In this document: positions 1 to 64,000 of the stretch, one piece after another
Layout: the number at the start of each line of letters is the position of its first letter
Numbering within the stretch: the first letter of the stretch is position 1
Assembly: GCF_029962835.1 (NCBI RefSeq)
Contig: NC_080578.1
Location: 49,779,001 to 49,843,000, forward strand
DNA length: 64,000 nucleotides
Origin: Magnolia sinica
Taxonomy: Eukaryota > Streptophyta > Magnoliopsida > Magnoliales > Magnoliaceae
Direction: 5' to 3'
Translations under genes and position numbers: made by a program
Notes under the pieces: generated by a model
The model's input: only the letters and a program-made list of their open reading frames with translations
The model's database searches: none
Told to the model about the DNA's origin: nothing

Positions 1-2631
1 TCTGGTGGGTGTGAAACACCGCCCCGAAACGTGGGAGTGAGTGATCAACTCGGTGGAACAATAAGGCCTTTGGTTAACATGCTATCGCTTCAATCAAACA
101 AGAATGATAAAGCGAGACAATTAAATAAATCCTAAGTACTCTTGTTAATGCAAGTATGAATGCAATATGATGCGTGCCCTCACGCGTACACCCTCGGCGT
201 CTTCATCTTACGTTACGCATGACATCGCCTCAAAGTGCGCCACATCTACAAAGCACATGCAAATGCGGTGCATGGATATGATTACCAAGTTGTTATTAGT
301 CCAATTCATACAGCGAGATTGGGAAGCTAAGATACCTTCCTCATATCATCATCCAAACAGTGATCCATACTAGGGTCGTCAATCCTAGACATCTCATACG
401 ATCATATAGTTGAGGTCGTAGCAAAGGGCTCGTCACCAATCAATGCACGCCTTTCATGCCCTTACTACCACGAGATCGGCTCGTCACCTCCTTGCGGTAT
501 CCGGTATGCTCGAGGTCACTACAAAGGGCTCGTCACCAATCAATGTAGGCCGACAAAGACGAATATAGTGTCCCATACCACCATAATCGGCTCACGAGTT
601 TAGTTGCTCACTTTGGTCACTACGGGAGGCTCGTCACCCGGCGTAGGCCGACGGCTCGACCACGGTGTCCCATACCACCATGTCCGGCTCATGAGTCTTA
701 GCGGATCGGGTACCATGGTTATTAGGATTTCACTGGTAAGTTCGGTACCCTAGATTCAAGCAGAGTAGCGTCCATACATGGTTAACATACATCGGACAAT
801 CGGGTTAGTTGACGAACTCGACTAGCACGAGCGCACGTTGAATTGAGCGACATAGAGTGCGCAAACACTCCGCGTGGCCAAACCACTGCCGCCAACTCTA
901 ATACGACCCGGGTTCGTCTAATGCGTCTCACGTGGCGAAAGCAATCTCAACCACGACCAAAGGGTCAATTACCGATTTCTTGGACTAAGGCATAGTCCCA
1001 AACATCCTACACTACGACAGATATTCATATGGAATGTAAAACAGTAATGGAACAATAACTCAAATCATGTTACATACACATCGAATAATATCAACTTAAC
1101 ATAAATGTAAGCATAGGAGATGCTTGAATTTAAATAACTTGGAATGTAAATGCATAAGGAAATCATGCGCATCCATAGAAGTATTGAGAACCACTTCTCA
1201 ACGCCTGCATTTAGTGTAATCAATTACACTTAGGTCATTCATGCATTTCTACAAACACTTAGCATACAAGGAATAACATACATGACGTATGTTGGAATAC
1301 ATGCACTTAGACAATTCCTTTACCAAGGAGTTGTCATACATGCATCTAGCATACATACATGACCAATAATCATGGCAAGCACAAGTGCGTATTTTATACG
1401 TATACGGTACTTTATAAATACACATAGAATACACAAATCTCAATATAGCACATGCATATCGGAAAGCAATGCAAACATAACATTTGACATGTGAAATCTC
1501 ATCCATAACAAGAATAAATCACTAACCGGGATTGAAAGCCTTGAAAACCATAACCTATACACTTAAAGTCCGCACCTTAAGCAAAGAAAGAACCGAACTG
1601 ATTTAGACGAGTTGTCTTCGTCAACGGCGCAAGAATACCCTAAAATAAGGATAGAAATGAGATACAACAACACCAAGTCTAATCTAAGCTCTAACACGGG
1701 TTAGGGTTAGGTTAACTTACCCCAAAGGAACTCAGAACCGTCAGAAGAACGATTCAAAGTGAAGGTTCAAAGGTGAAGAAGAACAAGGAAGAATCAAGAT
1801 GATTCACCAACCAATCTCTCTCACTAACTCTCTCTTTTCCACTCTCTCCAAGCTAGGGTTAGAGAAAATTCGTATGGAAATGAGAGCTAGGGTTTAAGGA
1901 CTATATATAGGCCTTAAAATGATGGAAATAACCCCAGGGTCAAGGTATACTTAGGTAATAACCAAAGTACGCCTTTCTCGATCAACGAAGCACTTGGTGG
2001 GCCTATAACCACGAAAGGTCGGACTTAAGCTCACCGACCATGGATCTAGGTCGGCTGAGTTTTCGTACCGACCGCTCTTCAGCGGTGGCGGACCACACTC
2101 AATTCAACGGTCACGGAAACTCGATCAGAATGTCCACAAGCACTAGGATATGCATGGGCCACCCTGATTCGAGGGTGAAATTGGGTCGAAATCCAACGGT
2201 GAGATAGCTTAAAATCGTCGCATAAGCGACACGACTCAGATTTCATAAAAAGCTTATTAAATTCCAACCGTTCTCACACTCTTCACTCCGAACTCAATCA
2301 AATCGACCCAGAACATCAGATCGACTTGATTTTTGAGGTGAAGACCAAGCCCAACTCAGTGACCGCAACAGCCTAAGATCATCGCCATCGGACTTTCGAT
2401 GCGCGGTCTAGGTCCGATCCAGATCTTCCAAAAAATCCCCAGAACGACTGGATTTAGCGATGGATCCCAGATTTCAGAGTGATGTAGCGCTCACTAATCT
2501 GCACGTTTAGAGCCATGCAGATACAATTTAAAGTGATTGATGCGAATTTCACAAGCAATCAAGTAGAGCGCTAATTACCCCAAAAACAACTACTTAAGGA
2601 AAGATTAGCACAAAATTCCAAGGTCGTTACA
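1..2631 (-). repeat. Family-A Gypsy-type LTR, truncated by window edge
   Basis: Aligns by eye over its whole length with the solo LTR at 52860-55953 and, in reverse, with 38260-41377. About 440 bp of its left end lie outside the window. The right border is ...GGTCGTTACA followed by CCTGG, and the interrupted family-B sequence resumes there (compare TCCTGGCTATTG near 8935). The true LTR therefore reads on the minus strand, from TGTAACGACC to a GGGCGTTACA-like end. Whether this is a solo LTR or one end of a complete element cannot be told from the window. Confidence 0.85.
1901..1910 (-). promoter_or_regulatory. Putative LTR TATA box
   Basis: CTATATATAG sits just upstream (minus-strand sense) of a TTAAACCCTAGCTCTC leader and a pyrimidine-rich stretch. 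The equivalent position in the other family-A LTRs also has a TATA-like box (39011, 55212). Position and conservation suggest the LTR promoter; activity is not shown. Confidence 0.45.
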
Positions 2632-3420
2632 CCTGGCCATTGTGAAAGTACTTGTAACTAATAGTTGCGCACCACTAGCCCGAGTGGATAGTGAATAAAT
2701 AAATGAATGAGTATGCAACTCCTGCTCAATAAGTCCACATATCAGTACTGTACATTTCTAGAATCATCACTGGGGCCTAGTACGCTCTACGTCAGCTTGT
2801 CACCCCATCAAGTGCACAATACAACTGGGTAAGTGGAAGAGACCTCACTACCCACCTACCAATATCGGCCCGACTCATCGATAGCAGACCCATTTAGGAG
2901 ATGGTCCGACTCAGCCTAGCTATGCCTACTCCCTCAGGTTAGTAAGGCCACACCCCCTCCTAACCAACCATGACATAGTGGGAGACGTGGCCTACTGGTA
3001 TACAGCCCTCATATGCTCATATATATCTACTCAGTCTAGACGTTGGGGTATCCTCTGGTAGCAAGAGGGTTTAAAGATTTTTACCCAAGGCCATCTGTGG
3101 TAGCCCGATGCTAATAACATATTTTCGGTGTCCCATCTGGCCATTTACGATATGCCTATGGAGGCTACAGTCCTGATGTCACTAGGGCGTACAGTAATCA
3201 CAACACACAATGCAAAATGCATGAGTCATATAATCTAGTCATGCATCAATCTTGCACATACCATGCGCTCATATGGGATAACTTCACCTATCAGGGGGTC
3301 CTATAAACCACCTGCACTATGGCCTATGCAATGGTTAATCACATCTCATAACAAACATGCAGATAATGCATATGTGTATGTATCATGATCCTATGCTGTC
3401 ACATACTCATAATCGATATC

Positions 3421-3970
3421 AATAATTGGCCTCGACAATCAGCCTCGACAATGTGGACATTTAACCAACATTGCCCCCAAGGAATGGCCTACATAGAGCC
3501 TAACGTATAGTGGACCATTGGCCTCACAAAGGTCCTAATTTACAACACCATGGGCCCCACTCAAGGGCTTAATACACATCACGATGGGCTTCTCCAATGG
3601 TCCCAATATACATCACAATGCACTCCATCGTTTGGCCCTCAACTGCATCGCAATGGGCCTCATCACCTAAGCTTAATATACATCACAATGGGCCTTCAGC
3701 ACGGGCTGAATACACATCACAATGGGCCTCAAATATGGGCCGCATATACATCACATTGGGTCTCGTCAATTAGCCTTGGTGGTCGGCCTCGACAGTCAAA
3801 ATTGGCCTCGATAATCGAACTCAGCCTTGACAATTAGAATCGGCCTCGATAATCGAAATTGGAATTGGCCTCAACAATCGACCTCGACAATCGGAATCGG
3901 CCTCAATAATCGGAATCGGCCTCAACAATCAGAATCGACCTCAATAATTAGAATCGGCCTAACAAAGGGT
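3421..3970. repeat. Degenerate short repeats of the CGACAATCGGCCT type
   Basis: Clusters at 3421-3455 and 3770-3970 repeat units such as CGGCCTCGACAATCGGAAT, about 18-24 bp each, with much variation. The same motif recurs at 33600-33650 and, diverged, at 35945-36060 in the other B LTRs, so it is a built-in LTR array. Confidence 0.7.
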
Positions 3971-4830
3971 CTAAGGGAAGGTTACAATTTGGACATTTAA
4001 CCATCATTGCCCATCAATGTGGACATTTAACCAATATTGCTCCCAAGCAGTGGCCCACATAGAGCCAAACATAAAGTGGGCCTATGGCCTCACACAAAGG
4101 CCTAATATATATCGCAATGAGCCTTATACAAGGGCTACATACACATCACTAAGGGCTGCATCACATGGTCCTAACTCACGTCACAGTGGGCCGCATCACA
4201 TGGGCCTAATACGCATCATGATGGGTCACAACCCATGGGCCTCAAATACAACAAGTGGGCCGCACTAATGGACCTCATACACAACAGGTGGGCCCTACTC
4301 ATGGCCTCAAATACATAACATGTGGGCCCTAAACATAAGTCTCGTATGCATCAAATAGGCCACGTATCTGGGTCTCGAATACATCAAATGGGCCATGCGT
4401 CATGGGCCTAATACACGTCACAATGGGCCACACGATAAGGGCCTAATACACATCATAATGGGCCTCACATAAAAAGTCTAATGTACACCACAATGGGCCT
4501 TACTTAAGGGCCATAAATACATCATGTCTGGCCTCACTCATGGGCCTCGAATACATCACAATGGGCCTTGCCCATAGGCCCATGCATACGTCTCAATGGG
4601 CCTTGCCCATGGGCCTCGAATAATCACAATGGGCCTTGCCCATGGGCCTAATACATATCATAATGGGCCTCGTACACAATAGGTTGGGCCTCATCATATG
4701 GGCTTCAAATACACAACAGGTGGGCCCTACACATGGGCATATATACATCATAGGTGGGCCCTGCACATGGACCTCAAATATACATCATGATGGGCCTCAT
4801 GGATGGACCGCACCAATGGGCCTCAAGTGG
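3540..4830. repeat. Long degenerate array of GGGCCTAATACACATCACAAT units
   Basis: About thirty loosely spaced copies of ATGGGCCTxxAATACATCACAATGGGCC-like units, roughly 35-45 bp each. The shorter counterpart in LTR copy 3 is 36180-36400. The array accounts for several spurious open frames on both strands. Confidence 0.75.
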
Positions 4831-5644
4831 GCTTGGACCACACTAAAAATCATTTCAATAGTTGCAGGTGTAACATGCGTGTCATTGTACACTATCATTC
4901 TATGGGGCACATGGCACTAATGATGATCAATACTGTCCAAACATTGTCCAAGTAAATCAGCACCGTCCAACACTGTCTGGATGATGTGAATGAAACAAAT
5001 ACATCTTGGTGTGGTCCATACCAGCAACACAAGTGGACGACTTGCATATACAACACATCATGGAGGGGCCCACATGAGTGGACAGTGTGGATGAAATGGA
5101 TGGGCGGTGTGTATAAGACCGTACATTAGGGTGCATCCCACCATCAGATGGTTGGGATATAAACCATACATCACAGTGCACCCCACACCTGCATGGTCCA
5201 AATGGACGGTGTGGGGTAGAATAAATACATCAAGGTGGGTCTCAGCCCCACACATGCCACATGTGTGAGGTGGCCCCTCATCCAAACAAATGGATGGTGG
5301 AGAAAACATGTCCATCATGGTGGCTTGCAAGCATTGTCTAGATGGATGGTGTGTGTAAGACACATGCATCTTGGTGGCCCTCATAGGTTGTTGACGTAAT
5401 CTAGTGGTGGGACCCACCATCCTAGCCAATGAACGGCTGGATGAAACCATCCTCATGGTGCGTCCCACCATCGGACAACTGGTATGGATGAGGCGCATAC
5501 CTGATGGGACCACGAAACTTGCTGACATTACCCCAGCAACCACATGCTGCTGGGGCTCACAGAGATGAATGGGCAGTGTGGATTCATCCCAGCTCATAGC
5601 AGCTGATGTAGGTATGGTGGGCCCCACGTGGGAGTGGCCCACCA

Positions 5645-6210
5645 TCACATTTATTTAAATATAATATAATATATTATATAATATTATATATTATACATAA
5701 ATACATAAAAAATGGCAGGAGGCTACCCAGAACCCACCGTCCAGATGAATCTGGATGGTGCAGATTTACATATTAAAGGTGGGTCCCATGTGGAAGTGGC
5801 CCACCATAGCATGTGATAATATAATATATTATATTATATTATACAACATTATATATATATATATATATGTATACGTGTGTGTGTGTGAGAGAGGGAGAGA
5901 GGACAGCGTCTAGACCCTCTGGACGCTGGATGGACGGCTGGATGGAAGAAGCACATCCATGATGGTAGGCCCCACAAGAATGGATGGTCTGGATGACCCC
6001 ATGCCACACAGTGGCCCCACGTCCAGTGGGCCACACTGTGGAACAAGCTTTGTGTTTCCCTTCATCCAGGCCTGTCCAAATGAGCTACCAGGTGGGCCCA
6101 CTCGGTGGACGGCATGGGTGAAATACTTACTTCATGGTGGGCCACACACACACACACACACACCTTCCATATAAGAGAGAGGGAGAGAGAGGGAGAGAGA
6201 GAAACGGTGA
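5645..6210. repeat. AT-rich tracts and simple repeats
   Basis: Alternating TA-rich tracts at 5645-5700 and 5815-5870, a GT/GA run near 5874-5900, an AC run near 6148-6163 and a GA-rich run near 6173-6205. LTR copy 3 has matching TA-rich tracts at about 37000-37035 and 37430-37456. Confidence 0.8.
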
Positions 6211-6992
6211 GATGGAGGGACCCCGCCACTATGGGCCCCTCTCTTATACAATGCATACATCAAGTGGGTCTCGTAACAAGTGGGCCTTAATTTTTTTTTT
6301 TAAAGTAAAAATGTGTGTCCAAGATCACCCACCGTCTTCTTCTTCTCGACTCCTAGGAAAGGTAGTCTCCTTGGCTTCAATCTTAACGGAAGATGATGAA
6401 GTTTTGATGGTTGAGATGGGAGATGAGAGGGTAAGAAGTGGGCCATACTAAATCTTCTCCATGAGAGCTTGGGAAGTTCATACATTGGGGCTTGGGTTGC
6501 TTGGGAGTGAAGAGAGAAATGAGAGGGAGAGAGAAGTGATGGGTGAAAAGGGATGGGATGGGTAATAGGTGTAAGGAAGGGATGGGTGGAAGAGAGATTT
6601 GACTTTGGGAATGGGAGGAAGATGGGTTGCTTGTACTTGACTTGTACTTGTGATATGGTGTGTACTTGGTTGAAGTGATTGATTGATTGATTGATGTGAC
6701 ATATTTGGGTAGAGATTCTCTCGAAATTCGCAACGCACGACATTTTCTTCTAAATGAACGCGGGCACACATCTTTTAGCCGGGGTATCGGATCAATGCGC
6801 GAGTCATGATATTGGAACCGCATCAATGGCGCGGTCGCTAGGGTACAAGTTTCGGGTCGAGCCGACTTCGATTTGCAAGACTCATCTTAGGATCATGCGC
6901 AAATGCAGATTACAAGTCAAGGGTTGCCGAAATTCGACAGGGAGGACCACAAAAGCCTATGGAATGGTATGGTCTAGGATACGGGTCTCACA

Positions 6993-8001
6993 ACTCTCCC
7001 CACCTAATAAAAATTTCATCTTCAAAATTTACTAACGTCACAAATAGACATAACTTATAAAAGAGGAAAAATTATTTCACTATGAAAAATCAGAAACATA
7101 ACATACGAGTGCAGTCAAATAACAAGGAGACGGGGATAACACTCGCGAATCTCAGCCTCTTGCTTTCAGGACGTCTCTTCCATGAGCAGTCTAGCAAGAT
7201 GATGCAGGGGCTAAGTTGCATGAATCATCGACGACTCCTCCTGATGCCTGAGGATCCTGCTGCTTTTGCTGCCTCTGCTTGGGTCTCGGCGGTAAATACT
7301 ATCATCGTTGCTGCTGCTGCTAAGGACGGGGGAAATCGCTCCTACAATGCCCTATCCCACAGCATCCAAAGCAAGTACCTGTGAACTGATATAGAGGTGG
7401 TGTTAGATGTACTATTGGTGCCCTTGGCTACTGCTGTTATGGTCGGGGGCACTCTCACCTACGGTGTCCTATCCCACTGTATCCATAACAGGCACTAGAA
7501 AGTTGCCTCAGAGGTGGTGCTGAAGGACCTGCTAGTGCTCTAGCGGCTTGGTAGGTTGCGCATCTCCGGTGCTGTCGATGCTGTCGAGAGCTACTGGAGG
7601 GCGCCCACCTCTTTCGGCATTCTCTCTGAAAAATGGTGGTTATTGCTTGTAATATCAGCTGCAGCTGGTCTGCACCCACGAACACGGTTGGTGCTATGCT
7701 AGACTCGAACGAGGGTGCAGAAGTCTCATGTGGGGGAACAGGAATCTCAGGCGGGGAAACAGAAGTCGCTAGGGTTACTTTCTTGGGTGCCATATCCTAC
7801 ACAAAGGAACAAGGGCCTATTACCCATGAACACTCTCGAATGCATACACGATGGGGAGCTATATCAGGAAGTTTCTAAGTTATTCAAACTCGGGGATCTA
7901 ATCATTTTAAGTTCTCAATAATCATAGAGTACAGGATAACTATCAACAGATGTGTGATGTTATCCTTAGGTATTACCAAGTTATGCTCTGATTCCAACTT
8001 C
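6993..8001 (-). mobile_element. Family-B internal region 1 (gag remnant only)
   Basis: Lies between LTR copies 1 and 2. The minus-strand purine tract sits at about 6993-7010, and the complement of a Met-tRNA primer site (GCTCTGATTCCA) at 7985-7996. On the minus strand, 7793-7455 is an open frame starting MAPKK and rich in Pro/Ser, like the N-terminal end of Gypsy gag proteins. No protease, RT, RNase H or integrase is seen, and 1 kb could not hold them. The element is a fossil and must have depended on a relative for movement. Confidence 0.6.
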
Positions 8002-9612
8002 TGTCACGCGCCAAACTCGGAAACTGAGCTCACAAAATTTTCGATCGCCGAATTCGGTGCCAACAGCCTCCATGGTACCCCATTCTTGGCTCCCAGTGCG
8101 CATACGCAAGATTCCGATCCTGGGATCCTACAAGGAGGATTTTCAAAAGTACATTTGTCTCAAAAGAAGCATAACCACAAGTTTACCCAAATCACAAAGG
8201 CAACATCATCTCACATATCCACTAATATAAACATTTGAATACAATGCTGAAAGGGAAATACATATATCAAAAATCAAAGCTCCAGAAGTCAGCTGCACGC
8301 TCCAAGCTCGACGCTACTATAACCTAAAGCCACTTGCATGCATCTATCGTGCATAAGCTTATAGAAAGCTTAGAGGGTGGTGTAAGTGTGTGCACAAGAT
8401 AAGTGCCAAGTATATAATACAATGCCATAAATCAAATAATATCAGAAATACTGTCAAGATCATGAATCATACGATATCAGAGTAAGTGGAAATACTGATA
8501 ATTTCATAAGTATCATCAGCCTTATTTAGGCTATGCGATGCAAAAACATAATAAGCTAATATCATAAACTGAGGAAGCAATGTAGATCAATTATGCAGTA
8601 TGGAAACATAGTAGGATAAATATCATATACTAAGAATGCAACGAAATATGCAAATCCTGATGAGTACACGAATATCATTAGCTGTATCTAAGCCATATAA
8701 ATGCAGAAACATGGTAACCCAAAATGCTTAAATGTCATGGATGCAATGCAATATACGATGTGAATGGAATGACCATGCTAGAGTGTAAAGTCAGGATTTA
8801 CTACATAATATCGCAGGCTACGGGGTTCACCACAAGAGACTTCTATCTAAACCAGTCCCATACCTAAATTTGGATAGTCAGACTCAATGTGGTAAACTCC
8901 TGATCTCAACTTAATCGCGCACCCCAACCGAAGTCCTGGCTATTGTGAAAGTACACGTAACAAATAGTTGCGCACCACCAGCCTAAGTGGATAGTGAATG
9001 AATGAATGAGTATGCAAATCCTACTCAATAAGTCCACATATCAATACTGTACATCTTTGGGATCATCACCGGGGTCTGGTACACTCTATGCTAGCTTGTT
9101 GCTCCATCAAGCGTACAATACAACTGGGTAAGTGGAAGAGACCTCACTACCCACCTACTAATATCCGTCTAGCTCGTCGATAGTGGACCCATTTAGGAGC
9201 TGGTCAGACTCAGTCTAGCTATGCCTACTCCCTCAAACAGGTAAGGCCACACCCCTCCCAACCGACCACGACATAGTGGGAGATGTGGCCTACTGGTATA
9301 CGACCCTCATGCACTCAATATATCCACTCGGTCTAGACATTGGGGAGTCCTCTGGTACCAAGAGGGTTTAGGAATTTTTACTCAGGGCCACCTATGGCAT
9401 CCCAATGCTAATAACATATTTCTAGTGTCCTATCTGGCCATCCACGATATGCCTGTGGAGGCTACGACCCTGATGTCATTCGGGCATACAGTACTCATAA
9501 CACACAATGCAAAATGCATGAGTCATACAATCTAGTCATGTATCAATCATATGGGATAACTCCGCCTATTAGGGAGTCTCATAAACTACCTGCACTATGG
9601 CCTATGCAATGG
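8002..9612 (-). repeat. Family-B LTR copy 2, left segment
   Basis: Starts TGTCACGCGCC next to the primer-site complement and runs to AATGG at 9608-9612, where the chromovirus entered. Continues at 33529. Matches 34338-35880 of LTR copy 3. Confidence 0.75.
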
Positions 9613-12600
9613 TGTAACGCCTCAAAAATCGGGGGTCAAGCAAAGCTTAACTCTGAGTTCCAATGCATCACTTATGCAACATAGATAATGATGATTAAAT
9701 GTTGTCCATATTAGTTCATTAAACATGAGTGGGATTACACCTAAACAACATATCATACTCCAGAGTTACTTAAATTGGGCAAGCGGAAGACTGAGATGTA
9801 CATACAAGGCATGTAAGTGTTTATCGTTCCCAAGAGTATAAGTATGTTACCAGGCTAAATAAATACAAGTGTTTGTTCCAAAATTTACAAAATATCAAAA
9901 TTTAACTATCCAACTAATCCATGTAACCCTTTAATCCCGACGAATCAGAAAAAGGTCTATAGAGAACCGCCTGATAGCTAAATATAGGAGGATTCCTCCT
10001 CATCCATGAAGTCTGGCTCCGTCACATAAGCAACATCACAACCTACATCTAAATCAGAGTCTGGTTGGTGTTTTAAAACACCGTCCCAGAGTGGGAGTGA
10101 GTAATCAACTCAGTGGTACTATAAGGTAAAGGTTAACATGTTATCAATTTAGTCAAGCAGTAATAATAAAGTAATACAATAATTATATCTTAAGTACTCT
10201 TGTTAATGCAAGAATAATATGTGTAATGATGCATGCCCTCACCTACACTCCCTCAACGACTTTATCTCATGGTCGCGCATGACAAACTCCCTAAACATGC
10301 ACTTCCTCGCCAAAGCATATGCAATGCGGTGCATGATCGTGTTAGCCAAGTAATTTATTAGGCTTATTCATACAGCAGATTCGAGAAGCTAAGGTACCTC
10401 CCTTTATATCACATACCAAAACAATGATCCATCTAGGGTCGTCAATCCTAGTTAATCACATATGATAGGCAAGTTGTAGGGCATCACCCCTGATGAAAAG
10501 TAGTGGATAGGTAAGTTCACGAGTTCACACTCGAGGTCATTACGGAGAGGTTCGTCACCTCACCGTAGGCCTAAATTTATACTCAAGGTCACTACAGGAG
10601 TCTCGTCACTTGAATGTAGGTCGATAGCTAAAATACAGTATCCCATACACCACCATATTTAGTTCACGAATTTAGGTTGCTCACTGGTCACTACGGGGAG
10701 GCTCGTCACCTTAGCGTAGGCCGATAGCTCAACCACGGTGTCCCATACACCCCCATGTCCAGCTCATGAGTCTTAGCGGATCTTGGTACCATGGTCAAAC
10801 AGGCTTTACATTGGTAAGTGGTACCTTAGATTCAAGCAACAATGTCCATATTTGGTAAACACACAATAGGCCAATCGGGTTATTTAACAAGTGTGATTGG
10901 AACGAGCGCACGTTGAATTGATCAACATGGAATGCATGAGCACTCCACGTGGTCTAACCACTATCGACAATCAGCGTACGACTCAGATTCATCGAACGTG
11001 CCTAATGTGGCGAAACGAAATTGGCAACTCAATCAAGAATCATTACCGATTGCCTGGACTACATAGTAATTCCAAACATACTCAATTGAAATATAAATCT
11101 CATTTGAGTATTTTATCAAACACATTAGACAAGTTAACATACATATGCATTTCATTCATAAGTCATATAGTGACAATTTACAATACATGAAGAAAAACTA
11201 TTCCTATGACTAAGGAAACTAAGAATCCTGTCTCAATACACTTAATAAGTACAATCCATCAATAAAATCTCATTCAGACATTTTATCAAACACTTAGACT
11301 ACATATTAATATATACATAAACTAAATTAGCTATAGCAGATATTAAGGTAGATCCTTTCATAAAGGGGTTGTCATATGTACAACAAAAAAATATTCCAGA
11401 TTAATAATGATGGAAAGCATAAATCATAATAACAATTTCATTCAATCATTTCAACAAACACATATAATGCATTTTATATTCACATAGTACACACACATGT
11501 ATAGTTTATCAAATATATCATAACCAAGATCATATGGCAGCAATCAAGTCAGACATAAATTATTGCTAACATTGAAAGCCTTGAAAACCATAACCTAAAT
11601 ATTTATAGTCCGCACCTTTCGTTGGATTGCTCATTACGAATTCGGTTCATACACTATGCTTCCGTCTATAGGACAACGACTACCTAAATCATGAAATAGG
11701 TTAGCTATTACATTAATTACTCTATTTGGATTCCTAAAACGAGATTAAGGTTAGGATTTCTTACCCAAATTGTATTTGGAATCGACGGTGTAGCGATGGT
11801 GGGGAGGTGATTCAGTACGTGGAGTGGTGGGAGTGAATGCCATCAACAATCCACGGATCTCTTTCTCTTCTCCTCACTCTTTTCTTCTCTTTTCACTCTT
11901 TTCTCTCCTAGGGTTAGAGAATTCGTATAGAATGAGAGAGGGGTGGTTTAAGGGCATTATATAGGCCCATAACTGATGTCAATGGCCCTACGGCCATGGT
12001 ATACTTAGGTTGTAGCCAAGGAGTGTCTGTTTCGGACAAATGGGACTCATCTGAAGGCCCATTTCTCACCTAAGTTATGGAGTAAATTCCCTGACCATGA
12101 ATCTAAGCCAGGTTATGTTTTCGATCCGATCAGATTTGTGGATCGACCATGGAGGACTTGCTTCAGTTCAACGGTCATCGTCACTCAATAAGGACCACAA
12201 GTATACTGACTTGTTCAGGGAAATTTTCCTGATCCAAGGGTATAGTTTGGTCAGAAACTGACAGTCTGAAATCTTCAATTTCACTCACAAGTGAATGGTT
12301 CAATTCACTTAAGTTTGAGTTCATTTCCTAAAGATATCCGCGTTTCTCACACACTTTACTTCAGGCTCAAGTTGTGCATTTCTAGATACTATTTGGGTTT
12401 GATTCCTGCGATGCTTGTCAAGCCCAGTATGGCGATCATAACCTTATAGTTTCACGGAAATCAAACTTTCGATGCACAGTCCAGGTCCGATACGGAGTTT
12501 TAATGTGCTCCCGAGAGCAACGTGGTTTTGAGATTGCTCCTAGGTTTTTAGGTAATGTTAAGTTAGCGATTCTAATGGTTTTGGGTCTTGCGATCCATAC

Positions 12601-12743
12601 AGATAGTGGTTCAAGATAATTCATCGATTAATTTAACTTAGTACTTAACTAATTTTCGTTTAATTTCTAAGGGATTCAGTTATTAAGGATTTCTGCTTGA
12701 GGTAGTACGTTGGTCTTTGTACAGATTTTTCCGAAACGTTACA
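9613..12743 (-). repeat. Chromovirus 3' LTR
   Basis: 3131 bp, TG...CA ends in plus orientation, directly abutting the polypurine-tract complement at 12746. Pairs with 30441-33523. Structurally similar to the family-A LTRs (shared GTGGGAGTGAGT, CACTACGG.GAGGCTCGTCACC and ACCATGTCCGGCTCATGAGTC-like blocks), so family A and this element belong to one wider lineage. Confidence 0.9.
11955..11964 (-). promoter_or_regulatory. Putative LTR TATA box
   Basis: On the minus strand the sequence reads CTATATAATG, followed by a CCCTTAAACC leader and a TCTCTC-rich stretch. It is conserved at 32735-32744 in the partner LTR and in position with the family-A LTRs. Confidence 0.45.
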
Positions 12744-14300
12744 ATCTACCCCCCTTAAAGAAAAATTTCATCCTATAAATTAGTACCTTTTTGTACTCAT
12801 CGAGAATCTGAGGGTAGTTCTTACGGACTTCGGCTTCTATTTCCCAGGTCGCCTCTTCCTCAGTGTGGTGTGTCCATAATACTTTCACAAGCAGGATAAC
12901 TTTGCTGCGTAGCACCTGTTTCTTCCTATCTAGAATACGTGTTGGCTGCAGCACATAAGTAACATCTTCACTCAACTACACCTGCTCCCACTTGATAATG
13001 TGAGTAGGATCAGGAACGTATTTCTTTATCATCGATACATGAAATATGTTGTGCACGCCTGCTAGTGGTGTGAGCAAGGCGAGGCGGTGTGCTACCCCAC
13101 CCACTCGGTCTAGAATCTGGAATGGGCCAATGAATCGCGGAGTAAGCTTCCCCTTCTTACCAAAATGAAGAACTCCCTTCATTGGGGAAACCTTAAGAAA
13201 TACATGTCCTCAACCTCGAATTCCAACTGCCGCCATTGTGTATCAGCGTAACTCTTATGTCTGCTCCGTGCTGCAAGAAGTCGACGCCTGATAATGTCAA
13301 TCTTCTCAGAGATTGCCTGTACTAAATCTGGGCCAATCAGGCTTCTCTCACCAACTTCTACCAAACAATAGGGTACTCAACATGGGCGCCCATACAGTGT
13401 CTCGTAGGGAGCCATGCCAATGCTCGCTTGAAAGCTGTTGTTATAAGCGAACTCTGCATAGGGAAGACAGTCATCCTAACTGTCTTTGAAATCGAGCACA
13501 CATGCCCACAACATATCTTCTAATGTCTGATTTACCCATTCCGTCTGCCCATCAGTCTGTGGGTGGAACGCGGTACTGAACTTCAATTTCATTCCCAGTG
13601 CTTCTTGGATTCGAGTCCAAAATATAGACTTGAATCGCGTGCTCAATTTGACAAAATCTCCATAGGAACTCCATGCAGACATATTTTCTCCTTAATGTAT
13701 AGCTTGGCTAAATCATCTGCTGAGTTTGATACTCTAATCGGGAGGAAATGAGCCGATTTCGTCAATCGGTCCATAATTACACAAATGGAGTCATGTCCCT
13801 TCTGCGTCTTCAGTAACCTGGAAATGAAATCCATAGATATGAAGTCCCACTTCCATTCAGCTATGGGCATGGGCTGAAGCAAGCCAGGAGGTTGGCGATG
13901 CTCGGCCTTGACCTGCTGGCACGTGAGACAACGAGATACAAAATCTGCTATGTGGGCCTTCATCTCGTCCCACTAGTATGAGCACTTCACATCTCGATAC
14001 ATCTTTGTCCTACCAGGATGCATCGCCATCTTCGAATTGTGAGCAGCTTCGAGAACTTCCTTTCTCAAGTCATGAAGATTCGGGATGCATAGGCGGCCAC
14101 GATAACGTAAACCTCCATTCGAACCAACTCTCCATTCAGAGTCTTCATCGTTACTAGCTCGTTTTCTCATCTTCACCAACCATTCATCTTCCTTCTGAGA
14201 CACAATGATTCGGTCATCGATAAGTGGCTATATACGAATATGTGCGACGCTCACGAATGGCTTCTCTACCGTAAGCTTCTGTTTGAAGTCTCGCACAAAC
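12744..14300 (-). pseudogene. Chromovirus integrase with chromodomain-like tail (fossil)
   Basis: In minus-strand order: a zinc-binding N-terminal region (MHPGRTKMYRDV, then CLTCQQVK), a catalytic core with WDFISMDFI and IMDRLTKSAHFLP wording, the GPY/F-like part (TPRFIGPFQILDRVG) and a C-terminal segment with VLWTHHTEEEATWE, typical of the chromodomain end of Tekay/Del-type elements. In the family, integrase joins the DNA copy to the chromosome and the chromodomain tethers it to chromatin. The reading frame is degraded at many points. Confidence 0.85.
12746..12760 (-). other. Polypurine tract of the chromovirus
   Basis: The minus strand reads CTTTAAGGGGGGTAG immediately before the 3' LTR, the standard plus-strand primer position of a Gypsy element. 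Confidence 0.8.
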
Positions 14301-14439
14301 TCTATCATGTTCCATTCTTCAATCATTAGCGGAGCCACAAATTCTATTGTCTTCTTGTGGCTTAACGCATCTGCCACAAGGATAGCCTTACCAGGATGGT
14401 AGAAAACCTCAAACTTGAAGTCTTTCAAGGTTTCTATCC

Positions 14440-15670
14440 ATCACTGTTGCCTCATATTCAGGTCCCTCTATGTGAATATGTACTTGACGCTCTTATGGTC
14501 GTAAAAGAGCTCGAACTCCTCTCCGTAGAGGTAATGTCTCCAGAGCTTTAATATGAAAATAACTGCTGCCAATTCCAGGTCATGCGTAGGGTAGTTTTCT
14601 TCCTTCTTCCTCAACTGTCGTGAGGCATAGGCGATCACTCCATCCTTTTGCATAAGAATACAACTCAAACCAACACGAGACACATCGATGTATATCGTAT
14701 ATCTAACCCCTTGCTTTGGCAATACTAGCACGGGTGCGGATGTCAACTTGTCTTTCAGTTCTTGAAAGGTTGCTTCTGCCTTCTCATTCCAGGCAAATTG
14801 TAGATCCTTTCGAGTAAGCTGAGACAACGGTCTGCCTATCTTGGAAAAATCTTTAATGAATCGGCAATAGTAACCAGCAAGTCCCAAAAAACTCCTCACT
14901 TCTATAACCAAACCGGGCTGCTCCCAGTCCTGAACTGTGGCCATGTTGGCAAGGTCCACAGCGATACCTTCCTTGGACACAACATGTCCCAGGAATTTGA
15001 CTTCTTCCTTCAAGAAGTCACATTTCTTGTACTGAGCAAATAACTGGTTCTTCCTGAGAGTATCGAAGACTGCTCACAGGTGCTCTTCGTGATCCTTTCG
15101 GCTCTTGGAGTATATCAAGATGTCATCTATAAATACAATGACGAACCGGTACAAGTACGACCGAAACACTCGGTTCATGATGTTCATGAACACTACCGGT
15201 GCATTTGTGAGTCTAAATGACATTACAAGGAATTCATAGTGCCCAAAACTAGTTCTGAATGTCGTCTTCTACACGTCTTCATCCCTGACGTGCAACTGAT
15301 GGTACCCGGACTGTAAATCGATCTTTAAAAAATACTAAGCCCCTTTCAACTGGTCAACCAGATCATCTATCCTGGGCAAATGATACTTGTTCTTAACTGT
15401 TACTTAGTTCAACCTACGATAATCAATACACAATCACAGTGATCCATCCTTCTTCACAAACAACACATGTACTCCCCAAGGAGATACACTCAGTCGTATG
15501 AAACCTAAATCCAACAAATCATTAATCTGTCTCCTCAATTCCTCCATTTCATATGGAGGCATGCGATACGTGGGTAAGAAAATGGGTGTCGCACCAGACA
15601 TAAGGTTGATAGTAAAGTTGATTTTGCACCGAGGAGGTAATCCAAGGATTGGCTTAAACACTTCCTAGAA
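14440..15670 (-). pseudogene. Chromovirus reverse transcriptase and RNase H (fossil)
   Basis: The RT N-terminal part shows GLPPRCKINFTINL and PYRMPPYEMEEL, then SPWGVHVLFVKKDGSL. The catalytic FIDD-type box is near 15120-15140. RNase H follows in 15013-14468 ([16 protein letters not shown] linker, then YIDVSRVG and [21 protein letters not shown]). The wording is that of plant chromoviruses. Fossil with several breaks. Confidence 0.88.
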
Positions 15671-15759
15671 GTCCTAGACCACAAGCGTGTTTTCAAGTGT
15701 CAGACCATTATGATATTTCAATTAGGAAGCATAACAAAGAACTCGGAAGGGCAACTGAC

Positions 15760-16080
15760 CTAAATGGGGAAAGTGAAGGTTAAGTTTTCAGGCCCGTGAG
15801 CTGTCACCAGTCGGGTCTCGTAGTCGATCTCGGCCTTCATTTCAGTAAGCCAATTCATGCCGAGGATGATGTCGTAATGGTATATAGTGGTGACGATTAG
15901 GTCAATAGACACCACCCTACTTCCTAAGTCTATCAAATAACCCTTAAAAAGCTTAATGGCATCTGTGAAGGTTCCTGCTACCGCAATGACTCTCACCCTA
16001 ACCATAGGGGTAGTATTTAACCCTAAATGCTTGACCGTAGAGTATGATATCATTGAAATAGTAGACCCGGTGTCCACCAA
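15760..16080 (-). pseudogene. Chromovirus aspartic protease (fossil)
   Basis: Contains the aspartic-protease signature VDTGSTISMIS at its N-terminal end and the later DIILGMNWL box, in the expected place between gag and RT. In the family it cleaves the gag-pol polyprotein. Confidence 0.85.
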
Positions 16081-16109
16081 TAGAAAAACTGGTATACCTT
16101 AGATGTGGG

Positions 16110-17437
16110 CAGTGACTTCGAAGGCTAAAGGCACTGTAGCTGCTGACTCAGATGCTTCAGCTGCAAGCGCATGCACATGCGCTTATTGAGGACAATTTGG
16201 TTAGGCTGCCATAAGTCATTGAGGTAGCCTATTTTGAGGTACATTTGGCCTATAAGAAGGCTATGCTGGCGGTGCTGATCGTAGAGGTGGAGTTGAGATG
16301 ACTTTGGCAACGGACGATTGATCTTCTGAGTCAGCGTAATGCCATTATCCCTCATCTTAGTAAAGCAATAAGTATCTGTATGGCCCAACCTCTTATAGTA
16401 GGTGCACCATAGATCAGATCGCCTCTGCTGAGTTGGCGGAGCCATAAGCCTAGGGGGCGAATCTGCACGTGGCATCTTGCCAAGGAATGGTCGGTTCGGC
16501 AAGTCAGGTCGGGGCCTCGGGCCCATGGGCATATGTGTACGGGACAGTTTGTCCCCATCCTGCTTAGCTCGCAAGGACATGCTCACTAGCTCGGCATAGT
16601 TAGGACTGCTAACGCAACACATCTTCATGTAGATTTCAGGCCGCAGACCCTCAAAAAATTGCCGCATCTTCATTAGCTCGTCTACTAGTATCAAAGGAGC
16701 ATATCTGGGCTAGCTTTGTGAAGCGGTTCTCATACTCTGCCACGGTCATCCCTCCCTGTCGGAGGTGAAGAAACTCACCCTCCTTTTCATTACGGTAAGT
16801 AAGGGGAAATACTTTTCATGGAAGCGAGTCTCAAACGCATCCCATGTCCACACGTATCCTGGGGCAACTGTTCGTAGGACGCTACCCCACCAAAGACTGG
16901 CCTCCTCAAACATGTATGTAACCAACTCTACCTGCTCTGCCTCAGTGAAGTGCAGCGGCTTTAGCATCTTAGAGATGCGGTCGAGCCAGTATTCGGCCTC
17001 CTCGGGCCTATGAGTGCTTGTAAAGGTGGGAGGTCAAAAATGCTGAAAGCGTTCGAATAAACCGCAGGCATTCATATTCCCAACAGGCTGCATAGGTGGT
17101 GCAAGTGGGACCATATTCATGTTTTGGGCAACGGCTCCCGCGCTCGTGGTCCAAACTTGCTAGTGCTGCATTAGGAGCATCATCTGCTCCAACCTATCAA
17201 GAAGAGGAGCCGCCTGAGGCATGCATGGCATCGAAGTAGACGTGCGGTTCTATTCTAGAACTGGTGGTGCACTCGATGTTGGCCCATTAGTGGGACCCGT
17301 GGCTCGCTGTGAATCCGGCATGGTGTCACTATCAGGGCCCAAACTAGGGTTCGTGTGGCTATCGCTTAAGGGAGGTGCCCCGTCAAACGATCCACCAAGT
17401 ACGAGTCATGCAGTGCTCCGAGTGATCTTAGGCGGCA
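16110..17437 (-). pseudogene. Chromovirus gag (fossil)
   Basis: Begins at a minus-strand ATG with MPPKITRSTA near 17437. It continues through a retrotransposon gag domain (WWGSVLRTV, WDAFETRFHEKYFP, FEGLRPEI) and a nucleocapsid-like zinc-knuckle region with LGHTDTYC near 16350-16400. In the family, gag forms the particle that packages the RNA. Degraded. Confidence 0.82.
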
Positions 17438-17739
17438 TTCCCTATATACAACATAGGGTGCAACCCGTGTAAGATTTTGCATAATAATGCACACTTATCC
17501 AAACATCATTCACCTTCCAAATCAAAAGAAGCTTCATGCATTTCATTTAACCAAAATCGTTATAATACATGAGATATAGTCTTACATGGATCATGACAGA
17601 AGATGCATGTGAGCTATTCTAACACAAGTTTTAAACATTAAACACACTAATAAACAACTAAGCCTATCACTAAGCCTATCAAGGCTATTACAAAACAAAC
17701 AAGAAACAAGGAAAAACCAAAGATGACTACAACACATGA
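17438..17739 (-). other. Spacer between extra ORF and gag
   Basis: About 300 bp of AT-rich sequence between the stop of the extra ORF (17740-17742) and the gag start. No coding signal, tRNA-like structure or primer site seen. Confidence 0.5.
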
Positions 17740-18031
17740 CTAATCATCCGACTTTAGTGATGGTGGAGGAGCACTCTTATCCTGCATACAGCACAGGAGG
17801 GCCTTTAGGGTGTGAGACATCTTCTTGCATTTCTTCTTCAAATAGGCTTGACTCTCCCTGACCTCCAGTCTCAAGGCAGCCTAATTCTCTTCAATTCTGG
17901 CCATGCAGGCTTCTAAGGCAGCCCGATCATGGTGGTCTTCATGTATGATAGGAGGGCCTCCATCAGAGTCTTAGGCTTCCTCCTCTTCTTCTTCTTGATC
18001 TCCCTCTTCATTACTGCCCACGTCTCCACTG
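17740..18031 (-). pseudogene. C-terminal part of an extra retroelement ORF upstream of gag
   Basis: Minus-strand segment with an acidic run (GDQEEEEEE-like) followed by a short Leu/Glu-rich, possibly coiled-coil stretch (MARIEEN, LRLEVRESQAYLKKK) ending PPPSLKSDD at a stop at 17740. Its upstream part lies beyond the nested Copia, at 28964-29933. The same acidic composition on both sides of the insertion, plus the CCTTC duplication, shows they were contiguous before Copia-1 arrived. See that entry for identity. Confidence 0.6.
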
Positions 18032-18509
18032 CCTTCTGTAAGTGCTATAGTTTATATCCCTATTTGTTGTCAAATTTGTGGTGCCAAAATCACTATTATG
18101 TTATATATAACCTGCTTAAGTGAAGCTCTCTCAAGGATCAACATACATGAACAAGCTAAGCTCACATCAAGCAAAGCTCTCAAGTACAAGACTCAAGATC
18201 TTGAATGAAAGAACTGATCACAAGACAAGACTCTTGAATGCAAGAACTGCTCACAAGACTCAAGCTGAAAAGAAAAAGAAAGTACAAGGCAAGACTCAAG
18301 CTGAACTCAAGACTCAAGCTGAAACTCAAGCCACTTTCATGATTGAGCTACTTCAAGGTTTAGTCTACATCAAGACTTCAAGGCTCATTCTTCATGGTCT
18401 CTTGTTTCAATGTCCATACTTCATGATTGAGGTTTGTTTGACCATAGGATGACCTTAGAAGTAGGTCATTTCGGATACATAAGTCGAATGTTATTTTACA
18501 TGTGATTGG

Positions 18510-18895
18510 TCTGTTCTTCGACCAGTCTTAGGTCTGCTTCGACTAGTCCTAGACTTGCTTCGACCAGTCTAAGAAAATCCTCGACCAGTCGTAAGTTTGT
18601 TACACATTAGGATAAAATCATTAGCCTTGACTAGTCACGGAATGCATTCGACCGATCGTAGGAGCAGTGTTTACGCATCTTTGACCGATCGTAGAATCTC
18701 GACTCGAAGTCCAACGTTTTGATTCTTCGACCAGTCGAAGGAAACCTACGACCAGTCGTAGGTGACCTACGACCAGTCGTAGGAGGGCTACGACCAGTCG
18801 TAGAACGGTCTGAGCATATCCCGCCGAATTTTTCAAATATCTGTTAGAGTTTCGACTAGTCGAAGAGCACTCTAGACCAGTCGAAGACCTGATCT
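18510..18895. repeat. Palindrome cluster CTACGACCAGTCGTAG in Copia-1 LTR
   Basis: About a dozen copies of an imperfect inverted motif with core CGACCAGTCG or CGACTAGTCG, several as CTACGACCAGTCGTAGG at 15-20 bp spacing. The same cluster lies at 27390-27770 in the 3' LTR and a short one at 24985-25060. Sireviruses are known for clustered palindromic motifs in the LTR upstream of the promoter, so a regulatory role is plausible. Confidence 0.8.
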
Positions 18896-18902
18896 TTTCA
18901 CT

Positions 18903-18910
18903 TATAAATA
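18903..18910 (+). promoter_or_regulatory. Copia-1 5' LTR TATA box
   Basis: TATAAATA, just downstream of the palindrome cluster and conserved at 27781-27788 in the 3' LTR. Confidence 0.6.
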
Positions 18911-20098
18911 GTGCACGAATCTCAGAAGAAATCATCGATTTAATTATAGTATTCAAGCCAATCTTCGTCGAACTTCTGAGAGATAATTCTGCGCTCCATC
19001 CAAGCTAAGTGTGCTTATTTAATATTTTCTTTCCTTAGCTTTATTTTAATTGATTTTGTTTCTTATATTCCAATCTGATTTGATAAAGAGGAATTGTTAT
19101 TCCCTTTCTTTGGAATCAAAATCAATTAAGGCAAGCCCTATTTGGTTTAATTTAAAATCTATTAGAATTAGAACCATTGTAATCAAGTACTGGACATTGA
19201 ACTTGGACATTCAATCATCTACTTTGATTTGGTTCTACCGGGCTGCTACAACGAAGAAGATATTCAGGTATTTTACATATTGTAAATTCCTTTCTATTAT
19301 TTTGGTTTCTTTCAAGATTTGCCAGAAAAATCTTGTTATTTTGGTTATCTGAGGAAAGCCAGGAAAACTCAGAAGTGGGGTTTTTTTAATTGTGTAAGCC
19401 CACATACAAAGACACAATTGTAAGGGTTTTGGGTGAACCTGGGAAAACCTATTTTTAGTGAACGCTAATATCCCCTGTGTGAGGATATTAGGAGTGGAGT
19501 AGCTTTTTGTGTGGCTGTTGGATAACAGTTGGTGAACACACAGGCGAACCACTATAAACCCTTGTGTTGTGGTTGTTTATTTTATTCTTTTAATTTTTTT
19601 TATTCTTTTTGTGGGATGTATGTATGGTGGTGAATGTTGTAATTATTTCAAGCTTTGTGAGAATGTTGTAATAGCTTAGAATTTACTTTCTGCTATTCCT
19701 TTATAAGCTTGATTTTCAATTTCATTTTGAAAGTTGTTCAAGCAAGGTTGCCCCGCCATTTTTATGGTGTATGGCTGTCCCTAGAACAATACATCTTTAA
19801 TTACAAGTTATTTCAATTCAGTTCATATTTGTTTTTGTATTCCTCTTCGATTTGAGACTTGATACAAAGACCTTTCTAGAAATAAGGTTGTCCTACCATA
19901 AACTCTGTTTTGGTGTAAGGTTGTCCTTAGAATAACGTTTGTATCAACCTCTCAAGATCTGAATTTTGAGGTTGTTTTTCTTTCCTGCATTATTATTGAA
20001 TTTGGCTATCATTTTCTTTATTATTCCGCTGTTATAAGTTTTTATTTGGCATTGTCCTATTCAACCCCCTCTAGGACATATAGCTTGGCCTTTTCAAG

Positions 20099-20110
20099 TG
20101 GTATCAAAGC
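20099..20110 (+). other. Copia-1 primer-binding site
   Basis: TGGTATCAAAGC, two bases after the LTR end. Complementary to the 3' end of initiator methionine tRNA apart from one position in the common TGGTATCAGAGC form. Confidence 0.85.
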
Positions 20111-20170
20111 CTAATAGCTCCTTTTTAATTCTTGGATTTAATTCCTGAGCTAACGATTTAAGCTATTAAG

Positions 20171-21480
20171 ATGTCAAATTTTGATAGCCTTTCAGAGTCA
20201 CTAGGCCTCCACCCTTTGATGGCTCCAACTATGCTTATTGGAAAGCCAAAATGAGGATCTTCCTCAAATCAATGGATGAAAATGTGTGGCAAGCCACAGT
20301 GACTGAATGGAATCCTCCTATCATGGAAGTTACTGGGGTTGATGGTTCAAAGTCTATGAAAACCACACCATATTACCAATGGACCACCCTTCAGAAAAGT
20401 GAGAGTAGTGCAAATGCTAAAGCACTAAATGCAATTACTTGCGCACTATCACCGGATGAGTTCAAAAGAATCATCTCTTGTGATACCGCAAAGCAAGCTT
20501 GGGATATATTAGAAATGACACACGAGGGTACTACAATTGTCAAAAATCTAAAGTCCAACTCCTCACAACCAGATTTGAAGAAATTCATATGGAGGAAAAT
20601 GAGATGTTTATGGACTTTTACACTAGATTGAATGACATTGTAAACTCAATGTGGGGTCTTGGCGATAAAATCCCAGAAAGTAAAGTATGTGCAAAATATT
20701 ACGCTCACTTCCTGAACGGTTCAATTCTAAAGTAACCGCAATCCAGGAACTTCGTGATACGGATAATATGAGGGTTGAAGAACTAGTTGGTTCTCTACAA
20801 ACCTACGAGTTAAACTTTAAAGCTCCTAAAGGTAAATCTATCGCTCTAAAATCTTCTAAATGTAATTCAAAAGAAAATTCTGATTCAGAAGATGACATGG
20901 CTCTTTTAGCTAAAAAATTTTACAAAATTTTCAAAAGCAAGAAAAAAGTTGATTTTCAAAAATCAAATGACAAAAGAAGTTTAGACCCAAATCTAGAAAA
21001 TCTTTGAAAGATAGTCAATGTTACAACCGTCTAGAATATGGGCACTTAGCAAATAGATGTCCTAAAAGGGACAAACCCAAGAAGAAGGGTATGTTGGCTA
21101 CATGGGATGAATCATCGGATTCTGAAGGTTCTTCTGAATCAGAAGATTCTGAAACTGAGTCGGGCAATGAGGTTAAAGCTCTTATGACTCTAGCCAAATT
21201 CACATTTTCAGATAATGACTCTACAAGTGAAGAAAATCTGAATAGTGAATGTGAAAATGAAGATGATCTTCAAGATGCTTACAATGCCCTATATAAGGAA
21301 AGTTGTAAAATTGCTGTGAAATTAAACTTAAACTTCAAAAAGAAAAGTTTTCTAAACTCAAAAATTGTTTTGAATCGCTTGTCTTAGAAAAATCACAAAT
21401 TTCAGATAATTTTGAAAAATCAAAATGCGATTTGGAATTCAAAAACTCTCAAATTGTTGATTTAAAATTTGAAATTGAGA
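20171..21480 (+). pseudogene. Copia-1 gag (fossil)
   Basis: Starts near ATGTCAAATTTTGATAG. The N-terminal domain has MRIFLKSMDENVW and WDILEMTHEGT wording typical of Copia gag (UBN2-type), with ELRDTDNMRVEELVGSL further on, then a Lys-rich and acidic region with a CCHC-like knuckle (YGHLANRCPKRDKPKKK, near 21040-21090). The long acidic C-terminal region fits Sirevirus gag. Confidence 0.85.
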
Positions 21481-21639
21481 ATCTTAAAACCTGAAGTATC
21501 TTCTCTTCTGAGTTTAAAGGACACATGGAAATATGCCCAAGGTGATCCAAAGTTAGAAAACTTTTATCCGGATCAAGAAAATGTGGCGATCGATCCGGGT
21601 TGTGATATGATAAAAATCAACCTCCTAAACAAAAGTATA

Positions 21640-23246
21640 CTCCTCCTATGTTTGTTAAAGGAGAGTCCTCAAACTCAAAAGGGAAAAATACTTATCAAGA
21701 TTTTTCTAAAAATTCAAAAACTTTTCAAAAACCTAGAAACAGCCATGTCAACTTTAAGCAGAATCGAAATCAACTAGCTGAAAAGATAGTTGATTTACTC
21801 AAGGAGCTATTAAAATCTAACTCTATAGGTCATTCCTACAAATATACACAAAAGAAGACCAACTATGTTCCTAAACCCAAAACGACAGTTATGAAATGGG
21901 TTCCTAAAGTCACCTGCTTGGTTGCTCACACCGCTTTCAAAGCAACAAGTCATTCAAAGTGGTACCTAGACAGTGGATGCTCCAGGCATATGACAGGTGA
22001 CAATGCCTTATTCACCGATCTGAAAGATATGACTGATGGTTCAATCACATTTGGTGATGGTAGCAATTGCAAGATTATAGGCCAAGGTACGGTTCAACTT
22101 TTTAATCTTCCTGTGTTTAAAAATGTTTTATATGTTGAAGGCCTAAAGCACAACTTACTTAGTATATCACAAATATGTGATAATAACCATAATGTTCGAT
22201 TTTCTAATCAAAGCTGTGAAATACTAAATAATAAGGGTTCTGTAATATTAACTGGATGTAGAACGTCTGAAAATTGCTATATTATTAGCGAATCCAGCTC
22301 ATCTAATCAAACATGTTACATGGTCCATACAGACGAGACTGATTTATGGCACAAACGTCTTGGACATGTACATTATCGAAATATATATCGATTGAGCAAA
22401 CGAGAACTTGTAAGAGGTTTACCCAAACTTCAGAAATTAGATAAAATATGTGGTGAGTGCCAGATAGGCAAACAAACAAAGAACTCACACAAAAAGGTGA
22501 ATTCAAATACCACATCAAGACCACTCGAACTTCTCCACATGGACCTGATAGGACCTACCAGAACAGAAAGTCGTGGTGGTAAAAAGTACATCTTGGTAAT
22601 AGTTGATGACTTTACCAGATTCACTTGGGTAGTCTTCTTAAGGGATAAATCTGAAACCCTTGAAGAAGTAAGAAAAGTTCTCAAAAGGATTCAAACTGAA
22701 AAATCTTCTCAAATCAGTAAAATTCGTAGTGATCATGGATCTGAATTTGAGAATAGCAATTTTCAGAAGTTCTGTACCGACCAAGGAATATTACATGAAT
22801 TCTATGCTCCTAAAACTCCACAACAAAATGGAATTGTAGAAAGGAAGAATAGGGTGCTTTAAGAAATGGCTAATGTCATGTTGAATAGCATGAAGCTCTC
22901 TAAAAATCTTTGGGCTGAAGCAGTCAACACAGCTTGCTATATTATTAACCGAGTCTACACTAGAAAAGATAATAATAAAACGGCTTACGAATTGTGGTTC
23001 AATAAAAAGCCTACTGTTAAATACTTTCGAGTTTTTGGCAGCAAGTGCTATATTTTACGTGATCGTGAAAATTTGGGAAAGTTCGATACGAAGAGTGATG
23101 AAGGTATTTTTCTAGGATACTCTTTAAGCAGTCGAGCTTATAGAGTTCTGAACAAAAGGATTGGTGTGATTCAAGAATCCATTAATGTTGTCATTGATGA
23201 TCACTTAAACACACCAATCTCTAATTCGATAATGATGAAGTACTAA
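21640..23246 (+). pseudogene. Copia-1 protease and integrase (fossil)
   Basis: Protease signature WYLDSGCSRHMTG near 21960. Pre-integrase zinc region LWHKRLGHVHYRNI near 22345. Integrase core with HMDLIGPTRTESRGGKKY, VDDFTRFTWV, IRSDHGSEFEN and PQQNGIVERKNR, then the C-terminal FRVFGSKCYI box near 23030. Order and spacing are those of Ty1/Copia. Confidence 0.9.
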
Positions 23247-23290
23247 TCATTGATAAACCCGATACTTCATCGAATCAGACTGATTCTAAG

Positions 23291-24889
23291 TTGAGGACTG
23301 TTAAAGATCATCCAACCACAATTCTTGGAAACCCTCTCACCGGTGTTCGCACCAGTAGACAACTTGAGGATATATGTAATTATGTATGTTTTACATCCCA
23401 AATTGAACCATCTAACGTAAAAGAAGCTCTTGATGAGAGCTGGATTGTTGCGATGCAAGATGAACTCAACCAATTCGTAAGAAATGATGTTTGGTATCTC
23501 GACCAAGACCTAAAGATAAACCCATCATTGGAACAAAATGGATTTTCAAAAATAAGTCTGATGAATGTGGAAATATAATTAAAAACAAGGCTAGACTGGT
23601 GGTACAAGGTTATACTCAAATTGAAGGGATTGATTTCGATGAAACCTTTGCACCGATAGCACGTCTTGAATCTATCGGACTATTTATATCCATTGCATGT
23701 TTTAGAAAGATAAAGATCTATCGGATGGATGTGAAAAGTGCTTTTCTAAATGGCGATTTACATGAAGAAGTCTATGTTGAACAACCAATGGGATTTGAAG
23801 ATTCAAAAAATACTGATCATGTATATCGGCTTAAAAGGCACTTTATGGATTAAAACAAGCACCTAGGGCATGGTATGAGAAACTATCAAAATTTCTTTTA
23901 ACTCATAATTTTCAAATGGGATCATTGATAAAACTCTGTTTGTTAAAAAACATAATGATCATATCTTAATGGTGATTTATGTTGATGATATCATTTATGG
24001 ATCAACATGTACTGACTTGACTGTTTTGCAAAGTTGATGAAGTCCGAGTTTGAAATGAGCATGGTTGGGGAATTGACTTATTTCCTTGGATTGCAAGTAA
24101 AGCAACAACTTGAAGGAATATTCATTTCTCAATCTAAGTATGCCTTGAATCTAATCAAGAGATTTGGATTTGAAAATGGCAAAAATTTTGATACTCCTAT
24201 GAGTACTACCCTGAAACTATCAAAGACTCTAATGGTAAAAATGTTGACTCAAAACTTTATCGGAGTATGATTGGTAGTTTGTTATATTTAATTGTTAGTA
24301 GACCCGATATTTCTCTAAGTGTTGGTATTTGCGCAAGATATCAATCGATCCAAAAGAATCTCACTTGATTCTTTGTCAAGCGAATTATTAGATATGTCGC
24401 AATATTGTAAATCTCGGTCTCTGGTATCCTCATGAAACCAATGTCCAATTAGTTGGGTACTGGGCTTGTAATCTAGATGATAGAAAATCAACCGGTGGTG
24501 GTTGTTTTTATTGGAAATTGTCTAGTTTCTGGTTTAGTAAGAAACAAAATTCTATATCACTTTCAACAACTGGTAATGCTGGTAATGCGTGTACACGACT
24601 TGTTTGGATGCAACGAATGCTAAGTGATTATGGAATTAAACAGGATTCTATGTTATTACACTGTGATAATTCCAGTGCGATAAATATTTCAAAAAATCCT
24701 ATTCAGCATTCTCGTACTAAGCACATTGACATTAGATTTCATTATATAAGGAAATTAGTAGAAGAAAAAGTTATATCTCTAGAATATATTCCTACTGAAG
24801 ATCAACGCGCTGATATTTTCACAAAACCTTTAGATAAAAGCAGGTTCAAAAAGATGAAATTTGATCTTGGCATGTGCATTTTAAATTGA
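23291..24889 (+). pseudogene. Copia-1 reverse transcriptase and RNase H (fossil)
   Basis: RT blocks: [57 protein letters not shown] and the YVDDI catalytic box near 23980. RNase H: DDRKSTGGGCFYW near 24478 and the HIDIRFHYIR and ADIFTKPLD end boxes, finishing near 24889. Degraded at several points. Confidence 0.88.
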
Positions 24890-24984
24890 TAATTTATGCC
24901 TTCTTGTATAATATTGTATATATTTGCTAGATTGTATTTCAATTTTTGTAAAAATTGCTAGAAAATTGAATTTTTTTGGGGTTT

Positions 24985-25060
24985 GTACGACCAGTCGTGA
25001 GTATACACGACCAGTCGTACTACGACCGGTCGTAGATACCCACGACCAGTCGTGGAGCAC
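24985..25060. repeat. Internal palindrome group, same motif as LTR cluster
   Basis: Four close copies of ACGACCAGTCGT / ACGACCGGTCGT between the end of pol and the env-like ORF, outside the LTRs. Confidence 0.75.
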
Positions 25061-25347
25061 GGGTTTCACTTGAATTTGGGGATTTTTTTCTTTCTTCCTC
25101 ATTTCTTCTTTCTTCTCCTTGGAGCCGAACTTTGACTCGTCGAACCCATCCTTCAAGTTCTTCAAGGTTAGTGTTCCAAATCCGTTTTTCTTGCATATTT
25201 GTGTCAAGATTGCTTCCTTTTCTCTCTTGAAGCTTTCTATCTTGAAAATCATTGAGATTTGGGGTTTGGGTTGTGAAAAATCTATTTTGAGCAAACCCTC
25301 TTCTCAATCCTTTGCAACCTCTTTATTCCTTTAATTCTTTGTTGCAA

Positions 25348-26463
25348 ATGGCTTCTAGAGGAAGAAAACTACTTCACGTGGTCCTTCTTCTTCCTCCAGA
25401 TCTACCCCTTTATCTAAACGTCATCTTCTTGTTCCCAATGATGATCCATCATTTGTTAAGGACATTAGATCTCGTAAGGTTATCGTTGAACATCCTGTTG
25501 ATGTCAATCATATTGCTCCATTTGACATCCTTCCTATGCTTGAAGCTGTAGGTTGGACTAACTTATTGCATTGGGGTGGGCCTGCATACCGGTCCATTGC
25601 CCAATCCATGTTTTCATGTATTAGTGCATTTTCACAGGATAATTTAACTTTTCAAATTTCTACTAGAGAAGGGCCATTTGACGTTGATCGTCATTTAATT
25701 TCAGCCCTTATGGAAATTCTGTGAATGATGAGGGTATTCCAATTCATAATTTAAGCGATAAACCCTCAATGGCTGAAAACGCATGCTCACTAGAGACTTG
25801 TGTAATATGGATGTTTAATGGACTCAAAGGGAATGCGCTTCCCTCGAGGTATTTGTTACCCAAATACGAGTTCTTCATAAAATCTTTGTGTCTAATCTTA
25901 TCCTCGATCGGGTAATAAATCGATTTAACTTCATTTATGGTTCGTGTTATCCATGCTATCTCAAATGGTACTCGATTTGTTTGCCTTCCTTAATCTGTCA
26001 TTTCATTCTTGATTTCGACTCCATCCTGGTCATAGTGACATTCCATTTGCATACTTTATTTGTATTGGCTACTCATATGTTAGTCGATATGCTGTTGATG
26101 AAGCACCAATCCATCATCGATCTTCAACAATACAAATATTAATAAGATGAAGTTGGATCTTCCCGAACAAGGTGGTGGTGTTGATGGTGGTCTTGAAGGA
26201 AGCCGGTGTTGATATTAATATGGATGATATTTTTGAGGAAGTGGATTCACTCAGCAAATGATCCGATTTTATACCATCTGATTTGATGCACGTCGAGTGC
26301 ATTAGAAGGTAAAGTTGAGGATATAAATGTTAAGTTGGAAAACATGTCATTGCTCATGATTTGCAATTCAAGTATATGCGCAAATATCTTAGGCGCTTGA
26401 ACAAAGGCATGCACCAACTTGATTCTTCTATTCTTGCTCCATCTTCAAGTTCTAGTTCTGACT
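25348..26463 (+). pseudogene. Copia-1 env-like ORF (fossil)
   Basis: Starts at MASRGRK near 25348. Contains HPVDVNHIAPFDILPMLEA and GWTNLLHWGGPAYRSIAQSM blocks in the place where Sireviruses carry an extra 'envelope-like' ORF. The family product has no proven role, and the protein may be unrelated to true envelopes. It resembles in layout the extra ORF of the chromovirus (28964-29933). Degraded. Confidence 0.65.
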
Positions 26464-26903
26464 AGTTTTTATGAGACTTCTGGTTGTAATAACTTTATTT
26501 CTTTGCTCTTGTTTGCTTGAGTTTGAGTTGGATTCTATGCTGGATGTTTGTTCTTAATGTAATATTTATGCTGAATATATGTGATGCTATCTTGAGTATC
26601 TCTATGTCACTCTGAATATTTCTTTTGCTATACTCTCTTACTTCCTCATGTTTCCTCTCATGACTTCCTTTATTTAGTTCTCCTTTGTCATATTGTGACA
26701 AAAAGGGGGAGAATGGTTTGTTCTTAATATGATTGTGAGGGGAGTAGCAGTGATATGTTACCCAGGGGGAGTTAAGGGGGAGTATATGTTTGATCTTGTT
26801 GATCTTGTTGAATGAAGCTGAGCTGGTTAAATGTTGAATATTGATTTGCATGTATTAACCAGTTGATTTACTTTTGTTTGGTTATGTGTTTTGTCACTAA
26901 TTT

Positions 26904-26917
26904 GACAAAGGGGGAGA
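26904..26917 (+). other. Copia-1 polypurine tract
   Basis: GACAAAGGGGGAGA ends just before the 3' LTR, a characteristic Sirevirus form. Confidence 0.85.
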
Positions 26918-26918
26918 T

Positions 26919-28958
26919 TGTAAGTGCTATAGTTTATATCCCTATTTGTTGTCAAATTTGTGGTGCCAAAATCACTATTATGTTATATATAACCTGCTTA
27001 AGTGAAGCTCTCTCAAGGATCAACATACATGAACAAGCTAAGCTCACATCAAGCAAAGCTCTCAAGTACAAGACTCAAGATCTTGAATGAAAGAACTGAT
27101 CACAAGACAAGACTCTTGAAATCAAGAACTGCTCATTTCTCTCAAGTGAAAAGAAAAAGAAAGTACAAGGCAAGACTCAAGTTGAACTTCAAGACTCAAG
27201 CTGAAACTCAAGCCACTTTCATGATTGAGCTACTTCAAGGTTTAGTCTACATCAAGACTTCAAGGCTCATTCTTCATGGTCTCTTGTTTCAATGTCCATA
27301 CTTCATGATTGAGGTTTGTTTGACCATAGGATGACCTTAGAAGTAGGTCATTTCGGATACATAAGTCGAATGTTATTTTACATGTGATTAGTCCTATTCT
27401 TCGACTAGTCTTAGGTCCTTCTTCGACTAGTCCTAGACTTGCTTCGACCAATCTAAACATTTCCTGGATCGATCGTAAGTTTGTTACAAATTCGGATAAA
27501 ATCATTAGCCTTCGACTAGTCACGGAATCTGCATTCGACCGATCGTAGGAGCAGTGTGCGCATCTTCGACGGTCGTAGAATCTACGACTCGAAGTCCAGT
27601 GAACCTTTGCAGGACCTACGATCGAAGGAAACCTATGACCGGTCGTAGGTGACCTACGACCGATCGTAGGAGGGCTACGACGATCGTAGAACGGGAGCAT
27701 ATCCCGCCGAATTTTCTCAAAAGGACTAGTTTGACTAGTCGAAGAGCACTCTAGACGAGTCGAGACCTGATCTTTTCACTTATAAATAGTGCACGAATCT
27801 CGGAAGAAATCATCGATTTAATTATAGTATTCAAGCCAATCTTCGTCGAACTTGAGAGATAATTTTGTGCTCCATCCAAGCTAAGTGTGCTTATTTAATA
27901 TTTTTCTTTCCTTAGCTTTATTTTAATTGATTTTGTTTCTTATATTCCAATCGATTTGATAAAGAGGAATTGTTATTCCCTTTCTTTGGAATCAAAATCA
28001 ATTAAGGCAAGCCCTATTTGGTTTAATTTAAAATCTATTAGAATTAGAACCATTGTAATCAAGTACACCGGACATTGAACTTGGACATTCAATCATCTAC
28101 TCGACTTGGTTCTACCGGCTACTACAACGAAGAAGATATTCGTATTTTACATATTGTAAATTCCTTTCTATTATTTTGGTTTCTTTCAAGATTTGCGGAA
28201 AAATCTTGTTATTTTGGTTATCCGAGGAAAGCCAGGAAACTCAGAAGTGGGGTTTTTAATTGTGTAAGCCCACATATAAAGACACAATTGTAAGGGTTTT
28301 GGGTGAACTGGAAAACCTATCTTTAATGAATGCTAATATCCCTGTGTGAGGATATTAGGAGTGGAGTAGCTTTTTGTGGTGTTGGATAACAGTTGGTGAA
28401 CACAGGAACCACTATAAACCCTTGTGTTGTGGTTGTTTATTTTATTCTTTTAATTTTTTTTATTCTTTTTGTGGGATGTATGTATGGTGGTGAATGTTGT
28501 AATTATTTCAAGCTTTGTGAGAATGTTGTAATAGCTTAGAATTTACTTTCTGCTATTCCTTTATAAGCTTGATTTTCAATTTCATTTTGAAAGTTGTTCC
28601 AGCAAGGTTGCCCTGCCATTTTTATGGTGTATGGCTGTCCCTAGAACAATACATCTTTAATTACAAGTTATTTCAATTCAGTTCATATTTGTTTTTGTAT
28701 TCCTCTTCGATTTGAGACTTGATACAAAGACCTTTCTAGAAATAAGGTTGTCCTACCATAAACTCTGTTTTTGGCGTAAGGTTGTCCTTAGAATAACATT
28801 TGTATTAACCTCTCAAGATCTGAATCTTGAGGTTGTTTTTCTTTCCTGCATTATTATTTAATTTGGCTATCATTTTCTTTATTATTCCGCTGTTATAAGT
28901 TTTTATTTGGCATTTTCCTATTCACCCCCCCTCTAGGACATATAGCTTGGCCTTTTCA
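26919..28958 (+). repeat. Copia-1 3' LTR
   Basis: 2040 bp, pairs with 18037-20096. Differences from the 5' LTR are concentrated in the palindrome cluster (27390-27770) and include many very short length changes. TATA box at 27781-27788. Ends CTTTTCA before the CCTTC duplication. Confidence 0.92.
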
Positions 28959-28963
28959 CCTTC

Positions 28964-29933
28964 CTCTCCACTTCCTTCTTCTCTGTCACCACCTTCTTCC
29001 TCACCTTCACTTCCCTCAACTTCTTCACTCTCTTCTTCTGTATCATCGCTCTGCTCCTTAAGTCGGGCTTGGCGTCGCCTAAGGCCAATGTCCATGTTGT
29101 CGAGCGTGTTATCGCTGATAATGTGGATTGGGGTGACGTTATCCATATGGAGTCTGAAACTATAGTGGCGGGCAATTTTGCAAACAAGTCGACCAAAAGG
29201 TAGCAAGGACTTTGCTTAGTAGACCACACAGTGTTGATTATCTAAGATAGGACAAGAGTAAGCAGGCACACTTTTTCTCCTTGCCCAACTCTACACAAGA
29301 AGTCCACCATGAACCTTGTGCATTCAGTGCAGTTACTCCACCTAGGATACACGTTATACGTGCATATGTGGTGGAGCAGGCGGTAGTCGTTCGTCATCTT
29401 AGATGAAGCGAGGCTATTTTCCCACCTTCAACGCTCGAGCTGGCCACAAAGGAAACATGTGCGACGTCTTCTCTCTCGCTCACTAGCGAGGTTCTTCTCA
29501 CTAGCGTGTACCACACCTCTTTGAACTCTCATAATGTGGGCAATCTTGTCCACGCCAACTATAGTCTCTTACCTTCCCAAAGGGATAGTAAACTGGAGAG
29601 GCTTCAACAATGGGTTCCGAATGTGGGCATAGAAGGCGCGCACAGTGCCTTCGCTCGCATGAGTGTTTCCCTCAAATATGGGACCCCACCCATTTTCTAG
29701 GAGAAAGTCGATGACTGGATATGTCCCAAAGAACTTCTCATCGACGTGTGCTTCAAACACGACCTTGCGGTTATGGAACTTACTGAGATTGACGTCTGGC
29801 GGTAGCGATCTTTCCAACGAAATTTGAGGATCGAGGTCCAGCTTGGACCTTCGTTCACGCTCGGCGCTGGGCACTTGCACTGGCTTCGGCACCCACCCTC
29901 TTCATAGTACGACATGGTCAGCTCAGCTCGGCC
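28964..29933 (-). pseudogene. Extra retroelement ORF upstream of chromovirus gag (main part)
   Basis: Minus-strand protein with blocks NRKVVFEAHVDEKFFGTYPV, FLLENGWGPIFEG and SEGTVRAFYAHIRNPLL, later LPFGRLVCKIARHYSFRL, then a long Glu-rich acidic tail. The wording fits the family annotated 'putative plant transposon protein' (Pfam PF20167, from memory), which occurs as an additional ORF in several plant LTR retroelements, including Sirevirus env-like ORFs. Upstream of gag in a chromovirus it is out of place. Either it is an acquired module or a fragment of another element spliced in. The nested Copia-1 separates it from its C-terminal part at 17740-18031. Degraded. Confidence 0.6.
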
Positions 29934-30440
29934 TCATCTGAGGCCGCTCACTTCCTTCCCATGAGAGAAATGAGCGTAGAGATTGAGAAGATGGTGACGA
30001 CAAACTCAAAAAGAGCCATTCGAAGTGGAAATGCTTAAAGGATGAGATGGGTTGGTGGGTTTTTGGAGGTTTTAAGACGCAAAAGGATGGCCTTTGTGCT
30101 CAATAGATGGAAATAGGGAAGCTAAAAAGATAAAAATGATAGTTTCAAGGCAATGGAGGTGGGTAGATGTAATGGGTAGAAGATTTGGAAGATGACAATG
30201 TGTATAGAAGGGAATTTGAGAGAGAAATGAGGGTTTGAGGGGTTTAAGGGGTTTGTAAACATGAAATGGGGGTAAATAGGGGGTTAGGGGAGTGAAATAT
30301 AGGCCCCACACGTGGAACCTGGCCCACCTAATCGATCAGACGGCGGTGCGCCACCAACCGAGTGGTGCTGTCGCCCCACCCTTGGACTTCGGGCAGTGGC
30401 CACCCCCTCCTGAGATGCCAAAAATGCACAAGACCCCCCT
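29934..30440 (-). other. Unassigned sequence between extra ORF and truncated 5' LTR
   Basis: Contains a purine-rich stretch (about 30060-30300 in plus orientation) and a GC-richer end, CCACCCCCTCCTGAGATGCC to CCCCCCT, abutting the LTR at 30441. No primer-binding site is seen. This is where the LTR's inner ~80 bp should be, so the junction marks a rearrangement. Confidence 0.5.
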
Positions 30441-33400
30441 GATTAAATGTTGTCCATATTAGTGCATTAAACATGAGTGGGATTACAACAAAACAACATA
30501 TCATACTCCAAAGTGACTTAAATTGGGCAAGCGGAAGACTGAGATGAACATACAAAGCATGTAAGTGTTTATCAATCCCCAAAGTATAAGTATGTTACCA
30601 AGCTAAATAAATACAAGCGTTTGCTCCAAAATTTAACTATTCAACTAATCCATGTAACCCTATAATCCTGATGAATCAGAAGAAGGTCTACAGAGACCCG
30701 TCTGATAGCTGAATATAAGAGAATTCCTCCTCATCCATGAAGTCCGGCTCCGTCACATGAGCCACATCACAATCTGCATCTAAATCAGAGTCTGGTTGGT
30801 GTTTTAAAACACCATCCCAGAGTGGGAGTGAGTGATTAACTCAGTGGTATTATAAGGCAAAGGTTAACATGTTATCAATTCAGTCAAGCAGTAATTATAA
30901 AGCAATACAACAATCATATCCTAAGTACTCTTGTTAATACAGAAATGATATATGCAATGATGCATGCCCTCGCTTGCACTCCCTCAGTGACTTCATCTCA
31001 TGTTCACGCATGGAAAACTCCCTAAACATACGCTTCCTCGTGAAAGCACATGTAATGCGGTGCATGATTGTGTTAACCAAGTAATTTATTAGGCTTATTC
31101 ATATAGCAGATTCGGGAAGCTAAGGTACCTCCCTTTATATCACATACCCAAAAAATGATCCATCTAGGGTCGTCAATCCTAGTTAATCACATACGATAGG
31201 CGAGTTGTAGGGCATCACCCCAGATGAAAAGTAGTGGATAAGTAAGTTCACGAGTTCACACTCGAGGTCACTACGGAGAGGCTCGTTACCTCAGCGTACG
31301 CCTAAATTTATACTCGAGGTCACTACGGGAGGCTCGTCACCTGAACTTAGGCCGATAGCTCTAATACGGTATCCCATACACCACCATATTTGGCTTATGA
31401 GTTTAGGTTGCTCACTGGTCACTACGGGAAGGCTCGTCACCCCAGTGTAGGCCGACAGCTCGACCATGGTGTCCCAAACACCACCATGTCCGGCTCATGA
31501 GTCTTAGCAGATCTTGGTACCATGGTTAAATGGGCTTTACATTGGAAAGTGGTACCTTAGATTCAAGTAGTAGTGTCCATACATGGTAAACACACAATAG
31601 GCCAATCAGGTTATGTGACAAGTGCAATTGGTATGAGCACACGTTAAATTAATCGACATGGAATGCATGAGCACTCCACATGGCCTAACCACTATTGACA
31701 ATCAACGTATGGCTCAGATTCATCGAACGTGCCTAATGTGGCGAAACAAAATTGGCCACTCAATCGGGAATCATCACCGATTGCCTGGACTACGTAGTAA
31801 TCCCAAACATACTCAAATGCAGCATGTGGATACATGTGATATTCATAACAGCATTTAACAGACAATTTAAATATAAATCTCATTTGAGCAGTTTATCAAA
31901 CACATTAGACAAGTTAACATACATATGCATTTCATCCATAAGTCATATAGTGACAATTTATAATACATGAAGAAAAACTATTCCTATGACTAAGGAAACT
32001 AAGAATCTTGTCTCAATACACTTAATAAATACAATCTATCAACAAAATCTCATTCAAACATTTTATCAAACACTTAGACTACATATTAATATATACATAA
32101 ACCAAATTAGTTATAGCATATATTAAGGTAGATCCTTTCATAAAGGGGTTGTCATACATATAAAAAACATATATTCCAGATTAATAATGATGGCAAGCAT
32201 AAATCATAATAACAATTTCATTCAATCATTTCAACAAACACATAAAATGCATTTTATATTCACATAGTACACACACATGTATAGTTTATCAAATACATCG
32301 TAACTAAGATCATATGGCAGTAATCAAGTCAGACATAAATCATTACTGACATTGAAAGCCTTGAAAACCATAACCTAAATATTTATAGTCTGCACCTTTC
32401 GTTGGTTTGCTCGTTACGAACTCGGTTCGTACGCTACGCTTCCATTTACAGTACAACGGCTACCTAAATCATGAAATATGTTAGCTATTATGTTGATTAC
32501 TTTATTTGGATTCCTAAAATGAGATTAGGGTTAGGATTTCTTACCCAAATCGTATTTGAAATCGACGGCGTAGCGATGGTGGGGAGGTGATTCAGTACAT
32601 GGAGTGGTGGGAGTGAATCCCAGTAACAATCCACAGATCTCTCTCTCTTCTCCTCACGCTTTTCTTCTCTTTTCTCTCTGCACTCTCCTAGGGTTAGAGA
32701 ATTCGTATGGAATGAGAGAGGGGTGGTTTAAGGGCATTATATAGGCCCAGAATTGATGTCAATGGCCCCAGGGCCATGGTGTACTTAGGTTATCACCAAG
32801 GAGTGTCTGTTCCGGACAAACGGGACACATCTGGAGGCCCATTTCTCACCTAAGTCATGGAGTAAATTCCTTGACCGTGGATCTAAGCCAGGTTATGTTT
32901 TCGGTCCGATTTGATTTGTGGATCGACTGTGGAGGACCTGCTTCAGTTCAACGGTCATCATCACTCGATTAGGGCCACAAGTATACTGACTTGTGCAGGG
33001 AAATTTCTCTGATCCAAGGGTATAGTTTGGTCAGAAACTGACGGTCTAAAATCTTCAATTTCGCCCGCAAGTGAATAGTCCAATTCACTTAAGTTTGAGT
33101 TCATTTTCTAAAGATATTCGCGTTTCCCGCACACTTTGCTCTAGGCTCAAGTTGTGCGTTTCTGGATACTATTTGGGTTCAATTCCCACGATACTTGTTA
33201 AGCCCAGTATGACGATCATAACCTTATAGTTTCACAGAAATTGGACTTTCGATGTGCGGTCCAGGTTTGATACGGAATTTTAATGTGCTCCCGAGAGCAA
33301 CTGAGTTTTGAGATTGCTCCTAGGTTTTTAGGTAATGTTGAGTTAGCGATTCTAATAGTTTTAGGTCATGCAGTCTGTCCAGATAGTGGTTCAAGATAAT

Positions 33401-33523
33401 TCACTAATTAATTTAGCTTAGTACTAAACTAATTTTTGTTTAATTTCTAAGGGATTCAGTCATTTAGGATTTCTACCTGAGGTGGTACTCGGGTCTTTGT
33501 ACGGATTTTTTCGAGACATTACA
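30441..33523 (-). repeat. Chromovirus 5' LTR, inner end missing
   Basis: Aligns with 9693-12743 of the partner LTR; the counterpart of 9613-9692 is absent. The outer end GACATTACA is followed by the AATGG duplication. A TATA-like box lies at 32735-32744 on the minus strand. Confidence 0.9.
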
Positions 33524-33528
33524 AATGG

Positions 33529-33938
33529 TTAATCACATCTCATAACAAACATGCAGATAATGTGTATGGGTATGTATCATGATGTTATGCTATCACATAC
33601 TCATAATCAGTATCAATAACCGACTTCGACAATCGGCCTCGACAATGTGGACATTTAACCAACATTACCCCCAAGGAATGACCCACATAGAGCCTAACGT
33701 ATAGTAGACCTATGGCCTCACAAGGGGCCTAATTTACAACACCATGGGTCCCACTCAAGGGCTTAATACACATCATGATGGGCCTCTCCCATGGGCACAC
33801 GCAAATGCTGATTACATGTCGCGGGTTGCCGGAATTCGACCGAGAGGACCGCGAAAGCCTATGAAACGGTACGGTTTAGGATACAAGTCTTATAGTGAAA
33901 GTCTATAGAATGGTACAAACTAGGATACGGGTCTCACA
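33529..33938 (-). repeat. Family-B LTR copy 2, right segment
   Basis: Resumes after the chromovirus with TTAATCACATCTCATAAC (compare 3333 onward). It jumps near 33798 to sequence equivalent to about 6893 of copy 1, so about 3 kb of LTR is missing. Ends in a short duplicated piece (GGTACGGTTTAGGATACAAG then GGTACAAACTAGGATACGGG) and GTCTCACA. Confidence 0.75.
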
Positions 33939-34337
33939 GCTCTCCCCTCCTAAAAAAAATTTCATCCTCGAAACTTGCACTATCACGCAGGATAAAACAA
34001 GGGAAGAGGAAACATCGTCATATACTTATGTCAAAGCACAATCAATCTACAAAAGGATAAAGATAGCGCTATTTATTCTCAACCTCGTGCTCTTAAGATG
34101 CATCATCAACACTATGGTGACCCCTACTGAACCTCGGATCAGAAACGATCGAAATTGGGATGCTATGCAGCCTCACAATCTCAATGGTAAGGAGCTATAT
34201 CAGAAAATTTCTAAGTTAATCGAACTTGGGGATTTAATCATTCTAAGTTCTCAATAATCATAGAGTGTAGGGTAACTATCATCAGATATGTGATGTTATC
34301 CTCAAGTATTCCCAAGTTATGCTCTGATACCAATTTT
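33939..34337 (-). mobile_element. Family-B internal region 2
   Basis: Only ~400 bp: CTCTCCCCTCC purine-tract complement at the left, primer-site complement GCTCTGATACCA at 34321-34332. It aligns with both ends of internal region 1 (the pieces near 7000 and 7855-8000) but lacks the middle with the gag-like frame. Confidence 0.75.
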
Positions 34338-37300
34338 TGTCACATCCCAAACTCAGAAATCGGGCTCACAAAATTCCCGATCGCTGCATCCGGTGCCGAC
34401 AACCTCCGTAGTGCCCTATTCTCAGCTCCCAGCACCCATACACTAGGCTCCGATCCTGGGACCCTACGAGAAAGATTTTTAGTATGTACATTTATCTCGT
34501 AAGAAGAATAACCACAAGTTTACCTAAATCACAAAGGCAACATCATCATCACATATCCACTAATATAAACAGTTGATTACAGTGCTAAAAGGGAATTATA
34601 CATATATCAAAAATCAAACCTCTAGAAGACTGCTGCACGCTCCAAGCTCAACGCTTCTGTGACCTAACGCCACATGCATGCATCTATCGTGCATAAGCTT
34701 ATAGAAAGCTTAAAGGGTGGTGTAAGTGTGTGTGCAAGGTAAGTGCCAAGTATATAATATCAGAGTAATGCGGAAACATGCTGGTAAGTCCATAAACACC
34801 ACTAGCCTTAACCAAGCTATGTGATGTAAAAAGATAATAAGTTAATATCATATACTGAGGATACAATGCAATATGTAAATCCTGACTAGTCCATGAATGT
34901 CGTCAACCTCATCTAGGTCATATAAATGTAGAAATATAGCAACCTAAAATACCACGTGGATGTAATACAATATGCAGTACGAATGAGATGACTAAGCTAG
35001 AGTGTGAAGTCGGGATGATAGTACATAGTATCGCAGGCAAAGGGGTCCATCCCAAGGGACTTCTATCCAAACCAGTCCCATACCTAAATCTAGATAGATA
35101 GACTCAATGTGGTAAACTCCTGACCTCAGGTTGGTTACGTGCCCCAACCGAAATCCTAGCCATTGTGAAGGTGCACATAACAATTAGTTGTGCACCACCA
35201 GCCTAAGTGGATAGTGAATAAATGAATGGATGAGTAGAAATGCTGAGTATATAACTCCTGCTCAATAAGTCCACATATCAGTACCATACATCTCTGGGAT
35301 CATCACTGGGGTCTAGTATACTCAACGCCACTTATCACCCCATCAAGTGCACAACTAGGTAAGTGGAAGAGGCCTCACTATCTGCTTGGATAGTAGTCAG
35401 CCAATATATACTCGGCACATCGATAGTGGGCCCATTTATAAGCTAGTCAAGCTCAACCTAGCTATGCCTACTCCCTCAGGCGAGTAAGGCCACACCCCCT
35501 TCTACTCGACCATGACATAGCAGGAGACACAGCCTACTAGTATTCGGCACTCGAGCGCTCATGTATCTACTCGGTTTAGGCATTGGAGTGTCCTCTGGTA
35601 CCTAGAGGGTTTAGGAACTTTCACCTAGGGATATCTACGACACCCTATGTAGAAAAAGATTTTTCGTGTCCCATCTAGCCATCCACGATATGTCTATGGG
35701 GGCTATGGCCCTGATGCCACTAAGGCGTACGGTGGTCATATCACAAAATGCGAGATGCATAAGTCACACAGTCCAATCATGCATCAATCCTGCGCATACC
35801 ATTCGCTCATGTGGGATGACTCCGCCCATCAGGGAGTCCTATAAACAACCTGCCCTATGGCATATCCAATGGTCAACCACATATCATAACAACATGCAGG
35901 TGATGAGTATGGGTATGTATCATGATGCTATATTGTCACATACTCATAATCGGTATCGATAATCGGCATCGATGATTAATATCGGCCTCAATAATTTGCA
36001 CCGATAAAGCATCAGTGTCGATAATCACCACCGATAATCCGCATCGATAATCAGTCTAACAAAGGGACTAAGGGAAGGTTACAATGTGGACATTTAACCA
36101 TCATTGCCCATCAATGTGGACATTTAACTAACATTTCTCCCAAGGAGTGGCCCATATAGAACCAAATATATAGTGAGTCCATGGCCTCACACCAGGGCTT
36201 ATTATACATCAACATGGGCCTCACTCATAGGCCACATATACAACATAATGGGTCGAATCACATGGGCTACATATACATCGCATCGAGTCTCATCAAATGG
36301 GCCATAAATACATCACATTGGGCCTTATCAATGGGCCATAAATACATCACATTGGGCCCCATCAATGGGCCTCATATACATCAAGTGGGCCACATCAATG
36401 GGCCTCATAGATATACAATACATACATCATGGTGGGCTACACAAATGGACAGCATAGATATACAATACATGCATCACAGCGAGCCACACAAATGGAGAGC
36501 ATAGATATACAATACATGCATCATGGAGGGCCTCACAAATGAACAACATAGATATACAATACATGTATCATGGCAGGCTACACAAATGGACAACATAGAT
36601 ATACAATACATGCATCATGACAGGACACACAAATGAACATCATAGATATATAATACATGCATCACGGCGGACCGCACAAATGGACAACATAGATATACAA
36701 TACATGCATCACGGCAGGCCGCATAGATGGATAGACGGTGGGGATCAAACACATATATCAAGGTGGGCCCCACCCCCACATGTGTAGCACGTGTGGGGTG
36801 GGTCCCACGTCCAGAGAAGATTGATGGCGTTGATAAAACACATGCATCACGGTGGATGCACAGTGTGGATCAAACACATGCGACATGGTGGATCCCACGT
36901 ATCAAAGGTGGATTCCCACCATCTAATTCATAAGACGGTGAGGAAGGGAGATGAAACGAATACATATGATGGGTCTCACGTGGGCCCACCAGCTATATAT
37001 AACATATTATATTATATTATATGTATATTATAATTTTATCTTTGAATCGTCCAGCCCGTGGACGTTATTGGCAGATGGTCTAGATTAACGGCTAGTGGGT
37101 CCACGCATGTGGCCCACCAGTTGTAGCAAGGTGATATTTATGTTATCCCTTCATCCATGTCGGCCCGAGAATAGGCAGCAAGGTGGGTCGGCTAGGCATG
37201 ACAGCGAGATGGGCCCCTCTTTGGACAACGATATGGTCCACTAAATGCACGGCATGGGTCAATTCACACATCATCAAGGTGGGCCATCAATATGGAAAGA

Positions 37301-38210
37301 GAGAGAGATAGAGGGAAAAAACGCGTGATGGAAGGGAGCCCCACCACTATGAGCTCCCTTAAGCAGATTACATACATCAAGATGGGTCCCAAAATATGTG
37401 GGCCCTCGAAATAGCAAATCAAGGTGGAGATACTATATATATATATATATATATATCATGACGGGCCATTGGCCAAACCTAGGGTCCAAAGTGGGATCCA
37501 TACCATCAATTGGTAGGCCCCACTTGGCCCATGCATCAAAAATTAATTCTAGACCTAAGATCACCCACTGTTGGATCTTCTTGGTTCGATGGACACCAAA
37601 CTCCTTGGCTCTCACTTTGATGGAGGTTGATGAAGGTTGGAGGGTGAAGATGAGAGATCTAGGGGTAGGGAGTGGGCCACACTTGGCTCCTCTCATGGAC
37701 GTTTCCTCTCCTTGAGAATTGCTTGAATGGAGTGAAGAGAGAAATGAGAGAGTGATGAGAGTTGTATGGATGGATGACATGGAGTGTATGGGTGAGGGAT
37801 GGGGCTTGTTGACTTTTGGGGCATGAGATGAGATGGGGTATGGATAGCAATGCCTTGTTGGCATGAAAGGTATGAGAGAGGTGGAAAGAGGGGGTATGGG
37901 TAGAGATTTCATTTTCTCAACCAGGAATCTTCCTGGAAACGACGCACACATTGACCGTGGTGTTTCCTTTATTTATTCTTAGGCATATAACTCCTGGCCT
38001 GGGTATCGCATCAGCATGCGAGACATGGCATTGGAACTACGGCAATGACGCAGTCATAATGGTACAAGTCTCGGGCGAGCCGACTCAGATTGATAGGATG
38101 CGACTCAGGGTCATGTGCAAATGCTATGTACGCGTTGCGAGTCCCTGGAATTCGATCGGGAGGATTGCGGAAGTCTATAGAATGGTACGGACTAGGATAC
38201 AAGTCTCACA
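34338..38210 (-). repeat. Family-B LTR copy 3
   Basis: 3873 bp, the only complete B LTR in the window: TGTCACATCCC at the left, AAGTCTCACA at the right. Includes the GGGCC array (36180-36400), a 47 bp tandem array (36409-36735) and TA-rich tracts. Open frames on either strand (for example 37433-37951) coincide with repeats and match in position frames in copy 1, and are not considered genes. Confidence 0.8.
36409..36735. repeat. 47 bp tandem repeat, about seven units
   Basis: Units begin AGATATACAATACATGCATC and continue with an xCGGCxGGCCxCACAAATGGACA-like half. Starts near 36409, 36456, 36503, 36550, 36597, 36644 and 36691. Not present as an array in LTR copy 1, so it expanded in this copy. 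Confidence 0.85.
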
Positions 38211-38259
38211 TATGCAAGAGTGATTTGAGGAACATGATGTTAGTACACTTATTTGCACC

Positions 38260-41200
38260 TATAATGACCCTGAAAATTTTGTGCCAAGACCCGAGTACTA
38301 CCTCTATTCTTTCCTTAATAGCTTTTTGGGGTAATTAGCGCTAAACTCGATTGCTTGTGAAATTTACATCAATCACTCTAAATTTGATCTGCATGACTCT
38401 AAACCTGTAGAATGGTTAGCGCTAGGTTACTATGAAATCTGGGATTCATCGCTAAATCCAGTTGTTCTTGGAAATTTTTGGAAGTTCTGGATCGGACCTG
38501 GACCGCGCGTCGAAAGTCCGATAGCAATGATCTTAGGCAGTTGCGGTCACCATGTTGGACATGGCCATCACCTCAAAAATCAAGTCCAGATGATGTTCTA
38601 GGTCAATTTGATTGAGTCCGGAGTGAAGAGTGTGAGAACGGTTGGAAATTTAATGAGATTTTATGAAATCTGAGTCGTGTTGCTTGCGTGATGATTTTAA
38701 GCTATTTGACCATTGGATTCTGACCCAATTTCACCCTCTGATCAGGAAAGGTGGCCCAGGCATGTCCTTGTGCTTGTGGACCTGATCGAGATTCGGTGAC
38801 CATTGAATTGAGTGTGGTCCGCCACGGCTGATCTGAAGATCCGGTTGGTACGAAAACTCAGCTTGACCTAGATCCATGGTCAAAGAGCTTAAGTCCGACC
38901 TTTCGTGGTAATAGGCCCACCGGAAGTGCTTCGTTGGATCGAGAGAGGCTTGTTTTGGTTATACCCTAAGTATACCTTGGCCCTGGGGTTATTTTCATCA
39001 ATGTTAGGCCTATTTATAGACCTTAAAACCCTAGCTCTCTTTTCCATATGAATTTCCTAACCCTAGCTTAGAAAGAGAGAGGGAAAAAAAAGAGAAAGTG
39101 AGAGAGAAGTTGGTGAATCATCTTAGATTCTTTCTTGTTCTTCTTCTTCCTTGAACCTTCACTTTAGAATCGTTTTTCTGGCGATTCTGAGTTCATCTTT
39201 GGGTAAGTTAACCTAACCCTAATCTGTGTTAGAGCTTAGAATAGTCTTTGTGTTGTTGTAGCTCATTTCTATTCTTGCTTTAGGTTATCCTGTCGCCGTT
39301 GACGAAGACTTATCGTCTGAAATCAGTTCGGTGTTCTTTTCTGGATTAAGGTGCGGACTTTAATCATATAGGTTATGGTTTTCAAGGCTTTCAATGTTAG
39401 TGAATGGTTTATTCTTGCTATGGATGAGATTTCACATGCCAAATGTTATGTTTATGTTGCGTTCCTGATATGCATGTGTTACATTGAGATTTGTGTATTC
39501 TATGTGTATGTATAAAGTACCGTATGCGTATGAAATATGAACATGTGATTGCCATGATTATCTGTCGTGTACTTATGCTAATTGTATGTGCGGCAACTCC
39601 TTGGTAAAAGGGATTGTCCAAATGTGTGTATTTCAACATACGTCATGTATGTTGTATTATGTATTCTAAGTGTTTGTAGAAATGTCTGAATGATCTAAGG
39701 TGTGATATATCCACCTAGTATGGGCGTTGAGAAGTGATTCTCAACTCTCCCACTAGTGTGTATGATTTCCTTCACGCAAGTTACATTCCTTGTTATTTAA
39801 TATCAAGTCTTACTTATGTGAAATTCCATGTTAAGTTGATATTCTTCAAATGCTTACGTACTACATGATTTGAGTTGTTGTTCCATTACTATTATAAATT
39901 GTAGATATGAATATCTGTTGTAGTGGAATGTGTGTGGGACTATGCATTAGTCCAGGAAATTGGTAATCGGCCTTAAGTTCATGGCTGAGGTTGCTTTCGC
40001 CACGTAAGACGTGATTAGACGAACCCGAGTCGTATTAGAGTTGTTGGCAGTGGTTTGGCCAGGCGGAGTGTTTGCGCACTCTATGTCATTCAACCCAACG
40101 TGCACTCGTGCTAGTCAAGTTCGTCAAGTAACCCGATTATCCGATGTATGTTCACTATGTATGGACGCTGCTGCTTGAATCTAGGGTACCAAACTTACCA
40201 ATGAAATCCTATTAACCATGGTACCTTGATCCGCTAAGACTCATGAGTCGGACGTGGTAGTATGGGACACCGTGGTCGAGTTGTCGGCCTACGCTGGGGT
40301 GACGAGCCTCCCCGTAGTGACCAGTGAGCAACTAAACTCGTGAGCCGATTATGGTAGTATGAGACACTATATTCGTGCTGTCGACCTACATTGATTGGTG
40401 ACGAGCCCTTTGTAGTGACCTCGAGCATACCTGGATATCGCATTGAGGTGACGAGCCTTAGTGTAGTAACGAAGGTATGATAGGCGTGCATTGATTGATG
40501 ACGAGCCCTTTGCAACGACCTACAACTATATGATCTTATAAGATGTCTAGGACTGACGACCCTAAAATGGATCACTGTTTGGATGGTGATATGAGGAAGG
40601 TATCTTAGCCTCCCAATCCTGCTGTATGAAAAGGACTAATAACAACTTGGTAATCATGTTCATGCACTGCATTTGCATGTGCTTTGTAGACGTGGCGCAC
40701 TTTGAGGCGATGTCATGCGTAACGTAAGATGAAGACGCTAAGGGTGTACGCGTGAGGCATGCATCATTCTTCATACATTCTTGCATTAACAAGAGTACTT
40801 AGGACATGTTTAATTGTTCTGCTTTATCATTACTGCTTGATTGAACTGATAACATGTTAACATTTGCTTTATTGTTCCACTGAGTTGATCACTCACTCCC
40901 ACGTTCTGGGGCGGTGTTAAACACCCACCAAACTCTGTCTTAGCTGCTGATGTTGCAGATGCTGATGTGACTTCTGAGGCATAGCGGGAGATTGATGATG
41001 ATGAGGTTGCTTTCTCTTTTATGTAGTTTTCAGACGGGTTCTAGTGGGCCTCGTTCTGATGCGCGGGATGCTGGAATTTCTTTTGGGAATTAAATGATGT
41101 AATTTGATACTTGTAATTTTGATAGCAACACTTACATTACGACCTGGTATGTGTATGTATTTCAGGGATTCGCACATGTACACACATATATTTCTTTAAG

Positions 41201-41377
41201 TCTTCCGCTTGCTTTCTTCACTTATCCTTGAATTATATCTGTACTTTGGCTTAATCTATTCTATGTTTTATGCACTAATACAGACAACATACATCCATCA
41301 TCAAATATGTTGCATAAGTGATGTTTTGGAACTCGGGAGCTGAGTTATGCTCGACCTCCGAATTTCAGGGCATTACA
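38260..41377 (+). repeat. Solo family-A LTR in Copia-2 LTR
   Basis: 3118 bp, from TATAATGACC (a decayed TG end) to GGGCATTACA, in the LTR's own sense on the plus strand. Flanks GCACC (38255-38259) and ACACC (41378-41382) look like a target duplication with one difference. No internal region, purine tract or second LTR is present, so it is the product of LTR-LTR recombination. Confidence 0.85.
39011..39019 (+). promoter_or_regulatory. Putative LTR TATA box, leader and splice donor
   Basis: TATTTATAG, then CCTTAAAACCCTAGCTCTC. A GGGTAAGTTAACC donor-like site follows about 190 bp on (39200). The same order occurs in the other family-A LTRs. Confidence 0.4.
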
Positions 41378-42004
41378 ACACCCATGTTTGTCAATTATGT
41401 GACTAGTTGTGTCTTGTTGTCAGATGAATTCTTGACAAATAAAGACCGGAGACGCAATTGGATCAGAAGCATCGAAGCTACATTGAAGACAAAGGATTGC
41501 TTCTATGATCTTAAACCTTGCAAATAGATGATCCCAACTTAAATAGGGAAACTCACCTAAGTCATATATTCTAATCCAATCATAAGTCCATATTTTATAT
41601 CGTATAGTCTTAGCTTAAGTAAGTCCTAAGTTGGTGAAAGATTTATTGGACAAAATAGGAAAAATAGGAAAATCTGTCCACTGTTGGTAGGACGAAGGTG
41701 CCACTGAAAAGTACCTTCGGTACCACTGAAGATACCTTCAGTGTTACTAAAGGGGTGCAAAATAGTCCAGTAAGCTTACAACGATAATTTAGTGTCACCA
41801 ACCAAATATTTCGGTGACACTAACTTTCACCGACAAACAAAGTTTGGTGCCACCGAAAGAGACTATTTTCAATTAGCGATTTGGGAATTCAATTTAGTAC
41901 TAATGATAGATAATTCGGTACTACCGAAGCAAGTTCAATGGTACCGATGGTCACTTCGATAGCACCGTAAACTAGCTATTTTCTATCTGTTGGAAGCTTT
42001 TATC

Positions 42005-42012
42005 TATAAAAA
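42005..42012 (+). promoter_or_regulatory. Copia-2 LTR TATA box
   Basis: TATAAAAA downstream of the short inverted motifs, the same relative place as the TATA box in Copia-1. Confidence 0.45.
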
Positions 42013-42579
42013 TGGTTGTGGGAACTTGCAAAATCAATGGAAATAGGCACCATAGAGTCTCTAGTGTATCTCAAGCCTATCGTAGCCCATTTAGACTCTA
42101 TCCATACAAGTTCATATTTTCTTCATTGTGATCCCTCATTCTTATGAGAATTCAAAGCTCCTATTTAATGAAGAACATGAACTCATGCCTTCTTTAGAGT
42201 ACAAAGGCCAAACTAATAGGAAAATCCTTTTTCTTTTGATATTTTAAAGCATCCATAGGTTGAATCCCTTAGGAAATCCACTCACTATCTTAGATAAGAG
42301 ATTTAAGCAACTCCCATAAACCTTGGTCACCTTTATAGGTATATCATATGCAAGGTTTTCTAGATCGTGAAGATGAGCCAACAGGTAAATCCAAGTGACA
42401 CGATCGGTGGAGCACCAGGAAGTTGATTCAACCAAGAGAGCACAAAGATCTTACAAGTTGAGACAAGATACAAGAGAGAACTCAATTTGACAAGTAAGTG
42501 TCATTGTAAGAGTTTAAAAGTTTTGTCTCTTTCCCTGTGTAGGATTGAGGATAAGAGTTTGCTATTAGCAAACTCGTTT

Positions 42580-42700
42580 AGGTTCCTTGTGTGGGACCTT
42601 GGTCGGTGGGCCTAAACGTAGGTGCCTTGTGTGGGACCTTGTCTGGTAGGCCTAAATGGTAGGTGCCTGGTGTGGGACCTTGGCCGATGGGCCTAAATGT
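42580..42700. repeat. Three 40 bp tandem repeats in Copia-2 LTR
   Basis: Units AGGTxCCTxGTGTGGGACCTT...GGCCTAAA at 42580, 42620 and 42661. They contain GTGTGGGACC, comparable with GTGTGAGGATAT in the leader part of the Copia-1 LTR. Confidence 0.85.
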
Positions 42701-43246
42701 GGGTTCTAGCTATAGAACATTTACTCCTGCGAAGAGCATAAATTCGTGTTCTTAGTGTAGGACTGTAAAGGTTATTGGTGAACATGTTTAAAACCATTGA
42801 TAGTAAAATCCGGTGCACTCTGAGATTGAGTGTGGATGTCGGGAGTGGAGTAGGCATGTAACCAAACCACTATAAATGCTTATGTTTGGTATGATCATTT
42901 GCGCATCTATTTAATTATGCTTATATATGCTTTAAAGTTTAATTTTGTATACATGATTGGATGAATGTTATTCATTGATAGGAAACACATTCCACACATA
43001 AGTGTACATCAATAGGCTAACTATTATATATGCATATCTTTAATAGCCTTTGTGATTGGATCCTCTAATTGCTTGGAAGCTGTTAGAGTTATATTACCTT
43101 ACTTGCTTTAAATTGAATGATTATTTTAGTTAAGCAATTAAGTTTTTGAATAAGCAAGATAATAATAAAAAATCCTATTCACCCCCCTCTAAGACATTGC
43201 CTCAGATTTCCTATTTAGTATCAATAGTGTAAACCAGAATTTCAAT

Positions 43247-43258
43247 TGGTATCAGAGC
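43247..43258 (+). other. Copia-2 primer-binding site
   Basis: TGGTATCAGAGC, two bases after the LTR end: the canonical initiator-Met tRNA complement. Confidence 0.9.
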
Positions 43259-43309
43259 GGGTTCCTCTTCAAGGGTTTAATAACCTAGAGGGAGATCCTA
43301 ACATAAGCA

Positions 43310-44030
43310 CGAAGCTTGGACAATGAGGTGATAAATGAACATCAAAATAATGAGGTAGTAGAAGAACAAGAAGTAAAGGAAACTATATATGATGTCTAAA
43401 ATCAACTATATATACTTAGTATCTTTATACTTAGAAAACTTGGAATTATAGAAAATAAGAATAAACAACTGCAAAAAGAGTTAGAAGATACATTAAGAAC
43501 TAATACCCAATTAATTAACGATCTTCAGCAATACCATGTCAAAAATGACAAACTTCAAAGAACCTCAACATCTCTGAAATCCGTGGTACAAAAACTGACC
43601 AAACAGATTAAATAATCAGAATTAAAAAATGAAAGACTTAAAGCAAAAAATCACAGATTAAGATTTGACATAGAAAAGTCAAAACAATTTATTGAACTTA
43701 GTTACAAATTTTCCTGAAGCAATGAAAAACTTGAAAAGCTTCTTAGTATGGGAAGAAGCCACAAAGATAAAAGAGGCTTGGGCTATGAAACTTGGAAATC
43801 AAGCCTCGTTTCTACATTACCTGTAATAAAGAAAACTATTGCATCTGGTAGCAACACAAAATGTACTCCATTCTATCCCTCCTATGGAGATTTAGGACAC
43901 TACAAGTTTGAGTGTCTTACATCCGGTAAGTCTCACCTTACTTCCAGGCTAAACCATATAGGAAAATTTAATCCAGTTGGAAGATTAGTCCAAAAGACCA
44001 AAAGCTCTTCAAAATAAACATCACTGTATG
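43310..44030 (+). pseudogene. Copia-2 gag remnant (fossil)
   Basis: A heptad-like, Lys/Glu/Leu-rich stretch (KNKQLQKELEDTLR, LINDLQQ) and a region with YGDLGHYKFECL resembling the nucleocapsid knuckle near 43880-43915. Only a C-terminal-like portion of a Sirevirus gag is recognised; the N-terminal domain is not. Confidence 0.6.
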
Positions 44031-44259
44031 AAGAAAATACCCTACTCTACCCAAAATAACTAAAAGGATGGTGGAGCTGTTGAACCAAGTGAATCAACTG
44101 AATCAGAAAACCAGGGAACTGATGAAACATGAAAATCTAACACAAATACCTAAAAAATCTAAGCAAATCCAAAATGAAGATAAAATAACATCTCTTAAGA
44201 AAACTACTGCAAATGGGTTGTAAAGAACAAGAACAACTGCCTTATAATTCACACCGCAC

Positions 44260-45094
44260 TTAATGCAGGCAATAGTTCCAAGTGGTATCTTGATAGTGGA
44301 TGCTCCAAACATACGATAGGTAATTGGACCCAGTTTTGTGAGTATTCAAAATTTGATGGTGGTTTAGTCACTTTTGGTGATGGGAGCTCAGCCAAGATTG
44401 TTGGACAAGGGACAGTAGTTGGGCCTGGCTTGCCCAAGATTACAGATGCTCTTTGTGTAGAGGGTCTGAAACACAATCTCTTAAGCATTTCCCAACTTTT
44501 TGACAAAGAGCATTTTGTAACCTTCTCCAAAAATATGTGCAAGATCTCAAATCACATAGGTAAACTAGTTATGAAAGGTCTTCGTACAAGTGACAACTAC
44601 TATGTAATTGAAAGCAGTAGAGAAAGTGTCCCATCCACAAAGTGCCACATAGGCTTAAACAATGAATCCAAGCTGTGGCATAAAAGACTTAGGCATGTCC
44701 ACTATCAGAATTTGGCAAAGTTAAGCTCAAAAAACTTGGCGAAAGGTCTCCCTAAGATAAGGAAAAAGAAGAAGATTGTGTGTGGTGATTATCTAAAAGG
44801 CAAACAGATAAAAGTTGGACACAAAAAAACAACCACCATAGTAACTTCCAAACCTCTTGACCTATTGTATGTGGATTTAGTGGGACCTACTACAGTTGAT
44901 AGCCATGGGAAAAAGAGATATTTTTTTGGTAGTAGTGGATGATTATTCAAGATTCACTTGGGTTGCCTTTCTTCAGGAAAAATCTAATGCATTTAAAGAA
45001 TGCCTGAAGTTGGCAAAAAGGATTCAAAATGAAAAAGGGTATTTCATAAAATGAATTAGGAGTAATCAAAGTGGAGAGTTTGAGAATGATCAAT
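44260..45094 (+). pseudogene. Copia-2 protease and first part of integrase (fossil)
   Basis: Protease signature SSKWYLDSGCSKHT near 44276, GAG-pre-integrase box LWHKRLRHVHYQNLAKLSS near 44674, and integrase core DLLYVDLVGPTTVDSHGKK near 44860. Ends where the CACTA entered, in sequence that corresponds to the GEFEN block of the core. Confidence 0.85.
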
Positions 45095-45210
45095 CACTAC
45101 CAAAAAAATGACCAAAGGCTACGGACTATTTTGGTTTTTGGCTACGGCTATAAATCGTAGCTCATTTGCTACAGATTAAAACCGTAGCTAAAACTATCTA
45201 AACCATAGTA
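45095..45210. repeat. CACTA left terminal inverted repeat and subterminal repeats
   Basis: The first ~31 bp pair with the complement of 61759-61789: CACTACCA, an A-rich tract and AAAGGCTACGGA are shared. Subterminal GGCTACGGCTATAAATCGTAG and ACCGTAGC motifs follow up to about 45210. Confidence 0.9.
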
Positions 45211-45239
45211 AAAAGATAACTCCGCCAGACATACGTACA

Positions 45240-45600
45240 ACCTTGGATACGTCATAAGGGACTCTACGAGGCCCATTAAAATGTGTGTGCTCCATCTAAT
45301 ACGTCTATCCATTTTTTAAAGAATATTTTAGGCGGGAACCCAAAAAATGAAGTAGATCGAAAGCTCAAGTGGACCACATGGTAGGAAAGAGTGGAGATTA
45401 ATCCATTGATCGATGGTGTGGTTCAATTAGACCTTTAATTTGCCTAGATATTGGGTTCATTTCCTACAAAAAAATATTACAAAATTAATGGACGGAGTGG
45501 ATGTATCGATTCCATCAATATGGACCCCACAAAGCCCTTGACAAGGCCGTCCGTCCAGATCCCATCAAATGTGAGCCGTGGAGGGCCCGTTACAGATTGT
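45240..45600. repeat. Dispersed GTGGACCACA/CCGTCC repeat inside the CACTA
   Basis: Contains CTCAAGTGGACCACATGGTAGGAAAGAGTGGAGATTAAT-type wording, related to 58390-58720 and probably a widespread repeat family in this genome. No coding signal. Confidence 0.5.
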
Positions 45601-45689
45601 TCAATTGTTACGGTCATTTTAGCTTTTAGCTATGGTTAAAAACTGTAGAAAGACCGTAGCAGGTAAAATATGTAAAAAACCGCGCTGCC

Positions 45690-45925
45690 TTTTATCTTTT
45701 CCTCCTATCACGGAATTCATTTCCCTCCACTCACTCACCCCTATTCCCTCTCACGTCCATCCCTTTCTCTCTCCCCTCTCTCTCTCTCTCTCAATCTCCC
45801 GCACCCGTCTTCTCTCTCTCTCAATCTTAATCTCACACCTCCCTTCTCTCTCTCTCTCGTATCCCATTTTCAAAGCCCTTGCAATCTCTCTCTCTCTCGC
45901 TATCTCAACGGACGTGGAAAGGTGA
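45690..45925 (+). promoter_or_regulatory. CT-rich leader-like segment with splice donor
   Basis: Pyrimidine-rich, with many CTCTCTC runs (45770-45900), ending ACGGACGTGGAAAG|GTGAGC, a good splice-donor context at about 45921. This looks like a captured plant 5' UTR exon and could be the transcription start of the chimeric cargo. There is no direct evidence of a promoter. Confidence 0.4.
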
Positions 45926-47372
<1,447 letters not shown>

Positions 47373-48709
47373 GTAATCTATGCTCTGTACTAAACTCTTA
47401 TTGTGATCCCTGATGTTCCACTTAGGGAATCAAAATTGTCTTGGAGAGTAACTCAGCTATCTATCAGATCCTAAATGTCACATTCTAGCATGGTCAGAAT
47501 CCATGCATGTATGATTTATAAGGGATTTAACTCATAATGGTGGTGGCTAAAACTGAGTCGACTTGGATGAGTTGGCTTGGTGTCAGCAAGTGTTGATGTC
47601 ATTGTTCTAGTTTGCAATCTCCTCCCATAGCTGGGGCAACATATAGAACTTGTTTCTGTTAAGTTACACAGTTTCTTCTCAATTGCCTCAGTATTTTTTA
47701 CTTACTGATTTGGATAAGATTGTCTGTTCAGTGTGCACAGAGAGTTGGTGCAAACACATCTTCAAAGTCCCACCATCCAACAATTTGTGGGTGCGAATAG
47801 TAGCATGCATTTCAAACTTGAGTATGGAGAATTCAAATTTCAAAGTACCTATGGATTCCTTCCAGCTACCATTAAATGGTGGGAGTTGATGAATTGTTTG
47901 GTCCTTCTATTGATGGTTGGCTTTAATGTATATTTTTAAGTTGTGGCAGTGTAAATTTTTTAGTCCACAGAAATCTCATCGAGGGGCCAAAGCATTTGGA
48001 TATGTTTGAAGTTGATTCATGCTTCCACTACCACCATTTCTAGGACCGATTGACGCTTCACCCGCACTAGTACCTACATGGTTTGAAGCTCGTATTGGAT
48101 GAAAATGGTAATTTCATATCACAATCTTAAATAGTAATCTAAGAAAGAACCAGTTGGGGTGATCTCAGCAATGGAATTAGCCTGTTTCTCCATGCTAACT
48201 TGTATCATAGATTCAACATGTCAAAGCTAAATGGAAGTTCTTGACCATCAAATTTGTCCTTTTCGCAGGCTTTTGTTTTATTTTTACACAATCATTTATG
48301 TATAGGCTGTCGATCGAAGTCTACGAGCATGCTTCATCCACACCGAGATCCATCAAATCAAGTCTGGATTACCACCTACACTGCTTGTAGAGAATTGACC
48401 CAAGACAGTTTTCACACCCCAATGCACCATGGTGCCCATTGCTTCTGTTCTGCTCATGGTATGTTTTAACACAAATAGTAGCATATTATTTTTAGGTTTT
48501 AATTTGATTATTATTTTTTATATATGTTCTTGCTTTTATAGGATAATCTACTAGGAATGCTAAGGCGATTGGACATGATGTAGAGAATGGTCATGAATGA
48601 AAATATATTTCCCTTTTATGGATTTTTGCAATTCAATTAATTAGTGCATCCAAATGCAGCCCAAACGTAGCTAACATAAATTCATTAATTGGGTTCTTGC
48701 TTTCAATAG
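47373..48709 (+). other. CACTA interior with possible unidentified exon
   Basis: Two stretches might be further captured exons but I cannot name them: 47729-47900 (open frame with SSMHFKLEYGEFKFQSTYGF) and about 48308-48461 (after a TATAG acceptor-like site, before GTATGT). The rest is AT-rich. Confidence 0.3.
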
Positions 48710-48772
48710 GTTTGCTGGTAATTTAATCAAGGGGCAGACAGTTGGAGTGATCGGAGCAGGTTATATTGGATG
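48710..48772 (+). pseudogene. HPR1: Captured piece of hydroxypyruvate reductase (HPR1)
   Basis: After a TTTCAATAG acceptor the frame reads FAGNLIKGQTVGVIGAGYIG, then a stop. It corresponds closely to FVGNLLKGQTVGVIGAGRIG of plant peroxisomal NADH-dependent hydroxypyruvate reductase, where it forms the start of the Rossmann NAD-binding fold (GxGxxG). That enzyme reduces hydroxypyruvate to glycerate in photorespiration. Only about 20 codons remain, with an immediate stop and no following HPR sequence. Other D-2-hydroxyacid dehydrogenases share the GxGxxG loop, but the NLxKGQTVGVIGAG context points to HPR1. Confidence 0.72.
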
Positions 48773-49564
48773 AAAGAATAAAATCTATTATTTCTATGTT
48801 TATTTCCAAGTTAGTTTATTCTTTGATACACTTAATGATTTATTATTGATGGCCTTAATACATGAAATCTAGAAACTCCTGCATCAAAAACCAATGAGAA
48901 CAGATGGATAAGAATGAAGTGCAGCCACAAGGTCCTTCCCAATGCTCCAAAGACAATGGCCACATCAAAAGAACAGGTGGTCTTCATCAATTCAACTTCT
49001 ATGATTCTCTTTTACTCAGAACTAGTCTTTTTTTTTTCTTTTTGAAATATTCCCACAATTTTTTCATCTTGGTTTTTTTTCTTTTAAGCTATATATGCCT
49101 TTTTCTCATCTTTGTGGTGACTAGTCAATGGTAAATTTTTTTTTAAAAATGAAAGTCTGGTCAAAGACTCCATGCACAGAAGTTGTTTCTTAAGGGGATT
49201 GAATTTGTTTGTATTTTTTGAGTATTGGGTCCCTTTATTTGATGTTTTATAGGCCTTTGAGGGAGTGGAATGTGGGAAAGATTGGATTTTTAAGGAGTTG
49301 GTTGAGACTTGAGAGCTTTTCTGTTGGTGGAGGCTTTTGGCATTGAAAGTTGGGATTTTTATTTTTTATTTTTTGGTCTGAATCTTTGTTTTTTGGACCT
49401 TTTTTGTCTGAAGGGGTGTTTGGTTTCTGGGTTTTTGTTAGAAAAAGGGGACTTGAAGTTAGAGGTTTTTAGCTTAAAAGATGGGATCTTTTGTCTGAAT
49501 TTGGGCTCCCTTTGGTGTTTTTGGTTGTGGATTTGGAGAATTGAAGTTGGTTTTTTAATTGCAG
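48773..49564 (+). other. CACTA interior; possible small exon 48880-48977
   Basis: A piece bordered by CTAG and AACAG|GTGG is open in one frame (TPASKTNENRWIRMKC...) but unidentified. 49020-49560 is a T/G-rich stretch whose long open frame (TTT/TTG codons) is compositional. Confidence 0.3.
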
Positions 49565-49686
49565 GATGCTTGACTTTCACTCTGCTTGCTCCCTACTCTA
49601 CTGTCAGCGCTCTTGCCCCTTTGATCCTCGTGATCAGGGTCAACATGGTGAAAGAGGCCATCGAAGATTAGAAGCGGAAAACACAG
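49565..49686 (+). pseudogene. ALA: Captured exon of P4-type phospholipid flippase (ALA family)
   Basis: Reads CLTFTLLAPYSTVSALAPLI, then VNMVKEAIED, a stop, and KRKTQ. Plant aminophospholipid ATPases carry ..PLAPYSxVSxxxPLxxVxGxTMxKExxEDWRRKxQD at the end of the second membrane segment. Here the W of EDWRR is TAG. These proteins flip phospholipids across membranes. The exon starts after TTGCAG and ends at CACAG|GTAATT, so both splice borders are kept. Only one exon is present. The ALA family is secure from the motif; which paralogue is not. Confidence 0.78.
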
Positions 49687-52001
49687 GTAATTTCCTTTCT
49701 GAATTGATATTATTAGTATTCTTTGTATATCTGTAATATATATCTGTATGCATTGCTATTGATAGTGGATAATTCAGTAGCCATTGATGATTGTTGCTAG
49801 TGATAGAGAGCTGACAACTGGATGGGTAGAACCATCTGATCACTGCAATTTTTGGCCTCTGGCCCATCCATATATGGCTCACCAAATCAACAATCCCAAT
49901 CGCAACATATGTTTTTTAGGTCCACAGTGCAGGAGCTGCATAGATCTTTAATGTCAAAAACTGGGTCCCACCACTGTATAGGTGTTGTGGCCTAAGAACA
50001 TGTAATGATCCTGCTTTCGTAACAGAATTTATCAATTAAAAATAGAACAAATGGGAGAAAAATAACTGTCCAATGTTGAATATTTCAGGTAAAGTTAAGA
50101 TTAAGATATATCATGTGTTTGAATACCTCTAAAGGTGACTGTTTACTATGTCAATCCCAAAATCAGATTGGTTGAACAATCCTAACCTTTGATTTGTTGG
50201 AATCCAGTAGTCAGATAATCAAATAAGTGGAACCAAACAACTCAAGGGGGATTTTAGCGCTGGATACAACTATGGCGGGGCTAAATAGCTCAATGGCTTG
50301 AGTCAACAACCCATGCCATGGGGCCACGCTTCAACATACACTTGAGGTCGTATTTTGTACAAATGACCATTTTCTTTTACAAAAATCATTGGATTCTCGG
50401 TGACCACATGTAGGACTGTCAACAAGCTAGGCCCAGGCCAAGCAAAAAAAAAAATTTAATAAGACCGTCCTGACGGCTCGGCCCTACCAGTTTAGAGTCT
50501 AGGCTGAAGCCAGCCCCGGGTCTGCTGTTTTAAATGGTTGAGTCTTAGCAGCTTGGACATGTCAACTTAGAGTCGGAGGTAATTTGTGTTGTTGAAATGG
50601 ATTGGGTCTAGGCAAGTCCGTTGACTCAGACATGTCGCATGGGACTCGATCCAAGTCTTAAGACCATGATTTGGAATGATTTCCTCATTCCCCTCCCTCT
50701 CAAGTAAGGCTATTAACTGGTTGGTTTCAAGCCAGGTCCAAGTGTATTCATACCTAGACTTGCATGAAGTGGTTGTGCTTGGGTTGTTGCTTTCAGTTCC
50801 AGGTACTGTGTTTAAGCCCAGATCTAGTTGGGTTTAAATACCCTCTTGTCTTGGGACCTTGTATTTGGTTAGGTTTTGGATTTATTCCAGTTTAGGACAA
50901 TCTGGATTTAACCATTCATGTATATTGTTTCATTCCTTCATGTGATATACTCGGAAAACTATTGATTTCATCATTAGGTATTTAAAGATTTTCAACTTAT
51001 CATGTGCAATATGTTAATTTATAATACATTAGCACCAATATGATTTCAACAAGCATCCATGAATTTGTGGTTAGGATTTTTCAACCAAAATGATTTTGGT
51101 ATTATTACATATCTATATTTGAGTCCCATAATTTGGATTAATTAATTTGTGTTGATGTACCCATCTTAACTGAACCTGATGAAATTCAAATTATCACATG
51201 AGACCTAACATGACCCTTAAAAAAAAACAAAAAAAATAAATCAGGTCTAACATTGTGGACCTATGACTAACTTGAATTTTAAATGGGTAAAAAAAAAAAG
51301 AAAAAAGAAAAAAGAACCATGATCCATTTAAAACCGGATCGGTAGTGACCCTGATCCACTTTGGACTGCTTGACTGTAAGCAAATTTTGAGACCTTATGA
51401 ACAAGTTGGATGGCAATTAGCCATCATAGTAGCCCTGTGAAGTTTTCAAGGTGGGTGTCATTATCCGTACTACTTCCTGTGGTGTTATCTACTTGAGCTT
51501 TGGAATTGCCTCAATTTCTATTTCAGGTCTAAAATGAGCTCATAATTAGTGGATGACTCTCCATTCTCATTTTTATCAGGCCTGCATTAAGAGTAATAAT
51601 AACACACTACAAGAATGCCGCCTCTACATTCTCATTTTTCTCAGCCTTGCAACCCAAAAGAAATTAGCAACTGCAACTCGGCAACATATCAGTTGTTTGG
51701 ATGTGCCAATCTATGAGAAAAAGAAAACACAAAAGAAGTTCTGAGTACTTCCTGACAGCTACTTCTTGAAACAATTCACAATAGAAAGCTGAGGTGAATA
51801 CAGCTGATTAGTTTAGAGGATATTCCACAGTGAGATGTGAGAGTTCTCAAAACTGCAACTAAGAAAGTTGAAATTCACCATAATCCATGGGCTGCAATCT
51901 ATGTTAAGCATATCTTCATGTCTCTAATGCCCCACTGAGCTTGTACACGTTGGTGTTCATAGACAGAATAAAAGATCATAGACTTGTGAAGGAAATGTTA
52001 A
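49687..52001. other. Non-coding interior of CACTA
   Basis: Mostly AT-rich, intron-like sequence with A-runs near 51220 and 51290. A piece around 50405-50640 with GTCAACAAGCTAGGCCCAGGCC resembles the ends of hAT-type miniature elements but I cannot define its borders. 51640-51745 is open (LATQKKLATATRQHIS) but unidentified. Confidence 0.4.
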
Positions 52002-52145
52002 GGCCCTTTTCGTCAGAGGCCTGAAAATGAGTTCATCCCATTTTAGTTAACAGTAATTATGTATTACAGGTCCTGAACTATAATACATAATCACTATTAA
52101 TAAAGAAGAAATAAACTCATTTTTAGGTGTCTACCAAATAGGGCC
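52002..52145. mobile_element. 144 bp miniature inverted-repeat element (MITE)
   Basis: Imperfect terminal inverted repeats of about 35 bp: GGCCCTTTTCGTCAGAGGCC...AAAATGAGTT at the left and the complement of AACTCATTTTTAGGTGTCTACCAAATAGGGCC at the right. The centre also pairs (ATTATGTATTA / TAATACATAAT), so the whole can fold back. Clear target duplication not seen (TTA left, TAC right). Confidence 0.6.
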
Positions 52146-52191
52146 TACACAACAATTCCCTTGATTTATGCAAAACTAGGCTACCCAAGAA

Positions 52192-52358
52192 GAAAGTTTC
52201 CCTATGCAGGTAAGTTGTGTACACATATCCCTTTTTATATTTAAGCCATTCCCTTGATTTATGCAAAACTAGGCTACCCAAAATTTATGGACAACTCTCA
52301 TTGCCTTTGATCTGCTAGAACTAGCATGTGTGGATTGGCAAAAGTGTGAATGCACTTA
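52192..52358 (+). repeat. Segmental duplicate, copy 1
   Basis: From GAAAGTTTCCCTATGCAG|GTAAGTTGTG to GAATGCACTT, nearly identical to 56684-56849. Includes a strong splice-donor context (CAG|GTAAGT). Confidence 0.9.
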
Positions 52359-52686
52359 CCATAATTAGTAGCAGTGAGGATCTCCCACAATATTGATAAA
52401 ACTCTATAAAATAGGAAATAACTCAAATTATTATCATAATATGTTGTGTACTCTCTTGGGGCTGTGTATTGGGGCTCAATACATAGTCATATGGTTGTGT
52501 ATATAGCTGAACATGTATATACCCTTACCATTGTGTATATTCTGCCATATGAGGAATTTCCTACATATATACCATCAACATGATTGTTTTATTTGTACAC
52601 AGAGATAGACATGCTCTAGGGAGTAACATGAAGAAAACGTAGAATTAGTATATATAGGGAGTAACATGAAGAAAACGTAGAAACAG

Positions 52687-52804
52687 GTCCCCTGGAAATG
52701 CATACGTTGAAGGCGATGCATCAAGTGCAAGTTATTTCCTAGCAGGCACAGCAGTCACCAGTGCCACTGTCACAGTTGAAGGTTATAGCACAAGGAGTTT
52801 ACAG
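52687..52804 (+). pseudogene. EPSPS: Captured exon of EPSP synthase
   Basis: Reads [33 protein letters not shown] and STRSLQ, the unmistakable part of plant 5-enolpyruvylshikimate-3-phosphate synthase ([26 protein letters not shown]). In the native plastid enzyme this belongs to the shikimate pathway, and the GDASSASYF segment lies at the substrate site. The exon is bordered by AAACAG and CAG|GTATTA. No stop within it, but GG of TGGTV is replaced by SA, and only one exon is present, so no enzyme can be made. The next exon downstream, after a ~66 bp intron once the solo LTR is set aside, is from NOT1. Confidence 0.9.
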
Positions 52805-52859
52805 GTATTACAACTCTCTTCCATGTCTGCATTTGCTGCTTTTTGTACTCATGTACATG

Positions 52860-55800
52860 TGTAACGCCCTAAAATTCGGGGGTCGAGCATAACTCAGCTC
52901 CCGAGTTCCAAAACATCACTTATACAACATATTTAATGATGGATGTATGTTGTCTGTATTAGTGCATAAAACATGGAATAGATTAAGCCAAAGCACAGAT
53001 ATAATTCAGGGATAAGTGAATAAAGCAAGCAGAAGACTTATAGAAATATATGTGTACAAGTGTGAATCCCTGAAGTATATACACAAACCAGGTCGTGATG
53101 AAAGTGTTATTATCAAAATTACAAGTATCAAGATTACATCATTTTAATCTCAAAAATAATCCCAGAGTCCCGCGCATTAGAACAAGCTCGCTAGAACCCG
53201 TCTGAAAACTGCATATAAGAGAAAGCAGCCTCATCATCATCCATCTCCCACTCTGCCTCAGAAGTCGCATCAACATCTGCAACATCAGAACCTAAGACAG
53301 AGTCTGGTGGGTGTTTAACACCGCCCCAGAACGTGGGAGTGAGTGATCAACTCAGTGGAACAATAAGGCACTGGTTAACATGTTATCAGTTCAATCAAGC
53401 AGTAATGATAAAGCAGAAAATTAAATAAATCCTAAGTACTCTTGTTAATGCAATGATGTATGCAGAATGATGCGTGCCCTCACGCGTACACCCTCAGCGT
53501 TTTCATCTTACGTTACGCATGACACCACCTCAAAGTGCGCCACATCTACAAAGCACATGCAAATGCGGTGCATGGATATGATTACCAAGTTGTTATTAGT
53601 CCTTTTCATACTGCAGGATTGGGAAGCTAAAGTACCTTCCTCATATCACCATCTAAACAGTGATCCATTCTAGGGTCGTCAGTCCTAGACTTCTCATACG
53701 ATCATATGGTTTTAGGTCGTTGCAAAGGGCTCGTCACCAATCAATGCACACCTTTCATACCTTTATTACCACAGTTCGGCTCGTCACCTCATTGCGGTAT
53801 CCAGGCATGCTCGAGGTCACTACAAAGGGCTCGTCACCAATCAATGTAGGCCGACAGCACGAATATAGTGTCTCATACCACCATAATCGGCTCACGAGTT
53901 TAGTTGCTCACTGGTCACTACGGGGAGGCTCGTCACCCCAGCGTAGGCCGACAGCTCGACCACGGTGTCTCATACCACCATGTCCGGCTCATGAGTCTTA
54001 GCGGATCAAGGTACCATGGTTAATAGGATTTCACTGGTAAGTTCGGTACCCTAGATTCAAGCAGTAGCGTCCATACATGGTGAACATACATGGACAATCG
54101 GGTTACTTGACGAACTCGACTAGCACGAGCGCACGTTGGGTTGAGCGACATAGAGTGCGCAAACACTCTGCGTGGCCAAACCACTGCCGCCAACTCTAAT
54201 ACAGCTCGGGTTCGTCTAATTACATCCGCTGTGGCGAAAGCAATCTCAGCCACAACCTTAAGGCCGATTTCCGATTTCGTGGACTAATGCATAGTCCCAC
54301 ACACATTACACTACAACAGATATTCATATTGAATGTAGAACAGTAAAGGAACAACAACTCAAATCATGGTACATAAGCACTTGAAGATTATCAACTTAAC
54401 ATAAATGTAAGCATAAGAAATGCTTGAAATTAAATAACAAGGAATGTAACTAGCAAGAAGGAAAATCACGCACACTAGTGGGAGAGTTGAGAATCGCTTC
54501 TCAACGCCCATACTAGGTTGAAACATCATACTTTAGATCATTCAGGCATTTCTACAAACACTTAGAATACATAAAACAACATACATGACGTATGTTGAAA
54601 TACAAGCATTTGGACAATTCCTTTTACCAAGGAGTTGTCGTACATACATCTAGCATACATACACAACAAATAATCATGGCAAACACAAGTGCATATTTTA
54701 TACGTATACGGTACTTTATACATACACATAGAATACACAAATCTCAATATAATACATACATATTAGGAACACAACATAAACACAACATTTGGCATGTGAA
54801 ATCTCATCCATAACAAGAATAAATCATTAACTGGCATTGAAAGCCTTGAAAACCATAACCTATACACTTAAAGTGCGCACCTTAAGCTAGAAAAGAAACA
54901 CCGAACTGATTTAGACGAGTTGTCTTCGTCAATGGCGATAGAATACCCTAAAACAAGGATAGAAATGAGATACAACAATACCAAGACTAATCTAAGCTCT
55001 AACACAGATTAGGGTTAGGTTAACTTACCCCAAGATGAACTCAGAATCGTCAGAATAACGATTCAAAGTGAAGGTTCAAGGATGTAGAAGAACAGGAAAG
55101 AATCTAAGATGATACACCAAACTTCTCTCTCACTTTCTCTCTCTTTTCCACTCTCTTTCCAAGCTAGGGTTAGAGAAAAATCGTATGGAAAAGAGAGCTA
55201 GGGTTTAAGGACTATAAATAGGCCTATCTTTGATGAAAATAACCCCAAGGCAAAGGTATACTTAGGTTATAACCAAAGTAAGCCTCTCTCGATCCAACGA
55301 AGCACTTCTGGTGGGCCAAACACCACGAAAGGTCGGACTTAAGCTCACTGACCATGGATCTAGGTAAGGCTGAGTTTTCCTACCGACCGGCTCTTCAGAT
55401 CAGTCGTGGCGGACCACACATAATTCAATGGTCACAGAATCTCGATCAGGTCCACAAGCACAAGGATATGCCTGGGCCACCTTCCCTGATCAGAGGGTGA
55501 AATTGGGTCAAAATCCAATGGTCAGATAGCTTAAAATCATCGTGCAAGCGACACGACTCAAATTTCATAAAAGCTTAATAAATATCCAACCGTTCTCACA
55601 CTCTTCACTCCGAACTCAATCAAATCGACCCAGAACATCACATGGACTTGATTTTCGAGGTGATGGTCAAGCCCAACATAGTGACCGCAACAGCCTAAGA
55701 TCATCGCTATCGGACTTTCGATGCGCGGTCCAGGTCCGATCCAGATCTTCTAAAAATTCCCCAGAACAACTGGATTTAGCGATGGATCCCAGATTTCAGA

Positions 55801-55953
55801 GTAACATAGCGCTAACTAATCTACAAGTTTTGAGTCATGCTGATCGAATTTAAAGTGATTGATGCAGATTTCACAAGCAATCAAGTATAGCGCTAATTAT
55901 CCAAAAACAACTACTTAGGGAAAGATAAGCACAAAATTTTCAAGGTCATTACA
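52860..55953 (-). repeat. Solo family-A LTR inside CACTA
   Basis: 3094 bp, TGTAACGCCC...GTCATTACA, with a perfect 5 bp duplication ACATG at 52855-52859 and 55954-55958. No internal domain. Minus-strand sense. It sits in the short intron between the EPSPS and NOT1 fragments. Confidence 0.95.
55212..55220 (-). promoter_or_regulatory. Putative LTR TATA box
   Basis: On the minus strand TATTTATAG, followed by TCCTTAAACCCTAGCTCTC. Conserved position among the family-A LTRs. Confidence 0.4.
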
Positions 55954-55969
55954 ACATGTCATCTCACAG

Positions 55970-56095
55970 ATCTTCCAATCAGACTATCAGTATTGGACAT
56001 GACTCCATTTACATTCAGCACCAAACTAGCTGCAGTTGCTTCTCGTAAGGAACACATAAATCTGGAGCAATGGTTGAACGAAAATCTGAACACAT
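55970..56095 (+). pseudogene. NOT1: Captured NOT1 exon (fragment A)
   Basis: After a TCTCACAG acceptor the frame reads DLPIRLSVLDMTPFTFS (the first G of the D codon belongs to the preceding exon), then KLAAVASRKEHINLEQWL and NENLNT, closing at TAA. This matches the CCR4-NOT complex scaffold NOT1 (DLPIRLSVLDMTPF, ASRKEYLNLEKWLNDNL). NOT1 assembles the mRNA deadenylase complex. The native continuation (YKDVFFEDCLKFLKE) is absent here; the DCLKFLKE exon appears 2.8 kb on at 58889. Confidence 0.85.
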
Positions 56096-57035
56096 AAACT
56101 TGTGACTTTGCTTATTGCATGCATGCCGAATTTCAATTAGGATAAGTGATGGCCATGGATCAGTAATCCAGACCATTCATCCATTGCATCTCAGTGGACA
56201 GATTGTGCCCTAAGAATCCCCTGGATTTGTTGCATCCTTTTAGCAACAAATCTAGGACTTCTCTCAATCGGAACTAACCACCTACAGGCACCTATACTGC
56301 TATCTGCAGTACAAGGCATTTTTTAGCTCTGAGATGTAAAAAAGGTTTTTTTATTTACCTTTTCTTTTTCCATTTCGTGGTTGAACACTCGTACTACAAA
56401 TTATGGTAGAGGTGCCTGGAGGTTATCAATTCTCTTTTTTAATTCAGTGTGGGTCACTAGATTCTCCTACTATAGTCCACAAATGGAAAGGTTAACATTG
56501 TCTCATAGTAGATTTTTTTTTACTAATTACACTGTTTGTCGAAGATCCTGAAATTTAATATGGATTACAGGAATTTGCAGCTCCAAACAAATCATTATTC
56601 CAAAATTGAAAGCCTAGCTACCTACCGATTTGCAGCCCCAAACAAATCACCAAAGAAGAAATTGATGTATCGACTCACCAATCGAAAGTTTCCCTATGCA
56701 GGTAAGTTGTGTACACATATCCCTCTTTATATTCTCACCATTCCCTTAATTTATGCAAAACTAGGCTACCCAAAGTTTATGGACAACTCCCATTGCCTTT
56801 GATCTGCTAGAACTAGCATGTGTGGATTCGCAAAAGTGCGAATGCACTTGGCATTTCAAATGCCACCCGCTGTTTTGATAGAAAGATATTATGTTTTAAA
56901 TAATATATTTAATTTAAGCAATTATTATGTTTGATAGTATCAATTGTTTCAAATGCCACCCACTGTTTTGATAGAAAGATATTAAGATTTTCAGACCTCA
57001 CCTCTTCTCTAACCTTAGCATGCATTTTATACCAG
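56096..57035 (+). other. CACTA interior with second copy of segmental duplicate
   Basis: Contains 56684-56849 (copy 2 of the 52192 segment). A possible exon around 56574-56701 includes AAPNKSPKKKLMYRLTNRKF and ends CAG|GTAAGT, unidentified. Short direct repeats TTTGCAGC(T/C)CCAAACAAATCA lie at 56573 and 56628. A ~38 bp direct repeat TTTCAAATGCCACCC...AAAGATATTA lies at 56854 and 56947. Confidence 0.4.
56684..56849 (+). repeat. Segmental duplicate, copy 2
   Basis: Near-identical to 52192-52358. Together the two copies bracket the EPSPS exon and NOT1 fragment A. Confidence 0.9.
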
Positions 57036-57218
57036 ATGTGCCGAGATCTCCAAGCCCGACTGGCTACTGCAGAGGCAGAAAGCGCAGGAGCTGAACAGGA
57101 GAAGCATGAAAAGGAGGAATCTGCACAGAAGGCTTTTGCTGAACAAGAACTCATCATGGAAATTAGGGTGGTCCAAGAGTCAAAGAAACTTCATCAGGAG
57201 GCAAAGGAGAATGCGATG
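57036..57218 (+). pseudogene. Captured coiled-coil exon, possibly CUE-domain family protein
   Basis: 61 codons open from ACCAG to GCGATG|GTAATG: MCRDLQARLATAEAESAG, then EKEESAQKAFAEQELI and VVQESKKLHQEAKENAM. Strongly charged heptads, surely a coiled coil. The following exon (57302) reads LREFLMDRGHVVDVLQ. The pair resembles a plant protein family I remember as annotated 'CUE domain / ubiquitin system component', but the identification is from memory and only moderate. No stops in this exon. Confidence 0.5.
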
Positions 57219-57301
57219 GTAATGATAAAGGTGACAGCTACGAGCAACAAAGACTAATATAATTCATAGCATTGTCTGATCATCTTGATGCTCTGTTGTA
57301 G

Positions 57302-57348
57302 CTACGGGAGTTCTTAATGGACCGTGGTCATGTTGTCGATGTATTACA
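57302..57348 (+). pseudogene. Second coiled-coil protein exon
   Basis: After TTGTAG the frame reads LREFLMDRGHVVDVLQ and meets ACA|GTAAGT. In phase with 57036-57218 across an 83 bp intron, so the two were captured together with their intron. Confidence 0.55.
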
Positions 57349-57498
57349 GTAAGTCTCCATTCTCTCGTTTCTTAAATTATAAAGCTAGAGGTTTCAGCTA
57401 CTTTTGGACTAAAATTCCCAAGAAAAAAATTCATGTGGGACAGTCCAGTCCAGTCCAATGTTGCCAATATTGTAAAGAGTGGGTGGCATTTGAAACAA

Positions 57499-58308
57499 CA
57501 AATGCTTTTCTTATGTGGTATATCATGGGATTAGCTATCTGTTGATTAATTTTTCTTGGGTATTTTAGTCCAAATGCAGCCTAATCTAACTTTGATTTAT
57601 TTGAAAACTTGGTTGGTCATTCATTCATTTCCTAACAATGAAATTTTGTCATTACTAGACAAAAAACAAGCATCTTCTGGTCATAAGATGAACTGTTATT
57701 AGCATTCCTTTCTTGTCACTTAGTCCAGACTCTTAGTTGGCCCCAGTAGTAGCAGATAAATGGATCTGACTTCGCCACATTGTGATATTGCATTGAAATC
57801 TTTCTACTTTAGCTTATCAATCAGAAGAGAAGGATACACTATCAAGGCTCATTGATGTTGTCATCATAGTAGTAGCCTTGTCCCAGCCATTTGGGGTCAG
57901 CTTTCACATGAAATGCATGAATCTTGATGTTTTCCTCGGATGAGAACAGTTGAAAACAGAACTTGATTTCTCAAACTTGATGAAGTTTGAAGGATAAATC
58001 TTAACTGTTTAAAAAATACATCAATTCTTTTTACTTGACCCAATTTCTGATGAATTTACAAGGATAGACTTTGAGAATTGTTGGGTCCTTAGTGAGAAAC
58101 TAGAGATGATGTTTGGCCGAACAAAAAGGTGTTTTTGGTTTTGCTAGCAATGGTGTTGTTGGCCTCCACATTTCTGTGACCCTGACCATTCATCTGGTGG
58201 TGCCATCATGAATTTGTTCCCAAAGTTCACTTCTGGAAAATCTTGTACATGCAGTTTGACTTTTCCAATTGAATGTGGACATGACATTTTAAGGAAATCG
58301 AATTGCGT
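57499..58308. other. Non-coding interior of CACTA
   Basis: AT-rich sequence without recognisable exons or repeats up to the hairpin at 58309. Confidence 0.4.
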
Positions 58309-58350
58309 ACTGAGTAACTCAGTACACTCTTATCGTACTGAGTTACTCAG
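58309..58350. repeat. Hairpin, 16 bp perfect stem
   Basis: CTGAGTAACTCAGTAC at 58310-58325 pairs with GTACTGAGTTACTCAG at 58335-58350, with a 9 base loop. Each arm is itself near-palindromic. It lies at the edge of the dispersed repeat that follows. Confidence 0.8.
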
Positions 58351-58354
58351 AAAC

Positions 58355-58735
58355 TCAGTTGGGCCCAACTTGAATGTATGTGGTCTATCCACTCCGTCCA
58401 TCCGTTTTTCCATATAATTTAAGGGGTTGAGCCCAAAATTGAATCATATCCAAAGATCAAGTGGATCATACCACAGGAAACAGTGGAGATAATGATTTCG
58501 ACTGTTGAAACCTTCCTAGGCCCCACAGTGATGTTTATTTGTCATCCAACCTGTTCATAAGATCATACAGACATGGATGAATGGAAAACAAAAATATAAG
58601 CTTGATCCAAAACTTTTGTGCCCCCCAAGAAATTTTCAACCATAGTAGTTCATTTTATCTGTTTCATGTGGTGTGGTCCATTTAAACAAAAATATAAGCT
58701 TGATCCAAAACTTCTGTGCACATATAGGGATAATT
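58355..58735. repeat. Dispersed repeat with CACAGGAAACAGTGG wording
   Basis: Contains CCACTCCGTCCATCCG, CAAGTGGATCATACCACAGG and TGTTTATTTGTCATCCAACC. I recognise this as a very abundant repeat in magnoliid plants (memory, not a search). An internal duplicate AATATAAGCTTGATCCAAAA occurs at about 58595 and 58690. Confidence 0.55.
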
Positions 58736-58888
58736 TTTTCGAGGTGATTCACATGCTTTATTTCATTACCATTGTATGAATGAACTTGTCCTCAATACAT
58801 GCTTCATTTTTTTTTTCTCTTAAAGCTTCTTGAACATGAAAATGTTTAGAGTCCACTCATGGACATGTCTTTCTTTCTTTTTTCCCAG

Positions 58889-59011
58889 GATTGCCTCAAG
58901 TTCTTAAAAGAAATACCTTCTACAGCAACAAATGATGCATCTGCCAATCCTTTCCAACATTCCAGCTCTGTCATGAATCTTTATCTAGAGACAAGTTCTA
59001 CTCTTTTGAAG
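58889..59011 (+). pseudogene. NOT1: Captured NOT1 exon (fragment B)
   Basis: 41 codons between TTTCCCAG and AAG|GTTTTT: DCLKFLKEIPSTATNDASAN, then PFQHSSSVMNLYLETSSTLLK. This corresponds to the NOT1 segment following fragment A in native order. Frame intact, no stop. Confidence 0.82.
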
Positions 59012-59103
59012 GTTTTTACTTCCAAAATTTCTTTTTCTATTACCTATACATAGGGTCATAGAGAACTATTATGCATATTGTAGTTTACATGAACATTTCA
59101 CAG

Positions 59104-59235
59104 GTCCTTCAAGCCCATTTTGGCCAGCTCATCTCCCACCAACTTTCTGAGGAATTGAGAAGGTTGCAGGTATCATCTGTGCATGCTAATCCAAGACTGC
59201 AAAATGGTGGAGCTACAGATTCATCAACACATGAT
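59104..59235 (+). pseudogene. NOT1: Captured NOT1 exon (fragment C)
   Basis: After a CACAG acceptor: VLQAHFGQLISHQLSEELRR, then VSSVHANPRLQNGGATDSST, matching NOT1 (VLQAHTGQL, NPRLQNGGATDSST). In phase with fragment B across a 92 bp intron, so B and C came as one genomic piece. The frame runs on to a stop near 59268 in unrelated sequence. Confidence 0.85.
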
Positions 59236-59879
59236 GCATCATATCTAATTATTCACTGGCCTCTTTAGATCAACAGAAAATAATCTTTTTTAGCATCTCT
59301 ATCCAAACACAGTTCAAAATGTATGATTATTCACTGGCCCTTCACTCACTATTGTTGTTTAAATATATCTTAATGCTATTGTTGTACAGAACAATGGTAG
59401 CAGATTTTTGAAGTGTGTGGAACAGTTGTTGGGGTATGAAGGGTTTAGTTGAACAGTTGCTGTTGTATAGAACAGTTGGTGAAGGGTTTTGCAGATTTTC
59501 AGAGAGATATTTGAATTTAGCTTTGTTCTTTTGCTCTTTTTTCTTGAATTTGAGGTTGGGAGTTTGGAATTTCAGGTCCTCAGGGAGAGCGATGGATTTC
59601 GATGTGATCTTTAGTCTTTCTTCATGAACTGGAAGTAGGTATTTGGAATTATAATTTTCATTTTTTTTCTTTTTTATTCCGACAGAGATTTGAATTTTAG
59701 ATGTGTTGCTCTTTCCATGTGAATCTGATTTTCTTCTAACATCTTTCTTACTGTAGTGGGGTGTTAAGAAGCCTCAAATCATGGAAAATTTTATCACGAT
59801 CTTGTCGAATGTAGGTCTGGGATGGCCATGTTCAGTCTCGGTAAGATCATTGATATGATATCTGGTCCTCGTGTTACAG
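59236..59879. other. Non-coding interior of CACTA
   Basis: T/G-rich intron-like sequence between the NOT1 and TOP2 pieces. A region near 59500-59640 resembles 49310-49560 in composition. No exon recognised. Confidence 0.4.
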
Positions 59880-60945
59880 CAGAAGGGTTTCACACCATTC
59901 CCTAAAACCAAAGGCGTTGATACCAACGCGGCAATAGAAACTGAAGAAAATGAAGAGACACTGGAGGTGGGAAGAGCTGCAAGAGCAAGTGATTATGAGT
60001 ATCTACTATCAATGTCGATTGAAACCTTGATGCTAGAAAAGGTTCAAGAGCCGTTGGTTGAAAAGGGAAAGCAAGAAATAGAGGTGGAGGAATTGAAGAA
60101 GGAAACTCCAACATCTTTGTGGATGAAAGATCTTGATGCTTTCATTACAGCACTTGATGTGCGTCTCATCTCATCCCAATTTTGAGGAAATGACTTTCCA
60201 TTTTTTTTTCTTTTTTTTTTGGGGTCTTTCTTGTCTGATTTTCAATCGATGCAGGAGCATGAGAAGGAAGAAGCCCAGGTGGAGGAGGTGACAGGACAGA
60301 CGGAGGGTAGGGTAGGCAAGCCTCTCGCTAAGGCTTCTAGACAAGTTGAAAAGAACCCAAGAAAGAGCAACACCAAGAAAGCCAATGAAGCAAATACTAT
60401 TGTTGAATCTGTAGCATCAGTTAGTACTACAGCTAAAACTGGTACGCATCATTCTTTTCTGATGAATAAAAAATCATCTTTGTCAGTAACCTAGTGTTTG
60501 GACGTACACGCCAATCGGCAGCATAGAAATTGAAACCCGATTGGCGTGTTTGAACGTACACGCCAATCGGCAGCACAGAAATTAAAACCTAAAATGGATG
60601 GATTATTAGTTACCATTTTTTTCCCATCTTGAAGATTTCATTCATCTCAATGCATGTTATCTTTTTCTCTCCGTAGGACATGTTTCTGAGGGGGTAAAAC
60701 CCAAAGGTAGGGGAGCTCCAAAGAAGGCTCCTGCTAGAAAGGTGTGCTTGCAAATCCTGAAACTTCTTATTTCCCAAGCATCTCCCTATTTTTGTGGACT
60801 TCTCATTGCCTTTTTAGTTTGGATCTTTCAGCAGAAAATGTCGACTGCCATTGATAGTGAAGAGGAAGATGATGAGGTGCTCGAGCTGAAAGAATGACTG
60901 GCAGCATATAACATTGATTCTCCTTCAGATCAAATAGGTATATGA
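59880..60945 (+). pseudogene. TOP2: Captured C-terminal exons of DNA topoisomerase II
   Basis: Four exons in native order with introns kept: 59880-60158 (QKGFTPFPKTKG, ASDYEYLLSMSIETLMLEKV, SLWMKDLDAFITALD), 60255-60441 (Lys/Glu-rich, GRVGKPLAKASRQVEKNPRK), 60677-60741 (VKPKGRGAPKKAPARK) and 60832 to about 60945 (MSTAIDSEEEDDEVLELKE, stop, LAAYNIDSPSDQ). This is the end of the catalytic core and the basic/acidic tail of plant type II topoisomerase, which passes DNA duplexes through each other. The usual LKERLAAYN has CGA changed to TGA, a likely methyl-CpG decay. All splice borders are AG/GT. N-terminal ATPase and cleavage domains are absent. It is the longest cargo piece, about 190 codons. 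Confidence 0.85.
60498..60592. repeat. Tandem duplicate in TOP2 intron
   Basis: Two copies of CGTACACGCCAATCGGCAGC followed by A(T/C)AGAAATT(G/A)AAACC, at about 60503 and 60556. Confidence 0.8.
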
Positions 60946-61284
60946 TCATCCATGTGCAGTAAGCTTTCCGATCAAAGCGAAGCTAAGAATAGGGTGTTAG
61001 TTGATTGTAAATTGATAACCAGTAGATGCACATCCATGGAGTTTTCATTTGCGATTGTTGAAAAGCTATTTGGCTGCGAGAAGGCATTGGATCTTATTGT
61101 TAATGAGAACTTTAAATAGACATATAACTATTATGTTGGCATTGTACTTTTGTGAATGGAAATGAATTATTGTGTTTGATTAAATGAATGAATGATTTAG
61201 CCATGAAGTATTTATATATATTAGCTTATATGAGTTATCAGGGTGAACTACAATGGTAAGAGCTACCATTACTAATTAAAATTT
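60946..61284 (+). other. Possible TOP2 3' UTR
   Basis: AT-rich tail after the TOP2 piece with several AATGAATG/AATAAA-like motifs around 61150-61200 and no further exon. It probably includes the captured gene's 3' end. Confidence 0.35.
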
Positions 61285-61789
61285 TAATTTACAATAAACA
61301 TTAGCTACGGCTATTAAGCGTAGCCCTTTGTTGAAAACCATAGCTCTTGCTAAATTCAACTTTTTGCTACTATTCTCATTCTTCTTTTAGCTACAGATAA
61401 AATCCGTAGCTGTATATAATTTTAAACTACGGACAATATTGCTACGGATTTAATCCATACCTATAGTTTCATTGACTACGGCTATTAACCGTAGCCTTGT
61501 ATTTGAAAATCGTATCTGTAGCTAATTTCAACCTATTGCTACGGTCCTTGTTCAACTTTTAGCTACATATATAATCTGTAGCTGTAAATACTTTAGCGCT
61601 ACAGAAGCAATGGCTACGGATTTAATCCGTATTCATTATCTCTGTGGCTACGGATTTGATTCGTAGCCATAGCTTTTAGACCTATGGCTACAACACTAAT
61701 GGCTACGGTCGTGCTACGGATTTCAACTGTAGTCATAGACTTTTAGCTACGGTTTTTATCCGTAGCCTTTACCCTATTTTCTGGTAGTG
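61285..61789. repeat. CACTA right subterminal repeats and terminal inverted repeat
   Basis: About fifteen copies of GCTACGG / CCGTAGC in both orientations from 61305 to 61770, then CCGTAGCCTTTACCC and the terminus CTGGTAGTG. In CACTA elements such subterminal repeats bind the element's transposition protein. Confidence 0.9.
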
Positions 61790-61792
61790 AAT

Positions 61793-62260
61793 TCGAATCA
61801 TATTGTGATAAGAATAGAATTACACATGAGTTCTCAGCTCCAAAGACACCTCAACAGAATGGAGTGGTAAAAAGGAAAAATGGGGTATTACAAGAAATGG
61901 GCTCAGTTATGCTAAATAGTAAAAACATGGCTAAATGTTTCTGGGCCAAAGCCGTCAACACAGCCTGCTACATAATTAATAGAGTATATCTTAGAGCAAG
62001 ATTGAACAAGACTTCATATGAATTATGGAGTGAAAAGCAGCTTAGTGTAAAATATTTTTGAGTCTTTTGAAGTAAATGTTATATTCTTAAAGATAGAGAA
62101 CATCTAGGCAAATTCGACTCTAAAAGCGACGAAGGCATATTCCTCAGATATTTTACAAATAGTCGCACTTATAGAGTATACAATTTAAGGACACTAACCA
62201 TTCAAGAATCCGTCAATGTAGTTATTGATGACCAACCACATGATGACAACAGTCCTGAAA
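61793..62260 (+). pseudogene. Copia-2 integrase, C-terminal side (fossil)
   Basis: Resumes right after the CACTA duplication with the end of the core (ITHEFSAPKTPQQNGVVKRK) and continues NTACYIINRVY, matching Copia-1 at 22790-22990. Ends near VIDDQPH. Confidence 0.85.
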
Positions 62261-62439
62261 TTGACTTAGAGGATGAAGTGGACTCATACACAACAGGTAA
62301 ACCAGATAACAAATCCTCCTCACCCCCTGAACCTCAACCATCGAATAATCTACCATTCATTAAGGATCATCTCATCAATCAAATTATCAAAGATCCTAAA
62401 GATGGTGTGAAAATGTGACGCCAACTTGAGGGCATTATT

Positions 62440-63985
62440 AGTTATTTGTGCTTGACCTCGAAAATAGAGCCCAAAAATGTTATAGAAGCTCTTCAAGATG
62501 AATTTTGGATTGCAGCTATGCAAGAAGAGCTACAACAATTTAAAAGGAATGAGGTGTGGCAACTAGTTCCCAGGCCACATGATACGAATATCATCGGAAC
62601 CAAATGGGTTTTCAAGAACAAATCCGATGAATCTAGTAATATAGTAGGGAACAAGGCTAGACTCATGGCACAAGGCTATTCAAAAATTGAAGGCATAGAT
62701 TTTGATGAGACATTTTCCCCTATAGCTCACCTCAAGTCTATAAGAATTCTCTTGTCTATTGCAAGCGCATTAAAGTTCAAATTAATTCAAATGGACGTTA
62801 AGAGTGCCTTTCTCAATGGTGTACTTGAGGAAGAAGTATATGTAAACAAAAAGGATTTCTGGATCCTAAATACCCTCAACATGTATACAAATTAAGTAAA
62901 GTGCTTTATGGTCTGAAGCAAGCTCATCAAGCATGGTATGAGCGCCTAACACAATTTTTGCTCGACCATATTTTTTATAGGGGGAGTGTTGATAAGACAA
63001 ATTTACATAAAAGACTGGGAATATCCTACTCATTGCTCATATTTACGTGGACGATATTGTTTTTGGATCCACTTGTGAAGATGCAGCTATATGAATTTGC
63101 TGAATTGATGAAATCTGAATTTGAGATAAGCATGGTTGGTGAACTGAACTTCTTTCTGGGACTACAAGTGAAACAAATGGCTAATGGAATATTCATATGC
63201 CAATCTAAATATGCAAAAGATCTAATTAAAAGATTTGGACTTGATTCTAGCTGCACTCATAATACTCCCATAAGCACCACTTTCAAACTTTCTAAAGATA
63301 TCAATAGGAAGAGTGTGGATCAATACTTGAATCGCAGTATGATCGGCAGCTTACTTTACCTAACCGCTAGTTGACCAGATATCTCATTTAGTGTTGTTGC
63401 ATGCACAAGATTTTAGGCTGATCCCAAAGAATCACATTGGTCCATGGTAAAAAGGATCATTCGATTTGTGGCTGGGACTCTTGACTATGGCTTATGGTAC
63501 CCCTTTGACATGTCTACCATTATTTCTGGGTATTCAGATGCCGACTAGGCTGGGAACATTGATGATCACAAATCAACTAGTGGTGGTTGTTTTTATATCG
63601 ATAAATGTCTTGTATCATGGCATAGCAAAAAGCAAAATTCAATCTCATTATCCACTACTGAGGCCGAATACATTACAGCAGGGAGTTGTTGCGCATAGCT
63701 TCTATAGATGAAGCAAATGTTGCTGGATTATGGTATTACACAATCAACAATGACACTCTTTTATGACAACACAAGTGCCATCATATTTTGAAAATTCCAG
63801 TTCATCATTCTCGCACCAAACACATAAACATTCGACATCACTTCATTCATGAACTTATCGAAGAAAACATCATTATATTGGACCATTTATCTACCGAGCA
63901 ACAACTCACCAATATATTAACAAAACTGCTAGATGCCAACAGATTTGGAAATCTCCAAAAATCTGTTGGGATACGTGCAATATAA
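62440..63985 (+). pseudogene. Copia-2 reverse transcriptase and RNase H (fossil)
   Basis: RT blocks: IIGTKWVFKNKSDE, DETFSPIAHLKSIR and [18 protein letters not shown], then LYGLKQAHQAWYERL, FFLGLQVKQMANGIFICQSK. RNase H end boxes near 63800 (HHSRTKHINIRHHFIHEL) to ILTKLLDANRF. Parallel to Copia-1 23400-24889. Degraded at many points. Confidence 0.87.
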
Positions 63986-64000
63986 ACATAACAGCCCATT

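Follow-up and report, generated by a model that had tools for sequence, protein, structure and literature searches.

The stretch of Magnolia sinica DNA analysed here (64,000 nucleotides, the window) contains a CACTA element of 16,695 bp on the + strand (positions 45095–61789), which begins with CACTACCA at 45095 and ends with TGGTAGTG at 61789. An AAT target-site duplication flanks it on the left (45092–45094) and on the right (61790–61792). The 5' terminal inverted repeat is imperfect and 31 bp long (45095–45125, + strand); the inverted arms (45094–45125 and 61759–61790) are 81% complementary, and the first 19 bases of the 5' repeat occur only once in the window. This repeat, subterminal GCTACGG repeats (at 45141, 45168 and 45629) and a CT-rich leader make up the 5' family core (45095–45906, + strand), while the 3' family core (61268–61789, + strand) consists of a GCTACGG repeat array and the 3' terminal inverted repeat. 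When the window was scanned for GCTACGGN7CCGTAGC with up to 3 mismatches allowed, 12 of the 13 matches fell in the two element ends, 3 of them in the left and 9 in the right one, against 0.4 expected. A nested small repeat suspected by eye at 45215–45590 was rejected for 45215–45395 at least, which belongs to the family 5' end. Joining the flanks with one AAT to reconstruct the empty site restored a single Copia integrase frame across the insertion point. The CACTA borders, the duplication and the exact resumption of an interrupted Copia integrase had been claimed in a preliminary description, and all three were confirmed. The Copia retroelement that hosts the insertion carries stops of its own.

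Between the ends lie sense-strand (+) pieces of genes for CDC48, a D-2-hydroxyacid dehydrogenase (HPR1; weak), an ALA flippase, EPSPS, NOT1, a coiled-coil protein and TOP2. The CDC48 exon piece (47214–47372) retains its donor GT, contains two in-frame stops, matches CDC48 homolog A at E 1.4e-28 and has an AAA domain by Pfam. The EPSPS exon (52687–52804; E 5.2e-11) retains its splice sites. A coiled-coil protein is represented by two exons (57036–57218 and 57302–57349) with their intron (57036–57349 in all), which show 60% identity to one Actinidia protein (E 1.3e-3). The TOP2 piece (59861–60955) spans four exons and three introns with one stop; its best match (E 4.2e-59) is from Magnolia sinica, with 181 of 213 exon residues identical. 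NOT1 exon A is split into a 5' part (55967–56096), cut at AACACATA, and a remaining 3' part with a donor GT (58719–58743), which we recognised by comparison with the sibling element c3; it has a profile match of 3.6e-10. NOT1 exon B (58889–59011) is followed by an intron and an open stretch (59104–59235; 58889–59235 in all), and its match (E 0.04) is below the cut-off, yet it continues the same profile as exon A. The open stretch has no Pfam match of its own and was assigned to NOT1 by eye. We discarded the idea that exon A was already truncated when captured: the exon is whole in c3, so the cut looks secondary.

The two remaining pieces were harder to name. The ALA-type P4-ATPase piece (49552–49997) comprises an exon (to about 49683) with an in-frame TAG and the following intron. 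A first direct search yielded a single P4-ATPase match, with an E-value of 1.4; in another, not one of 88 candidates reached E 10. Pfam gave no match, and a further direct search gave only an unrelated permease (E 5.3). Its identity is settled because at its genomic source (G000:C2:134.64 Mb) the next exon encodes a P4-ATPase (1.9e-45). The HPR1-like exon piece (48708–48771) is preceded by AG and encodes 21 residues that score 14.7 bits, under the Pfam cut-off of 25.1; it was weak in a PDB search too. Positions 48618–48771 match G000:C17:14.2 Mb at 96%, and the frame there continues beyond the break in the window. This second HPR1 locus looks incomplete. The piece likely belongs to the D-2-hydroxyacid dehydrogenase family, an assignment made from its sequence at family level rather than as a gene name. 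The families named in the preliminary description were thus recovered for six of the seven pieces, five by database or profile matches and ALA by its source locus, whereas for HPR1 the enzyme family is likely and the gene name is unsupported. Parental sequences in the same genome were found in part: TOP2 has an intact parental gene in G000:C1:228500-238499 and ALA has its source locus, but for NOT1 none stood out (40 of 71 candidates scored). Two further exon-like stretches seen by eye (47640–48480 and 48870–49040) had no match in frame-wide scans.

A search of the host genome (1.84 Gb) found the same 5' end at at least 40 places. We compared ten siblings picked by 45095–45395, seven of them with both ends. 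Similarity at the 5' side ends between 45548 and 45906 in 9 of the 10 and continues in c3. Perfect 3-bp duplications flank five of the seven two-ended siblings (c4 TTT, c5 AAC, c9 GTG, c10 TGT, c11 AGT); of the other two, c3 has TAA/TAG and c7 has no clear duplication. The ends recur with other contents, and with the recovery of the named families the preliminary description thereby passed both of the checks that it had set. Sibling c5 has matches to Transpos_assoc, Transposase_21 (2.4e-70), DUF4218 and DUF4216 and also holds ribosomal eS1, c9 and c11 contain a gamma-tubulin complex protein, and c10 contains DUF3223 and MYB. No transposase model matched in the window element in Pfam scans of 12 translations covering six frames, in agreement with the earlier claim, and tRNA and Rfam scans gave no match. 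Terminal inverted repeats starting with CACTA, the 3-bp duplication, the subterminal repeat arrays and the tnp2-type transposase in the same-ended relative c5 are those of the CACTA superfamily, while host coding-gene fragments between the ends in place of an own transposase, with source genes elsewhere in the genome for TOP2 and ALA, are those of a Pack-CACTA (Pack-TYPE). Judged by its sequence, the element is a non-autonomous, multi-source Pack-CACTA.

The siblings share different parts of the cargo. Only TOP2, out of the seven gene pieces, is present in c5, c7, c9 and c11, and none is present in c10. Sibling c3 has an uninterrupted NOT1 exon A and lacks the coiled-coil block. The C11 sister has the order of the window from 49119 on, without the LTR described below. 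Across the genome, 110 candidates for the TOP2 piece gave 40 scored places, one of which is the parent, and the NOT1 piece was found at 40 (of the same 71 candidates); 7 of 44 matches to the HPR1-ALA stretch are full length, window included. All 14 TOP2 copies that were compared, the window's among them, have one right junction in common and continue beyond the point at which the parent breaks off. Some siblings have deletions within TOP2. Copies with common cargo lie at different sites, such as c4 with its own TTT duplication. Two copies (L030 and L039) are without NOT1 58704–59436, yet fall together with the window and L031 in the tree (support 0.97), and may be deletion derivatives or the result of exchange between copies. 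We dropped the idea that L030 or L039 represents the other parent of a recombinant, as the tree allows simple deletion.

Further features can be read inside the window element. A solo LTR of 3.1 kb (52860–55953, + strand; TG...CA, duplication ACATG) is missing in c3, c4 and the C11 sister, and because it occupies this interval the element proper is about 13.6 kb. The preliminary description did not mention this LTR. A filler (52152–52188, + strand), a near-copy of 52245–52281, lies at the spot where c3 and c4 have another block and is present in the C11 sister. The block inside NOT1 exon A (56097–58718, + strand) consists of a segment (56097–56852) that lies upstream of EPSPS in c3 and c4, followed by the coiled-coil block; the C11 sister has it as far as 58306. 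A 166-bp repeat (94%) has two copies in the window element and one each in c3 and c4. Junction microhomology (CACAT/AACACAT) together with the filler suggests template switching during repair.

These comparisons very probably describe a Pack-CACTA to which pieces were added in several steps, after which the assemblies were moved and multiplied. Pieces of genomic DNA, introns included, would have been captured between the ends, and an element like c5 is the likely mover because it combines the same ends with a CACTA-type transposase. TOP2 would have entered once, near the 3' end, and then spread. Subsets of copies hold EPSPS, NOT1 and the CDC48-HPR1-ALA block. In the lineage common with the C11 sister, a segment would have been duplicated and NOT1 exon A would have taken up the coiled-coil block. 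Finally, an LTR retrotransposon would have inserted into the window copy and been reduced to the solo LTR. This order follows from parsimony among few siblings, helped by those that lack the CDC48-ALA block, the coiled-coil block or the LTR. The underlying process may have been template switching at short homologies while repair or replication went wrong, and it could be fed by DNA capture between neighbouring elements, as in a published model. The idea of repeated capture thus holds in that siblings have different subsets, but the collection was not gathered by the window copy alone, as much of it is common to siblings.

Alternatively, a single catastrophic repair event could have gathered all seven fragments, with siblings losing pieces later. 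The microhomology junctions are compatible with one complex repair, deletions do occur inside TOP2, and L030 and L039 could have arisen by deletion. This is nevertheless improbable, as the siblings with TOP2 only or no gene piece and the whole exon A of c3 would require many separate deletions, and c5, c9, c10 and c11 hold other genes instead. It is still less credible that the exons arrived with a Helitron nested in the CACTA element, whose ends would then simply enclose it. Helitrons are rolling-circle elements. Those of maize typically carry several unrelated fragments each (PMC3288121). However, a scan for Helitron 3' ends (hairpin-CTRR-T) gave 1 candidate on the + and 2 on the − strand, against a mean of 0.75 and a maximum of 4 among 40 composition-matched random sequences, and no convincing end pair framed the cargo. 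Instead of the Helitron features (5' TC, 3' hairpin-CTRR, A|T insertion and no duplication), the element has CACTA ends and the AAT duplication; all 14 copies compared have TOP2 attached to the CACTA 3' core, and the cargo differs block by block among siblings.

Next to stepwise assembly, we considered the coding potential of the cargo. With the coiled-coil exons left out, differences from c3 at codon positions 1, 2 and 3 number 30, 38 and 33 in 1,314 exon bases, and those from c4 number 22, 31 and 24; exon identity to c3 is 92.3%, and that of five non-coding stretches is 92.3–95.4%. By these counts the exons drift neutrally, as cargo with usable splice sites and no working gene. It is very hard to credit that splicing joins the exons into a working chimeric gene under selection: the identified exons are all sense, many with AG/GT sites retained, and Tgm-Express1 exons are spliced into chimeric mRNAs (PMC1947982), but CDC48 (two), ALA and TOP2 contain in-frame stops, third positions show no excess of differences from c3 or c4, and exons are no more similar to c3 than non-coding stretches are. 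When both strands of the window element and of the interiors unique to five siblings were scanned with Pfam, all 7 host domain families that passed the cut-off were sense and none was antisense. Cargo orientation is possibly non-random across the family, following the transcriptional sense of the transposase; the family may therefore act as a mobile exon cassette, with a long spliceable transcript driven by its leader, a reading we offer tentatively. The sense bias may stem from selection against antisense pieces or from capture tied to transcription.

Arguments about how transposons collect unrelated gene pieces have often relied on one element at a time. The present genome offers the sources of at least two pieces, a relative with a transposase, siblings with subsets of the cargo and junctions readable base by base. 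This magnoliid CACTA family thus allows direct tests of capture in steps, of exchange between copies and of a possible filter on orientation. The family is also an annotation hazard, since TOP2 and NOT1 pieces, each present at about 40 scored places, can be mistaken for genes.

Among the papers listed in searches of the literature on Magnolia and CACTA and on stepwise CACTA capture, none describes this element. The collection had been called unusually large; it does draw on seven sources (HPR1 weakly), but multi-gene Pack-CACTAs are already known from soybean (Tgm-Express1) and maize, and the value of this one lies in its unusually traceable history and its sense-only cargo (7 of 7 domain families). 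Tgm-Express1, described by Zabala and Vodkin, is a soybean CACTA element of 5.7 kb with exon and intron pieces from five unrelated host sources, inserted in a gene intron (PMC1947982). The Magnolia element likewise carries exon and intron pieces of several unrelated genes, but it is about 13.6 kb without the LTR, has seven sources, siblings and two source loci, and lies in a retroelement. Pack-CACTAs of maize and Arabidopsis contain multi-locus coding DNA, with more loci in longer elements (PMC8903248; reviewed in PMC13317346). Like these, the Magnolia element combines such DNA with ends common to transposase-bearing CACTA elements; it differs in its host and in the number of places with TOP2 and NOT1 blocks. 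Maize Helitrons of the helA type contain 0–12 fragments per element (mean 3), and overlapping fragment sets among siblings were read as sequential gain (PMC3288121); the Magnolia siblings overlap similarly, although, unlike Helitrons, the element has inverted-repeat ends and a target duplication. On wheat chromosome 3B, 140 CACTA capture events involved 145 genes, with 17 cases of possible exon shuffling (PMC4290129). Both systems have CACTA-borne gene pieces, and the wheat events differ in capturing about one gene each.

The borders of the CACTA element at 45095–61789 hold. Its CACTA ends, the AAT duplication and the Copia integrase frame restored at the empty site are all as the preliminary description gave them, and six-frame Pfam scans of the element matched no transposase, as it had also reported. 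Palindromic GCTACGG repeats lie at both ends, with 12 of the 13 matches in the 64-kb window located there (0.4 expected), and the first 19 bases occur once in the window. What had been overlooked is a nested solo LTR of 3,094 bp (52860–55953), flanked by two ACATG copies and absent from the sibling elements c3 and c4 and from a related element on contig C11 (the C11 sister). Without it, some 13.6 kb of actual element remains. Other LTRs of this family occur at 38308–41377 (minus strand, 90% identity) and 1–2631 (plus strand, 89%). Two direct repeat pairs, 9692–12744/30440–33524 (88.5% identity) and, inside it, 18037–20096/26919–28958 (93.9%), resemble the paired LTRs of retrotransposons nested in one another.

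Seven host sources had been named for the cargo. CDC48, EPSPS, NOT1, TOP2 and the coiled-coil piece stand by their own matches and ALA through its source locus; HPR1 is supported weakly, as an enzyme family. Frame-wide searches of the element recovered CDC48, EPSPS and NOT1 exon A, the last weakly in one search. NOT1 exon B alone fell below the cut-off (E 0.04), and exons A and B are successive on one profile (positions 62–97, then 107–147). The TOP2 piece comprises four exons and three introns in their original order, and its best match is Magnolia sinica TOP2 (E 4.2e-59; 181 of 213 exon residues identical). The two coiled-coil exons match one uncharacterised Actinidia protein. Direct searches of the ALA exon yielded no significant match; a source locus in the host genome (G000:C2:134.64 Mb) is 92% identical to 49552–49814 and 91% to 49807–49997, and the exon that follows there is that of a P4-ATPase (1.9e-45). 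HPR1 is a name we assume for the 2-hydroxyacid dehydrogenase-like piece at 48708–48771, which has 21 residues and scores 14.7 bits against a Pfam cut-off of 25.1. A second locus, on C17, is 96% identical to 48618–48771 and its frame runs further; matches among solved structures were mostly 2-hydroxyacid dehydrogenases, none significant. At this locus (L045, G000:C17:14201300–14203499) the piece is followed by stretches that by eye resemble serine carboxypeptidase, and it may be another chimera rather than the source gene. All seven pieces lie on the plus strand. As the TOP2, NOT1 and coiled-coil pieces contain introns, the captured material was DNA and not mRNA. Stretches at 47640–48480 and 48870–49040 are exon-like by eye, matched no family and are possibly an eighth source.

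The first 301 bases gave at least 42 matches in the host genome (1,838,573,281 bases, 127 contigs), of which at least 40, window included, cover nearly the whole length (87–100%), among the best 40 of 1,987 candidates. We fetched 20 kb for each of ten siblings (c2–c11), from the 39 other near-full-length places. The 3' end was within reach in seven; it was not found within 20 kb in c2, c6 and c8, which were excluded from cargo counts. Target-site duplications are perfect in c4 (TTT), c5 (AAC), c9 (GTG), c10 (TGT) and c11 (AGT), the flanks of c3 are imperfect (TAA/TAG), and those of c7 show no clear duplication.

Comparison with these copies suggests how the window copy was assembled. Sibling c3 matches 45095–52157 at about 94%, apart from a 0.5-kb insertion specific to c3, and continues with blocks 56097–56852, 52192–52858, 55954–56096, 58701–58964, 59344–59650 and 59860–61789. 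NOT1 exon A is whole in c3, extending to the donor site; in the window it is broken at AACACATA (56096), its final 25 bases (starting CACATA) lie at 58719–58743, and 2.6 kb sits within it. As AACACAT also stands directly upstream of the 56097-like segment in c3, the left junction resembles one formed by tandem duplication, which would have arisen via a switch at 5–7 shared bases. A 166-bp stretch has two copies in the window (52192–52357 and 56684–56849, 94%) and one each in c3 and c4, and 52152–52188 is a near-copy of 52245–52281, as templated filler would be. A hairpin-like small repeat lies at 51996–52151 (two 77-nt arms, 74% complementary, 2-nt spacer), much of it also in c4 and two further copies (L037, L038). 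The C11 sister (L031, L042, L043) keeps the window's order across 49119–61789, minus the LTR, at 92–98% identity, and its HPR1 part is found some 3.7 kb farther upstream with other DNA between. This intervening DNA (G000:C11:63550029–63553728) splits its HPR1–ALA block, about 210 bp of which is found on both sides. In copies L030 and L039, 57565–58703 is fused directly to 59437–61789 (L030 visible from 57633). Both cluster with the window and L031 (tree support 0.97); they may have lost NOT1, or copies may have exchanged material.

The TOP2 piece gave at least 41 matches at no fewer than 40 places (best 40 of 110 candidates). One of these is the intact gene on C1, with exons for residues 322–1479 of the 1,479-residue M. 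sinica protein in the fetched 10 kb; it is 85% identical to 59860–60955, where the match ends. All 14 TOP2 copies compared, window included, extend past this limit into the family 3' end; since they share the right junction at which the parent ends, TOP2 looks to have been captured once. Distances average 0.074 among these copies and range from 0.063 to 0.105 to the parent, which places the capture and the spread near each other in time. The HPR1–ALA stretch gave at least seven full-length matches, window included, among at least 44 (best 40 of 53 candidates), and NOT1 at least 40 (best 40 of 71); the loci inspected are those named individually, the others being known as matches.

Among the siblings, TOP2 is present in c3, c4, c5, c7, c9 and c11, with differing internal deletions, and absent in c10. 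Pfam scans covered the unique interiors of c4, c5 (to 10 kb), c9 (except the last 0.5 kb), c10 and c11. Sibling c5 (L015) carries four transposase-associated domains and an exon of ribosomal protein eS1 (about 8300–8782; C-terminal 159 residues, 103–261 of 261; E 1.6e-78), and c10 carries DUF3223 and MYB, with ELMO matching below threshold. The GCP piece and much of the interior are common to c9 and c11, so this is a single capture. About 3 kb common to c5 (928–3931) and c4 (1021–4077) at 93% identity, absent in the window element, may have belonged to the family for longer. All seven host families above the cut-off in the window element and the siblings (AAA, CNOT1_HEAT, EPSP_synthase, GCP, Ribosomal_S3Ae, DUF3223 and Myb) are in sense, with p 0.016 for seven alike by a fair coin, provided that the families are independent. 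Matches below the cut-off to eIF2A, GATase and ELMO, excluded from this count, are also in sense. The antisense strands of the window element and of the five sibling interiors (18 translations) matched no family.

Exon differences between the window and c3 at codon positions 1/2/3 number 30/38/33 (1,314 bases; ten of eleven exon pieces, one being absent from c3 and one partly aligned, coiled-coil excluded), and those to c4 22/31/24 (869 bases, 6 of 11 pieces). Identity to c3 is no higher in exons (92.3%) than in five non-coding stretches (92.3–95.4%), and the window exons contain in-frame stops. On these sequences, we regard the captured exons as passengers. A CT-rich leader stands in the 5' core, with exons bearing AG/GT sites in sense downstream, making a spliced chimeric RNA possible, by analogy with that demonstrated for Tgm-Express1 (PMC1947982).

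In the literature searched, which left most subscription papers outside, we found neither a CACTA pedigree of comparable resolution nor any CACTA elements described as carrying cargo in sense only. Stepwise gain inferred by comparing siblings has already been published for maize Helitrons (PMC3288121). Tgm-Express1 is described as containing five gene fragments (PMC1947982). Multi-source CACTA elements are already known, and the window element is a good further example.
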